A stretch of 64,000 nucleotides of DNA. Origin: Perkinsus olseni. Lineage: Eukaryota > Perkinsozoa > Perkinsida > Perkinsidae. A program made the translations under genes and the position numbers. Positions 1-64,000 of the stretch are shown piece by piece. How positions within the stretch are numbered: position 1 is the stretch's first letter; each line of letters begins with the position of its first letter. A model generated the notes under the pieces. The model saw only the letters and a list, made by a program, of their open reading frames with translations, was not told where the DNA came from and made no database searches. The stretch lies in assembly GCA_013115135.1 (NCBI GenBank), contig JABANP010000238.1:1-64000 (forward strand), written 5' to 3'.

Positions 1-2600
1 CAGTATCCTTAGGAGACACCGTAAGAGTGAGCGGCTTTGCACTCTGGATCTGAAATCGTCCCAATATGATGAGAGCCATCTGAAGAGATCCATAGTGGAA
101 GTAACATTGCTCGGCTCCTCGTCCAACTTTATATTCTTGTACCAAGAAATAACCATCGTTAGTCCAAGATAATCTTTGACCATAACGGACCATACCATCA
201 GCGTCCTTCCAAGCGACGTGAAGTAAGTTCTAGTAGGATTACGGAGTACTCTGCGCTTGGTTGGCTCGGCGAACTCGACAGGCTCGGGAGTGGAAGGTAA
301 CCCTCTTCCTTCCATGATGAGTTGGAACCTCTCTTCAGCTCGACTGCTGCGTCGCAGCAGGTCCTCTTTGAGCAATAGGTTCCTCGGCCTCTATAGAACC
401 TTTTGAGTTCGTGAAGGATGACTGTCGTCCTCTTTAATGTGGTCCTTGTGGTAGACTTGGACTTGAACCATCGGAGAACTTGACTCGACACATTCCTTCC
501 CCAAGTGACGCGTTATTATCCCCGGAACCCACATTGCGTCGAGTTTATGGGAAGGAGGTTGGTAGACTAACACTTGGCGACCAACTTCGTAGATCGGACG
601 AACAACTGGACCTACTGTAGCGGACCTACTCTTCTTCCATTCTTCTCCAAATCTTAGTCATCTTCCTCGGTTTCTATCCAATTTTCTTCACAGCGTTGAG
701 AATCATACCGCCACGAGTCTCATTCGGGTAGGATAGATACTCTTTGGATAGAGTTTGTCGTAAGAGCCTGTTGAGATAAAGATGACATCATCATATTCTC
801 GAATGGTAGCGCCGCATCAAATCCGAATACGATTTTGGTGAGGAGTCAGTCCAGTAGTCTCGTCGACAGAACCGTTCATAGAAGCCTGAATGAATCTCAG
901 TAGTTCAGGCCATGAACTAGGATTTCGTCCTTGTAGGGAACGGCGTAAACTTCTGGCCAAGTGCAAATGGGATACTTCGTAGAAGCCTCCCGAAGAAGGG
1001 TGACGGACTGGTAGGGTAAGGTGCTTATAAGAGTAGTATGCGCAAAGCGCATCAAAGGAAAGGGAGATAAGGTTACTCCCCAAATCCGTAATCACTGTGG
1101 ATGGTGCTCTGTAGACCAGAAATACTTCACGCTCTAGTACTCTACAGATCGATGAAGTAGAGATATCACTGAGCGGAAATAGAAGGCAATAACGACTTAG
1201 TAAAATCCGTTGCAGTGAGTATCCAACGAGCACCACTACTAGCACCAGCTTGAATAGCACCTGGTACCAAGGGCCCTACCAAGTCGCATCCAATACCTCG
1301 AAAGGTGCCGAAGGGCACCTTTAAGTGGCTCTCATGTCGGAGCTTTACGGGGGTGGTTACCAGGCAGGCAACACAAGACCGAACAATACTCTTAATAGAC
1401 TTGCGCAGTGCGGGAGCCCAGAACAACTTCCGAACGTGACGATAAGTAGCATCAACTCCGACATGACCCCGTATATGATGATAATAGCTACCAAGTTCAT
1501 TGAGCAGTGATGATACTGCTGGACGTGGTAGAACTATCTTCAGAGATTCATCCTCATCCCAAAGCTCTACCTTACAAAGGACACCGTTGAATAAAACACA
1601 GTGTTGTATGTAGTGGTAGAGAGAAGGGGGTAGATTCGCTTTGAACGAACTAGGGTCCAAAGATGATTCTAAGACCTCCTTAGCTTCTCGAGTTTGTGGG
1701 TCGCGATCCTGCTGGTTTATCAAGAACCTTCGAATGACTTCTGACGAGTCTGTCGGACCACGACCGCGCCAAGCTTGAAATGATTTATCAAGAATCATAA
1801 ACTTACATAATGAGGGGATGCTATTAATAGTCGGGATCATCAATGAATAAGGATAATGAAAATCGATAATATCCGATGCCATAGTGGGAATCTCACGAGT
1901 AGTCGACTTATCAACTTCACAGCAAATATTCGTAAGAACATTTGACGGTGGAAGGTCCTCTGCGACACGTGAGAGAATATCTACTCTATTAATATAAAAA
2001 GAATTATGTGAATGATGAGAAAATGTTACATTCACTCCTAATAATCTCAACTCCTCGACGGCTTCATCAATCGACGATCTCAATCTCGATATCGACAATT
2101 GCTCTATGCCGTGGATCTTACGGGGTGACGAGCGCATGCGACGGATGGAGACCAGACTATCATTGCAGACTTCGACGGATTTGAGTGAATTCCACCATTC
2201 ACTCTGCATCTGATCGATTACTGCAATGAAGGCCATCAACATCCCGTAAAGCTCACGTCGGTTCGCATGCCAAGTACAACCGTAAGGGGAAGAGCTTGCT
2301 CTCGGCGTAGACGGAAATCCAACCGGTAGATGGGAATTCAACTGAGCCTGAAAGCTGGCCAGTTGGGACCCATAACTCTATTCCATAACCGGTGTTGGAC
2401 GCATCAACAACAATCTTCAGATCTCGGGCATTCTTAATGAGCGGCACTGCCCCGTTGAGTTGCCGCCATATTACTTCAGCTGCTTGCAAATGCTTTCGGC
2501 ATTGCTGCTCCTCCTTGGAGTCAATCTCATCATCCCACTTCCGGTACAGCGGCCGGCTATCTGCCTCGCTATATCGCAGTGAGCTCGACACTGCGCTTCC
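1..2600 (-). pseudogene. RNase H and integrase of element A, frame-disrupted
   Basis: Continuation of pol in shifted frames. RNase H residues appear as IVVDASNTGYG, NRRELYG and CNDSLVS. Integrase follows with an HHCC zinc-binding region (GHVG...CVAC, about 1395-1500), a catalytic Asp in GCDLVGP, a second in ITDLGSN (about 1080-1100) and a Glu in GGFYEVSH (about 975-1000). The C-terminal part (LVYQPPSHKLDAMWVPG, about 510-575) matches the plus-strand copy at 12538-13392. Shifts near 2600, 2300, 1230 and 480 split it into four frames, so it is not expected to be translated whole. Confidence 0.8.
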
Positions 2601-5600
2601 CCAGCTGATCGTGTGATATCGAGATAGCGACCTGCAGCAGCAAAGATCCCTCTTCTAGTCGGCTGAAAATCTCTATTCTCAATCGGCAGTCTACGGACTG
2701 ATAATACTCCTTTGGGGTCCCAGTTCCAGTCGGCACCCAGCCAACGACAGAACTGATCCTCTGATTGACCCCATAGGGTCCTCTTACTCTCTGGTAACTC
2801 GAATCCGACTTTGGAGAAGAGGTTGATCATATCTCGGTTCCACATCGATCGAACTTCTTCATTGGGCGATATGATGAGATAATCATCCATCACTCGTACC
2901 ACTTCCACCATAGGAAATTTCGCTCTGAGAATGGCGAATAGGATATCGCCAATACTCTCTAAGGCATTGGGCCCTATTGAAAGGCCGAAGGCAAGGCGAT
3001 TAGTCGCCTTGAGAGAGTTGGAGAGACTATCACGGCCGCAATCAATGTAAAGCACTTTATTGACGGCAATTCTATAAAATGCCTTACTCGCATCCATCTG
3101 CTCTACAACAGCTTGGGGGTAGAGTTTTGCTCTCAACTCTCTGACTGCCTTCTGAACTGATCGGCGACGACTTGAACATTTTGGGCTTCTGGAATTGTAG
3201 CCTCTGAAATCGAGGCATGGGCGGACTGGCGTAGTTTTCGAGTCGCTCAGAGAGCAAACTGGAAAACACGTCGCCCACTCTACCTTTGGGTCTTGTCCTG
3301 GATGTAGATCAACTTCGCACCACCATTGCCGATCGAAATACATCTGTAGTTCGGCCGCCCATTTCTCTCTCTGCACCGAAGTTAACTTACGAATCAGACT
3401 ATCGGGGCGCCAACTACCTCTACTCTGCTGCTTCTCCTGCTGGTCAGTTGGATCGAGAGGCCAGTCGACCAAGAAGCGATATTGCTGATCATGAGTATCC
3501 TTAACCACACAGCCATTAGGATCAGCGATCTCGCATAACTTCTTCAAAGATAACTGATAAGACTGCGCATCCGGTATTTCGAATAGTCCATGATGATAGA
3601 TCCTCTGCAAAGCCGCGTCCAGAAAATTTTCATCTAAAGGTAGTCCATCCAACACTTTCACAATCTCAGCATCAAAGGGGTCCCGTGAGGTTGCCCTTGA
3701 CAGATTCCTGGATGACTCCTTAGGCTCATTGTCGGCTTCTGTCTGTTCCGAAGGATTCACTCGATATTCATCTTCGTGAACAGTAGCCTCAACTTGAGCG
3801 AGCTCTATCACAGGTGCTGCAGCAACCTCTACAGCTGCGACGGTATTCACAGACGAACTTTCATCGCGGCTCAGAAGTTCTTGGAGCCGTTTGTGCAATG
3901 AAGCAGCAGCTTCTTCTTCCTCCGTGTATATCAATCTCGCTCCTAGAATTCGTAATGCCGCACGACCCAAGATGATGGGATATGATAACTCACTTATCAC
4001 CAACAGTGGCAGCAATACTTCGGATCGAGGCTCCCCGACGTAACAGCGAATAACACATTCCTTTCGCACTATCCGAGCAGTCCCATTGGCACATGTTACG
4101 ACCACTGGCTTGATTCTCAAAACCTTGACATCAGTCGATAATCGATCCACTACTGACTCTCGAATCATAGCCACTGCCGCCCCTGTATCAATCAATGCTG
4201 CGAACTGCTCGCTCGCGATCGAAATCCGAACAGTATCGGGACTTGATAGTAGTGAAAGGGACAACGCATCCCTCTCAACTACTCCCTCCTCAGAACTTCC
4301 CGATAGATTCCGATCAACACAACTCAGGTCTACAGCACAGAACGGGGCTACAGAGCAAACAGCACCATCGACTCCCGAACGAAGCTCAGCGTTAGCAGCC
4401 GGAGTGGTTGCCTGACTTTGGAGACCAACCTCCACGAGATAGGCTGCAGCTGACTGCTTCGACGATGAGCTGTTCTCGGTTGCTCTCCCCGTCGTCAGTG
4501 CAACCTGACCTGAGGGAAGGGGGTTCGGGCAGACATATTGAAGATGCCCGCTCTTGCCGCATCGCTTACACATCGCAGACTTAGCACCTAATCGGCAATC
4601 CTTCGTAGAATGTCCCAGACCACACACACCACAGCGGCGGTTCATGCCGGCTGGACGTGCAGCCTGACAGAACTTCCAAGTATGACCCGGCTGCAGACAT
4701 CGACTGCAGGTTCCGCTGAATCGTGCCGGGTTGATACCGCTCTGAGAGCTCTCACCTTTCGGACTCGAGGATTGCCCCTGCTTCAACCCTGCCGAATCTT
4801 TTCGCTTCTCCTTTCCCGCCGACTTTCTAAGCTGCCGACTTTCAAAATAAATAGCATTGCGACGCAGCTGCTCAAAGGACGCGGACTCGATGGATGGTCC
4901 CATGCTCTCCAACGAGTCTAATATACGTGTATGCATGCCCGCTCTGGCACGGATACACTTATCCAAATCACTGTGCGCCCTCCCCGTCATCGCTACTACC
5001 AATGCACTTTCCATCTCCACTCGGGCGAAAAAATCTTCAACTCGCTCCGAATCCAGCTGCTTCAATGCCTCCCATCGCTGCACCATCTCCGAAGACGTGC
5101 ATGACTCCTTGAACCTCTTATCAAGATATTCCCAGAGACGCTGCACAACAATCTCGGGCGTCTGCTGATCTCGCTTCAATCCCGTACGGACCATCATTTC
5201 CAATTCTGATTTGAGAGCGCCCGCGAAATTCCTCATAATATAATAAACCTCTGCCTTCCCTCTCAATCCGTAAATCTCAATGGCATTCTGAATACGCTCC
5301 TTTATCAACCGATACGGGCAGCTATCAGTTGGGAAACTCCAGGGGGCCGCTTCAACAAGATCCAACTTCAGCCACGAAATTGCAACATCACTCCCTTCAT
5401 TCTTCGCTCGAGTTCCCGAACACAACTTCTCTCTACTCTCTGTAAACCCATCGATTGCCCTCTTCAAATCACTGGGACGCCCGCTATACCACCCCTTGCC
5501 CAATCTATACATCGCGGCACATTGCTTGGAAAGATACCGAGCTAAATGCTCGAACCAGATTTCATCGAGCCCTTCTAAAGCTGCGGCATCAAGCATCGAT

Positions 5601-5836
5601 GCATATACAATTTTAGCAACTTCTACGTCCCGATCTGGTTGCCCTTCTTGTAGTTCCCCCCTCCCGGAGACCCACCGTTGATACTTCCTTCTTATCTCTG
5701 ATATCTCTTTCAAGAACTCTCTCGAGGTAGTGCATTCCAAATTAATCTTTTGGACCTCCGCACCAACATCGACGGCAGGCAGACGGGCCGGGACGACGCC
5801 CTCGACTATTTCGGCAAATCCTGCATCGGGTACCAT
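2471..5836 (-). CDS. Gag-protease-reverse transcriptase polyprotein of element A
   Basis: One long frame encodes Gag, protease and reverse transcriptase. Three CCHC zinc knuckles lie near 4666-4707, 4594-4635 and 4530-4570 (CSRC..H..C, CGVC..H..C, CKRC..H..C). A retropepsin-like LIDTGAA motif is near 4165-4205. The RT palm has the VMDD box near 2871-2894 and an upstream MDASKAFYRI motif. The frame is open up to 5989 within the LTR, but I prefer the ATG at 5836 because it is the first ATG after the leader-like sequence; this gives about 1,121 residues. RNase H continues in another frame below 2600, so the polyprotein is broken there. Gag and pol share a frame in this family, with no stop or shift between them. 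Confidence 0.85.
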   Translation of the reverse strand: MVPDAGFAEIVEGVVPARLPAVDVGAEVQKINLECTTSREFLKEISEIRRKYQRWVSGRGELQEGQPDRDVEVAKIVYASMLDAAALEGLDEIWFEHLARYLSKQCAAMYRLGKGWYSGRPSDLKRAIDGFTESREKLCSGTRAKNEGSDVAISWLKLDLVEAAPWSFPTDSCPYRLIKERIQNAIEIYGLRGKAEVYYIMRNFAGALKSELEMMVRTGLKRDQQTPEIVVQRLWEYLDKRFKESCTSSEMVQRWEALKQLDSERVEDFFARVEMESALVVAMTGRAHSDLDKCIRARAGMHTRILDSLESMGPSIESASFEQLRRNAIYFESRQLRKSAGKEKRKDSAGLKQGQSSSPKGESSQSGINPARFSGTCSRCLQPGHTWKFCQAARPAGMNRRCGVCGLGHSTKDCRLGAKSAMCKRCGKSGHLQYVCPNPLPSGQVALTTGRATENSSSSKQSAAAYLVEVGLQSQATTPAANAELRSGVDGAVCSVAPFCAVDLSCVDRNLSGSSEEGVVERDALSLSLLSSPDTVRISIASEQFAALIDTGAAVAMIRESVVDRLSTDVKVLRIKPVVVTCANGTARIVRKECVIRCYVGEPRSEVLLPLLVISELSYPIILGRAALRILGARLIYTEEEEAAASLHKRLQELLSRDESSSVNTVAAVEVAAAPVIELAQVEATVHEDEYRVNPSEQTEADNEPKESSRNLSRATSRDPFDAEIVKVLDGLPLDENFLDAALQRIYHHGLFEIPDAQSYQLSLKKLCEIADPNGCVVKDTHDQQYRFLVDWPLDPTDQQEKQQSRGSWRPDSLIRKLTSVQREKWAAELQMYFDRQWWCEVDLHPGQDPKVEWATCFPVCSLSDSKTTPVRPCLDFRGYNSRSPKCSSRRRSVQKAVRELRAKLYPQAVVEQMDASKAFYRIAVNKVLYIDCGRDSLSNSLKATNRLAFGLSIGPNALESIGDILFAILRAKFPMVEVVRVMDDYLIISPNEEVRSMWNRDMINLFSKVGFELPESKRTLWGQSEDQFCRWLGADWNWDPKGVLSVRRLPIENRDFQPTRRGIFAAAGRYLDITRSAGEAQCRAHCDIARQIAGRCTGSGMMRLTPRRSSNAESICKQLK
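5818..5835 (-). other. Primer-binding site of element A
   Basis: One base inside the LTR end the minus strand reads TGGTACCCGATGCAGGAT. It begins with the TGG expected for pairing with a tRNA CCA end. It overlaps the ATG at 5836, so the PBS is also the first codons of gag. The tRNA species was not identified. Confidence 0.6.
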
Positions 5837-6022
5837 TGATCCGGGATTGAGGGAACTCAACAAGATAACTTGAGCCAAGATGGCTACGGATACCTCTCCT
5901 CTAGTGCGCAGGACCTCTAAAGTACTCAAAGCACAGATACTAGATGATCGGCTATGAGAACAAAAGCGCACGCCCGAAAGCGCTCGCATACAGAGCGACT
6001 CCTCGAAAGCATCTCATAATAA
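5837..6022 (-). repeat. 5' LTR of element A
   Basis: About 186 bp, nearly the same as the LTR at 13413-13600. On the minus strand it starts TATTATGAG and ends GGATCA, directly followed by the primer-binding site. It carries a spliced-leader-like 22-mer (5869-5890). The outer boundary is uncertain by a few bases because the two copies differ by one TAT unit. Confidence 0.8.
5869..5890 (-). promoter_or_regulatory. Spliced-leader-like sequence inside the LTR
   Basis: The minus strand reads TCCGTAGCCAT then CTTGGCTCAAG. The dinoflagellate/perkinsid trans-spliced leader, as I recall it, is DCCGTAGCCAT then TTTGGCTCAAG, so 21 of 22 positions agree. The LTR copy at 13547-13568 has the same sequence with one further C-to-T change. 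In this copy, 32 nt separate the leader from the LTR end, and the first downstream ATG is at 5836. I infer that it marks the 5' end (R region) of the element's mature RNA. Confidence 0.8.
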
Positions 6023-8202
6023 GCAAGGACGTCAGTCCTTCTTTAGGATAACTAGCCAAACGCCTCCTCCTCGCAAAACGACGTCTCGGAGTCTCCTAGT
6101 CGGAGACGTTACAGGCCAAACCAGCACGTCAGTCTCATAGAGCTGCTCTATTAGAAGCCTATACCAAGCCTCCTTAGACTCTTCCCTATCCCTGGGACGT
6201 CTACCAGCCACGCCGGGCACGTAGACACGCTCAACCAGCCCGTAGCTGCTACGGCGTAACACACAAAAACATCGACGACTCGAGCCCTGGTCCACAATCA
6301 CGCGGTGCCGAGTTGGACTGCCGCGATTCACTCCTCTAGGGTTGCCATTAAAATCGCGAGACACAGGAAGACCAACTGACAATAGTACTACTCGCATGCC
6401 ATCAAATCTGATACTGCTACCATCTCTACTATTGATACGGATCAAGAAAACTAGCATCTCTAGCGCTAGCTTCCACATACACAGGCGCCGCACAAACACA
6501 ACCCACAAGCGCGTAGCTGTCTCGGTGAAAGGGCCTTACCCGACTTAAATCAGTGGCGAAGTGGGGAGGGTCCCACGGAGCCTTTTTTGGTGACGCGCCG
6601 CGAGCAACCTATTCGGATTTACATGTGTCACTCAAATCTCCGAAATGGCCCGTCAGATTTCCACCGTTTATGGCATATTCGGTGTGTAATTCATCAATTC
6701 CACTTGTGCTACCACTCGAGCAACAAGATTTGAGGTTCTTCAATCACAGAATTGGGTTGCACTTTCCTCGGCGTGCGCTATATTCTTCACCTTTGCGCCC
6801 GCCCTTCCGATCTTTTTCAAAGCATAACAGCACAGGTTGAGTCGTGCCAGCTGATTTCAAATTTCCAACTTGTACCGGCGTGTCAGCAACGCTGTTACTC
6901 ACGTCTACGCCTCCGTGTCGCTCTATCAAGGTTCTTTACGATCCTGTCATACAAAGGGGCCCGTTGAACGGGCTGCTGTCTTTCGCGGGCTAAACTCTCG
7001 CCACTACAACCTTGGTAGTAAGAAGCGGATTCGTCGAAGCCTTGCGCATACCTCCTACGTCGGAACTCGTGGCCCGTTCACGCGATTTAATCTGCCCATT
7101 CATAAGTCCCGAATCAGCCAATGTCTCAATTAGTCGACTTCTCATTCGCTATGCGGGAACGCATTCGTCTCGGATGTTCAGAGGGCCGTGGACGGCAGCG
7201 AGTGCCTAACGCAGCCCTCTGCTGCTTATGCGCTCCGCAACGTATTGTTCATGCCGCATAGGTCTTACGGTTCGCTCACACTGCCATATCTCCTCAACCT
7301 TTGGGATTCTTCCTTGTCTGTACCATTCTCCACATGGTAAAATTTCAATGAACCGTCGCTCACCCCTTCACATTCTTTCTGTTGACACGCGGCTCTCGTG
7401 GTGCCTCCCCTAACGCCTACGGTGTAAGCCTTGCACTAACTATTCGATGTGCGTCGCTTCGCCCAGAGCCACTGTCATAGCAGGGTTAGGAGGATCTTCA
7501 CCAAGCTTGGTAACCAAGCCTTGGTTTCGAGCTTAGCATCAGTGAATCCTCAGGTGACCAGGCCTCGTCTGAGCAAGGGACGACAGTCACCAAGCATCAG
7601 TGCAACCGATCACTCCACTGGAGTGATGTCAGCCTGGACCTTCTGCATGCGCAAGAGTGATCCACGAGCATATCCGCGTCATTGACTTCAGCTGGCAAAT
7701 TTCTCAGCATTCCCAGAGGAGGCAAACTTTATCTCTGTATTGCAGAGATAAAGTTTGACTCCGCATCATCGAGTCTGCAGTAGCCACCGCGATATGATCC
7801 CGAGAACAGTCAAGTTTTGAGATCACACTTATGGGTACGGATCCGCTTTAAACGCACGGCTGTGTTGCAGACTGCAACTTGCAGTTCTGCGATCGTCCAC
7901 ACGAGATGATGGCACGACGACTCTTCGCCAATCGTGTCTTCTGCCGGTGACGGTGACGGTTCGCGGCCGCACACAGGCTCGAAGCCTCGGTCGTCCCATC
8001 ATGACGTGTTACATACTGCGCAACCATTCTCGGCGTCAGCAGCAAGGTCGCCCCGAATTCACCTAGTACCTTGACAAGCACGCTAGGTATTGTACTTCCC
8101 AGCACCAAGGTGCTTTCCAAGCCAAAAGAGTCTTTTGAAAAGACAAGGAGCAGACTTCGCTCGCCCCGCGCTGTCTCCTGGGACATCGCCTTGGATTTTG
8201 GT
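6023..8202. other. Intergenic stretch, no supported gene
   Basis: Two kilobases with only weak ORFs. A minus-strand ORF at 6032-6508 (158 codons) and one at 7848-8186 (112 codons) begin with ATG but show no recognisable domain, so I do not call them genes. The stretch contains one perfect palindrome (7723-7757). It may be old mobile DNA. Confidence 0.4.
7723..7757. repeat. Perfect palindrome, 15-bp arms
   Basis: Arm CAAACTTTATCTCTG is repeated as its exact reverse complement after a 5-base spacer. It is one of several such short hairpins in the non-coding parts of the window. Confidence 0.8.
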
Positions 8203-8230
8203 CAGGGGCCTATTTCATAGGATTTCCTGA

Positions 8231-8346
8231 GTAAGGACGTCTTTAAGTTTAGGATCCTAACCTTAGGAATCCTAAAGTAAGGACAAGCTATTTCATAAGG
8301 TTGTCCTTACTTAACCTTAGGATCCTAAACTTAAAGACGTCCTCAC
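8231..8346. repeat. Fold-back repeat next to the left TIR
   Basis: 8231-8260 and 8317-8346 are inverted copies matching at 29 of 30 positions. Inside them AAGTAAGGACAA faces TTGTCCTTACTT. The AGGATCCTAA and CTATTTCATAAGG words recur near 9780-9890 and 22990-23070, so this motif family makes up the ends of the TIR element. Confidence 0.7.
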
Positions 8347-9556
8347 CCGAGGATAAGGACATCCTTAAAAGACATTTTGAGCACAATTTTTGGCGAAAAT
8401 GAGCATCTCAGGGATTGATCCCACGCCCACACGGATGTCGGCTTGACCTACTACCGTCAGACCATCTTGGTTCTCGGCAAGATTCACAATAATTTGGGTG
8501 GTCAATATACCAAATAAATCGTAATACAAAATACGTCACAGAGGTGTGTCAAGACTTCAACAGTTGAGGTTTTGAATCAAAACTCTTAATAAGTCCTCCG
8601 ATGTTCAAGTTGAGGCTCAACTTCAACATCGGAGAACTTCCCGGATGGCATGTTTGCAAAACTAAGCTGGAAAATCGAAGTATAGATTATTGTGCAAGTT
8701 CAATCGGAGCCCCTTGCGACAGTCCAACGGGCGTCGCGAGAGGCACGATTGGACGGTCAAAAATCGACACAACCGGAAACCAGCGTGCGCCCTGGTAATC
8801 GACGCACAGAGCACGCACGCGCCAAGCTAGTTGAAACACCCTCCCCGGGTGACAGCGGAAGTCAGCCGCTGAGTCCAGCGCGGTCTCTGAGCCGCGCTTG
8901 AACCGCTCGCAGTTCAGAATGGGGGCCTTAGCCCCATTCGTCAAGGACCATAGTCCTTGAAGGAGTTTCCTTTTTCAAAACCCGTCCCGCCCGCCCGGGG
9001 ACAAACACTTAGCGCTCCGGGGTGCAGCCAGGCCGTGGTCTGGCACGCCAGGCGCCGCTAAGCGCTTTCGTCGTCGATGAGCGCTGCCACGACAGATCAG
9101 AGAGGAGCTCAATACTCGCCAAGCCACAAATGACCCGGACAGCGCCACGCGCGACAGATTTCGACCCGCCGCCACGACCTCGACGTCGGCCAGGGCCCCG
9201 CGCGGTGACGCCCCGACACGGGGCAGTCCTCGCTGGAAAGCGAGGCGAGTCGCCTGTGCTCGGGCCTGTTGGCTGAGAGATCATAGCACAGTGGCCTTCA
9301 CCAACGGGTCGAAAGCGGAGTCTCCCAGCGACCGTCAGGGACGCTTGACAGCGTCCCGAGCCTTTGCACGGGTCGCGGGTTCGTTCGGGCTTCGGCTTCG
9401 TGTGTTAGTTTACGAGCTCAGCTGAGCCAGCCCAAGCTCACAGCCTTGCAGCACAGAGCAGCTGCGGTGAGCTAGGAGTCGCTCGGTAATACTCGCCGGT
9501 TTCATGTTTCCCAATGTTGAGTATTCCCGGGAGTGACTCGATTTTTGAAGCATCTC

Positions 9557-9647
9557 GAAAATTCGCCAAGTCGAAAAAGAAGCATCACGAAAAATTCGCG
9601 AAGTCGAAAAAGAAGCATCACGAAAAATCGCGAAGTCAAAAAAAGAT
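9557..9647. repeat. Tandem repeat, about 33-bp unit
   Basis: Two and a half copies of a unit containing CGAAGTCGAAAAAGAAGCAT followed by CACGAAAAAT. The last copy is degenerate. Confidence 0.75.
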
Positions 9648-9654
9648 GTAGAAT

Positions 9655-9740
9655 GGAGAGCAGCAGGATTCGAACCCGGGAGCTATCAGCGGAGCGATTC
9701 GCGACTCGAATACCACTTTTCAGGTTAGGATGCTCTATAA
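9655..9740 (-). pseudogene. tRNA-like remnant
   Basis: The minus strand has a T-arm/B-box (CCCGGGTTCGAATCC) followed by TGCTCT, which can pair with AGAGCA about 75 nt upstream like an acceptor stem. No A-box or convincing anticodon arm was found. The 3' part resembles the tRNA-like remnant near 29045. Probably a tRNA-derived repeat rather than a working tRNA. Confidence 0.35.
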
Positions 9741-9897
9741 AGTACCTCGGGAGGTACTTCAGTGACGCGTTCTCAAAAACGTGTCCTAACCTTAGGAAAT
9801 GTGTCTTGTGAAATAGCTTCGACCTAACCACGCATCCTAACGTCCTTATCGAGGATTTCCTAACTTTAAAAGTCCTAGTGTCCTAACGTCCTACCCT

Positions 9898-10209
9898 ACA
9901 GCGCCACGCTCCTGGCTTTCGGAAAGGTCTACGTGCTAGAGCGGCTCTCATCGTGATAACCGCGATGGCGCGCGCGGCATGCTAGGTGAAGCTTGCTCGC
10001 CCGCAATAGATCAGCTATGTATTCGCGTACCCCTCAGCTGCGGGGAACTCGCGAACCACTCATTATTGATTTCGGTCGGACTTATTAAGTAGTATGGCAT
10101 CATCATCATCAGATATTATCATCCTCATTTCCTAATGAATGACTCTGATTCTCCAACGGATACTGAGTTGTCACTGGGAAGGACCGTGCTTGAGCCCCAA
10201 GACGCTACA
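9898..10209 (+). repeat. 5' LTR of element B
   Basis: 312 bp, starting ACAGCGCCACG and ending GACGCTACA, preceded by ACCCT. It contains the start of gag (ATG at 10135) and 75 coding bases. It lacks TG..CA ends. No obvious TGG primer site lies directly behind it; the nearest is TGGAGAAC about 12 bases in. Confidence 0.9.
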
Positions 10210-11583
10210 GAGATTAGGAAATGGAGAACATCAACCTCTCTCGGTCCTGGTCTCCAATCTTTTCCTCTCGACTTTGACCCCAGTCTCATATCCCCGGACC
10301 AAACGGATTACCTTCTAGCCAGGTTATTGGAGTTCGAAACCGTTCCCCTGAGCGGGGTCAAGGTTTTCGTCTCCAATTTGGCCTCGGCTATGGCATCCAG
10401 TGCGGCCGGGGCGGAGAGCAGCACGAGTCCGACTGTCGCCCGACCTCCCCTAGAATTTGCTAGGGCCATTCTGGCCATGGTGCTCCACGCAGGCCTAGTT
10501 CACGGCATGCCCATGCGACCTCTGCTCTGGCTAGGGAGCGCGTTAGCCGTCGCCTCCACGAAGAGGAAGTATCGAATCGCACGTAGCGTCGAGCTGGGCA
10601 ATGAGCGCCATTATGTGGACGCTCTCCTAGAGGCCTTGCGCGACCAGGCGTCCCAGGCGGGTACCATCTCTGCTACCAGTCAGTCCTCGTCCGGAAATCC
10701 CGGCGTGGCGTCAAGGGCTAGCAGACAGGGTATCACGACCACGTCGTTGTCTCGTGAGCGAGCTCCTCTGAACGTGTTCAAGCTTCCCCTTGAGTACACG
10801 GAATTTGAAGGACCCACTTCGGCGACTTACGCCTTAGCCACTTACGCGGCTTTCAAGGGAGGTGTTCAGACATCCATCAACTTCTACGGCATCGATAATG
10901 ATCGTGACTGCATGCTCTTCCTTTTCCGGCATATAGGGAAGGGTCTAAAGTCAGAGATCATCACTCACCTCGGGACGGCCCAACCAGCTCCAAGCGCCAT
11001 CTGGGAGGCTCTCAAACAGCACACCGGTGAGAAGGTTGACGAATTCTACGCTCGTGTCAAGAGTGAATGGTTGCTCTTCTCTCGCGTATCTGGCGTCACC
11101 CTGCCCTTACCATTCGTCTCTGCTAAGTTCGTTGGAGGCCTGCTACCTGACATCAAGGCACCTCTTGAGGCCAGCTGCGGTCATCAGCTACCAAAGCTGC
11201 CTTTGGAGGAAGCTCGGGACGCAGCGCTCTACCACGAATCTAGAGTCTCATCATCGAGGTCGGAGGGTAGCTCGCGAAAGGTCAACTCCAACAAACGGCA
11301 ATCCCTTCCTGTCGGTCAAGCTCCCCAGTCGAACCAGTCTGGATCCAAGGAGGTCAAAGAACCGCCTGTGGGTAAGGACGATGCGACTGGTGGAAGCGAC
11401 ACCAAGGGAAATAAGCCAAGATGTTCCTTTTGTGCCACAAGGAGGTATAGAGGGTCTAACAAGCACGACGATGCGCACTGCTGGAAGAATCCCGCAAATG
11501 CTCATTTGGTGCCGGATTGGTATCGCCAGCGACAAGCTGAAGCTGCCGCGGCCAAGGCACCTAAGGGCTCGGGGGACGGCTAG
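10135..11583 (+). CDS. Gag of element B
   Basis: 482-residue structural protein starting within the LTR. The central part (about residues 215-375, FKLPLEYTEFEGP to ALYHESR) looks like a retrotransposon capsid region, with the motif EKVDEFYARVKSEW common in such Gags. The C-terminus is Lys/Ser-rich and has a single Cys/His cluster (CSFCATRRYRGSNKHDDAHC, about residues 430-450), an irregular zinc-knuckle-like motif. The frame ends in TAG (11581-11583), after which the same frame stays open through the protease. Confidence 0.8.
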   Translation: MNDSDSPTDTELSLGRTVLEPQDATEIRKWRTSTSLGPGLQSFPLDFDPSLISPDQTDYLLARLLEFETVPLSGVKVFVSNLASAMASSAAGAESSTSPTVARPPLEFARAILAMVLHAGLVHGMPMRPLLWLGSALAVASTKRKYRIARSVELGNERHYVDALLEALRDQASQAGTISATSQSSSGNPGVASRASRQGITTTSLSRERAPLNVFKLPLEYTEFEGPTSATYALATYAAFKGGVQTSINFYGIDNDRDCMLFLFRHIGKGLKSEIITHLGTAQPAPSAIWEALKQHTGEKVDEFYARVKSEWLLFSRVSGVTLPLPFVSAKFVGGLLPDIKAPLEASCGHQLPKLPLEEARDAALYHESRVSSSRSEGSSRKVNSNKRQSLPVGQAPQSNQSGSKEVKEPPVGKDDATGGSDTKGNKPRCSFCATRRYRGSNKHDDAHCWKNPANAHLVPDWYRQRQAEAAAAKAPKGSGDG

Positions 11584-11820
11584 GAAGCGGCTCAGAAGCC
11601 TACCTCGTCCACCTTCATGGCACATTCCATTGATTCTCCACAAGAAGGCCTGCGCGTCGTCAAAGCCTCGGCCACTGGTTCTGCTGGCCGCGTGCTGCCA
11701 GTGGAGCTTCTAGTTGACTCAGGCTCGGATCTGTCGCTGATATCATCTTCATCGGCCAGTTCGATGGGCCTCAGAGTGATTCCAGCGAGAGGGCTCAAGA
11801 AGCTCGAATCGGCTGGGTGA
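11584..11820 (+). CDS. Protease portion of element B, in frame after the gag UAG
   Basis: In the same frame as gag, directly after its TAG, 78 codons stay open and include the retropepsin motif VELLVDSGSDLSLISS (catalytic Asp in DSG). This could be made by readthrough of the UAG, as in some retroviruses, or the stop could be a mutation. The frame ends at TGA 11818-11820, before an unrelated segment replaces the RT core. Confidence 0.6.
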   Translation, partial: EAAQKPTSSTFMAHSIDSPQEGLRVVKASATGSAGRVLPVELLVDSGSDLSLISSSSASSMGLRVIPARGLKKLESAG

Positions 11821-12537
11821 ACACATCCACAATTGGAGTCAAAGACCTCCGCGAGCCAATTGGGGGAGGGTCCTAATTTAGGGCGAGCGCTAGAAACAAC
11901 TTCCGGGCATTCCTGGCCGGAACCTATCGTGCTTAGGCCCCCCCGTTCCTATATATTATCTTTGCTCCTACCCATTACAATTTATTCAAACCTTCCAAAT
12001 CATTCAATATGGTCCGTCAAAGGTTATTCCTACTATCCCGGTGCGAATCGAAATGTTTTGACACTCACATTAACCACAAACCATGGTTCCTGTCACGTCT
12101 CCTCCGCTTGCGCACTTGCATTTCTTTGCTCAAAAAGCGCGCGCCGCTGCGTCACGGCGTCGCACAAACTGCTCTGCATATAGCGCACGCCTCGTGTGAC
12201 AAAGTTCTAATTTCCCGCGTGCACAAAGACCTCGCTCATTCCTGCCGCGGCGACGACCTTTTTTCGCGATACGTGCTGCTGTGCATATCTCCTTTGGGGT
12301 CCTAACAATCGAAGGTTCTCTTCACTATGTCATGTTTACTTTGTTTTTGCTCCTATCCCACCTATTTTGAAACACTGACTATACGCCGATGTATTATGCA
12401 GCTGCTTCCCTGGTACGAAGCAGGCTGCTCCAAGCAGCTCTGACAATTCCTCGCTCACATGTTCTTCGAGTGCTAATTTTGAGCGCAAGTTCGCTATATA
12501 TCTGCCTACTGGCCCACTACGTGGATCTCACCTGCAC
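11821..12537. other. Unassigned segment between the element B and element A pieces
   Basis: About 700 bases with no matching retroelement coding frame and no clear LTR boundary. It separates the B protease from the A-type integrase tail. The left end of the A-type fragment cannot be defined: homology with element A begins near 12555. Confidence 0.4.
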
Positions 12538-13392
12538 GTGGCCTTAGCTCTACCTCAACAGATTCTCACGACAGATTCTATCCAAGAGTATCTATCCTAC
12601 CCGAATGAGAATCGTGGTGGTATGATTCTCAACGCTGTGAAAAAATTGGATAGAAACCGAGAGAAGATGACTAAGATTTGGAGAGAAGAATGGAAGAAGA
12701 GTAGGTCCGCTACAGTAGGTCCAGTTGTTCGTCCTATCTACGAAGTTGGTCGCCAAGTGTTAGTCTATCAACCACCTTCCCATAAGCTCGACGCAATGTG
12801 GGTTCCGGGGATAATAACGCGTCACTTAGGGAAGGAATGTGTCGAGGTCAAGTTCTCCGATGGCCAAGTCCAAGTCTACCACAAGGACCACATTAAAGAT
12901 GATGACAGTCATCCTTCACGAACTCAAGGTTCTATAGAGGCCGAGGAACCTATTGCTCAAAGAGGACCCGCTGTGACGTAGCAGTCGAGCGCAGAGGAGG
13001 TTCCAACTCATCATGGAAGGAAGAGGTTACCTTCCATTTCCGAGCCTATTGAGTTCGCCGAGCCAGCCAAGCGCAGAGTACTCCGTAATCCTACTAGAAC
13101 TTATTTTGTCGCTTGGAAGGATGCTGATGGTGTGGTCCGTTATGGTCAAAGATTATCTTGGACTAACGATGGTTATTTCTTGGTACAAGAATATAAGTTG
13201 GACGAGGCCGAGCAGATGTTGCTTCCACTATGGATCTCTTCAGAAGGCTCTCATCATATCGGAGTGATTTCAGATCCAGAGTGCAAACCGCTCACTCTTA
13301 CAGTGTCTCCTAAGGATACTGTGACCTTACATTTAGATGGTTCTTCGAACCATTTATCTCAAAGAGATATAGAGAAGGTGGCTTCCTTGTGA
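12538..13392 (+). pseudogene. Integrase C-terminal domain, A-type, with one in-frame stop
   Basis: A single frame encodes the integrase tail (VLVYQPPSHKLDAMWVPG, VQVYHKDHIK) and a further acidic C-terminal extension to the stop at 13390-13392. A TAG at 12979-12981 interrupts it. The minus-strand element A has CAG-type sequence at this place, so the stop looks like a C-to-T change. The purine tract follows 10 bases after the end. Confidence 0.75.
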
Positions 13393-13412
13393 GCAAGCCA
13401 CCTAGGGGGGCA

Positions 13413-13600
13413 TATTATTATGAGATGCTTTAGATGAGTCGCTCTATACGCGAGCGCTTTCGGGCGTGCGCTTTTGTTCTCATAGCCGATCATCTGGTAT
13501 CCGTGCTTTGAGTACTTTAGAGGTCCTGCGCACTAGAGGAGAGGTATCTGTAGCCATCTTGGCTCAAGTTATCTTGTTGAGTTCCCTCAATCCCGGATCA
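13413..13600 (+). repeat. 3' LTR of the A-type fragment
   Basis: 188 bp, starting TATTATTATGAG after the purine tract and ending CCCGGATCA. It matches the LTR at 5837-6022 closely. The spliced-leader-like 22-mer lies at 13547-13568 (TCTGTAGCCAT then CTTGGCTCAAG). Confidence 0.85.
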
Positions 13601-14485
13601 AAGGTTAATGCCAAGGCTCCTATAGCTAAGCGTAAGAGTCCGGCTCGCGAGATTGACTACCTAGGTCTCGCACTAGTTCAAGGAGGATATAGGATATCCG
13701 ATGCTACCTTGGAAAATCTCCGTACCAATCTCAAGACCAAACCTCTTACCCTTCGAGGCCTTCGCACTAAGCTCGGTCTGTTGCAGTTCTGTCGTTCTCT
13801 GTGGAGGCCAGAACGTAACCGTGCCGAGAAGACCCTCAGTCATCTCACAGCTCCTTTCACCTCGTTGGTGGGTTCAATGGTCGCAGCCAAATCCAAGAAG
13901 ACTGCGCGTCTTTCTTGGACGGCGGACCTTGAGGCCGCATGGAAGGCCATCGGCGACAACATGGGGAATGCTTTCGTGCCTTTCCACTCCCAGATGGATA
14001 ACTGGGACGGCATGCAGTTGGTCCTCATGAGCGATGCGTCGCCGGAAGCAGGAGCGGCTTGTCTGTGGCGGCTCTCTCGCGAGAAGTTCGCCAGCAATCC
14101 CGAGCGCGTCTCTGCTGATTGGCTGGCAGACAATGCTCAGCTCATTGGCGTTTGGACCCATAAATGGTCGACCTACGAGAAGGCCTACGATATTGCGGAT
14201 CGTGAGTTGTACGCCATATGCCACGCGTTGGCTCACTGGCGTCAGCTTATCCTCTCCTTCCTCAACTTCCATAAGCTCCATTCCTCCGATGTACACCCAG
14301 GAATAGGACGGGTTACGGTATTCATGGACTCCACAAGCGCTCTGGGAAAAGTTGAAGGTCGCCTAAACTCTTCTACGTACCAGCCATTGGCTGGCAGCCA
14401 ACCACCAGGCAAACTAAACGCTGGCTCTCTTGGCTGGCCGATCTTCTCGAGTACGAGTCGTAGTCGTACTGTACGACGAGGCTGA
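13601..14485 (+). pseudogene. RT thumb and RNase H of element B
   Basis: Begins right after the A-type LTR. It carries an RT thumb/connection region (IDYLGLALVQGGYRIS) and RNase H with catalytic-type motifs LMSDASPEAGAA (Asp), ADRELYAICHAL (Glu) and VFMDSTSALGK (Asp). The RT palm with its YxDD box is absent. A +1 shift near 14440 moves the reading into the integrase frame, where the last RNase H motif (KGKDNSFSDLLSR) is found. Confidence 0.75.
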
Positions 14486-15361
14486 CCTGACCTATCGCCA
14501 TGCAAAGGGTAAGGACAATTCCTTCAGTGATCTGTTAAGTCGTCTGGCCCAGGGAGGCCAGCGATACGTTCCTGGAGGCGGGGAATCCTTCGTTCTGGTG
14601 ACTCCGGTATCATCCTCTACTTCCGACGCTGCTACCGCGGACAACCAACCGCTCCCGTCCGTTCATGATTCGGTGAAGAGCATTTTGGAGGGAGACCTGA
14701 GAGCCCAGCTGATATCCCTACAGAAGGCCGATTCTTCTACCCTTCTCCATGGTTGCTCGCTTCAAGCATGGCAGCTTCACTTCGACGGCTCTGGCAGGCT
14801 TCAAAAGTTGGCCACTGAGGCCAAGACGCTAGGTCTGGTCAGTTGCGTTGATGATATTGTCATGACTATATCAGAAGCTTCGATAACGGGACCGGTTTCA
14901 GCCCCAGTAATCCCGGAAGGTGTCGTCAAGGGTCTAAACGACATGATTGGCACTTACGTTGACGTGGACTGGAAGCTCCGTGATTGGTTCCTCTTTATCG
15001 CCCATGAGATGGACTACCATCGGCCTCACAGGGACATGCGTGATGCTCTCATTGCCTTCGTCTGGTGGCCATCACTCCTGCGTGATGCGAGGTCCTGGGT
15101 CGAGCGCTGTGACTACTGCATGGAGCAGAAACCTGTCAAGCGCATGAAATTGCTTACGGCTCCTCGAGTGCCTTGGGGATTGATCGATCGATCATGGCTA
15201 TCCATCTCCTACATGGGCGCCTCCCGTAGACTCCTCTCTGAAGGCCTTCCTTGTCATTACCGACCTGGCCACAGGTTTCACCGTCCTGTGCAGTGCGGAA
15301 GACGTTAAGGGAGGGACTACGGCCAAGATCCTGTACTCATCATGGGTGAGCGTATTCGGGG
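14430..15361 (+). pseudogene. N-terminal half of element B integrase
   Basis: Contains the zinc-binding HHCC region (HEMDYHRPHRDM ... CDYC, about 15000-15120) and the start of the catalytic core. The best frame changes near 15200 and then reads LVITDLATGFTVL up to the insertion point of element C. It continues at 21537 beyond the duplicated CGGGG. Confidence 0.7.
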
Positions 15362-15653
15362 TGTGAGAGTTTGACCGGGCTCCGCCTCATGAACGCGACT
15401 CGCAGGAGATGCCATTAAGTCTCAAGGTCAATAACTAACTACTAAGGCATAAATCTGATAGCGATGGAGCCTACTACGACTCAGACTTTGGTTGTACGAA
15501 TGAAAACTGGCCATGGCTCGGCCCGAGCAAAGCACGCGTGCCCCGATGGCACGCAAGCGCACTAAGCGCCTAAGCGGTCAAAGATAGACAGAAAGACAGG
15601 TGACGCACACAACCTGTGCGTGAGACCCACTATCGGCCATCCATCAAACCACA
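15362..15653 (-). repeat. 3' LTR of element C
   Basis: 292 bp, TG..CA ends, appears identical to 21240-21531. On the minus strand it is preceded by a G-rich polypurine tract (15654-15667, CCGGGGGGCA). Confidence 0.95.
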
Positions 15654-16912
15654 TGCCCCCCGGATGGACGATAGTAAGGGCGAACATTAGCGTAATGAGT
15701 TTCCTTAATCATGCTGGGAACGACTTGGTCTTCCGGTACCTTGGCATCTACCAGCTTGAGCACAACGCCGCGAACAATCTCAAGAACGCGGTAGATCGTA
15801 CGATCGTATCTTCCTCCGCGTCCCAGAGTGTCAGGGTTGAAAACGATGACCTCGGTACCGACCGGTGGAGGACCTCGGCGACGTAACCCACGAGCATCCT
15901 CCTGGCGCTGCTGCCTAGCATCCAAGGCAGCCTGAACCAAGCGGTCGATCTCGTCACGGACAGGCTGGTGAGACTGAGCAGCGTGTTCGCTGGCATCCAA
16001 GCTACCCTCCTCCAGAGCGTTCTCAGGGCTGAGACGGAGAGGGCGACCGTAAAAAATCTCAAAAGGGGACAGACCAGTGTCGAGAAAAGGTTTGCCATTG
16101 AGGCGATGTAATACTCTGCTCAGCGTTGATGGCCAACTTCGTTTATCACCGAGCTGACGAGCCAGGAATTTGAGGCTGGCAATGGCCCGTTCGGCCAGAC
16201 CATTCGAAAAAGCAGCATACGGAGGTAAAATATGATGAGTCACAGAGCGGGACGATAACATGTCAGCCAGAGGCCGACCCTTGAAGCATGGCCCCCCGTC
16301 CGTCCGGAGACGGACGGGATGACCCAAAAGGTCGAACAGGCGAGACATCTCACCGGCGACGGTGAGGCTTCGTTGATCCTTCAAGGGGGAAGCAGTACAA
16401 TATCCGCTGTAGTGACAAGTCATCAGGAGAACCGCAGAATAGCGACGCTTCTTGTCCCAACCCATCTCCGCGAGATCAGCGGAAACGGTGTGCCAGCACT
16501 CTCGCGCGCCAGTGCGCAAGGAGCGGGCAGAATCGACGGTCGTGAAATAACGACGATTGGAGCCCGCCTGACAGCCTTCACAGGCGCGGCAGACAGACTC
16601 CACATATGCGCGCAGCTTATGGATGTAGAAGCACCTCGATATCATCCATCGGACATAGCGGCTATTCAGGCAACCAGATTCATGATGGTAGGCCTCAACC
16701 AGAGATTGCGCATAGCGCCTCCCCTCAGTAGTGTCCGTCGGGACGTAATAGCAGATGCGAGTCGAAGCGACGCCGTTGACCTTGGAGGTCTTCACCTCTT
16801 TCATGAGGAGGCCGTCATCGGCCAGAGAAAAGGATGAGAGCTCCGAAGAAAGGCCCTGTGGGGAGAGGTGATGAGGGGCATGCCCCGTGTCCCTCAGGAG
16901 GGGTTGCGCCAA
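15644..16912 (-). CDS. Integrase ORF of element C
   Basis: 422-codon frame inserting the cDNA into host DNA. It has an N-terminal zinc-binding region (HHESG ... CRACEGC, about 16560-16680), then a DDE core: Asp in TVSADLAEMGW (about 16470-16500), Asp in RLRTDGGPCFKG (about 16280-16310) and Glu in SNGLAERAIASLK (about 16170-16210). The C-terminus is basic and ends at the LTR. It overlaps the end of the pol frame by 98 nt in the +1 frame, so a shift is needed for a Pol-IN fusion; the region around CTCAGG near 16920 is a candidate. The first ATG may not be used. Confidence 0.85.
   Translation of the reverse strand: MAQPLLRDTGHAPHHLSPQGLSSELSSFSLADDGLLMKEVKTSKVNGVASTRICYYVPTDTTEGRRYAQSLVEAYHHESGCLNSRYVRWMISRCFYIHKLRAYVESVCRACEGCQAGSNRRYFTTVDSARSLRTGARECWHTVSADLAEMGWDKKRRYSAVLLMTCHYSGYCTASPLKDQRSLTVAGEMSRLFDLLGHPVRLRTDGGPCFKGRPLADMLSSRSVTHHILPPYAAFSNGLAERAIASLKFLARQLGDKRSWPSTLSRVLHRLNGKPFLDTGLSPFEIFYGRPLRLSPENALEEGSLDASEHAAQSHQPVRDEIDRLVQAALDARQQRQEDARGLRRRGPPPVGTEVIVFNPDTLGRGGRYDRTIYRVLEIVRGVVLKLVDAKVPEDQVVPSMIKETHYANVRPYYRPSGGHVV
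15654..15667 (-). other. Polypurine tract of element C
   Basis: The minus strand reads ATCCGGGGGGCA directly before the LTR start TGTGG. It is the expected plus-strand primer. Element A has a similar tract (CTAGGGGGGCA) at the same place, so the two families share this feature. Confidence 0.65.
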
Positions 16913-19900
16913 GCATCCTGAGGACGGAGGCAGATGTCGGAGAGAGCCATTGCAACGACTGCAATTTCCCTCTCGGCGGAGAACCGTGGCCTAGTTGAAA
17001 ATCGGGAGGAACCTGTGAGGTGTCCCCCGTCGAAGAGATGACTCTTAGATGACCGAGGACAGTAGAATCATCTAAGGTGGTTGATGATGGTGATGTCGCT
17101 GAGCCCATAAGCACTCCCTCTCCTCGGTCGTCGGCGTTCACCGCCAGGTTAGATGCCGGACGATTCCCGGGCGTCCCTCGCCCTTCAAATATGATGTTCT
17201 CCGGGATGCCCCAAGAAGAAGCCAACCGACTGAGTCCATCAGACTCAGTGTTCTGGGATGCTGCCACGTGCAGCAAGTCCGGGACGACATGATATTTTCT
17301 CCTCCAAACCTCGCGGACATCCGCAATCGCATCACAAAGACGGGCTATAGCGATGCGTTCGATGGACTTGCAAGTAAGCCGAGCTCCGCCACGGAGCCAG
17401 GATAGGGCTGTGCGAGAGTCGGAAAGGAATCGGAGGTTGATCCCGTTGAGGTAGGGAACAAGGCTATCGACGAAGACGTGAGCCGCCGCTAGACCGAACG
17501 ATTCCTTCCGGTTTTGGTGCCAGTTCAGCATGGAGCCCCGAAAGCACCTGGCTCTCTGTGCCAGAGGGGTACGGTGCAGGTCATCTTGCACTAGATGGAC
17601 AACGAACCCCATGCCGAAGGGACTCGAATCACACGAGACCTCCAGGCTTGCCGCCGTGAAGGAAGTCGCATGATCGCAGTGACCAGAGCGAGAGCTCAGG
17701 ACGCGGAAGCAGGCGGTAAGGGTTGCCGCTTCATCAGCATTCAGCGAGACGTCCTGGTCCCACCCAGCTTTCCATCGACCAGACGTGCGACGCACGTAAT
17801 CGGCAGCGAGACACCGGTCAGCGTGAAGGGTTAGCGGATCATGGGCCGCACCGGCGGCGCGAAAGAGAGACCTTTTCGTGACCTTCTGGTTCTCTTTGAA
17901 GACCGTCATCGCCGGATCCGAGGAAGTGATGCAACGCAGCACCAGTGACCCCGAGCCTGGCTGAGATCCCGGAGAAAAGGTAAAGCAAACCCCAAGATGC
18001 TTAAAGTCAGCAAACTCCTCTACCTCCCCGGCAGCCGAGAAGCACAGGGAGTGGCTTTTCTTCGCAGGAAACTCGAACCCCCATTGCCCTCCGAGACGGA
18101 AGATCTCCTCGCGGAGTCTCTCGACGGCTTCGAAATGGCCGAGTAAGCAGATATCATCAACGTACTCCCAGTGAAGGAGTGGCAGATCGTCGCCAGAGGG
18201 CTCGCACTTTGACAACGCGGCTTCGATGAGGCAGGTGAGGGCTTCGCGGAGAACCGCCGGCCCACATCGTAGGCCGAAAACCAGCCGGCGCGCGGCGTAG
18301 CGCCGACCGAGAGAGCGTATCACAGCCGTGTGAGTATGGAGTCGGATTCGGTAGAACGCCGTGGCCGCATCAAGCGTATAAAAGGCCAACCGATGAGACG
18401 AAGCTTGTCCTCCAGCGCGCGCACGGCGCGAAATACCCGCGATAGCAACGCGCACCTGCGCGAGAATCGTGGCACAGGAGTCCCCAGGGTATGAGCTCGG
18501 CGGTGATGTAGCGTTCCCGCGCCTAAGGTCGACACAGGGTCGTACCTTCTCTCCCTGCACCACCGGAAAGGCGATCGCCTCAGGAAGGCAGGAGTGGTCC
18601 TCAGTGCCCTCCGAGGGCAGAGGCTCCCACCAACCGCGCTCCTGGAAGCGGTCAAGCTCCTCAAGGTACGACTGTTGTTGGGAGGAGGATAGGCCGGCGA
18701 AGAGGGATCGAGAATAGTCGTGTACAGGCCCTTGCCGCGCCAGCGGCGACGACAACCACCGAACCTCGACTGTATGGCTCTGAGTAGGGCAATCCTTTAT
18801 CTCGCCTTCGGCGAGAGGTCTCAAGCGGATGGAGTAATCCGGAGCAGCCTTAACCTGACGCCACTGCACGTCCAGCCTCCCCGCGCGTCCGACGCGCGCA
18901 CCCTCCTGAGCGGGTCCATCCACAGCCAGGAGCTGTTCGATGCCTTGGTCGCAGCGGAACACAACGTTTTCACGTTCTTCAACAACGGTGATAGGGAGGT
19001 CCTCCTCTGCAAGCGCCACGTACTGCAGATGGCCGTCCTGGGCCAGATCGACGGACGAAGAATCACCGGGAGGCCTCACAGGAGTACGAACGATGACCTG
19101 GCGTGAACCCGAGACCTCATCGAAGCACAGGGAGATTTTTAGTGCGCACATGGATTGGACGCCGAGAATGCACGTGGACCCGTCCACGCCTCTGGAAGCG
19201 CCACTTCCAGGGAGAACAAAGAATGTCAGTTCATGATTTCGACCGTCACGGCTCACCGCAACCTCAGTGGTGCCGCGAAGCTTGACGACCGCGCCGTTAG
19301 CGAGCTTGGCAGAGGTCGAGCATGGGCTGATCTTCCAACCCCTTGCGACAGCCATTTCATGACTGACGTAGTTTCGAACAGCACCAGAATCCAGAAGAGC
19401 CGTGAAAGGGGACTGCCCCCCAGAAGGATACAGGATAAGCGTGGGACCCGCCTGCTTCGCAGGCGCTCCGTCCGCGGTCTCTTGGACGGCCCACAGCATC
19501 TGGAGGTCCTCCTCCGGAGAATCGGGATGGCTGTCGCCGGCGGCCTCGCCGGGGTGTCCGCTCGCATCAGACGCGGAAATGGCCTTCAGGTCCCTGTTCG
19601 AGGATGTCGGCTGACGGGATGGTGGTCCTCCACCATGCGCGTTCTTCTCGTCCGCGCTACCGTGCCGATACTTACAGTCTTTGCCGAAACGGCACTTACC
19701 CTCGGCAGCCCACTGCCGGCAGTCGTTGGGCCCAAGGTGCCGATAGATGCACTTGTCTCCTCGCTGACATCGCCCGCGGAGAGCGTTACGGCACAGTTCT
19801 AGCTTAGACGACGGCGTTGAACGACTTGAATGCGGTGCCCCCTTGCTGGAGGACGATGGGGTAGAGGACCGACCACCAGATTCTTGGCCAACTGAAGTCA

Positions 19901-20075
19901 GCATCTGCGCGAGCCGCGCGCGTGAGTGCTTTAGACCGAAATTGCGGCCACCGGCCAGGGTACTCATAGGAAGCCTCCTTGCAGCTCTCGTCGTTGACGC
20001 CCTCACGGAACGCCCTAATGACATGGCCATCACCGAGAGGAGCCCCTGCCAGGGCACAGCGTCTGGCCCACTCAT
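16815..20075 (-). CDS. Zinc-finger/protease/RT/RNase H ORF of element C
   Basis: 1,086-codon frame. Near its start are two CCCH zinc fingers (C-x7-C-x5-C-x3-H and C-x8-C-x5-C-x3-H, about 19660-19800) in place of the usual CCHC knuckles. The protease follows (LLDSGAVRNYVS, about 19360-19400), then RT with DAATAFYRI and the YVDDICLLG active site (about 18135-18170), and RNase H with CDSSPFG (about 17620), NRKESFGLA, LSDSRTALS and ESDGLSRLA. The frame equals that of the first gag ORF, and the middle capsid ORF lies in the -1 frame. The real translation start is probably upstream through frame changes, not the ATG at 20075. Confidence 0.85.
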   Translation of the reverse strand: MSGPDAVPWQGLLSVMAMSLGRSVRASTTRAARRLPMSTLAGGRNFGLKHSRARLAQMLTSVGQESGGRSSTPSSSSKGAPHSSRSTPSSKLELCRNALRGRCQRGDKCIYRHLGPNDCRQWAAEGKCRFGKDCKYRHGSADEKNAHGGGPPSRQPTSSNRDLKAISASDASGHPGEAAGDSHPDSPEEDLQMLWAVQETADGAPAKQAGPTLILYPSGGQSPFTALLDSGAVRNYVSHEMAVARGWKISPCSTSAKLANGAVVKLRGTTEVAVSRDGRNHELTFFVLPGSGASRGVDGSTCILGVQSMCALKISLCFDEVSGSRQVIVRTPVRPPGDSSSVDLAQDGHLQYVALAEEDLPITVVEERENVVFRCDQGIEQLLAVDGPAQEGARVGRAGRLDVQWRQVKAAPDYSIRLRPLAEGEIKDCPTQSHTVEVRWLSSPLARQGPVHDYSRSLFAGLSSSQQQSYLEELDRFQERGWWEPLPSEGTEDHSCLPEAIAFPVVQGEKVRPCVDLRRGNATSPPSSYPGDSCATILAQVRVAIAGISRRARAGGQASSHRLAFYTLDAATAFYRIRLHTHTAVIRSLGRRYAARRLVFGLRCGPAVLREALTCLIEAALSKCEPSGDDLPLLHWEYVDDICLLGHFEAVERLREEIFRLGGQWGFEFPAKKSHSLCFSAAGEVEEFADFKHLGVCFTFSPGSQPGSGSLVLRCITSSDPAMTVFKENQKVTKRSLFRAAGAAHDPLTLHADRCLAADYVRRTSGRWKAGWDQDVSLNADEAATLTACFRVLSSRSGHCDHATSFTAASLEVSCDSSPFGMGFVVHLVQDDLHRTPLAQRARCFRGSMLNWHQNRKESFGLAAAHVFVDSLVPYLNGINLRFLSDSRTALSWLRGGARLTCKSIERIAIARLCDAIADVREVWRRKYHVVPDLLHVAASQNTESDGLSRLASSWGIPENIIFEGRGTPGNRPASNLAVNADDRGEGVLMGSATSPSSTTLDDSTVLGHLRVISSTGDTSQVPPDFQLGHGSPPRGKLQSLQWLSPTSASVLRMLGATPPEGHGACPSSPLPTGPFFGALILFSGR

Positions 20076-20712
20076 CCAGTCGCCCGATGTAGCTCGTCAG
20101 GGACTCTTGGTTTGAGCGGCCGGTAGGTTCCGCCAAGAGCTTCTCGACCTCGAATGGCTCCCCGCACTCGTCCGCTAGAGCGGAGCGAATCTCAGCAACG
20201 GAGGTGGAAAAATCAGCGAGAGTCACGGGATTCTTGCGTCCCACGGCTTCCTCGAGGGTGTACTCCGGGACGAGGTTAGTGAGAAGGAAGTAATGCTCAG
20301 GACCGCCGAGTTCCCAGCCACGCCGGACCACCAACGACTCTACTTGACGCCAAAAACCCGAGAGTCCGCGCTCGTCATCCACGCCTTTGAAGGGACCGCC
20401 CTTGAAAGCTGAGGATGCCTTATCAGCGTCTCGAGAGGCCGCTCTGCGGTCCCCGTTAGAAATGGCGTCAGGGTTTGGCCTCAGGGTAACCCGGGATCCG
20501 TGAGACGGGAGAGTTGGGCCCGAAGGCACCGTTGAGCGCCCGGAGGCGAACTCGCCACGCTCTCGAGAAACCGACCTACGCGGGGGCGAGGAGGCAGGTT
20601 GGTGATTGAAGCCGCGAAGGTGCTGAGCAGGAACCGCCTGCTGAGGACTGGCTGGTTGCCGGCGCTCTGGTTGGCCTCCTCGCTTCTCCGCTGGAGAAGG
20701 CGAGCGGTCCAC
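19804..20712 (-). CDS. Capsid-like ORF of element C (middle Gag part)
   Basis: 302-codon frame. It starts with a Pro/Ser/Arg-rich linker, followed by a capsid-like domain (GLSGFWRQVESLVVRRGW, LTSYIGRLDEWARRC, VIRAFREGV). It is reached from the upstream ORF by a -1 shift at the CCCTTTC heptamer (20721-20727), and must shift +1 near 19900 to join the zinc-finger/pol frame. The alternative is that it marks two compensating indels in an otherwise continuous Gag. Confidence 0.7.
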   Translation of the reverse strand: MDRSPSPAEKRGGQPERRQPASPQQAVPAQHLRGFNHQPASSPPRRSVSRERGEFASGRSTVPSGPTLPSHGSRVTLRPNPDAISNGDRRAASRDADKASSAFKGGPFKGVDDERGLSGFWRQVESLVVRRGWELGGPEHYFLLTNLVPEYTLEEAVGRKNPVTLADFSTSVAEIRSALADECGEPFEVEKLLAEPTGRSNQESLTSYIGRLDEWARRCALAGAPLGDGHVIRAFREGVNDESCKEASYEYPGRWPQFRSKALTRAARADADFSWPRIWWSVLYPIVLQQGGTAFKSFNAVV

Positions 20713-21293
20713 CCCTCGCTGAAAGGGCTTGCTTCAGAGCTCTTTAGCTCCAGAAGCGAGGAAAGGTTCTTGCGACGGTACACGTGGGTGAGGGTCTGAG
20801 CTTCAGGAAAACGAACGAGCCTTTCGTTCTGGAGAGCAGCATAAACCACCATAGGCGGAAGCAGGTCGCGGAGTTTTCGAGAAGTGTCGCTCGGCAATAG
20901 GCCGACCGCGGCCCGATTGCACGCTGAGCTGAGATGCTCCCCCACATAGTGGGGCAGCTCTTCAGGGGAAAGGTCTACAAGGTACAACCTCACCGCTTCG
21001 GGGACCGCCTCGACAGGAGAGACGAGCAAGTGGTGGGCAAGTTGCTCGACCAGAGTCTCCAGCCGTGGAGGACCTCCTCCGACAACGGCTTTCTCTATGC
21101 ACCTCAAGAGGATGTCAGCTCCGACCTCAGGGTCGGGGGTCGTTGAGAGGGCGTCCAGAACCTGGGCTTGGTCAGCGGCGCCCTCCTCGACAATGAAGAT
21201 GTCGCACAGAGGCGGAAGGATCCCCGCATCGGAGCCAGATGTGAGAGTTTGACCGGGCTCCGCCTCATGAACGCGACTCGCAGGAGATGCCAT
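20481..21293 (-). CDS. First Gag ORF of element C, starting inside the LTR
   Basis: 270-codon frame beginning with ATG 21293 within the 5' LTR. It reads through the LTR end and the primer-binding site (SGSDAGIL) and encodes a helical, Leu-rich domain (matrix-like by position only). Beyond about 20720 the frame loses protein-like character, while the overlapping -1 frame becomes a typical Gag linker, so the frame change probably happens at the slippery heptamer. Confidence 0.7.
   Translation of the reverse strand: MASPASRVHEAEPGQTLTSGSDAGILPPLCDIFIVEEGAADQAQVLDALSTTPDPEVGADILLRCIEKAVVGGGPPRLETLVEQLAHHLLVSPVEAVPEAVRLYLVDLSPEELPHYVGEHLSSACNRAAVGLLPSDTSRKLRDLLPPMVVYAALQNERLVRFPEAQTLTHVYRRKNLSSLLELKSSEASPFSEGWTARLLQRRSEEANQSAGNQPVLSRRFLLSTFAASITNLPPRPRVGRFLESVASSPPGAQRCLRAQLSRLTDPGLP
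20721..20727 (-). promoter_or_regulatory. Candidate -1 ribosomal frameshift heptamer
   Basis: The minus strand reads CCCTTTC, an X-XXY-YYZ heptamer, with codons AGC CCT TTC in the frame of the first gag ORF. Slipping back one base gives CCC TTT and then the capsid frame (CAG CGA GGG). The phase is exactly that required. No downstream pseudoknot was verified. Confidence 0.5.
21219..21237 (-). other. Primer-binding site of element C
   Basis: Two bases after the LTR end the minus strand reads TGGCTCCGATGCGGGGATC, which would pair with a tRNA ending in GGAGCCA. It lies within the gag frame. The core CCGATGC is shared with the element A PBS. Confidence 0.65.
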
Positions 21294-21531
21294 TAAGTCT
21301 CAAGGTCAATAACTAACTACTAAGGCATAAATCTGATAGCGATGGAGCCTACTACGACTCAGACTTTGGTTGTACGAATGAAAACTGGCCATGGCTCGGC
21401 CCGAGCAAAGCACGCGTGCCCCGATGGCACGCAAGCGCACTAAGCGCCTAAGCGGTCAAAGATAGACAGAAAGACAGGTGACGCACACAACCTGTGCGTG
21501 AGACCCACTATCGGCCATCCATCAAACCACA
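21240..21531 (-). repeat. 5' LTR of element C
   Basis: 292 bp, appears identical to the other LTR. It contains the gag start codon (21291-21293). Adjacent CGGGG at 21532-21536 matches 15357-15361. No spliced-leader-like sequence was seen in it. Confidence 0.95.
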
Positions 21532-21536
21532 CGGGG

Positions 21537-22555
21537 TACCTCTCAGTGTTACCGGTGATAACTTCATTGATGCCCCTTCGCTGCGCGCTCCCCTCTTGGC
21601 CTGTGGGGTACGCTTTAACACGGTTCCTGCGTATTCGCCATTCTCGAATGGAAGCGCCGAGGAAAGGGTTGGCCGTGTCAAGCGTATTCTCCCGTCTACC
21701 AAGCTCCCATGGGATCAGGCGTTACCATTCGTACAGCTGTCCATCAACTCGCAGAAGCGCGTTTCCGGTCACTCGGCGGCGGAACTGATGTTCGGTACAC
21801 AGGTCCGTACTCCATCTGCATCAATGCTGTCTTCTGTGACGAGCAATGTGCCTGTTGCCTCTATCGCGGACATTGAGGCACTAGCGACTTCCTCTGATGT
21901 GCCAGATGCTCTCAGGGAAGTTCTCGAGGCCTCGGTAGGTTCTGCTCGTATATCCACTCTTAAAGCTCACGTGCGGGATTGCCTTCGTGCATCTGCGGCC
22001 CGCCCAGGTCGTCCATTGAAGGATGGTGAGCTTGTGGTCTGGCGTCGCCCCGAGTGCCGACCTGTCGAAGGAACGGTCAGGTTGGTAAGCGGCGTCAGCG
22101 TGGAAGATGGTCCCTTTTGTTACCTCGGTTCGCTGGCTGGTTTCATCACCAGGTTACGTCTTCTCGGCAGTCCACCAGACCACTCTGTCAGCGTCTCGGC
22201 CTGCCATCTCGAGGCCAGACACGCCTTCGTTGATAGAGATCGTCCGGCTCTGGCTGTTGAAACCACGATACCATTTTCTTCGGTCAAACCTGATGAGATC
22301 ATTTTGGCCAGATTATCATGCGATGCGGATGCTGTCGGCAGGGTCGTAGCGGAAAGGATCTACGAAGATGGTCTCCCGGTTGACTCTCTCGTGATACAGG
22401 TCTATGACTCGCACGATGGCAAGAAATTTTTCCCAGTTTGGATATCTCATGATGGTTCCACCTACACCGGTGATACTCCCGATTCGGGAGTCCCGAAGAC
22501 TCCAAGAGGGACGCCCCTCTTCTCAGGACGATGTCTTCAGTGCTTATGCGTATAG
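21537..22555 (+). pseudogene. C-terminal half of element B integrase
   Basis: Continues the integrase frame interrupted by element C. It has the second catalytic Asp in SVTGDNFIDAP (about 21545-21575) and the Glu in FSNGSAEERVGRVKR (about 21640-21680), followed by a long C-terminal domain with LKDGELVVWRR (about 22015-22045). The frame is intact to the stop at 22555, so before the insertion of C this integrase half was undamaged. Confidence 0.85.
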
Positions 22556-22675
22556 GTCTGACTCCGACCAACATGCTCAAGGACGCCTCGCGATCCGCCT
22601 TGGTGGAGGCGGGTTACCTTGAAGCCTGATTTTTTTTCTCCGCTCCTGTAGCACTTAAGACCTTGGGGGACGTCT

Positions 22676-22987
22676 ACAGCGCCACGCTCCTGGCTTTCGG
22701 AAAGGTCTACGTGCTGGAGCGGCTCTCATCGTGATAACCGCGATGGCGCACGCGGCATGCTAGGTGAAGCTTGCTCGCCCGCAATAGATCAGCTATGTAT
22801 TCGCGTACCCCTTAGCTGCGGGGAACTCGCGAACCACTCATTATTGATTTCGGTCGGACTTATTAAGTAGTATGGCATCATCATCATCAGATATTATCAT
22901 CCTCATTTCCTAATGAATGACTCTGATTCTCCAACGGATACTGAGTTGTCACTGGGAAGGACCGTGCTTGAGCCCCAAGACGCTACA
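22676..22987 (+). repeat. 3' LTR of element B
   Basis: 312 bp, with three differences from the 5' LTR in my reading. It is preceded by the purine-rich CTTGGGGGA and followed by the ACCCT duplication and the right end of the TIR element. Confidence 0.9.
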
Positions 22988-23235
22988 ACCCTAACGTAAG
23001 GAAATGGACCTTGTGAAAGAGCTTAAGCCCAAAATCGCGTCCTAACCTGTTAGGATCCTAAGAAAAAACGTCCTATGAAATAGGCCCCAGGTGCATTGGC
23101 TACCCTGGATTTTGTACTTTGCCCCAACAAGGAATTTGGAAGTGAATCGATCGTTGTGGCGCCGCGCCACTGGCGTGCGGAAGTTACGGCTCGAGGCGGA
23201 ATTAATTTGATCATACAACATTTCCTTCCATTGTT

Positions 23236-24439
23236 ATGTTCGCTTACTCCATCTTGCCGGTGTTCCTCACCGTTGCTGTGGCCCTACAGGCTGCTCCGAA
23301 GTCTGAGGTGAGTGGAAGACTTCCACTGGATCGGCGCTGTCAAACTTGGACCGGCACTTGTCAATCTTGCCGTGTATTGTCAAACTTGGTTGTGATACTG
23401 TCATTCTTGCATGTGATATTTTTGCCCTTGTCAAACTTGGACTCAATAGTGACATTCTTGGTGTGCACGAATTCGACATGTGTCAAACTTGGACTTGACA
23501 TTGACATTTTTGGTATGAACGAATTCGACATGTGTCAAACTTGGACTTGACATTGACATTCTTGGTGGTAACAAGTTCGACATGTGCCAAACTTGCTTGG
23601 CACATTGTCATTCTTGCCTGTTCACTTGTCAAACTTGCACGGGAAATGGTGTAGTTTTCTGCCCGAAACGGCTGAAACGATATGATACTCTGGCGCACAT
23701 CAGTAAAATGTATTTTCTCCAAGTGTACGTTAGTTATCTACTGTGATTGACCGTTAGAGCTGCCGTCTGCGAGTAGAACCATCTGCTGTGGGTTTACCCG
23801 TCCCGGCTGCTGAACTTACCATATCACGTACCCTCCGTTGTCGGCTGCCTCGTTTCCTCGTGACTGCCTCAGGTAACCTATTCTCCCTATAGAGCTAAAG
23901 AGTATGGCGTGTGCAAGAAGAAATATTCTTCTGGGGATGAGTTGGAGGTCTCGCTGGCAGGAGGGTATGGACATACTGTTACAATGGATTGGTTTGACGG
24001 AGAAAGAAAAGGCAACTCATTCTATTTCAGGTCAGAGGCTATCTGTGTACAATTGCCACATCGCAGTTTGTTTGTTCTCAGTTACTTCTGGACCTTCAAC
24101 AGGAAGGAGAAGTCAGCTACGATTACGAATTTCCCAGAACGCGAAGAAGAACACGTTTACCTTCATGCGGCGGAATTTGACGAGGAGTTTGGTAAACTCA
24201 ATCCTTTCGACCATTTGTTCGACAAGGTTCTGACCGCCTTGACTAGCGGCCGCCCTCTGGGTAGCGGCCGCCCTCTGGATAAAAAGAAGTGTGAAGAAAT
24301 ATTCAACTACATTGAGAATAATCCCCCTAACGGATACGCCAAAGATGAGTGGATTTCCAGATTTGTGCAGGCCAATAAGGATGCCTTCCTGGCTAAAGCA
24401 GCAACCGCCAAGCCTTGGCGGGGGTATTTGGAGTCTTGA
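23236..24439 (+). CDS. Secreted protein, two exons (23236-23307, 23873-24439)
   Basis: Exon 1 (24 codons) encodes a signal peptide (MFAYSILPVFLTVAVALQAA) and ends at a strong donor, GAG then GTGAGT. Exon 2 starts after CCTCAG at 23873 in the same phase and runs to the TGA at 24437-24439, giving 213 residues. The mature part is rich in charged and aromatic residues (GYGHTVTMDWFDGE) with a helical C-terminus and a short Ser-Gly-Arg-Pro-Leu duplication. I recognise no domain; it resembles a lineage-restricted exported protein. The 565-nt intron is filled with degenerate tandem repeats. Its position just outside the large mobile block suggests it is the first host gene in the window. Confidence 0.75.
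23330..23650. repeat. Degenerate tandem repeats in the intron
   Basis: The words GTCAAACTTGG and TGACATTCTTGG alternate about ten times. One longer unit (about 55 bp, GAATTCGACATGTGTCAAAC) is present in three copies near 23465-23590. The repeats expand an intron that is far longer than most others in the window. Confidence 0.8.
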
Positions 24440-25955
24440 GGTGTGGACCACACCGTGTGGTTATCATGTTAATTGTGAAGATGATGTTCATGTTCATCCG
24501 AAATGTTATTCTGAGCATCATGTTGAGTTTAATACCGTAGTCGACTAACATGTCGTTGAGTTAAGTTAGCCAGATGAAATGTGCTTCTTAGGATACTATG
24601 CCCACCACTGGAAAGGTCTCGTCAATTGCTTCTGAACGGTGCCTACGGCTACCCATTCGTAGTTAAGTTAGTGAGGGTGGGGTCTCAGGTCTTTGGACTA
24701 GGACGCTAGAGTTCATCCCATCTGCGGTGATTCACCGCCGGTGAACTCCATGCGGAACTTCATGAATATCACGAACGCCTGATGACGTTCACCGCCATGA
24801 CAGAGGAGACCCAGGCTCGTGTATGAGCATACAACATACTCTATGACTCCCAAATGCAGAATGATAAAATCCCCACTAAGTACGCTAGAACCGCTGGAAA
24901 CATTGAGAAGGCGGCAGAAGCAACGGATCGCCTAGCTGGGAAATGAGAGAGGCATTTCACAAGCCCCCATTGGCAGGTAGATCCGAAGCTTCGTACGAGG
25001 CCCAATGTTTCTGTCGAGAAGGTGCAGTGCGCCCAATGTCACTGTGGGCGGTCCGTGGGCGAATCGGCTGCTCCACTAGGGACGTCCTCAAGTTCGCAAG
25101 CTGGTGCAGGCTACCGCACAAGCTGATAGCCAGCAGGACTGGTATGAATGATTCGCCACCAGACGTTGCTGTGCCTACGTCGTAGGCCCTACGATGCTAT
25201 GCTGTTATGAGGGTCATGAGCAAACTAAGTTTGCCAAACTTTGCTAGCAAAGTAGATCGCTCAGTTCGCAGAAGCATTTCCATCACTGAGGGGCCTCTAG
25301 TGTTAACGTGAGCTTCTCAATGGCAGCCAAACAGCCCATCATCGCAGCTATCGCAGTCGCAGTGATTGTCCCTTTCGGTGAAGCTGTGGGGGGCTACAGC
25401 AGCTCCCCGCCGCAGAGCGACTAATGACGTAGGGCCAGCCTCATAGCGCATTCCTATACCCACTCATAAGGACGAGTCGAGGTCCTTAAGACTCCGCGAG
25501 CGTTATGTATTGTACCGAAAATTCGTCGATTTAGCTTCGTATATTAGGACTTCGATCCTGGTGAGTAGATTATTTTACGACGCCTTTCAGGACTTCCCCG
25601 CGCGTCAACTCGCAGCGGAGTACCACAACAAGACCGGCATGGCTGTATGCCCCTATGGGAACGTGGCCGGTACCGAAACATCCCTCAAGGTCCTGATTAC
25701 GAGCACCGCCGTGGCAACTGACTACGCAATTTGCCCCGCGGTCAGAGAGAGAGGCCCTACGAAAATAACGTGAGAGAGCAGGTGGCGTCATATGGATCAA
25801 TTTGGCGTTACGATGATGGGTTACGATGGGAAGGTGGCCTTCACCAAGTTCGAGTTCAACCATCCGCGTTGTAAACCTGCATCATGCAGGTTTACAGGCT
25901 GCATACATATTCGATCAGCATCCCCCAGGAACCGGTATTGACCCCGTAAGAGATG
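24440..25955. other. Intergenic stretch with doubtful small ORFs
   Basis: No convincing gene. A 34-codon ORF at 25320-25424 begins with a hydrophobic segment (PIIAAIAVAVIVPFGEAVGG) and could encode a tiny membrane or secreted peptide, but it has no other support. An ORF at 25510-25773 has no recognisable feature. 24730-24750 is an imperfect palindrome. Confidence 0.35.
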
Positions 25956-26726
25956 TACACCATTTCCAGACCTACTTAGTAAAACCCCAGAGCAAATTAG
26001 TAAAACCCCAGAGCAATTCAATATAGCCCAGGCCAAATTAGTAAAATCCCAGAGTAATTTAATAAAGCCTAGACCAAATTAGTAAAACCCCAAAGCAATT
26101 TAGTCGGCACGCGAGACGCATTCGGATCGTCTCTCCTCCCGGCCCGGGGACTCCGGCCCACGAGTGGCGGGAGAGGTGGTGGAGCGAACTTCGCTCAGCG
26201 AAGGCAGCGTACCTTCTGCCGTACTGGGGGGAAGTTGCTTCGAAAAGGGGTTGAAGAGGTTACTATGCAACTTTGTGTACAATTTGCAACTTTGCTTCAA
26301 TCAAGCCCAAACATTGTACCCTTGTTGCTCTGTAGTGTTCCCGGCTTGACCAGGCCGTTGACTAGCTTCACGCTAGAGCAATACACAAAGGGCGCTAAGA
26401 TATCATTGACCTGCACACGCCGCGGAGACAGATCGAACACAATGGAGTTTCACCCGTGATGTGAAAACCACTAGTGAAAAACGCATTTCACATTTCACAT
26501 CGTGAAATTCACTTTCGACTGGTGAAAAACGCGTAAAACACACGCAGTGTTTTTCACCCATGGTGTAAAACGCGGAGTAATTTCGCGTTTTTCGCGAAAA
26601 TGGCGAAGTCGCTCGGGCTTCGTGACTGAAGTTCAGCCAATGTTGGCGACAAGTTAATGACGCCAGTCGTAAAGGGCGACTAGTGCGACTTTCACTGAAC
26701 ACGGAACCACTAGGCGGGGAAAGCTC

Positions 26727-27411
26727 TCAGTTAGCTACGCCAGTACCGGTCTGTTGATGATACAGAAAATCGAAATTAATAAGAATACGACATGCACAAG
26801 AGGCTCTACTTGGCAACCCGCGACGCCTGACGGCATGACACCGGCATCTCGTATACAGAAAATCGAAGCGCTTAAGAAAACCGAAGGCACGTTCGACAAT
26901 GCTGCGCAGAGACGCGTGTCTCTGGTTAAAGGTGACCTCCCTGTCATTGAGAACACGCCCGCGGACACGCTTGTGAGGCGTTATAAGCCGCAAAGCTCTG
27001 TTTCCGCCGGAGGCATACCCCAGGTCTGCCATGAGACGGGTCCCGGGAGGGACAACGAGTTCACCGAGTCGAACGGTCTCTCTATAAATATACAGGTCGT
27101 GGCGAGCTCCAATCCACGGCAAGCTCACGTGAACAATACGGCCACGAAGGTCAACCACAGCCTGAATTTTTCACAACGTGAGACTTATACTTAGGTTGGT
27201 AGTAACAACCTTGGTTATGACTTGGTCGACGGATGCGGATGGGGAACACATCAACATGCCCAATGACGTTCCTAAAGGGACCGTTCCCTCCAAAGCGAGG
27301 AAGGCCTAGGAGGCTCTGCGGGATGTAAAGGGTGCTCAAGCAGAAAGTCGTGCAGTCGTATCTCAAGATCAGCCACTGTTTGGGCAAAGATCCACCGCAT
27401 CTGGTCCTCAT
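26727..27411 (-). pseudogene. HARBI1-like DDE transposase, frameshifted
   Basis: Two overlapping frames together show the DDE-4 nuclease pattern. The upstream frame carries GHVDVFPIRIRRP and YQPKYKSHVVK. The downstream frame has VVDLRGRIVHVSLPW, GARHDLYIYRE (Asp), LMADLGYASGG (Asp) and RSIVERAFGFLK (Glu). The break is in the A-run near 27165-27175, where one extra or missing base separates VVK from the QAVVDLRG frame. The N-terminal helix-turn-helix region was not found. Likely inactive. Confidence 0.75.
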
Positions 27412-27716
27412 CTCGTGGTAGTCAGAGTTCTGCTTGTAACCTGAGACAACTAGCAGAGCTAGCAGGCCACTAGCTGTGAGGCTACTAACCTCGCAATAGC
27501 TCTAGTAAGTGGGGTTTACGGAACGGTCTCCCAAGCTGCAAGTCCTGCTGGAGCCGAGCCCACAGCCAGTCGACGAAGTCCTCCGTGTAGCCGTAGACAA
27601 AGCGGAACATCAGAGCAGGGACGCGCAAGCGAAAACTACGTGGACATGTTCATCGCAAGGCCATACGCCCCAATTCAACATAACGACCGGAGCAGAAACT
27701 AGCATGCTAACGAGGT

Positions 27717-27931
27717 TCACTGGGTGCGACGACGCTTCGACCCAGCTGGCCGGCCCTTAGGCTTGCCTTTGCCTTTGGCCTTGGCTTTGGCCTTGGCCTT
27801 GGCCTTGGCCTTAGCTTCAGCCTCAGCCTTGGCCTTTGACTTGGCCCGGGCATCAGCTCGCCCAGCACGATCCTTCTTGAGTTCCTGAATCTGCGCTTCC
27901 TCTGATGGGTGGCCGCCATTCTCGTCATCCG

Positions 27932-27978
<47 letters not shown>

Positions 27979-28810
27979 CCGTCGCTGTCCTCCCCTTCGC
28001 TCGACAGCGCGGCTCCCCGCCGTCGCCATCCTCGACTGAGCCGGAGCTCCTCCCACGGCTCTCTTCGATGAGCATAATCATCAGAGACTCCATTCGTGAG
28101 GATGTTTCAGCCAGGGCCGTTAAGGCGGACGCCATGGTCGTCACCGCTTGCGCAGTCTCTCTCGAAGACTGCGCGATACTAACCATACGTGCATCTAGAC
28201 GTTTAAAACCAGTAGGACTCATTGCCCGCAACAGTCCCCTGAAGCCAATTCGACGAGGAAGAGGAAGCCGCGACAACCGAAGGAACCGAACCATCAGCAG
28301 TAACCGCAACAGAAGAGGACGTTGGAGCCACAGGAATTCGCTGACCCAACTCCTCACCCTGCGGGCCTTGGTCTTGTGGCGAGCGCCCAAGAGCCTCGTC
28401 CAGGTCGTAATCGTGAGAAAGATAAGACGGTCCACGAACCCAGGAATGGGGTACCCAAAGTGGTTAGCCACCTTTTCGATGTCCTGACAAGTCCCCCGCA
28501 TCATGCTACTCTTCTGATTCTTCCTAGTAGTAGGATCGGACGACGGAATCTTGTTGCCCAGTTGCAAGACTCTGTCGTATTCGACAGCGTACGTCTTCCA
28601 TCTGAGCAAGTCCGTGAAAGAGCATTGAAGATTGGTTGCGCTTACGCTCTCAAATACTGCTCCGCCCTCCAGACGGCCAGGGCCGCAACCTGGCGCCGAG
28701 TGATGTCGGCCTGGACGTGCGCAAGGTCCAGAGCTTCCACAGAGCCAGGGAGTTCGGCAAGGAGAAGCGAAGTGATTGGCATCAATTACGGCGCTAGAAT
28801 CAGCTAGCAA
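27717..28810 (-). pseudogene. Second ORF of the Harbinger-like element
   Basis: A 367-codon frame is open from 28810. Its middle looks like a coiled coil (SSRETAQAVTTMASALTALA). Downstream the protein-like frame switches near 28000 to an Asp-run encoded by the trinucleotide repeat, then a helical segment, an alternating Lys-Ala stretch and a basic GRPAGSKRRR end stopping at 27717. Position and composition suit the Myb/SANT-like accessory protein of Harbinger elements, but no SANT motif was recognised. At least one frameshift is present. Confidence 0.45.
27932..27978. repeat. Trinucleotide (CAT/GAT)n microsatellite
   Basis: About 15 uninterrupted units. On the minus strand it encodes poly-Asp in the frame of the accessory ORF. 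Confidence 0.95.
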
Positions 28811-28984
28811 GACAACTCACTCCTGCGATACTTGTAGGTAACTTAGACGCGGGCTGCATCATGCAGGGCACACCAAGGGGGTATCTTTGCTCAAGGGGTA
28901 TCTTTGCGCACGCTGGAAATTCCCTAGTGCGCCGAGGATGCACCTTTCCTGTGGAGGTCGCCCTCGACGCTGGGCCACTTTACT

Positions 28985-29070
28985 GGTTATAGGTCAGTTG
29001 GCTCAGTAGGTTACTCTGCCATGCTGTACCCCGGAAGATCCCGGGTTCAAATCTTGCTAAGCTCTCCACC
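28985..29070 (+). pseudogene. tRNA-like remnant inside the Harbinger-like element
   Basis: Has an A-box-like TGGCTCAGTAGG and a B-box-like GGGTTCAAATC about 40 nt apart, the spacing of a pol III promoter. Stems do not close into a good cloverleaf, and D-arm pairing fails. The part after the B-box (TGCTAAGCTCTCCA) resembles that of the remnant at 9655-9740, so both may belong to one tRNA-derived repeat family. Confidence 0.4.
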
Positions 29071-29955
29071 GCTCTCCCTCACAGAGGGGTCCGCTAGACT
29101 GGTCGCTACACATGGCTGTGTGATGGGATGTACCATCGAGTACCTCCCGGAGGCCCCAACTTGAAATGCCAGTAGTCTGACGGATCCCGCTCTTGAGTGA
29201 GGTGGCCCTCTGGCGGAATGCGGATGCACAGCAGTGGCGGGTCCTGGGGTCGTATTGCTAGTCCGCCTCTGAGTTCTCATGTTTTTCGCGTTTTTCACGG
29301 TGTTCAACGCGTAATCTTCGTGAAAAACGCGTTTTTCATTCAAAATTATCGGCGAGACTCGAGTGATATGTAAAACGCGATTTACACTCGGCGCTTCGCG
29401 GTATATCACTTTTTTCGCGAAACGCTCCGTGCGTTTTTCGCGAGAGGGCGTTAATTGCGTTATGAATTTCGCGAAAGGCTCCGACTTCGTGTTATTTCGC
29501 GTTTTCTGCGCTTTCCACTTGGCGGAAAACTGAAGTGAATTTTTCGCGAGAAGGGCTTCGAACTCACCCCTCTCATGATGTGAAAAACACGATTTACATC
29601 CCATTTTTCGCGATAAACCCGTTTTTTAGCGAAATGGTCAATGTGTTTTTCGCGAAATGGTCCCCACGGCCATGTGTATTTCGCGAAGTGATTTGACTTC
29701 AATTCACGTCGCGATTTTCGCGTTTTTCACTTGACGAAAAACGCCACTTCGCGTATTACGGGTGAAACTCCAATGATGTATCCGAGTAAAACAACGATAA
29801 GGAGGAGCGGATGATCCGCTGCGGATCACTACACTCAGCTATGCAAGGAGCCATCGGATAGCCATAGCTATCCAATATGACCATGCCAGTCGGAGCCCCA
29901 ATTCGAATGTTTATCGAATAAACTTCAACCCGCGATCTGTAGGATAACGAGGGCC

Positions 29956-30060
29956 TACACCATTTCCAGACCTACTTAGTAAAACCCCAGAGCAATTTAA
30001 TAAAGCCCAGGCCAAATTAGTAAAACCCCAAGGCAATTTAATAAAGCCCAGACCAAATTA
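29956..30060 (+). repeat. Truncated copy of the TACACC repeat end
   Basis: Starts TACACCATTTCCAGACC and matches the first 100 bases of the 30561-31411 arms, then stops abruptly against the cyclase-like fragment. Confidence 0.7.
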
Positions 30061-30061
30061 G

Positions 30062-30374
30062 GCGAAAGTTTTCACTAAAGAGTTCTTCGATAAATTCGAT
30101 ACGGGCTTCCGGTAGGGCTCATCAGTGGGCCTCCTCGGCGACTCTCGTCCATTCAGGAACTATGAAGCCGGCGAGTGGGAGATTGCATACTCGATGCTTA
30201 GCGTGAGTGAGAAACTTCTCGCCTCTGAAGGATATGTGGACGGCCCCAGTGCGTCCTTGAAGAGGTAAGCCGAATCGAACACACGAAGGATGCGCGCTAT
30301 GGCACTTTCAGGCACATGGACCGGTATGATAGGAAGGCGCCGGAGGGGTGGAGTGGCGCGCGGGATCTTCCGTG
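30062..30374 (+). pseudogene. Fragment of a cyclase C-terminal tail
   Basis: Three short reading segments reproduce the C-terminal tail of the cyclase gene at 57694-58003: VFTKEFFDKFDTGF, then FRNYEAGEWEIAYSML with YVDGPSASLKR, then APEGWSGARDLP before a stop. The gene has the equivalents KIFTPTFLGKF, YRNYEAGEWKAA, YEDGPSAVLLKF and APKDWEGYRAL. Stops and shifts separate the pieces. It lies between repeat ends in the opposite orientation to the intact gene. Confidence 0.75.
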
Positions 30375-30560
30375 ATTGTTGTCGTGCGTTAGTAATCTTC
30401 GATAATATTGCGGAAGGTTTACCAGATTCGCCATAGCATGCTCTACTTGATGCTTACTGTCTGTTGCACTCTCGCTTCCGCGTTAATGGTAGTGATAAAA
30501 AGAACCAATTGACCTCATGAAAATGATCCTGTATGATTGTAGAACTCACATCAGCTTCAC

Positions 30561-31411
30561 TACACCATTTCCAGACCTACTTGGTAAAACCCCCACAGCC
30601 ATTTAATAAAGCCCAGAGCAAATTAGTAAAACCCCAAAGCAATTTGATTTTATGAAAGACCAATTTAGTAGAGCCCAACGAAATCACTAACAAGTACGGA
30701 AAAACTCACAACGTCGGCCTACATTAAGTAAGCCCTCCTTATTCTACAGATCGCGGGTTAAAGTTTAATCGTTAAACATTCAAATTGAGGCTCCGAGTCG
30801 GAGGCTCCGACTGTCTTGCCTAACATAGCTGAGCAACAAGGATACAATGTTTGGGCGTGATTGAAGCAAAGTTGCAAATTGTATACAAAGTTGCATAGTA
30901 GCCTCTTCAACCCCTTTTTGAAGCAACTTCTCACAGTACGGCAGAAGGTACTCTGCCTTCGCTGAGCGAAGTTCGCTCCACCACCTCTCCCGCCACTCGT
31001 GGGCCGGAGTCCCCGGGCCGGGAGGAGAGACGATCCGAATGCGTCTCGCGTGCCGACTAAATTGCTTTGGGGTTTTACTAATTTGGTCTAGGCTTTATTA
31101 AATTACTCTGGGATTTTACTAATTTGGCCTGGGCTATATTGAATTGCTCTGGGGTTTTGCTAGTTTGCTCTGGGGTTTTACTAAGTAGGTTTGGAAATGG
31201 TGTACTTCATGTAGGCTGACGTTGTGAGTTTTCCGTACTTGTTAGTGATTTTGTTGGGCTCTACTAAATTGGTCTTTCATAAAATCAAATTGCTTTGGGG
31301 TTTTACTAATTTGGTCTGGGCTTTATTAAATTGCCTTGGGGTTTTACTAATTTGGCCTGGGCTTTATTAAATTGCTCTGGGGTTTTACTAAGTAGGTCTG
31401 GAAATGGTGTA
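30561..31411. mobile_element. Smaller inverted-repeat unit (MITE-like)
   Basis: 30561-30731 and 31202-31411 are inverted copies starting TACACCATTTCCAGACC. They share the inner segment ending ACAACGTC. The right arm of the larger unit (30831-31204) sits inside it, and 30732-30805 has another inverted copy at about 29880-29955. Confidence 0.65.
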
Positions 31412-32847
31412 GACGTATCTACTTTCCGCGCTGAGTGGGATGATTTTTCCTCGGCTCTCCAGTACATGCTTTTCACGCCTTCGAACAGCATTCTTTTCGA
31501 GAAGTGGTTCGGGTTCTAAAATTGGAATGGTCGAATGGTCCTTGGAAAACTCCAAAAGCTCTGTACGGCAGTGAGAGGTGCCATGAAGGATCACTTCGGT
31601 AATCAAAGACAGATGTGCGAAGAGCACTACAGCGCCTTCGATGGAGCCCGCAAGGTTGCTGCGACGCAGGGATGGAAGTTCCCAGAAATCAGGCCGGGTG
31701 TCAGAAAGGCAACCCCGTTTCAACTCGTATCTCAAGCAACCCTCGAGAGTACTCGGTACGCTTGAAGAGAAATTGAGGCTCAATTACTGAGCGAATTGTT
31801 CCCGTTCATCAATTATGTGACTGGTGGGCCCCTAGGAGAGATGTTTTCATGTAATGCGAGTGTTGATGTCTGAAAGGCAAATTGCCTTAGGCAATCTTGC
31901 TTCCAAGTTTGGAGAGAATTGAGAAGAGCTTCATGATTCATCTGCATATCATTTACAGTAGAAGAAGTATAATCATAATACTCGTAAATACGTGCAAGAA
32001 GCCGCCGAAGAAATACACTATCTGACGGAATCTGTTACAAGAGACTCTCAGAGAGTCTCTCTCGTGCTCACCAGACGAGCTCGGTACTGTCCCTAGGACA
32101 ACCTCTCTTGAAGAGAGTGATATGCTATCAGCCATACGCACCCGAGTCAGATGATTCGACTGTCGTTTCGTCGAAAACCATAAGGATGCTATATAGGCGG
32201 CAGCACCTAGGTACTCAGCGGTCAATGTCGCGCCAGGTTATGGTAACCCAGCGCGGCACCAGGCTGGGTACGGGTTCAAATGAAGTTGAGTCACTGGAAT
32301 GATGAGCCGGACCCATCTGACGCAAGCTCTTGGAGGTTTGGGGAAATTTTTGACAATCCAAGGCATCGGATTTGCGGTGGTAACGGCTTCGCGTCATTCC
32401 TTAGATCTGCGCACACCCTCTAATGTCGGAAGGAAATGCTCTCCTCGGAGGTTCGCTCGGTAACAGGGATGAGGCACTTTCTCGCGAGATTCCCGTGAAC
32501 CTGCTACGGTTCCGAATAGTATTCTCTCTCGCGAGAAGATAATATCGCGAGACCCATCCTTCTCGAGACCTGGGTGTAGGGGCTCGATACCAAGCCGAAT
32601 TGAATCTCGAATTTGAAAGAATTCTCATTCACTTCGAACACTTCGAGAATTCTTATCTCTCTCGAGCGTTGTCTATCTCAATGAAGTTCATTGTGTGAGC
32701 GAAGGATTCCATGGGGTTCGATTTCTGCTGCAGAAGGGCGTGCGTTGATCCAATCAATTTGATTGATGCACGTCATCATTTCCATGCTAGCGCATTTTCA
32801 TGTTAATGGCATCATGCTAACATTATGCTACATTATGTCTTCTCACG

Positions 32848-32878
32848 GGTCGTGAGTCACGAGTCGTGACTCACGACC
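32848..32878. repeat. Perfect 31-bp palindrome with two TGAGTCA sites
   Basis: Arm GGTCGTGAGTCACGA is followed by one G and its exact reverse complement. Each arm contains the AP-1/GCN4-type core TGAGTCA. Confidence 0.85.
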
Positions 32879-34454
32879 AAGATGCATGTTGCCAACAACA
32901 TGATGTTGGGCGAAGATTTGTTGATCGATCTGTTCGGGCCGTCAAATTGGACAGTCGTTCGCGCAAAGACTAATCAAGCATGACAAAAGCTTTGAAGACC
33001 TTTGAATCTGATGACCATGTAGCGTGGAGGGCGATTCCGTTCTCCTTGATATAGCCTCGTCGAACTGTCTCGAATCAAGACTAGCTCGAAGTTCGAGCGT
33101 CGAACCTCCGAGTTGATGTCCTATCGAGTATCTCAATGAGATTTCAACAGAAATCGAGTTGATCCGATCAACCATGGATATGATTCGCAAGACGTGAACC
33201 GGAGGTTCCGTGATGAGAATCGATCGAAACATCAGTGGCCATCACGGAAACGAGAAACCTCTCCCGACGTTCGAACCCGCGTCAATTTTTATCTCATTGA
33301 CGATTGTCAATGGTCATTCTCAGTATGGACATCTTTATCTCATGTCTCACGGCATCAATCGTCGGTTGCCTCTCACCACTTCCTCATCACAAGGCACTCT
33401 TCGCTCACCGTGTTCAAAGCACTACAGCAACAGAACTTCCGTTCTCAAACGGTTAGCATAGTACTCGCGAATGGGCCAGGACAGTGGCTCCACCTCCATA
33501 TCGATTCGATATTATCGAAGTATCTCAACCGATGATTATGCTAGCACGGGCGATTCAGTCGACCACATCCGAGCTTCGAATTTCCAAGTGCTAAGCATGG
33601 TCTCCAAGACCAAATGGCTTCACCGTTTCCCGATGAAATGAAATTTTCAGTATAGAAACGGTTCCCTGGACCAGTTTCCGTATCGCGGGATTCAGTGTGA
33701 TACCACCTTGAAGGTAGTACCCTCCCATAGTTGCTCAGAATCTGTGGCATACGCGAAGCTAGCAAGAAATATACACGAACATACGGATCGTAAGTTATGA
33801 TGATGCGGGCTCAGCCGTTATTTCGTCACGAAATTCAACACGAAATTTTCGTGTTGACCTCAAAGGTATGGCGCGGTCGGGTTTGCGTACTGGATCCATG
33901 TTCTCCTGTATTCATAGAACGTTGCGTGCAGGCGTCACCGTGGCATAGCTATAGCCCGAGTCTCTGATGAAACCACCTTGCTTCTGTATTGCTGTTGGTC
34001 AAAGGCAGCCATTACTAAAAGCATTTGTGACAGGGACTGGAGGCAAGGGGCTTAAACCTGAGCTTGCTCCGGAATTCCGCCTTTGAGTTCGACTTAAAGT
34101 GGAAAGTTTCCACTCGGCTCTTAGATCGAAAGTCCCACCTGCATATAGAGACAGCGTCCTCGACACTCTAGCAACATAGAGTCACCTGGTGACGAGGTGA
34201 CGCACAGCACTCGTTATCTACATGCGGACAACGGAGAAAAATCAGGGACTCTCTTCTCATAGACTCTTGCGATAGGGTCGACCAATGAAGATGACCATCG
34301 CGGCGATGGCATCGCCCGGCCCGGGCAAAACACGCGTGCAACCCAGTTACTGCTACTGTAGCACGCGAACACATCGAGTGTTGAAGGAGACAGACTCGTA
34401 TCGTGTCACAACCATTACACAACTGATACCCACGAACGATTATCCACAACAAAC

Positions 34455-34495
34455 CGCTGATCATTGATTATTCTTTGAGTAATCAATGATCAGCG
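34455..34495. repeat. Perfect hairpin, 16-bp arms
   Basis: Arm CGCTGATCATTGATTA, 9-base loop, exact inverted copy. It lies about 460 bp upstream of the secreted-protein gene at 34957. Confidence 0.85.
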
Positions 34496-34956
34496 CTGAC
34501 AGGGCAGTAATATCAGAGTCTCTGACGAGGGGCAAGCCTGAAAAGTGCCATTAACGGAGCAAGGACTGAGGAGACCTACTATGGGCGTCGACTGCCATGG
34601 AGACATGATGGGGACAGCGAAGACGCGGAGCCACTGGCGTGGCAGTGACGCTGTCACCAGCGTGACGGCGTTCTTACGCTCTGGGAAGCGGATTGAATTG
34701 TTCTTTCATATATCGAGCAGTGCATGGTACAGTTATCCACGTCTTCCTGCCCAAAGCGATCTTTTGAAAGGGCGCCGGTTTGCACACCGTTGTTGATTGG
34801 CATCGCTAATGGACAACGGCGTCTTACTGATGTAGGTCCACGGCGTGGACTCCACGCTGTTGCTGATTGAGTCTTCTCACAGTAAGAGTGACGGCTAGTC
34901 CAGAGTGAGACTAACTAACGGCCTCAGGAGTCTTGTTGATAGATCATCAACCTCCA

Positions 34957-35739
34957 ATGATGAACTTCGTCTCGACTTGGCTGATAGCCGCTCACACTCT
35001 GGTTATCACGTTGGCCCAACATGCCGGAAAGTATACCCTCAACCTTGGACCCTTCGACATATCCTATGACGTGAACGAGGAACACGAAGTTGTATTCATT
35101 CTCTCTTCGAATCGTCCAGGTCTGCCCAACTACAACAACTACGGGCCCTACCCTCTGAGAGAGTTTGGGCCTTCTACTTATGTCGTTGACTTCAGTGGTG
35201 CTACGTACGATGTCTTTGCTTGGTACTACCTTCTCCAGGCTTATTTAGTGGCGTCAAGGTTAGTCGACCCCGATACTATGCCCCCACTTGCTGGTATCCA
35301 GACAGGGGACTTGATCACCATAGTTTACCAGGACGAGTACACTTTCACTACCATGCTGCGAAACGAGGTGGTGGCTGTTGAACTAGTGTCGCGCCCGATG
35401 AAGGATAGTACGTATGTGTACAAGGCGCCTGGGAATCCTCCATCTCTGGAAATATGGTACTCCGCATTCTCTGACCCTGTGAGAATATGGTTCGCTTGTA
35501 ATGGAGTTTACACTAACAACATTGCCATCTATTACTACCGAGACACTGACTTGCCCTACGAGCCCTATGTCGTGAAGCCGTCGTATAAACCTGACATGGT
35601 GGAACTACTCAAAGAGGCTAGACGGGTCTGCCCAGGGGAACGTGTGGATGACTCCGACCTAGGGCAAGTAGTCGCCGCCACCGATAAAACGATATATTTG
35701 ACATTCGCTGGTGCTACTAGAACTCTCACAAAGTTTTAA
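34957..35739 (+). CDS. Secreted protein of unknown function, single exon
   Basis: 260 residues from the first ATG of a tandem ATG ATG; an upstream in-frame extension lacks ATG. The N-terminus is a signal peptide (NFVSTWLIAAHTLVITLA). The mature protein is rich in Tyr, Asp and Pro, with segments such as YNNYGPYPLREFGP, YDVFAWYYLLQAYL and IAIYYYRDTDLPYEP, and only two clear Cys residues. No domain is recognised. It is similar in kind, not in sequence, to the other secreted families in the window. No intron signal interrupts it. A hydrophobic, beta-rich composition suggests a compact exported protein (inference). Confidence 0.75.
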   Translation: MMNFVSTWLIAAHTLVITLAQHAGKYTLNLGPFDISYDVNEEHEVVFILSSNRPGLPNYNNYGPYPLREFGPSTYVVDFSGATYDVFAWYYLLQAYLVASRLVDPDTMPPLAGIQTGDLITIVYQDEYTFTTMLRNEVVAVELVSRPMKDSTYVYKAPGNPPSLEIWYSAFSDPVRIWFACNGVYTNNIAIYYYRDTDLPYEPYVVKPSYKPDMVELLKEARRVCPGERVDDSDLGQVVAATDKTIYLTFAGATRTLTKF

Positions 35740-36818
35740 TGTGGTAGTTGAGGTAGCTGAACATCAGCGGTTGATCTTCTCTTCACTATTTGCACTTATT
35801 TAAAATAAGTTATTTTCAATAAAATAAGTTATTTAGTATACTCATTGGCTGATTTTTTGAGACAATGGCATGACTGAGGAACTACAAGATTTATTTCAGG
35901 CTTTTATGCTGTTACCCCAATCGTGGGACCTAGAGCATAGTTCGTGTCGCTCAATATCTAGCTATCCCGATATTTGGAGTACTAAAAATATCATTTTCAG
36001 GAGGTCCTCAGGACCCGGTCCCGATCTTTCGTGATTTCTTCGCTACCGCTTCTTCTGGAGACTGCTTAAATGAGCGAGAGCCGCGTTGAGTCGCATGGGG
36101 GCCCCATTAGGGGCGTACCGTCGGCGACCGCTCCTACTGGGAGTCTCGCAGTCAGACTAGCGAGACAGAGTATAGTCACAGAGAGTCGCGTCGGAACGTG
36201 CTTCGAGTTTAACGAACTTGCATTCTTGAGGCGAGCTCCCGCTGAGGGAGATTTCCGCCTTCTGGCAGAAGTACCCGGAGACGTACTCCGGCCCGGCGGT
36301 TCCGGCCTGGCCTCGGACCGAGGCCCTAGGACCTCTTAGAGGTCACTTCTACCTGGTAGATGTCAATGGCATCATGGCATCCACTAGATGATTCTCTACA
36401 TCTTATGTGGTGCCAAGAGACTCTGTTTCTGGCAGCAGAGAAGGTGTTGCTTCTGTCTGCCTGGCAACTGGGAGGGGTTTCTCGTTCCCCTCGTGAACCC
36501 CAAGTCATGTATGAACCACGGTGGTTCATGCACGAAGCATGGTAGAGTAGCCTTGAGGTACCTGACGAAACCCATTCGGTATGAATCATACCGTATGACT
36601 GCTAGTCAGTGATTGGTAATCATCTCGTTCCGTGAAGAGTTCCTTCGGTGGTCTATGCCGATTGTGGGCGGCAACAACGACGGGCGACGAAGTGGTTGGG
36701 CAAGACGGGATGAAGTGATGCCCGGCGATCGTAAGTAGCCTGCTAAGCAGGCTCGAAGCGTCAACTTGAAGCAGGGCTTTATCTAGCACGCACTCACGCT
36801 CAGTACCCTAAGGGTACT

Positions 36819-36843
36819 CAGAGAAGGGTACTACCCTTCTCTG
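36819..36843. repeat. Perfect 25-bp palindrome
   Basis: Arm CAGAGAAGGGTA, one base, exact inverted copy. Confidence 0.8.
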
Positions 36844-37955
36844 ATGGCATCCGAAGCATGGCTTTACGCTGCCCAAATTGGGCGGGTCCCCTATAGATAT
36901 GGGATAGGACCCGCACTGGATCACATTCGGGATCCTTCAACTACGTCGAAAACTTTCACTCAAAATCTCTATTTGACGACTGATAAGCAAAAATTATGTG
37001 TACTTTACTGTAGTAGGTTCGCCCCAGAGGTGCACGGGTTTTACTTCGCGCACCTAGGTGACCCAGGCTAGGTCACCATCGGATTTCTGAAACCCGGTCT
37101 CAAAAAGCGCACCGAGATGGTGCGTCGCGTGCATCTAGATAAGCCCGATTCAGAAGCTAGAATTGTGGACCTCGACATCTGCTTCGACGCCATCTCTACG
37201 TCTAATCTCCACCTACAAGTTCTCAATACCCGCTTATAATCACTTTCATCACAAAAAAGGATTCAGCGCCGAAATTTCGGTTCAAAATCCTCCACCCACT
37301 TTCAGCCTTCATCCGTCATTTCAGTAGGTTTACTATCTAAACGCAACATATAGATAACTCATTCACGTGACTCACGGGACGTGAGGAAACCCCATTGAGG
37401 ATCCTCTTGTTGTTAGTCCAGCACACTCATACTCTGCGGCACTGAGTCTGTGCGGTCGAGCGCAGTGTGCGGAGACCTGTTAACTATTTTGATTTATCCA
37501 TCTCTTCAAGAGATGAGATTCAAGAGATTCTCTTGTAACGAGAATATTCTCTCATAGAAGATTCGCGTTACCATTAAATTGATCACTTATCATCAGATTA
37601 CTAAATCCTCCGCATTTGAGTTATGGTAGTTACTATATTGTCTGCGCTGTCGCATTGAACTTGATAGTCATGTTGGTAAGGACTCGTAGTTTAGGAAGTC
37701 CTGAGATCCAGCGGAGTCGTTGGAGTCGTCGTTCTTCAAGACGGCTTGAAGCCGGTGATGTATCAACAGGCATAGATGCTTCAACTGAGAACGGTGATAC
37801 TTGGGATACGGCGTACGCGGGGGCATCACGGGTCGACACGAAATACATGGAAGCCTAAAATTTTCGGGCTCAGAATTATTCTGACAGAATATAACTGCCT
37901 GGCAGCGAACCCACACCAAGTTGGTGTGCAGCCACGTACCCTAACGACAACACCA

Positions 37956-38004
37956 TCAATTCAATTCAATTCAATTCAATTCAATTCAATTCAATTCAAT
38001 TCAA
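37956..38004. repeat. Pentanucleotide (TCAAT)n microsatellite
   Basis: About ten uninterrupted units of TCAAT. Confidence 0.95.
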
Positions 38005-38984
38005 ACTTTATTGCCTGGGCATTACAAGCTCGAAGCTTATCGCCCATCACACGACCCGCGCAAGCGGATCCCGATATGGTTAGACCCAACCATAGAGCCT
38101 TGAAACAACAGAGGTTAATGAATCTCTCATCATCAGCTCGGAGGCTCTTGAGAGGAACTTCGTCACAACTACGTCGTGCAGCCAGGGAAGGCGAGGAGGG
38201 AGGCATGCCACACTGGGCAGCCTATTAGGCATGAGGGAGAAAGAAGGTGAAAAGAGGATTAAGTAGTCCCAGGACCAACAACTGCGATTGCGGAAACCCA
38301 GATGATTAGATGGTGAAAATTTGTGTAGAAAGGGAGGGCCCAACCAATACCGAGTCACCAGCAAGGGGGACGTATGGGTATGGCAGGTTCGATCTCTACT
38401 TCGTACCGGGAAAACCCCGGCCACCCTCACGCGACGTTGACGCGTAGAGACCTGTGAGGGCGCAACACCATCTATTCCCTGAAATTTCGTTCGACATCGT
38501 TTGGTGCTTTGAGTGCGCACGTCGGAAGCGCTCGCCCGAGTGATCGACATCATGCGCAGGATGGGGGAAAAACCATATTTCTAAAGAAAGTTGCCATTTT
38601 CTAAAGAAGTTTCTCGCTCGCCCGGGAGAGGATTGGGATTACGCTTTTGACTCTCGGATAACCTATGACCTATAACCCTAGGCCTTCGGGTTTGAGGTGA
38701 TGGTCGCCCGAAGGGCGACCTGAGTCGGGTTTCGGGTTGACGGGGGTTACGGTCAGTACTCCACTAGGTCTTTTTCTCTTTAGTTTTTCTCCTTCTTTAG
38801 ATTTTCGCCCTCTTGCTTAGATTTTCGCCCTTTCGCTTAGATTTTCACCGTCTACCCGCAGGATGGGATGCATCGTCGAGACCCACGCTAGTAATCCCAT
38901 TGTCGCATGCGAGCCGTTTACGGAGCATACCATCAGTGCTTGAACTGTAGTAAGCCCTAGTTTCCATTTTTGTTTTATCTTCTA

Positions 38985-41900
38985 ATGTGTTTATACGCTT
39001 GTTGCGCTTGTTGTTGTGCCGGTGGTGCCGGTTGTTTCGCCTACCAATGCAGAGGCACTGCCAGAGAGATGCGCAGATTACAGGACGGCGAGGCTCGGTA
39101 GGCTACCATCCTTTCTTTAGTCACGCTCCTCGTTTTATAGCCGTCAGGCCTTTTCGCGCTTTTTCTCTCTCCTCCAGTCAACGCTTAGTTGTTTTTAGGC
39201 GTCTCGAATTCCCTCCTGAGAGCTTCTCAGCACCTCCCGAGCCCCTACTGAAGGACAAGGATGAACAAGACTACACACAGTATGAAAATGCTGTGCTCGT
39301 CAGGAAATCAGCAGATTCTGATGCGGTGAAAATATGGTACTAGCATGGGACGGACCGATTATGGTTTTTCACTAAGTTGACGGCCGTTCATCGCGAGTTG
39401 TATATGGGGGGATAGGGTATTCAATTTTTGATAGAATTTTTGTCAAAATGACTTCGTGAAATTGAAAAATCTTCAACGCGCTCTAGGTACAAGACATACT
39501 GCCCCGCCTCGGAAGGAGACATTACTTGTATAATCGTAACCTTCCATCCCTACCGGAGCAATTCAGAATTCCTAGTCAAGAATCATGCAAGGTAATACCA
39601 CACTCTGCCCATATCGCTCTCAGACTCCACCGTTGTATGGCATCAGCCACGCCTCCGGCTGCAGCCGATAGACTATTCATGTCGTCTGAACCTCGTCTGC
39701 GGTTGAGAGCGACCAGCGTTGAACTCCCGGGTGCCAGTGTCTCTTCGCGTCAGATGCCTCCGTCACTTCGAGAAGGCGGCAGTGATCGTGTTCGATCAGC
39801 CTGGCTGTGGACGTAGCGATGGCTGTTGGGGGTACTATTCAGTTTTCCGGTTGTCCGCTCGGTCACTTGTACAGCCCTCAGATACATGCCTTCGTGGGAC
39901 GACCATGTCGCACTGTGCGAGTCTTTCGTTAAAAAGGTATTACCTCTCGGGAGCGTATCTTTTTGTGAATCTCGCCCCCCCCAATGAATTGCTGGCCTTC
40001 GCTGTCTAACGGAACCTCGAAAACGAACTCATTTTGCCGCACTAGTGCGTAGCTGTTCTCATACTAGCTCCTCTGTTGTTTGTAGCTGCCCGTTTTTGTC
40101 GATGAGAGAATTCATGAGTAGTCCATTCGACCAGTTTTGACGACGTAGAGTCATGGTCACTCCCTTCAAACCGCGTTATTTCGCAGTTCTCATACCGCTA
40201 GTTGGCACAGTTTTGCAATTTTTCCATCAAAATTTAGGTTGTCGTACCTCTTCGAGACAAAGTGTCAAAAGAACAGCATCGGTCTGTGCCGATATACGGC
40301 TTTGGCGAATCCGTAGGGGCGAATGTCCTAGTCAGCTCGGCCTTGCAATCGTAAGTGCATTTACGGTGTGCATGCTGTCGTACCACTCCTTCCCCAAATC
40401 AGACCAGATCTCTACAATGGAATCATTCTTGCCGGCCCTCTCGTCCGTGATGGAGACGCAGTGAAGGCCGGCGGTTTCGCCAGTAAGTTTCACTCGTATG
40501 AGTCGTCACTTTACCTCGGCCGGGATGCTAAATTATTGGATCAATTATTCAACTAGGATCATTCTGTTCGATCTGGCGTTTGCCATGCCGATGGCAACGC
40601 TTGCTCAGCCGGCAGTCTCTCCGGATAACGTTGCGTCTCGTACGCTTCTCAGAAGGGAGCTTCTCGATCAGATTTCTTGGCCAAGTGCGAAGGGCCAATT
40701 TTCCCTAAGTACCCTGGTGCGCCCATGAAGGACGGTCTGGACAAGTGTTTCGTTGATAAGGACTTCGCCGATTTCACTAGTAAGTTTTCCGAACGATCGT
40801 CTGATCCATAGAGGAAGTGTCGCTGGCTACAAATGGCCCCTTTAGACACCATTTCCGTCCTCTGCGGTTCTCTATAAATCCCTACGGATGATAGTCCCTC
40901 CGTGGAGCACCATTCTGTCGATAGTAGCATCCTAGCTAGTCGTTGTAGCTCGTTCTGAAGGCTGATGAACCGTCCTGCATTAGCACTCGAGGGCCGTCTT
41001 TACTTAAGTGGTTCGTCCACAGGAGGACGGCCAGTTGTGTCGATAGTAGTGCTTTGGCTAGTCGTCAGTACTCGTTCTCATCTGAAGTCTGGCCAACTGT
41101 CCTGCATTGGAAGTTGAGGGCGGCATTTCTGTGGTTCTCTATACGTCTTTGTGATTGTTAGTAGTGACTCCACAAGAGACCGTCTAATTCCCTCGATAGT
41201 AGTGCTTTGGCTAGTCGTTATCGCTCGTTCTCAGCTGTGGTATGACGGAATGTCGTGCAATGGAAGTCTGGGGCTGTCTTCCGTTCGTTCTCTATAGGTC
41301 TTCAAGGATCGTAGGAGGGCGTCTCATTCCCTCGATAGTAGCGTTGTGGCTAGTCGTGAACGCTCGTTCTGATCTGAAGAATGATGACCTTTCTCAGGGA
41401 CGGAGAACAAATTGCTGTGGCGACTCCCGTTGCGTATGAAGACGAATAAGTCTATCAAAGCTGGGCAAGAGTCGATTGAGAAATCTGCCGCTCAGTTGAA
41501 GACGCCGATTCTGGTAGTATTCCTCAGATCGGGTCACTGCGCCCTCCGAGAGCCAGTGGAACTTGCCCAGTGATGTATTGAGGATTATTGATGAGCAGCA
41601 GCGGTCTGACTTTTACGGTTTCTTCATCAGTTTCGCCGCTCCTCACTAAGTGGAATGCTACTGAGGCGATCGACCATCTCGCGGAATTTTGGTATCTCTC
41701 AGATTCTGCAGGCTAGTAATGATAAGATATCATCGCCGGATGGATCGAAGCTACTTTACGACCTTTGTGGTAGCAAGGATAAGTGCATTAAAGTTTATGA
41801 TGACTGCGCAGAAGCCGGCCTTAAGTAGGAAAAATGCCTCTACCTGGGATTGAACCCGGGACCTTTGGGCTATGAACTTTCGGTGTAGGTACGCTCACGA

Positions 41901-42072
41901 GCTCTTCAGTGCGGAGCCTGTGGAAATGGCTAAGCTTGTTTATAATGATATCACCACCTGGATCAGCGCGAGAAAGATCCGGGCGGATCCTCCCGCATCA
42001 GCTGCACCCGCGCAGCCACAAGAGACACCACAGATCACCTCGGCGCCCGCCGCCCCGTCTCCTCGGAATTGA
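38985..42072 (+). CDS. Serine hydrolase (monoacylglycerol-lipase-like), copy 1, 11 exons
   Basis: Alpha/beta hydrolase, probably cleaving a lipid ester. Exons: 38985-39097, 39199-39336, 39487-39591, 39754-39831, 39882-39936, 40238-40350, 40403-40482, 40672-40779, 41398-41513, 41703-41824, 41889-42072; total 1,212 nt, 403 residues. All junctions are GT-AG and keep phase. Motifs: VIVFDQPGCGRSDG before the lid, nucleophile elbow GFGESVGA (Ser), LILQASNDKISSP (Asp) and KYAHELFSAEP (His), so the triad is complete. The N-terminus is Cys-rich (CLYACCACCCAG), perhaps for acylation. The C-terminus has a Pro/Ala tail. Six exons have exactly the same lengths as in copy 2 (46585-48259). One intron carries 145-bp repeats and one a tRNA-like half. 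The first exon is the least certain. Confidence 0.85.
40900..41380. repeat. Tandem repeats (about 145 bp) in a hydrolase intron
   Basis: Four degenerate copies near 40915, 41040, 41195 and 41330 share TCGATAGTAG, TTGGCTAGTCGT and CGCTCGTTCT. They expand intron 40780-41397 to 618 nt, while the matching intron in copy 2 is 47 nt. Confidence 0.75.
41825..41888 (-). pseudogene. tRNA 3'-half-like sequence forming an intron
   Basis: The 64-nt last intron of hydrolase copy 1 reads on the minus strand as AAAGGTCCCGGGTTCAATCC (T-arm/B-box), then an acceptor-like GTAGAGGCA, then TTTTT. No 5' half lies nearby. The intron ends are GTAGGA and GTGTAG on the plus strand. Confidence 0.55.
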
Positions 42073-42119
42073 GGCTACTGTTTTAGACTAGCTCCGATGA
42101 ATTCAGTGACGCTCATCGG

Positions 42120-42407
42120 TTATTTCCAATAATATTTCTGCTGAGTGATCAGCATACCGTTATCAAGGATAAGTGCATTATATACTTGTCCGCTATTGAC
42201 TTGACACAGCCGAACTTTATTTTCATCTTGCGTAACTACGCTGTGCCTTCCTCCGACTAGGTTTCGTCGGGCTGTATCACTGTGTTTGAGTTCGAGTTGA
42301 AACCTGAGAGGAATCTTAGGTCGAAGCGGGGCTCCTGGGAATGCCAGAACGCAGGAAGCAAGGATGTTGATAGCGAGGACAAGAGACGGAGATTGGCCTC
42401 TCTTCAT
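42120..42407 (-). CDS. Small secreted protein
   Basis: 95 codons from an ATG. The N-terminus is a classical signal peptide (basic MKRGQ, then LVLAINILASCVLAF with a likely cleavage before PGAP). The rest is short, polar and unrecognised. It converges with hydrolase copy 1, ending 48 bp from its stop. A 17-bp word (CAAGGATAAGTGCATTA) is shared with the hydrolase exon at 41775, possibly by chance. Only the signal peptide supports it. Confidence 0.5.
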   Translation of the reverse strand: MKRGQSPSLVLAINILASCVLAFPGAPLRPKIPLRFQLELKHSDTARRNLVGGRHSVVTQDENKVRLCQVNSGQVYNALILDNGMLITQQKYYWK

Positions 42408-43435
42408 TGCGATGGATTCGTGGAGATGTTCTCAGCTGCCGCTCGATAGTGTCACTGTACTTTGAGGCCATCGCTTCTGCGGCAGCGACCGCTGCGGGCG
42501 TAGTTTGGATGATGAGTTTACCACGTCCAGTCCTTCTGGATGAGTTTGTGGTCTCGGCTCACTTGACATCAACAATCGACTCGCCTCCACGCGCAGGTCT
42601 GCACGCCTCGTTCTGGGTTATCATCATGGAGCTCCTTCAGCGCTAATACTCAGAGACGGTTTCCTAAAGTGTCACCCACTGCCTAGGGTCTTCCATATAA
42701 ATCGGCCACTCAGGGCTGGTTCAGTCCAATGGTGTTGAGTCGAGGAATTTCTTCGATGGGTGGCCTCTTGACTCAAGAGTCTTGAGGGAGGCCAGATGAA
42801 GCCCCCTGTCCCTGCAAGCGGCTACCTAGGGTAAGTAGAGGTCGAGGGGAAGAGACGTCTGGTCGGGTCAAGCAGCAAGAGACGTTGCAGAGAGGGGTTA
42901 GTGTCCTGCATAACATGGAAGTGTGGCGTCTCCAGCACAGCGGAGGGAAGCGCTTGGCTACCACCCTCCGTTCCGACGAGACTTGGAAAATACCAACTTC
43001 CATGACCTTTCGTGTCTCTTTCGATGCGCCATAATTAGTGTCTCGGCAGCCCTCGGCCTTGTAGAGCCCGCGGTTGATCTTCTCCAGGTTGCTAATCCGA
43101 CCATCTTCGCTCCTCCGAGCTTGCTCTGATATAACCATTCTTATTCGCGTCTGGTATGATGAACACGGCGGGGAGTTCCTCCTGTAGCAAGTCCTTCGCT
43201 TCTGTGGAGACGGCTGCGTTTCTGACGAGAACTCATGGCGCTGAATGTCCAGCTTGTGCTTCATCCTATGGCTTCCTTAGTCTCAGAGAGAGAGCTGAGG
43301 AGATGATCCCAAGGCATCGACTTCGGTGATTCTCTGAAACAGCGGATAACAGGAATATTCGCCGCGTAGCTCCGCTTCTGGTTCGCTCTTCGATCATCCC
43401 CACTTTTGTCGGGCGTTCTTGTCTCTCACCTACCC
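42408..43435. other. Intergenic stretch, no supported gene
   Basis: Short ORFs on both strands (for example 42773-43264 minus) without recognisable features. 42915-43030 on the plus strand has a short protein-like piece (VWRLQHSGGKRLATTLRSDE) broken by stops. Confidence 0.35.
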
Positions 43436-44371
43436 ATGCCCGCCTCTCATCACAGCATCGTCAGCGTGGTCCTCCTATCTGTCCTTCCATACTCGACTCT
43501 GTCGCTGCGTTCTGCTACCGAGAGCTCTAGAGGTCCCAGGCTGGGTATTGCCCCATCTCCAGACGACGTCCCTCCCGGATCATACCTCTGGGATTCCGTG
43601 CCGCCTGAGCTGGAGCTCGAAGCCGCGATCATGGTGGTCGTCTATGAACATGGATCAGCTTCTGCGCACTTTCATCTTTTTGACAAGTCCCAGAAGAGCA
43701 AGCCATTCCATTCTGAGTTTTATCAGCTCAAGGCTCAGGAAGATCTTCTCCGCTATGGTGTAGGGAAATGCCACTACTTCTCTCTGCACAATATAGGGAA
43801 GAAGATATGGCGCGGTCTGTCGGTTGGCGGCGGTGCGGTACGTAAGCATGCCCTTCTCTGCACCAAGGATACATCCACTAGTGACAATCCGGAATTAGTG
43901 CTCTACTTGGATGCTATCCGAGGAAGGCAGAAAAGATACGAAAAGCTCAACGTTCCGATCAATCTCATCTTCAGAGGCATTCAGAACATCAATGCCGCGT
44001 CAGCGTTCCCTTGGGTACCTCAAGCCAGCGGTGATGGTCCTTGCACAAGCGAAGGGCTCTCTAGGGGTTGTGAATCGATCAAGAACGGCAGATACTTGAA
44101 TACATCAGCGATACTGCAGCTTGAAACCGGAGCCGATAGGAAACAATGCGCCACGCTCATCTCGAACGATGGTGGCGACCGCTTCCTCACCCTCATCAGC
44201 GTCCCGGTGGTTCCGGCTGAGGACTATTCCACAACGGGCTGTTGTGAACTGGGGAAGACTAGAATATTCATTTGCCCGACCGGTGCTGACTATCTCCTTC
44301 TTAGAGCTCCTGGAGTGGAACTGGAAATGGTCTACGCTGGTACGAATGCCCTCGAGTCTGAACTAAGTTGA
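43436..44371 (+). CDS. Secreted family P, member 1 (intact)
   Basis: 311 residues from ATG 43436, chosen because it places a signal peptide (SIVSVVLLSVLPYSTLSL) at the N-terminus as in member 2; the upstream open frame has no ATG. Family motifs are DDVPPGSYLWDSVPPEL, SASAHFHLFD, KCHYFSLHNIGKKIWR, KHALLCTKD, ELVLYLDAIRG and TTGCCELGKTRIFICPTGAD. About eight Cys residues and alternating hydrophobic strands suggest a folded exported domain. No known domain was recognised. Two broken relatives lie at 44843 and 50206. Single exon. Confidence 0.8.
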   Translation: MPASHHSIVSVVLLSVLPYSTLSLRSATESSRGPRLGIAPSPDDVPPGSYLWDSVPPELELEAAIMVVVYEHGSASAHFHLFDKSQKSKPFHSEFYQLKAQEDLLRYGVGKCHYFSLHNIGKKIWRGLSVGGGAVRKHALLCTKDTSTSDNPELVLYLDAIRGRQKRYEKLNVPINLIFRGIQNINAASAFPWVPQASGDGPCTSEGLSRGCESIKNGRYLNTSAILQLETGADRKQCATLISNDGGDRFLTLISVPVVPAEDYSTTGCCELGKTRIFICPTGADYLLLRAPGVELEMVYAGTNALESELS

Positions 44372-44842
44372 ATGACAGTAAATATTTCCGGACCGCCCCG
44401 ACACTATGTTGTTACTATATCAGTTTTTCGTGCTTTTTCTATCCTCACGTTCGGGCGGCCAACAGCGTCGTCCATTAGCCTTTCCGCGCACTATTATCTA
44501 TTTCTCATTGTCATGTGCTGTTGAAGTGTATTTTTATCGGCTAAGCCAACTGAGCTCAGAGTTCTCCACGCCGTTCGGGGCACTTAGGCCGGTAACCGAC
44601 CGCCGCCGCCGCCCCTCCAGGCTTCCCCGAAACTCGACTCCCGATACCAGATATCATAATGTGGTTAGTGGTACGCTCAGAGACAGCAACGATGAGCTTG
44701 GCCTCGATCTTTCGTCTACCCTCTTATTATGATTCGCCACTCAGCTTAGCTTCAGCGTAGCTTCTTGTCAAAGCAAGATAGGATCAGCGCAATATGATCT
44801 ACAGCTTCAACCATTATCAAGCATTCGAGCTTTCATTCAGCC
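44372..44842. other. Spacer between family P members
   Basis: No gene. Around 44725-44768 lies a 40-bp word shared with the minus strand at 60430-60475 (CGCCACTC, TAGCTTCAGCGTAGCTTCTT). 44546-44556 on the minus strand has a tRNA A-box-like GAGCTCAGTTGG without a T-arm. Confidence 0.4.
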
Positions 44843-45800
44843 ATGTCCGCCTCTCGTCACGTCACAATCGCCGGACTTCTCCTTGTAGCCGGTCTACCCT
44901 CTACCGCGTCGCTCGCTTCTGTCGTCGCGAGTCGCGGTGTTCCAAGGCTGAGAGTTGTACCATCCTCGGATGATGTTCCTCCCGGAAACTACAGTTGGGA
45001 TTCTGTGCCCGTCCGAACTTGCTGGGAAATTCGAGTCCGCTGAAATGACGGTCACCTACGGTCTCAATTCGGCTACTGCGCATTTTTACTTCCTGATCCC
45101 GGCTAACAAGAAGAGCGAGTACTTCCACTCTGAATTCTACGAGCTGAGGGCCGAGTCGTACACGAGCCATCTTTTCCGATATGGTATAGTGAGATGCTAC
45201 TATTTCGCACGTAACGTAGGGAAGAAGCTTCGTCGCCTTCTATTGTTGGAAAGTGGTTTGATAGGGGAGCATGCCCTTCTCTGCACAAGGAAAACGTCCA
45301 CTAGGAGCAATCCAGAATTAGTACTCTACTTGGATGCCGTCCGAGGAGTCCGCAAGAAATACGACCAGCTCAACATGCCGGTCGATCTAAACTTCACGGG
45401 CAATCAGAAAACCACAGGGGCTTCGGCGCCTCCGAGGGGTCCTCACGAGAGCGATGACGGTCCGCCCACGAAGGCAGTTGAGACTTTCCCAAGCCGTTGT
45501 AAATCGATGAAGGACGGCAACTATTTGAATTTGTCTGCCATATTGAATCTTGAGACCCGACATGATGGACGACAGAGGGCTATGCTCACTTCACACGATG
45601 GAAACGAGAGATTTTCTACACTTGAGAACGTCTTGGTGGTCCCGGCTGAGGATTATCTTACAACGGGCTGTTGCGAGCTGGAGAACACAGGAATATTCAT
45701 CTGCCCGACCGGTGCTGATCATCTCCTTCTTAGAGCTCCTGGAGTGGAATTAGAAATGGTCTACGCTGATGTACATGCACTCGAAGCTCAGCTGAGTTGA
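44843..45800 (+). pseudogene. Secreted family P, member 2 (one frameshift)
   Basis: Starts with ATG and a signal peptide (VTIAGLLLVAGLPSTASLA), then DDVPPGNYSWDSVP. Near 45010-45015 one extra base shifts the frame. The second frame continues SELAGKFESAEM and runs without stops to 45800, with all family motifs (ATAHFYFL, KCYYF-like RCYYFARNVGKKLRR, EHALLCTRK, ELVLYLDAVRG, TTGCCELENTGIFICPTGAD). The rest is so well kept that a very recent mutation or a sequencing error is likely. Confidence 0.8.
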
Positions 45801-46584
45801 ATGGTGATGTCGTTATCGCTTTGTCATGTTGTTTCATTCTGAAGCAACGACCGGTAGTCCAATGGCAGCGCTTTTGCCATGTTCGAGTGGCCCAACATGT
45901 TAACCTTCTCTGGGGCCCTTATTCATGTTAATCACCCTGTGCTGTTCAATTGTGTCATCATCGACGAATCCAACTCCGCTTAGAGTTATCTGAGTCACTC
46001 AAGATAGCCTGGCCGCTGCCGCCCCTTGGACCCTTTCTCAATCAACAATACATCATGGAAATCATTTAGTGCGCTAGTTGATGGCACGCTCAAAGCCAGG
46101 ACCGCTACGTTCGCTTTGAAGCACTCAGTAGCTCTTCGAGACAGGAGAGTAGGCGTCGCATCATCACCGAGGCTTCAACGAACTAATGTGCGCTTAAAAC
46201 TTGCACGCGCACTACTTAACATACATTGGTAACGTTTTACCATGATCACCATGGCGTGGTGTTAGTGGAGGGGCTAAGGGGGTTCTTAGTTTTACGTAGT
46301 TTTTACACAAACCGAATTGCATTGCGGGGGTCGAGGTGGTTCGAAAAGTATTTCTGGGGTATTACGAAACTGATGTTACTACTATCTGAATCAGTTGAGG
46401 TCACTATGGAGTTGTATCGGCGAAAATCAGCCGTTGTTGCGACAAATTCGGGACTGAGGCACCGACCTGCAGGCACCATAATGGGGCCCGTAGGCTAGCC
46501 TACTATATCGACTTCTCGAGTGCTGCAGTCTCTGAAGCACCCGATCATGTCCGCTGCTAGTTTTCATCATCTCATCGTTGCACT
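45801..46584. other. Spacer upstream of hydrolase copy 2
   Basis: No gene. The proximal part resembles the downstream flank of member 1. 45855-45905 has weak tRNA-like A- and B-box words (TAGTCCAATGG, TGTTCGAGTGG) only 20 nt apart. Confidence 0.35.
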
Positions 46585-48259
46585 ATGAATCTTTGCGATC
46601 GTCGAGCCAAGCCCGACTTCTCAACAGGCGTTGGCAGGTGGAGCAACACCATTCGTGATTGGTGAGATAGTCACAGCTCTCCCTCAGGCGTCAAGCCTTC
46701 GAAAAGGACGGCCATCCTCACCCAGAAGAGCCCCTACTCAACGAGGAAGACGAGAGAGGATGTTGGGAGAAGACCGGTATGGTTACAGTACAGCAAGATG
46801 GCCAAGATATCGGGCTATGGTCAGACGGCGCTGTTGGTCGAAAAAACAGAACATACAGTTGAGATCAGGTACCGTATTTACCATCTCCCCGAGGGTGAAG
46901 AGCCGACCTGCATGATCGTTGGTTATCACGGCTATTCTGACCACTCTGATTTTCTCATGCACAATCATGCGAGGTGAGTCATTCGGAATGCGTAGTTCGA
47001 TTCTCAAGTATTTTTCTCAGAGTTCTACGCCACACTAACAAAGCCACGGTTATCCTGTTCGACCAGCCTGCCGCCGGGAAGAGTGACGGCCTTTGGTGGT
47101 AAGCTGCTATCCCCTTTTCCTACCCTTCTAGTCGGCTTTCAGGTACATACCGTCTTGGGAGGCTCATCTCCAGGCTACAGAGCAATTCATCGATAAAGTA
47201 AGCAGCGCTAGCCAATCGCCTTCAGGAGTGTGTGGTTCCGCCTAGCGAGTCCTTCGCTCGGGGAAGATCAGTTCTACTACGAAGATTTTTTCCCAGATTT
47301 TAGGGAGCTTGATGCGACGGTGATTCGAGTATTTTCGCAGACTTCCCCGTCCATTCCCCTCGGCGGCGTTTCCCTCAGCGCTTCTCCCGACCTCTCAGGT
47401 GGCCAAGCCCCTCCAGAAAGACTTCGAGGACAGAGTCGAGATGAAGGTGCCGATGTTTGCCTTGGGAGTATCATTGGGCGGAAGCCTGGTCTGCCACTCG
47501 GCTATGCGAAGGTCAGCTCGACCGCTGCTTCACCTCGAGATTTTCCTTCTTTCTCAGACCTAAAATTTTTGATGGGGTAATTTTGGTAAGTCCAATGGTG
47601 AAAGTGGATGAAGCCATAAAACCTCCGAAATTCATTGGTAAATAATTCTGATATTTTCGACAGTTCAGATAGTTTCATGTCAGAAATCACATTCCGAAAA
47701 CTCGGCGCGTTGATGCCAAAGGCGCCGATTACTCCGACCAAAGACATACTCGACAAGTGCTTCGTCGACAAGGATTTTACGGACTATTCTCGTGAGTCCT
47801 CGACTGTAGCTAATTCCTCGGAATGCCGAATGATTCAGGCAAGAACAACAAGCTGCTTTACCCCAGCAAACCTCGCCTCGGCTCAGCTCTCGCGATACTC
47901 GCCGCTCAGGATTGGATATGCGACCACATGGAGGACCTCAAGACGCCTGTTTTGGTGACTCGTGTAGAGCATGCTGCGACCTTGGATACCCTCCTCTCAG
48001 ATTTTACATGGGAAGTACGATCAAGTGACCTCCTCCGCAAGCTCCGAGGAGCTTTTCAGACGGTGTTCGAGCGAAGACAAGAGTATAAGAATGTATGACG
48101 CGGATGAGGAGACCGGGAACAGGTGACCAGTTTCCCTCGGCTTCCTGGTGAAAGGCTTTGAACTCTAGGTATACACATGTGATTTTTGGAGGTCAACCGG
48201 CTTGCATGTCGAAGAGACCTTTTGACGATGTTAAGGAATGGATTGCCGAGCGGAAATGA
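46585..48259 (+). CDS. Serine hydrolase (monoacylglycerol-lipase-like), copy 2, 11 exons
   Basis: Paralogue of the gene at 38985-42072. Exons: 46585-46661, 46688-46787, 46825-46973, 47021-47098, 47143-47197, 47399-47511, 47558-47637, 47669-47791, 47839-47954, 48001-48122, 48169-48259; total 1,104 nt, 367 residues, phase kept throughout. Motifs: MIVGYHGYSDH, VILFDQPAAGKSDG, nucleophile elbow ALGVSLGGS (Ser), LILHGKYDQVTS (Asp) and RYTHVIFGG (His). Most introns are 26-47 nt; the one before 47399 is 201 nt. It lacks the Pro/Ala tail of copy 1 and differs in intron placement near the start. The first two exons are less certain than the rest. Confidence 0.85.
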
Positions 48260-48879
48260 CTTGCACGATTCTCACGTACGATTAGTTTCCTTACTAGGAG
48301 TTTTCCGAGTTGACACGATCTTGCTAGGCGGATTAGTTCCTAGCGAGGGCTACTTGAGGGTGACTGGATGAGAAGAGGGTGTACAAACAGTCTTTTGCAA
48401 ACAGCCAACTGAAGGAAGAGGAAACATGTTTGATTTCCTGCCCCTGATTATTGTGCAACATATGTATCCGGCTCCGCTAGAGTACCGAGAATAACCGTAC
48501 ATTCTTGGGCCAGACTCTAGCCGCTAGAGGCCCAGGGCCTGAGCCTCAGGCAATGACCTAATAGATCTGGAGTAGAAGTTTCCATCCGAAGACTATACCT
48601 GGCGAGAGCGTTGTCACACTGGAGAGTTCCATGCGGCTCTTCGGGGAGTTACGAAGGGCGACACATGCAGGCGTTCCGTGGTTTGAAGGCTCGAAATCAC
48701 CTTCATCTCAACGCTACCCGAGCGGGTCACGAGTAGGATCGTAATCATGTAACAGGCGAAGCTTCCCTTGGGGGAGTCAGGCCGTCAGTGGTAGACATCC
48801 CGATAAGCATCATGATGTGATGCCGACGAGTTGAGAACTTCCACGGATCGGCCATTGGCGAGACGCAGGGCTTCACGGC

Positions 48880-48939
48880 GAGCTCTCACGATTAGCTTTA
48901 CACGATGTCTTTGACAACATCCATGGAGGCGTTATAAGA
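48880..48939 (-). pseudogene. C-terminal fragment of secreted family S
   Basis: The minus strand reads SYNASMDVVKDIV and a stop, matching the last residues of the gene at 52379 (SYNASVDVVKGILYG). The homology stops exactly where the tRNA-like segment begins at 48940. Confidence 0.7.
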
Positions 48940-48986
48940 CTCGCTTGCCATGCGAGAGGCACCGGGATCGATGCCCGAGTCCTCCA
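48940..48986 (+). pseudogene. tRNA-Gly(GCC)-like 3' part
   Basis: A perfect 5-bp anticodon stem (CTCGC/GCGAG) encloses the loop TTGCCAT with anticodon GCC. A T-arm-like CCGGGATCGATGCCCGA and an acceptor 3' strand GTCCTCCA follow. The D-arm and most of the 5' acceptor are missing; GGAGG at 48926-48930, inside the adjoining gene fragment, could pair with CCTCC. The T-loop lacks the usual TTC, so it is probably a pseudogene. Confidence 0.5.
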
Positions 48987-50065
48987 CCATGTAATCCAGA
49001 TAACACAATACCCAGATATAAGAGAAGTGAATCTCAATAACGTATGAACAGATCAATGGTAAATCACTTAAGCCTAGCAGAAGGCAATCTCACAAACGAT
49101 GGTGTGCGCGCCTGGGAGACGACAACCTTCTGGTTCACGGACAGTTACCCCCTTCACCGTTATTCGTGCAATTCTATGCAATTGAGGCACTCACCATGTG
49201 TGAAATACCGTGGTTGTGGCCCGTCACTTGTTGTGGATTGGGTGACGTTAGTATCAACGACGCTACAAGGGAAGGCGTATTGATTTGTATAGTCCGTGAT
49301 GGAAATACTCTGTTTCGAGCGCAGCGGAGCGGTGTGAGTTGCCTCGGGATTTGAGAGAGTCCCTGTTTCGAGTTTCCAAGTCCGTTCGTGTCTCATTGCC
49401 TCCCTTAGAATCTCGTCCCAGTCGGCTTGGCGGCACTCCAGCCTGCCGCTTGCAATCCGTTCGACCAACTAGAGAGACGTCAAGCTCGGTCGCTTGTTAA
49501 ATGCATACTAGTGAAGTCGGGAATGTTCAACCTCGCTGCAGCCTGCGAGTGTGATGGACCCCAGTTTCTAGCGTCTCGTTTATTCTTCCACTGATTTATC
49601 GATCGCTTATCAGACGTAACTAAGCGCCTACGCAATTTACAAGCGCACTCGAGAATCTCCCCGCAGGGTCCGGTCTGTGACAATGTCATGCTGACATGGC
49701 CGAGCATGTGTTGCCTTGACTGGGACTGTTGCTCTCTGAATTGATGGGTATGTCTAGTTCAGGCTTGTGAAAGGCCATCAGCTACGGACCCCCGCGTGGT
49801 GGATTGTACGACGCGTAATCGTATTATACGATTCGTAGACCCCCGCTTAATGAGCTCATCCTGCCGGAGCTCATTCAGCGATGGACTCGGGAAATCTCAA
49901 GTTAGGATAAGTCAGCCTCTGGAACCCAAAGAACTGAATAAATCCGTAGCCTGGATTCATAGAGTAACTTTTTATGCAGTGTACACTATATACTGTGTTC
50001 TAGTGTGTAGACCACACAATGTAGTATACGATAATTTGAGGCCCATTCCTAGGTTGACCGCTAAT

Positions 50066-50110
50066 CCGATGACCTTCATCGAGGAGAATCTCCACGATGA
50101 AGGTCATCGG
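50066..50110. repeat. Perfect hairpin, 16-bp arms
   Basis: Arm CCGATGACCTTCATCG, 13-base loop that can itself fold (GGAGA/TCTCC), exact inverted copy. Confidence 0.85.
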
Positions 50111-50205
50111 AACCATGTCTCTACTGGAGATCATTTCTACCAATATTCGGTGAATATTCAAACTCCGGACGTTCCTGGCAGGACCGATTGTCAGGCATTT
50201 AATCC

Positions 50206-51170
50206 ATGTGCCGAAATGTCTACCTGGAAGGCAGTGCCTTCTATAACATCCTCACCATTCTGGGTCTCCTCCAGGTTTGCCTGGCCGGTGCATCGGTTGG
50301 CAGTGATTCTGCAGTCGAGCATGGTAAAGGCCGCAGGCCGGCAATCATACCGTCTGCACGTGATGTCCCTCCTGGCGTGTACAGCTGGGGCGTGATACCC
50401 CCCGAGCTGGCCGGGAAAATCGAATCGGCCGGAATGGTTGTCAGCTACGGAGTGAACTCAGCTACTGCCCACTTCTACATCCTCGATACATCCCACAACA
50501 ACAAGAATTTCATCACCAACTTTTTCGAGTTGAGGCCCGCGGCGTACATGATCGGTAAATCCAATCATGGTCTTGCCAAGTGCTACTACTTCTCACGCCA
50601 GATAGCGAAGGTAATTCGCCAGACTTTTTCAATCCAAGATGGTAAAATAGGTGAACACGCCCTTCTGTGCGCGAAGGATAGAAACACCGAGGGTGATCCA
50701 GAGCTAACAATCTACTTTGGATGCGGTTCACTGGACTAATGGGGAATACTACCAAATTCAACACGCCAGTCGATCTTGTCTTTGAAGGAGCTGTGAATGC
50801 CACGGGAGCTCTGCCGTTTTTGAAGGGAGCCCAGGTGAAAGACGAAAGTGCGAAGCCGACCGGTTTCGTTCGTAGACCTCTCATAGATGGTCAATATGTG
50901 AGTTTTCTGGCCGTATTGAATTTGAAAACCGAACCCGACGGATGCCAGCATGCCATGCTTACAACACAAGATGACAGTGGACGCTTCACGACGATCGAAG
51001 ATGCGCTGGTGGTTCGTGGTAAGTATTACTCTAAAGGCTGGCACGAACTGCTGGGCACGAGCTTCTTTATCCGCCCGGCTCCGGGTGACCGACTCACTGT
51101 AAAGGCGTTCGATCGCGAAATTGAGCTGATCTACGTCGATCAGGATGCCATCCAATCCCAGCTGGGTTGA
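50206..51170 (+). pseudogene. Secreted family P, member 3 (frame-disrupted)
   Basis: ATG with signal-like ILTILGLLQVCLAGA, then ARDVPPGVYSWGVIPPELAGK, ATAHFYILD, KCYYFSRQIAK and EHALLCAKD. Near 50716 a run TTT shows one extra T compared with the relatives (TACTTGGAT in members 1 and 2), and the frame changes again near 50740. The second half resumes with KFNTPVDLVF and ends at 51170. It is more diverged from members 1 and 2 than they are from each other, and lacks the GCCEL motif (KGWHELLGTSFFIRP instead). Confidence 0.75.
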
Positions 51171-51172
51171 TA

Positions 51173-51200
51173 GATGATGATGATGATGATGATGATGATG
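51173..51200. repeat. (GAT)n microsatellite
   Basis: About nine GAT units immediately after the member 3 stop codon. Confidence 0.9.
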
Positions 51201-52378
51201 GCCAGAATGACTCCGCTGGTGATGATCCTGCATCATCCATGTATCAGTTCCTCCTCCTCCTCCTTGTGCACTTATTATCACTGAACGTTTGACAAGTGTT
51301 CGATTTTTTGTGTAATTGCTTTTTGGCCAGCCCCCTGATCTGGTCTCGCTTGGTCATCTTCAATACATGATGTTTGACCGTGCTTTTATTTATGGGGTAA
51401 CTCAGCTTGAGTTATCAGTCCACCATTACTCCACGCGGGACGACTAAGGGGCTGCTCTCGTGCAATCTACTGAAACGAAGAACGAATGCTCCTAATATTG
51501 TGAAGTTCATTGAGACTCGTCCAGTCTCGACAGTATCAACATTCTTATAGCACCGTCTTCAAGGCCCCTTTGAAGGCTTGCCAATATTGATGGTCTCCAA
51601 TGCGATGGTAGCGCATGGGGGCCAATGTCCTCCCCTGAACCGGTAAACGGGTCCCGATCTACGGGTGAGCCAGAGAACGAAATCATTTGGTTATTCATTC
51701 GAATATTGATTCTTTCCAATACTTTTCGGAATTTTTTCCAGTATTATTCGTCATGATGGAATCAGGATGAAGGGGATCATCCACGAATCAGGCTCACAAC
51801 CCGCGGATCGAATCAACCGTTGATGCCATGCCTGGGAACCACACCGGTTGCTCACGGTTCAGTGAAAGACACCGTCGGATCAGGGGCCCAATCTGATACC
51901 TAGGATTTCGCAGAGGCAACATTTAAGAGCCCAGATCAATGGTGTTCTCGGATCATCACGCAGGTCCGCGGATCAGGATCCGCAGACCTGACAAGTCGAT
52001 TTGTCAGTAGTAGGAACGGTGGTGAAGATTGTAGTGTGACGTCGATGACTTTTGACTTTTGATCGATTGGACGTTGGCCGAGTAACTCGAAGGACTACCG
52101 AAACGCAACTCCTTTCAACGTGCGAGGTGAAAGCCGCGGCCTACGAAGAATGAGCTGATGCATTCAACCGTTGAGCCCATCATTGAAACCTCTCGATAAC
52201 TAATGTGGGAGGACGGTTTTTGGGCCGCCAAGAAGTGATGTCATCTCCGTTCGGAACGGACTGTTCCTATGCCAGAAGATCAACCTTGTGTTGATGGTAG
52301 AAATAAAAGCGAAGTAGAATGAAGCTCTCAGTTTGAGAACCTCGGTTGAAAATAAGACCTCACGAGAAGCTTCCACAA
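51201..52378. other. Intergenic stretch
   Basis: No gene. Its last 300 bases (from about 52083) are duplicated at 54651-54990. Confidence 0.5.
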
Positions 52379-53167
52379 TTAGCCATACAAAATGCCTTTA
52401 ACCACATCTACGGAGGCATTATAAGACGAGAGCGTGCCTTGGGCAGAAGTATAGTTACCAACCGCTCGGTAGCCGATATGAAAACGCCAACCTCCAATGA
52501 CTCTACTGAAGCTCACTTTCTGCACGACAGAGAGGCCCATAGTGCTGAGGGCGTCACCCTCTTGAGCGGCATATAGATTCATACCATCGCTGTTAACAGC
52601 ACCCGCGATGGAGTAACGTCCGGTGAAGGCTCTCTCACGTGGAGTCGAAGCGAAGAAGTTAGTTCCAATGAAGACTCTGATGTAACCGTCGTCGCTCGGG
52701 CTGAAGGTTCGAAAGCCGGGCTCGGAGAACCATCGAAGCGTGACACCGTCGACCTCCCTCTCCAACTGAACTCCATCAGTGGTGTCCACGCTGATGGCCG
52801 GAGTATCGAAAGAGCCGGGGTTGCCACGAACGTTCATCTGTAGCCTCATTTTCGCTATTTGTCCGGGCGCGTTGCTTACGAGCTCTACCCCGACACTCTC
52901 TCGATAAGTACCATCCGCGTCGTGACCCTTCATAGTGTAAGCGCAGGAACCTTCCGGTAGCACCATAGAGGTGTAGTCAACGCCGTCTACTGTAACGGGG
53001 CCACCACGGCAACCTCTAGGATAATCAGCGGTGTCATCCACAGATATCACCGTCACCACTTGGGTGATGAAGGCGAACAAGAAGCTGCGACGGAGCCAGT
53101 TAGAGCGAAGGTTACTAGAGCGGAGCTTGGTAGCTGAAGTCATTGCGAGCTATGAAAAATGAGCTGA
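52083..53167 (-). repeat. Tandem duplication unit, copy 1
   Basis: Nearly identical to 54651-55741 at both ends (3' flank and start of gene) but strongly different in the middle of the gene. The distance between copies is about 2.57 kb. Confidence 0.85.
52379..53143 (-). CDS. Secreted family S, member 1
   Basis: 254 residues from ATG 53143. A short basic N-terminus (MTSATKLRSSNLRSNWLRR) precedes a hydrophobic signal or anchor segment (SFLFAFITQVVTVISV). The mature part begins DYPRGCRGGPVTVDGVDYTSMVL with EGSCAYTMKG (two Cys), followed by beta-rich sequence and a conserved end VVQKVSFSRVIGGWRFHIGY. No known domain is recognised. The neighbour at 54994 shares the first 86 or so and last 40 or so residues, while the middle differs strongly. 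Single exon; the 3' flank is duplicated too. Confidence 0.75.
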   Translation of the reverse strand: MTSATKLRSSNLRSNWLRRSFLFAFITQVVTVISVDDTADYPRGCRGGPVTVDGVDYTSMVLPEGSCAYTMKGHDADGTYRESVGVELVSNAPGQIAKMRLQMNVRGNPGSFDTPAISVDTTDGVQLEREVDGVTLRWFSEPGFRTFSPSDDGYIRVFIGTNFFASTPRERAFTGRYSIAGAVNSDGMNLYAAQEGDALSTMGLSVVQKVSFSRVIGGWRFHIGYRAVGNYTSAQGTLSSYNASVDVVKGILYG

Positions 53168-54650
53168 TCAATTCAGCCGAGCTTCCCTGTCGAGTCGACC
53201 GAGCAAAGGAAGCAAGTCCTGAGAAACAACATGCTGTTTTTGATAATCGGGGCGTGGAGGACATGAGCGGCACGGTCGAAGGGGCCTCGTGGGCAGATGG
53301 GCTACAGGTTGTTGCTCACCCCGAGGTTGTGCTTAGGAGTACGTCGCACTTCTGATTCCCATGGTTCGGGAGTGATTCCGCAGCCGTAGAACGCGTGCCC
53401 TTAGCCCAGCCAGCTATGTGCTTGCGTACCGACTGGATTCACTGGGTGGTATGATCGTCGAATATTCTTGGAGCGTACATTAGCCCGAAGAGAATCCTTC
53501 TTGAGCGGCACAGTCCGTAGGACCGAGCACAGAGCAGGGGTAGCTCAGGTCCGTAACAAGCGTTAGTGGAGCAACTGTGTCCGATTTTTCGACTAGCGTG
53601 GTTGGCTACGTAGAGACAGCACGTGTCCCGTGGTCCCAAAGAACTCCTTCTTCCTTCGTGCCACGACGTTCGTGGACGCTTCGCCTTCTTGGCTACATGT
53701 TCTCCCATGGTGGATCTGTCCGCTCGCGCTCTCTTGAGACCGGTACCAAGTCGGTTAGCACTCCTCGCGGCTCCTTCAGCTGTGCTACTCCGCCTTTCTG
53801 TCCCGTGGTGACCTGAGTCATTCCGGGCTGCTAGCCATATTCGTATTCGGCGGTGGATAATTTACATCGATGTCGCCGAGGTAGACCCAGGAGGGCTGAT
53901 GTATCCTTCTTACTTACAGGTGGAACACAAGGCCAAAGGAAGCTTGTGGGATGGGTACTATGAGAGTAGCTGATTGTTACGCTCCGCCTGTGTTTACGCG
54001 TGCAGAGTAGCCTGGGCTTTAGCTGTATTCCAAGATCCTTCTAACAAGCTCCCTTTGGCCCTGCGTTCCACGTATGAGTAAAAAGACTACAAGCTTCTCG
54101 TGATACTGAGCATCGTCGAGTTGTAACGTCCCGTACATCTTTCTCGACGTCAGGGAGGCGGCCCAGTGAATCGCGTGAACCAAAGCCGTCTTTCGCCTGT
54201 CAGCTTGCCGTTAACGTTTCATTGGTCAACGATTTTGGCGGCTCTGCGTGAGCCGATCAATCCCACCCAACCCATCAACAAAGACTTCGAGTGAGCTTGG
54301 ACCTACTCCGATATCCGTGTTGTAGGCCATCGCTGGGCTGCCTGCTACCCACAGAGGGGTTGTGTACCCGCTGTGCGCGGTGATCGCTTGAACCGCTGGC
54401 GTAAGCCAACAGGGAGCGCAGTCGTAGATCCCTTGTTACCCTCACAGCCTTCAGGTTAGTCGCGGCCACCGCCCCGACTCCCAATCCCCGCAGCCAGAGG
54501 GTTTCATGGGGTTGGAATTAATCAGCCCTTCGATCGCCCATCCAGCGTGTGCACCGAAGTCCATGGTCACTCGGCAGTCCATGACTATCAGCCATGACGT
54601 AACCGCCGAAACGTTTCAAGGATCCTGCCGCAGGATGATGAGACGCAGTA
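53168..54650. other. Spacer between the duplicated family S genes
   Basis: No complete gene. The end of the stretch holds a cyclase catalytic-domain fragment (54520-54660). ORFs near 53439-53816 occur on both strands without features. Confidence 0.4.
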
Positions 54651-54660
54651 ACTCGAAAGA
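54520..54660 (-). pseudogene. Fragment of a class III cyclase catalytic domain
   Basis: The minus strand contains RVTMDFGAHAGWAIEG, against RVTMGFGVHAGWAIEG in the gene at 58490-58560, and further upstream a shifted HHPAAGSLKR, against HHPGLLERLG. Frame changes and the absence of flanking exons make it a relic of another cyclase copy. Confidence 0.75.
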
Positions 54661-55741
54661 CTCCCGAAACGCAATTCCTTTCAACGTGCGAGGTGAAAGC
54701 CGCAGCCTTCGGAGAATGAGCTGATGCATTCAACCGTTGAGCCCATCATTGAAACCTCTCGATAACTAATGTGGGAGGACAGTTTTTGGGCCGCCAAGAA
54801 GTGATGTCATCTCCGTTCGGAACGGACTGTTCCTATGCCAGAAGATCAACCTTGTGTTGATGGTAGAAATAAAAGCGAAGTAGAATGAAGCTCTCAGTTT
54901 GAGAACCTCGGTTGAAAATAAGACCTCACGAGAAGCTTCCACAATCAGCCATACAAAATGCCTTCAACAACATCTACGGAGGCATTATAAGACTCAGAGC
55001 GTGCCTTGGGCAGAGGTATACTTACCAACCGCTCGGTAGCCGAGATGAAAACGCCAACCTCCAATGACTCTACTGAAGCTCACTTTCTGCATGACTGAGA
55101 GAGGTAGAGGGCCGGTGCCAACGTCCTCTCGACTACCGTACAGATTTATTCCATTGCTATTAGCGACTCCTGTGACAGAGTAAGAGCGGCTGGTGAAAGT
55201 TATGCCATCATCGGGAATAAGCGCACTGATAGAGAAACGCCTTTCAGCCCTGGCATATCCATCCTGATCGGATCTGTAGTTAAGATCGTCCGAGAAAGTG
55301 GACCAAGTGAACTTCACGCCGTCATCCTCGGTCACCAAGGCCACCTGTCCACTAGTCTCCACACTGATAGTTGGTGTATCAAATTGTTCGGAATCGCCCA
55401 GAATCTTGAGCTCTAACTTCAGGGTTCCCCTCTCTTCGGGCGCGTTGCTTGCGAGCTCTACCCCGACACTCTCTCGATAAGTACCATCCGCGTCGTAACC
55501 CTTCATAGTGTAAGCGCAGGAACCTTCCGGTAGCACCATAGAGGTGTAGTCAACGCCGTCTACTGTAACGGGGCCACCACGGCAACCTCTAGGATAATCA
55601 GCGGTGTCATCCACAGATATCACCGTCACCACTTGGGTGATGAGGGCGAACAAGAAGCTGCGACGGAGCCAGTTAGAGCGAAGGTTACTAGAGCGGAGCT
55701 TGGTAGCTGAAGTCATTACGAGCTATGAGAAATGAGCTGAA
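54651..55741 (-). repeat. Tandem duplication unit, copy 2
   Basis: Partner of 52083-53167. The left junction lies directly at the end of the cyclase fragment; similarity ends near 55741. Confidence 0.85.
54994..55716 (-). CDS. Secreted family S, member 2 (C-terminus truncated by an insertion)
   Basis: 240 residues. The N-terminal 86 residues differ from member 1 at only about three positions, then the sequence diverges (TLKLELKILGDSEQFDTPTISVET) until VMQKVSFSRVIGGWRFHLGY. One extra base near 54993 (CTCTGAG against CTCTCG) creates a stop after SAQGTL, removing the last 14 or so residues present in member 1. The shortened protein may still be made. Confidence 0.7.
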   Translation of the reverse strand: MTSATKLRSSNLRSNWLRRSFLFALITQVVTVISVDDTADYPRGCRGGPVTVDGVDYTSMVLPEGSCAYTMKGYDADGTYRESVGVELASNAPEERGTLKLELKILGDSEQFDTPTISVETSGQVALVTEDDGVKFTWSTFSDDLNYRSDQDGYARAERRFSISALIPDDGITFTSRSYSVTGVANSNGINLYGSREDVGTGPLPLSVMQKVSFSRVIGGWRFHLGYRAVGKYTSAQGTL

Positions 55742-56259
55742 CGATCATCGTTCAACGATGTGAGCGAGCAGTGACTGGCGCCCATGTCGCCTAACGGGAT
55801 CCGTTGAGCGGGGGAAAAGGTGTCGAGGAGAAACAGAGAACCCTTAGCCGGTGATGGCGAGGTCGAGGAGTTTCGGCTCGAGACTCTTCTAGAACGAAGA
55901 TCAATCAGTAACCGACAGCGATCATATGATGCCAGGTCGTCGGCCCTGAAAGGCGCTTATCCCAGCATGCAAGGCAACGTTCAAGGAGAGATGAGCATCT
56001 CACTACTGCGATGGCGATGCTGTATATCAGATATATTCGGAGTTCGCGAGACGATCATAGTAGAATCGCTACTCGGAGTCCACTCGTTCGCGTTCGACTT
56101 CGTCTCTGAAGTACGCGTGCATCTAGCTTAGTCGCTAGTAGCCTGGTTCGCTATGGGCAGGCGTGCAGACAGGCTTTGGTGGGTGGAGATCTCGCTGTAT
56201 TTTTCCTAGAGCGCAGATGGTGGGACTCACTGGGCTGAAGCGCCGGGTGTATCCCAACT

Positions 56260-56440
56260 GGAGCAGTGCCAATTCGGACAGTGGTCAACCCGTACGCCAC
56301 AGATTCCAAAACTGCCAACTGAGTCGGTGGCAGGTCGGACAAAAACGGCTGGGAGGCCTGGCCCAGTTCGGGCATGACCACTTGAGACGGTGGCACTTGG
56401 CTCGCCACTACAACTCGCACAGTGCCAACTGAGACAGTCG
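56260..56440. repeat. Degenerate interspersed repeats
   Basis: Five loose copies of GTGCCAACTGAGACGGTGGC, alternating with its partial variants, at about 35-45-bp spacing. Confidence 0.5.
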
Positions 56441-56908
56441 CTTTGCACTCCCGTTTCAAGACACCTTGCATGTGACCCGATGAGCTAGCAGGAAACTATT
56501 TTCAGCTCTGCGACACTCTACTGCATGACCTACGACAAACCTCTCCGAACACTGGGCCTGCTCGTCTGTGCCACTGCATTCCATTCAATCAACCGAAGAC
56601 GCAAAGATTGGTGGTGACAGGCGTATTTGTGACTGGTGGCCGGTGCCCCGTCCCCTCCGCACACAAGCTGACTGTCCCCATATCTTAGCCTAGTTAACCC
56701 CATGTGACGACGAACTGTTAAATCAGTCCTTTCAGACTGGTGACACTGGAAGGTCGGAGCTAGACGCTACTAGAGTCACAATAGGGCTCGATAAGCCTGG
56801 CCCGTCACCATCAGCCCGCCAATTCGGGCAGGACTCAAGCTAGTAGTGTGCAAGAAGTCTACTGACGGTACGCCGAATCAGAGTGCAATGCAGAACCCTT
56901 TGTCAAAA

Positions 56909-56943
56909 GAGGTATGGAATCAAGTTACTTGATTCCATACCTC
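56909..56943. repeat. Perfect 35-bp palindrome
   Basis: Arm GAGGTATGGAATCAAGT, one T, exact inverted copy. It is about 750 bp downstream of the cyclase stop. Confidence 0.9.
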
Positions 56944-57693
56944 AATCGTTCAGTCCCACCAAACTCGTCGTCGGCGTCTCGGGAGGTTGGCCAATCCGCA
57001 AAGACTGAGTGCTCGTACGTCGGGCTTGTCAAGGCCAGCTCAGGTTGTGCCCCGGAGTGTGAACTCTCGTCGCAGGGGGATGATTTCAACTAGACTATCC
57101 TCGCGCGCAGGACTACGTTGAGCGTATCCCAACGCACAGCTGTGATTTCAAGTCCACACAGTCCCTAGTTCCGAGTGCCAGTAGGAACTTTTCCTTCAGT
57201 ACCGGTTGAAAGATAGACCACGTTTTACTAGCTGCGATGAAAGTCACCACTGTCGTGTTCTAGTAATGGTTTGAGTCGCGCATGATAGCTCAACAACACC
57301 TCAGGTTCCACCAGCGCAAATCTTGTGCGTGTGAGTTGAAAATCCAACGCCGACGTCGGCGTTAGTTAGACTGCTGTGCTGTCGTGCGTCGCGACAGCAC
57401 GGCTTAGTTAGACTAGCACCACCGATGTACCTTTCTGAGGGGATCAATTCAGCCTTTTGATAGGCTGTGTTCATCAAGTCAAAGAGAAATCATCAAAGTC
57501 TGTGCTCAAGAGAGAAAATCTTGTGCGTCACATCGAGCTCATTCGTCTATCTCAAGAGAGTATTCCTCGATGTTTGATTGGGAGATGTTATTGACTGAAT
57601 CGACTGTAAAGGACTACTATGAACAAGACAATCGCATCAAGGGACACAACCTTATCACAATGATCATCATCATGGACAACATTAATGATACCA

Positions 57694-60600
57694 CTACTTC
57701 TCCGTAAGAGCACGATACCCCTCCCAGTCCTTCGGTGCTACACAATCATGCGATCTCATAAACTTCAGGAGAACCGCACTTGGACCATCCTCATACCCCA
57801 ACATATCCTTAGTCTCGGTCAATGTCGAAGCGGCAGCCTTCCATTCACCAGCCTCGTAATTCCGATACGCCGCACCAAATTTTCCGAGGAACGTCGGCGT
57901 GAAAATTTTCCGTGCAAGAACGAGGTCTTCATCGTTCTCCCAGGCGTCAGCTACGACATATTCCTCGCTCCACTTCTTCTGTTTCTTCGCTTCCCTCATT
58001 CGCCTCAATTTGGACTTATTAATTGTTCTATTGTGGATGCCATGCGGAGGTGTTACAGCGCCGGCGATTCTATTACTCTGTCGACGTCCGCTGTGCCTCC
58101 TCTTCTTTTTCGCCTCATACCAGTAACACTGCCATTCGAGCTCGCAAATGAGCCGTGCTTTCGGACAACAGTGCCATTGTTACTATCAAGGACTTGAGCT
58201 TGCGCGCTGTTCGTCCTGGAAAGCACTCCTCTAAGATGACTATCCATCGTCTCTGAATCAGCTACGGGCAAGGAAAGATAGTCGACGTCAATCGTGTACA
58301 ATCTGACCGGTACATTGGACCCCTTCACCGTCACATTATCGATCACCCTACAGTACTTCTGCATATGGCTTGAACACATATTCTTTATCAAAACCTCAGA
58401 ACATAATATATTAGTCTTATACTGCTTCGTCGCAGCAGCCAGCCTACTGGCCATATTCACGTTCGGGCGATAAATAGCTAGCATCGATTTTGAACTCGGA
58501 TCCGATCGCCCCTTCGATCGCCCAACCAGCGTGCACACCGAAGCCCATGGTCACTCGATAGTCATCACCCAGCCGTTCCAGTAAACCGGGATGATGCCTG
58601 TATTCCGCGAGGACTGGCGATTTATTAATCGCCACCAATATCTTCACAAAAGACATGACTGACATGTCCGCCAATTTTTGCCGCTTCGCTTCGACTTTTT
58701 TGTTTTCCTGGGACTCGGCGAAAGGCAATCTCCATACCATCAAAAACGCTTCACCCAGATTTCTGTTGGCAACCCCGTGATACTCGTCCGCAATGCCATG
58801 AACAATCTCGCCGATCTGACGAATGAAGAGATTTACTCTATCTTTTCTGTTATTACCGAAATTTTTTATTTCTCTGCTGAGTTCGATTTTACGTTTTCAT
58901 TTCAAAATTTTCCTAATTTTACATCAACTCTTACACTCATTGTGCGTTACTCTTTCACTTTTAGGATCAATCTACATATTTCATTACCTGGTTGACGAAT
59001 AACATAATTTTGTCCTGCAAGATTTCCGTAGCGACATTAAATTGCCGTATATCGCAAAAGCCAATAATAGCTTCTACTCTCGACCCCGAAACCATCGGGT
59101 CTACAGCGGCGCTATCTCCACCTGAGAAAAACCAATCAGCCTCCAGAATAGCGGCTCGAGGATTCCAACTGCCATAAGTCTCTCATCAAGACCGAGTTGA
59201 GCGACGGTAACTTGCCGAGAGGTCAACAAAGCTATGCATTTCCAAAGCAAGTCTTATCTAAAACTCTTTCGGCATGGCAAAAGTATTATTCTTGCCCTGT
59301 GGCCATCCACGTTACGTCAAACTACTCGGCAGATATTTCGCGTCGTGAAAGACAGTGAGTGCTCCACAGCGTCCTAGTCCGCTAGAAGCTTCCCTTATAC
59401 ATCGAACTGTGCAACGTAAAATCGCCACGTCTCTCAGCACAAAGGACGCCGACTAGCGCCATAGTCATCACGGGTGAGGCCCCCGTAGTACTACCTCGAA
59501 TATTATGGCCTATAACTTCAGTGCCAGCTTCACCGAACCCTACAGCCAACAGACCGCCAATCTTGATGATCGTCTTCTCCAGTATAACAGTTTCTAGCGG
59601 CTCTCCCCTGCGCAAACCGTCCGTGGAAAATACAACTATCAACAGCATAATATCATTACTACCTCGCTCCGCCTTTACTCGACGCTTCCGTTATCTTCCT
59701 TTTAACTCTCCATCGCGCAACTGGGTTGCTAGCCTTAGAAAATTCATTTTTCAATTTTTCTTTTTCCGCCATTTCCCGCTTATGCTCATCATCACCCAGC
59801 TTCGTAGCATAAAGAGGATTCCTGACCACACACCACATCCGAATCATCATCGCGCTGATCAGCATCCTTTACAGTCTTATTTTATCCATTTTATTAGCCA
59901 TCCTCTCAATCGGACGTAATACCAAATCATTCGCATCTTTCGAAAAGAACAACGCTCCTCCACCTGAGAAAGTGGAAAGCAGTGCGATCCAAAGGCAGCC
60001 ACTACTACTATTACCTAATAAAACGCATATGAAAAGGGTTTGAATGATATTCAGTATCGCCGAGGCCTGCGTGTAAGATCTCTGGTCCATGATGATCTCA
60101 AAGTAGTAATGATAATGATCATCCTCATGCGCGATGTAATGCGCCATATGGCCGGCACTGTTGGCTTGGAACAGCGGCAAATATCGGACTCTTTCCGTGA
60201 ACCGCAGATATTCTTCGGGACAGTATTTAGTAATATTATTTCCATCACCGCTTCTAAAATTGTCATCAAGTATTATACCATTTTCGTCAGCACAAACTGT
60301 GTCCCAAGGGGCAGCTAGCCTGGTGAGAGTTTCCACTGGTATTGTCCCGGTATCTGATCGTGCAATCATAGTAATACCATAACAATTGAGACACGCCCAA
60401 TGACTCTGTAATGTCTATATCGCTGAGCGGCTCAGCTAAGAAGCTACGCTGAAGCTAGAGTGGCGGATGATAAGAAGACAGCAGACGAAATATCGAATTC
60501 CAGATGGCAAAACCCGGGTGTTGTGTTCTCAACCAGCCAGTTCTCACAGTCGACCCAGCGCCACTCACTCATAATGTAATCTCCGCTAGCACCGCCCGGC

Positions 60601-62521
60601 TCTATGATCCCCGTGTCATTCCCACGAGCGTCATTATCGCTGTTGCTCGTCCTCAGCAGGGTGGGTTGCGGATGACTAAATAATCGAAAAAATGAAAGAA
60701 AAGAGAATTTCCGCGCAGACTAGTACTTCAAGCATTCGTCATCATGAGGGCCTGTGTGATGATAGCTCATCCAAAAATAAAACTGTCGATACCTAAAAAT
60801 GATTCATAACGTTAAGATGATTTTTTGGTGATTTTCTCACGTATGCCCAAGGCAAAGATCTCCGTCAGGACAGGATTGCTCCGCACTGTGAGGGTTGTGA
60901 TAATACATAAAATTGAGTAGTTCCCTTTCGTAGCCCTCCCTAAAAACTGATGATAAAGAAAACCGCTGTTCTTCATCTATTTCACCTCATGATATCTTTT
61001 ATTTTGGTATCATTGATGGTACCCTCCCTCAGCTGGATGCAGCTGTCAACGTACATGCTCCAGGTGCGATATATATTATCAACAGCATATCTAATAACAA
61101 GAATCCCCTTACAAAATATCTAATGTCGAAGCGTGCGCGCGGCGAGTTGACCCCGCAAAAAGCTCCGGTTCGCCTTACGTTAGTCTAGATACTACTATAT
61201 TTTTCCGATTGTATTCTAAACAACAAAACGGGAGCGTGAACTACCCTATCGATTGATGAATAACAAGGCACGGCAGTCAAAACAGTCGGCCAGTTGACAC
61301 TTGAATTGTAAGCGAATGAAAGCGTTTTCAAATGGTAAGAAAAACTATCCTACTGCCGAGGTCGACCTCAAATCTGCTAATTACTGAGACCATTTATTTC
61401 AGCTGGAGGAATGGTCGGCAGCAGCCTACAGTCGTCTCACACTTCGTGTATAACGTACAGCCCACCAAGGCGCGTCACGGACGACAGTAAGCTCACGACG
61501 AGCTCTACCTCTAGCGGAGGATCGCAATAAAATCCGTACTGGATTAGCTTCACCTTTGGCCGTCGGAAGTAGCGGCACGTTTTGGAGAAACATCATTGAC
61601 GTGGCGACAGAATCCCCAGGCTTACTGTGGACTGGTCGACATATCCTCGAAGTGCCCGTTGACCTCGAACTGCGGTATCAGAAACAGCATAGCCAGGACC
61701 AGCAGTATAACCTAAGATATCATATTATACGGTTAACAACGTATTTGTAGCATAAAATTACCTTCCTCGTTGTGAGCTCAGATAGCTTCTTCCCCACCCG
61801 ACTCTCGTCGCCCATGGCTTCTTCGTCCTCATGCTTGTCGTCGTTCGATAACACGTCATCTTCGACGGCCACAAGGGCGTGCAAATGACCTTTTCGTCGC
61901 TTATTGGTATTATTATCGGCCTCCGGTTTTCCTTCAGCCGGGCTCGCTGCACCCTTGCTGTGGCCTTCAGCGGACACTTGGGACGCTGTTGACGATCTTC
62001 GCATCTTGTGTTGATGATTGTTGGTTTCAAGCGCGGCCTTGTACAGCTTGATGATCCTCAATAAACGGATTAGTCGTATTATTCTGACGACCCTTCCTGC
62101 CCTGGTGCCGGCCCGACTGGCCCTCCCCGCCCGCGCGACTCTGGCATCGCTGCTGCCACCTCCGCCACCGAACAAAGCTTCGGCGACGAAGGTTAGATCC
62201 AGTATGAGTGATGCTGTGGATAAGGAGTCCAGGAAGAAGAAAAAGGACCAGATATACCCTTCCTTGCCGACGGACGCCGCTGTCACCTGAAACCACCAAA
62301 AAAAATTTCAATCATCATCATGGTGACGGGGAAATTACCTCGATGACGAATATGACCAAGGAGATCGAAGTGAGCACGTCGAAGGTGGTATCGGCCGACT
62401 GTGACGTTGAACTAACTCTGATGTCATCACCAAACAACGCGTATATTGTGATAACGGAGGTTATGAACCTGACAGGAGTAACGACAAAATCGCCGGGGAT
62501 AAACTCCCTGAGAGAAGGCCT
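57694..62521 (-). CDS. Ion-channel/adenylate-or-guanylate cyclase fusion gene (partial model)
   Basis: Makes a cyclic nucleotide; a membrane voltage-sensor-like module is followed by a class III cyclase. Exons read 5' to 3': 62339-62521 (S1-S2: ITIYALFGDDIR, LTSISLVIFVIE), 61762-62286 (S3, then S4 with Arg/Lys about every third residue, RVVRIIRLIRLLRIIKLYK), 61626-61711, an unresolved part, 59873-60405 (ends DLVLRPIERMANKM), 59663-59821, 59495-59607 (ILEKTIIKIGGLLAVGFGEA), 58988-59121 (GFCDIRQFNVATEIL), 58057-58815 (VTMGFGVHAGWAIEG, NVNMASRLAAATKQY) and 57694-58003 (tail). All listed junctions are GT-AG and in phase. One extra C at 58465-58467 breaks the frame inside the catalytic domain. An exon near 60460-60675 is likely. 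Alveolate cyclases are known to have this fusion. Gene start not found. Confidence 0.85.
58465..58467 (-). other. One-base frameshift in the cyclase catalytic domain
   Basis: The minus strand has three C where two are needed to join SYLSP to NVNMASRL, a conserved cyclase segment. Upstream and downstream frames are both clean, so a sequencing or assembly error in the C-run is as likely as a mutation. Confidence 0.8.
60460..60675 (-). other. Probable additional cyclase exon
   Basis: Open frame after an acceptor-like TTATTTAG at about 60674, containing GDYIMSEWRWVDCENWLVEN, in the gap between the channel module and the exon at 60405. It is likely an extracellular-loop exon. The donor is unclear: the 3' end overlaps a repeat word shared with 44725-44768. 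Confidence 0.4.
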
Positions 62522-64000
62522 CTGACAAACAATCTCTCCATCACTTCAATCGAGCTGTGCAAGAGAAACATCGACAAGAAATGAGCACATCGGCGAGAGT
62601 CTATGAAAGAGAGTCCACTGACTATTGTCGGCGGAATCGTTCTGAAAGCCGCTGTAAATGGGATCCGATCATGGGCAGTTCATTGAAGGCAGCCGAGCAG
62701 GCAGCACTGGAAAGCAGGTCTATCGTCACTGTAAGTGTCTCTGTAGCACAGAGGTGGACTGATACACTAGCCACTATTGAAACGAGCATTGGACTAGAAA
62801 GTCGCCCTCACAACCCACACGATCTTACGAAAATATGGTATTATCAACCAGCAGACCACACCAGTATTTGATCCTTGCTGTCAACGACGGACGCTCAATC
62901 ACAAGTTGAGCCAAGAGCTTCGACCCAGCCGAGGTCCTGAAAGACAAAGGGTAGTGGTCTTTACTGGTGTCTTTGGTAATAGTGATACAAGACTGGACGA
63001 TCATCGTTGCTTTCCCTTCCCTCGTTGCTTGTCTTTGTGATAATGTTAATTTTCGAGGGGGTCCTTGGCGGAGGGTCGAAGATAATGATAACGAAATGCT
63101 ACATGAATGAGCTTAGCATCAACCTAAGATTCGCCTTGGAGCAGTGGGGACGACGGGAAACGGACAAAGCGCGCGATAGCGTTAGGGAAAATGCAAGTTG
63201 GCAAGATCTGTCAAGATTGTGCTCGCTCAAACCAAAAAATGTGAACTGAAAGTCAGTGGAAGTAATTTCGCTACTTCGGAGTTAATTCCCGGTTACTAAG
63301 AATGTTAAGTTTACTAAGGCGTATCTTAGCTTCACCCATGCTCGTCATGGGAGAGGTTGGGCCGGCGTTGAAAGATTTTAGATGAAAGGTTCAGTACGGC
63401 TGTTTAGTAGACCTTGCCGCCTGAATTTTGAGAGCATCTCGAAAACCGCTTTCCGACGTGTGAGCGAGTTTACAGTCCAACGCTTACGCTTCCCGCTTCG
63501 TGAGGCTCTAAGCCGGTGTGCTCAATTAGTGGCTCCCTGTAGCGTTGGCATGCAGTGCAATCAGACGGTTCATGAAGACCCCAGTGCAATGTGTGTGGTT
63601 TTATAGACCAACGCCGGTCCTTGCCGGTGTGCTCAGGGACTCTCTGTAGCGTTGGCATGCAGTGCAATCAGACGATTCGTCAAGAAGCTTTTCCCAGGGG
63701 TACATCCGATCGGAGTCTAACTTTCCGATCCTGGGAGGTTGGCGAGAGGCGGTCCAGCGTTGGAAACCTTATCATAGCAACAACATCATCATAACGGTTG
63801 TCAGTATTAGTGAATTACTTGTATTGATTACTAGTGATTCAACTGAGGCGTATCTTAGGTTGATCCTTGCTCATCATGGGGGAGGTTGGGTTGGCCTTGA
63901 AAAAATCTGGTCCTCATAATTCTAACATCATCGTAATCACCGTTGTCATTATTAGTGAATTACTTACAATACTCATGCATGGCCGGGCCTCGCTTCCCGA
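62522..64000. other. Upstream region of the cyclase and window end
   Basis: 62620-62735 on the minus strand reads LTVTIDLLSSAACSAAFNEL and may be a further cyclase exon, but junctions are unclear. A plus-strand frame at 63007-63249 has a hydrophobic start without ATG. 63300-64000 holds degenerate duplications: about 60 bp repeated at 63512 and 63627 (CTGTAGCGTTGGCATGCAGT), about 57 bp at 63316 and 63847 (GCGTATCTTAG), and a third pair near 63795 and 63945 (TATTAGTGAATTACTT). Confidence 0.4.

Follow-up and report, generated by a model that had tools for sequence, protein, structure and literature searches.

Several LTR-retrotransposon families of this Perkinsus probably use the host trans-splicing leader as the first part of R, a reading of the sequence to which we assign a probability of about two in three. 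As a rule, an LTR element defines R through where its own transcription starts and where its poly(A) site lies. We found LTR anatomy in seven of the nine repeat families that carry the leader exactly (A to F and I) and also in family H, and in these eight LTR families roughly 30-90 nt separate the leader from the end of the LTR. Such different families carry a near-exact leader probably because their RNA begins with it and it is used in copying back to DNA.

The leader in the LTR of element A

The window, by which we mean the whole 64-kb stretch of DNA analysed, contains leader sites at just two places when up to three mismatches are allowed, 5869-5890 and 13547-13568, and none appeared in 100 shuffles of the window at the same threshold. 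The first site, on the minus strand, reads TCCGTAGCCATCTTGGCTCAAG and lies inside the LTR of element A. The sequence bears out the initial annotation, which had reported 21 of 22 positions identical to the dinozoan leader: the mismatch to the dinoflagellate leader falls at position 12. The match to the Perkinsus leader PmaSL1, given for P. marinus as ACCGTAGCCATCTTGGCTCAAG in the part of PMC3101222 available to us, is also 21/22, with the mismatch at position 1. On the strength of this match and of the host SL RNA genes described below, we propose 5869-5890(-) as the start of R.

The 5' LTR of element A spans 5837 (or 5832) to 6022 on the minus strand, as judged from its inverted pairing with 13415-13605; its outer edge is uncertain by a few bases and its inner edge reads ...CCCGGATCA. 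The LTR ends in ...GGATCA, followed by ATGGTACCCGATGCAGG, which places the leader 32 nt from the LTR end, as had been claimed. Directly 3' of the LTR is a putative tRNA primer-binding site (PBS), TGGTACCCGATGCAGG (5820-5835, minus strand), proposed from its position and its TGG start; the same PBS-like sequence recurs after a family-H LTR on contig C108 (C-numbers denote contigs of the genome that holds the window). The first ATG past the leader, 32 nt on, is at 5834-5836(-), overlaps the PBS and shares its frame with the long ORF that ends at 2471, in agreement with the earlier view that this ATG is the gag start. That ORF (2471-5836, minus strand), whose start a mechanical ORF finder places at 5989, encodes gag, aspartic protease and reverse transcriptase according to Pfam (zinc knuckle; RVP / Asp_protease_2 / gag-asp_proteas; RVT_1), mostly with scores under the curated cut-offs. 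It is followed by an integrase part at 1166-2341(-) (Pfam Integrase_H2C2) and by a 3' internal part at 36-744(-), which is recognizable from inverted arms (I3, I8, I10, I12, I19, I22 and I23) shared with 12584-13287. The 3' LTR would fall beyond the start of the window. The order of the Pfam domains in family A (protease, reverse transcriptase, integrase) is the Ty3/gypsy gene order. A protein search with a piece of the family-A reverse transcriptase returned two matches, both from Perkinsus olseni, at 98% and 88% identity over 38% and 22% of the query, respectively, and by this protein match the host is P. olseni, a unicellular parasite of shellfish; with a piece of the family-F pol, none of 8000 scored candidates passed.

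The second leader site, 13547-13568 on the plus strand, was found by the leader pattern search and keeps the leader with one further change relative to 5869-5890(-), beginning TCTGTAG... (the CTG variant), again as first described. It does not lie in the second LTR of element A, as had been supposed. The two LTRs, 5832-6022(-) and 13415-13605(+), are identical at 183 of 191 positions and are mutually inverted, so that they cannot be the two ends of one element and mark two insertions. The LTR at 13415-13605(+) is the 3' LTR of this second family-A insertion, identified from the repeat pair and from the polypurine tract AGGGGGGC (13404-13411, plus strand) directly before it. An ORF with RNase H-type reverse transcriptase matches (13466-14485) crosses and passes this LTR; perhaps the second family-A copy inserted into another retroelement.

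The window also holds an LTR retrotransposon with no leader, at 15362-21531 on the minus strand. Its 292-nt LTRs (15362-15653 and 21240-21531) start with TG, end with CA and are 100% identical, and the element is apparently young. In it, Pfam matched CCCH zinc fingers, with a weak protease match next to them, and an integrase ORF. The best match to the leader in its LTR was 11/21, the same level as in shuffles. Separately, clusters of a 41-nt tandem repeat occur in both orientations at 25946-31442.

Leader-bearing families across the genome

In the 61.5-Mb genome, the 21-mer CCGTAGCCATCTTGGCTCAAG occurs exactly 85 times and 183 times within two mismatches, against a genome-wide expectation of 2.8e-5 under uniform base composition; a reversed-pattern control gave 0 matches. 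Sorted by their flanks, the 85 exact sites comprise 36 in SL RNA genes, 46 in nine repeat families (A 4, B 12, C 2, D 2, E/E' 6, F 12, G 3, I 3, J 2) and three singletons. The SL RNA genes share the context ACCGTAGCC...CAAG/GTAAA (slash, end of the leader). A search within three mismatches of TTACCGTAGCCATCTTGGCTCAAGGTAAATATCAGGTC recovered 38 SL RNA gene sites, 32 of them exact, and the leader starts with ACCG in all 38; apart from its first base, then, the leader in the LTRs is that of the host itself. Outside SL RNA genes, T precedes CCG in 49 of the 62 distinct contexts, as if, to judge from these contexts, the cap-proximal base were seldom copied. SL RNA gene arrays on C41, C871, C270 and C268 have spacings of about 3.35, 3.36, 3.47 and 1.75 kb, and the C268 array contains variant leaders.

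Family H lies outside the exact set because its leader reads ACGTAGCC.... The shorter 19-mer GTAGCCATCTTGGCTCAAG matches exactly at 120 places, 35 of which differ solely in the first two bases, and among the 19-mer matches listed are several variant sites in families A (CTG) and H (ACG). We considered variant SL RNA genes as the source of leader variants in the LTRs (CTCGAG and GCCGTCTT). Both are present in the C268 array, and the idea was dropped since, by a rough estimate, the overlap is no greater than chance. PmaSL2, which has one T fewer, is matched within one mismatch at a single site in the genome, in a family-F LTR (C291), and no SL RNA gene of this type was found in the genome; we read the site as a deletion. 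The three singletons (C289, C445 and C810) have the appearance of a leader, a short UTR and an ATG, and may be retrogenes. Those on C445 (L066) and C810 (L077) are lone leaders of this form and thus candidate retrogenes; the one on C289 (5953-6038) reads leader, short UTR and ATGCCGAGTCGG, and lies 67 nt downstream of the leader in an apparent H LTR.

The LTR anatomy is most complete in families A, C, D, E and F. Their paired LTRs are about 190, 228, 280, 240 and 329 nt long, respectively, with 98.8-100% identity within pairs. A G-rich purine tract precedes the 3' LTR in all five, and a putative PBS-like TGG is found at the 5' LTR end or a few bases beyond. From the leader end to the LTR end there are about 32 (A), 91 (C), 71 (D), 79 (E) and 41 (F) nt. 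As for the other families, a B LTR on C748 is preceded by the purine tract GCAGGGGGGCG, with a same-strand pol match 2.2 kb away, and one on C11 is followed by TGGCGACAGCG; the purine tract AAAAGGGGGGGCG stands directly before the family I LTR; and family H has a G-rich tract before its LTR on C729 and its PBS-like site on C108, with no purine tract found before the H leaders on C108 and C648. Families G (C482, C602) and J (C470, C597) are leader-bearing repeats. The LTR nature of G is partly shown, and a run of six G is absent from the 1500 nt before its C482 leaders. At E <= 0.001, Pfam recognized reverse transcriptase alone in C, protease alone in E, integrase alone in F and nothing in D. 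One family-F copy (C856) is flanked by ACTT on both sides, while target-site duplications are indistinct in C and D. Leader-tagged retrogenes would be host coding sequence with no LTR; these families instead have LTRs and gag/pol-type ORFs.

By inspection, the LTR outside the leader is unalignable between most families, with short stretches common to A and H and to E and I. The pol sequences of C, D, E and F are mutually related at about 24-39%, and reverse transcriptase identity among A, C, D, E and F is 22-42% over 372 ungapped columns of the region, while the 21-mer is unchanged. An AG occurs at positions 6-7 past the leader in C (GCTCAAG), E' (GTCTCAG), F (ACCTTAG), G (GTGCGAG) and I (GTCTCAG); in family C these 7 nt duplicate the leader's own end.

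In all five families examined (A, C, D, E and F), the gag-position ORF opens at the first ATG past the leader, at distances of 32, 29, 69, 30 and 41 nt, respectively; for family A the frame was read on the window copy, and in the C714 copy it closes after 31 aa. By comparison, the 120 nt before the leader contain 1 (A), 6 (C), 4 (D), 3 (E) and 5 (F) ATGs. The name gag is taken here from position and from similarity between families; no Pfam gag domain was found in families C to F.

The leader is nevertheless not obligatory, and is a trait of a subset of elements. Searched with the F pol, the genome yielded 60 matches on 51 contigs, of which 49 (on 42 contigs) were on contigs without the exact 21-mer, a leaderless share that may be overstated because the contigs are fragments.

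Inheritance of the leader and breakpoints at its edges

It had been anticipated that family members lacking the 22-mer would speak against a role for the leader. The LTR query 5832-6022 has 25 matches in the genome, counting partial ones and family H; of the 16 that were aligned for family A, 13 keep the complete 21-mer apart, at most, from the CCG/CTG difference. The other three are damaged or partial: one has a 4-nt deletion in the leader, one ends inside it and one is a partial LTR that diverges before it. We also compared the divergence of the leader with that of its flanks, counting differences from the family majority in copies from LTR searches (28 of 39 matches used in B, 18 of 41 in F, 8 of 11 in E and 16 of 25 in A); the unused matches are mostly short or weak, or second LTRs of an element already used, and the rows are not independent. 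Leader conservation modestly exceeds flank conservation in B (34/570 vs 150/1794, with 18 flank differences from the C748 joint described below), F (11/377 vs 67/1169) and E (4/168 vs 28/502). Family A goes in the opposite direction (16/326 vs 19/968), with one partial copy contributing 13 of the 16 leader and 17 of the 19 flank differences. The expectation that the 22-mer is more conserved than the rest of the LTR was thus borne out modestly in three families and not in A, where the test is without power because the copies are too young (full-length matches are 94-100% identical). The CTG variant is found in family-A LTRs on nine contigs; its inheritance there implies that leader positions 2-3 are not renewed in each cycle.

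Several aberrant copies break at the leader. In a family-B 3' LTR adjoining a purine tract (C748), U3 and the leader are intact and are followed at once by CGGAACACC. Other B copies have 46 more nt after the leader, ending in CAAGGGAG directly before CGGAACACC, so that the C748 joint follows GGGAG. Similarly, the family-E copies on C35, C423, C869 and C247 read leader, GTCTCAG and TGTACG in succession (C269 has GTCTCAA and C36 GTTTCAC after the leader), while on C438 and C812 the leader abuts TGTACG and the 7-nt GTCTCAG is missing. In a tree built without these 7 nt, C812 stands beside C35 and apart from C438 (ultrafast bootstrap 67-70), and this grouping with copies that keep the 7 nt makes two losses likely, not certain. 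As sequences, the C748 and C438/C812 joints are compatible with the splicing of a fresh leader behind an AG further downstream, followed by transfer through leader homology. In family G, the upstream copy on C602 reads ...GATAGGTCGTAGCCATC...CTATCATGGCGACAC, lacks U3 and is followed by a PBS-like site and an ATG. Its 3' copy has U3 before CCGTAG, and the two agree from base 3 of the 22-nt leader onward; the 3' flank matches the flank of the two C482 copies. This start could be a deletion or recombination instead. Lastly, 14-nt insertions, each with a short inverted repeat by inspection, lie exactly between U3 and the leader in three lineages (C34a; C312 and C767; C100b). Each aberrant copy has a plain alternative in deletion, recombination or the decay of dead copies; jointly, they point to the leader edges as places where copying may start, stop or jump.

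How the leader may serve as R, and competing explanations

The initial annotation had suggested that the genomic RNA starts with a trans-spliced leader that has become R. What can be read in the DNA agrees with this: a similar placement in eight LTR families, five of them with reverse transcriptases of only 22-42% identity, a gag-position ATG that comes first in five families, and breakpoints at the leader edges. From how the leader reads and where it lies, from the many families that have it, from the ATG order and from these breakpoints we infer the remainder, namely the RNA 5' end, trans-splicing and strand transfer. A transcript reading through the LTR would be trans-spliced, and the genomic RNA would as a result start with the leader, followed by a 5' UTR of 29-69 nt and the gag ATG. 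Minus-strand strong-stop DNA, primed from the PBS just after the LTR, would end in a leader copy, which could anneal to the leader of the 3' LTR RNA. U3 would then be copied upstream of the leader, giving a new LTR of the form U3-leader-rest. If a downstream AG were used on one occasion, the segment from the leader to that AG would be replaced, and the product would still be transferable by leader pairing. Counting against this account are the inherited CTG variants, a leader conservation that is modest in B, F and E and reversed in A, the fact that the leader is not obligatory, a deletion directly after the leader on C381b whose end is not at an AG, and the absence of clear products from the P. 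marinus leader copies described below.

The main rival is that the leader is encoded, with transcription starting at the LTR leader without trans-splicing and the sequence kept since translation or export favours leader-bearing mRNAs. It explains the leader position, the ATG order, the C602 start and the insertions between U3 and leader equally well, and the inherited CTG variants fit it. TATA-like runs were seen by eye 5-12 nt before the leader in B, C, F and the SL RNA genes, and the 5' leader of a dinoflagellate RNA virus is described as possible molecular mimicry in the portion of PMC10235124 available to us. An encoded leader leaves unexplained why the leader-adjacent segments lost on C748, C438 and C812 end in AG, and why the first base is mostly T in LTRs vs A in SL RNA genes. 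We consider it unlikely, at roughly one chance in five by our judgement of the whole.

The alternative raised at the outset, that a trans-spliced RNA was reverse transcribed once per family and left a leader that is now functionless, fits worse than a leader acting as R, and we regard it as improbable. Leader-tagged retrogenes in dinoflagellates and P. marinus, reported in the accessible text of PMC6050394, provide a precedent, and the leader is decayed in old B copies. It would still have to account for eight LTR families that keep the leader before the gag start or PBS while most other LTR sequence is, by inspection, unalignable between families, and capture at that site time and again would in itself require genomic RNAs to be trans-spliced. 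Even less probable is that the LTR leader is a DNA promoter element, as hypothesized in the same part of PMC6050394 for the relic leaders of dinoflagellate retrogenes, since neither the AG joints nor the ATG order would follow from it and CTTG stands here in place of the proposed TTT(G) motif. Similarity by chance, an error of assembly or SL RNA genes mistaken for LTRs can be set aside almost entirely, given 0 matches in shuffles and in the reversed control and no conserved GT donor in the 62 contexts. The two bases after the leader vary there (TT 27, AC 14, GT 10, others 11), and the intron start GTAAATATCAG of SL RNA genes is absent, which rules out SL RNA genes or mimics of them.

Returning to the leader as R, a bolder version is that it is a self-renewing R supplied in trans by the host SL RNA, with strand transfer requiring no more than leader-leader pairing, which would make the leader a shared currency for promoter swaps and retrogenes. 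If this were true, any leader-bearing RNA, whether a host mRNA or one from another family, could be joined to U3. We hold this version tentatively and think it rather doubtful; the inherited CTG variant limits it, as at least the first two or three bases are not renewed.

Comparison with known systems

If R does begin with such a host RNA-processing tag, reverse transcription would be tied to trans-splicing, and leader-tagged genes in alveolate genomes would have one candidate source. The same arrangement would help to account for leader copies in P. marinus. According to the sections of Zhang 2011 available to us (PMC3101222), more than 100 P. marinus genomic leaders without the SL intron, most of them T-initial and arrayed in repeats, were left unexplained; 3' RACE and blots, used to test such copies as SL RNA genes, gave no clear products, and the copies are not tied to LTRs in those sections. 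From that description we infer that many of them may be LTRs of the present kind. A term search of the Perkinsozoa leader paper (PMC9399869) found no mention of retrotransposons or LTRs, and within the titles and abstract openings searched there was no earlier description of a leader inside an LTR, in keeping with the initial annotation's belief that such an arrangement was undescribed.

Among viruses, the dinoflagellate RNA virus carries the host leader at its RNA 5' end but, by the available portion of PMC10235124, is no retroelement and has no LTR. In viral contigs, the leader pattern was found in one, IMGVR_UViG_3300045993_001077 (L113). It has two dinoflagellate-type leaders (ATTTTGG) on the minus strand, at 2746-2766 and 2893-2913, 147 nt apart; the second is just before a 267-aa ORF, and an adjoining ORF matches Glyco_transf_41. 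A virus may here have picked up a leader-tagged gene of its host.

Cer1 of C. elegans is likewise an LTR retrotransposon with a trans-spliceable RNA. As described in the accessible part of PMC3315495, SL1 is on a spliced 2.4-kb mRNA, whereas no trans-splicing takes place at the SL1 site of the 8-kb message; no placement of a leader within the LTR was found in that part. The Perkinsus elements share with LTR retrotransposons of the Ty3/gypsy order an LTR pair, a PBS-like site, a purine tract and, in family A, protease, reverse transcriptase and integrase; they differ in that a host trans-splicing leader appears to form the start of R, and their Pfam scores are weak. A parallel in copying is with the leader-tagged retrogenes of dinoflagellates, described by Slamovits and Keeling 2008 (as told in the available text of PMC6050394) and also treated in the part of PMC12014239 at hand, which confirms that leader relics in retroposed dinoflagellate genes were already known. 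There too, the leader has been copied into DNA by reverse transcription (PMC6050394, same text). Unlike those retrogenes, none of the 62 distinct contexts in Perkinsus has a tandem CCATCTTGGCTCAAG relic after the leader. The retrogenes are copies of host genes, whereas the Perkinsus leaders lie in the LTRs of replicating families.
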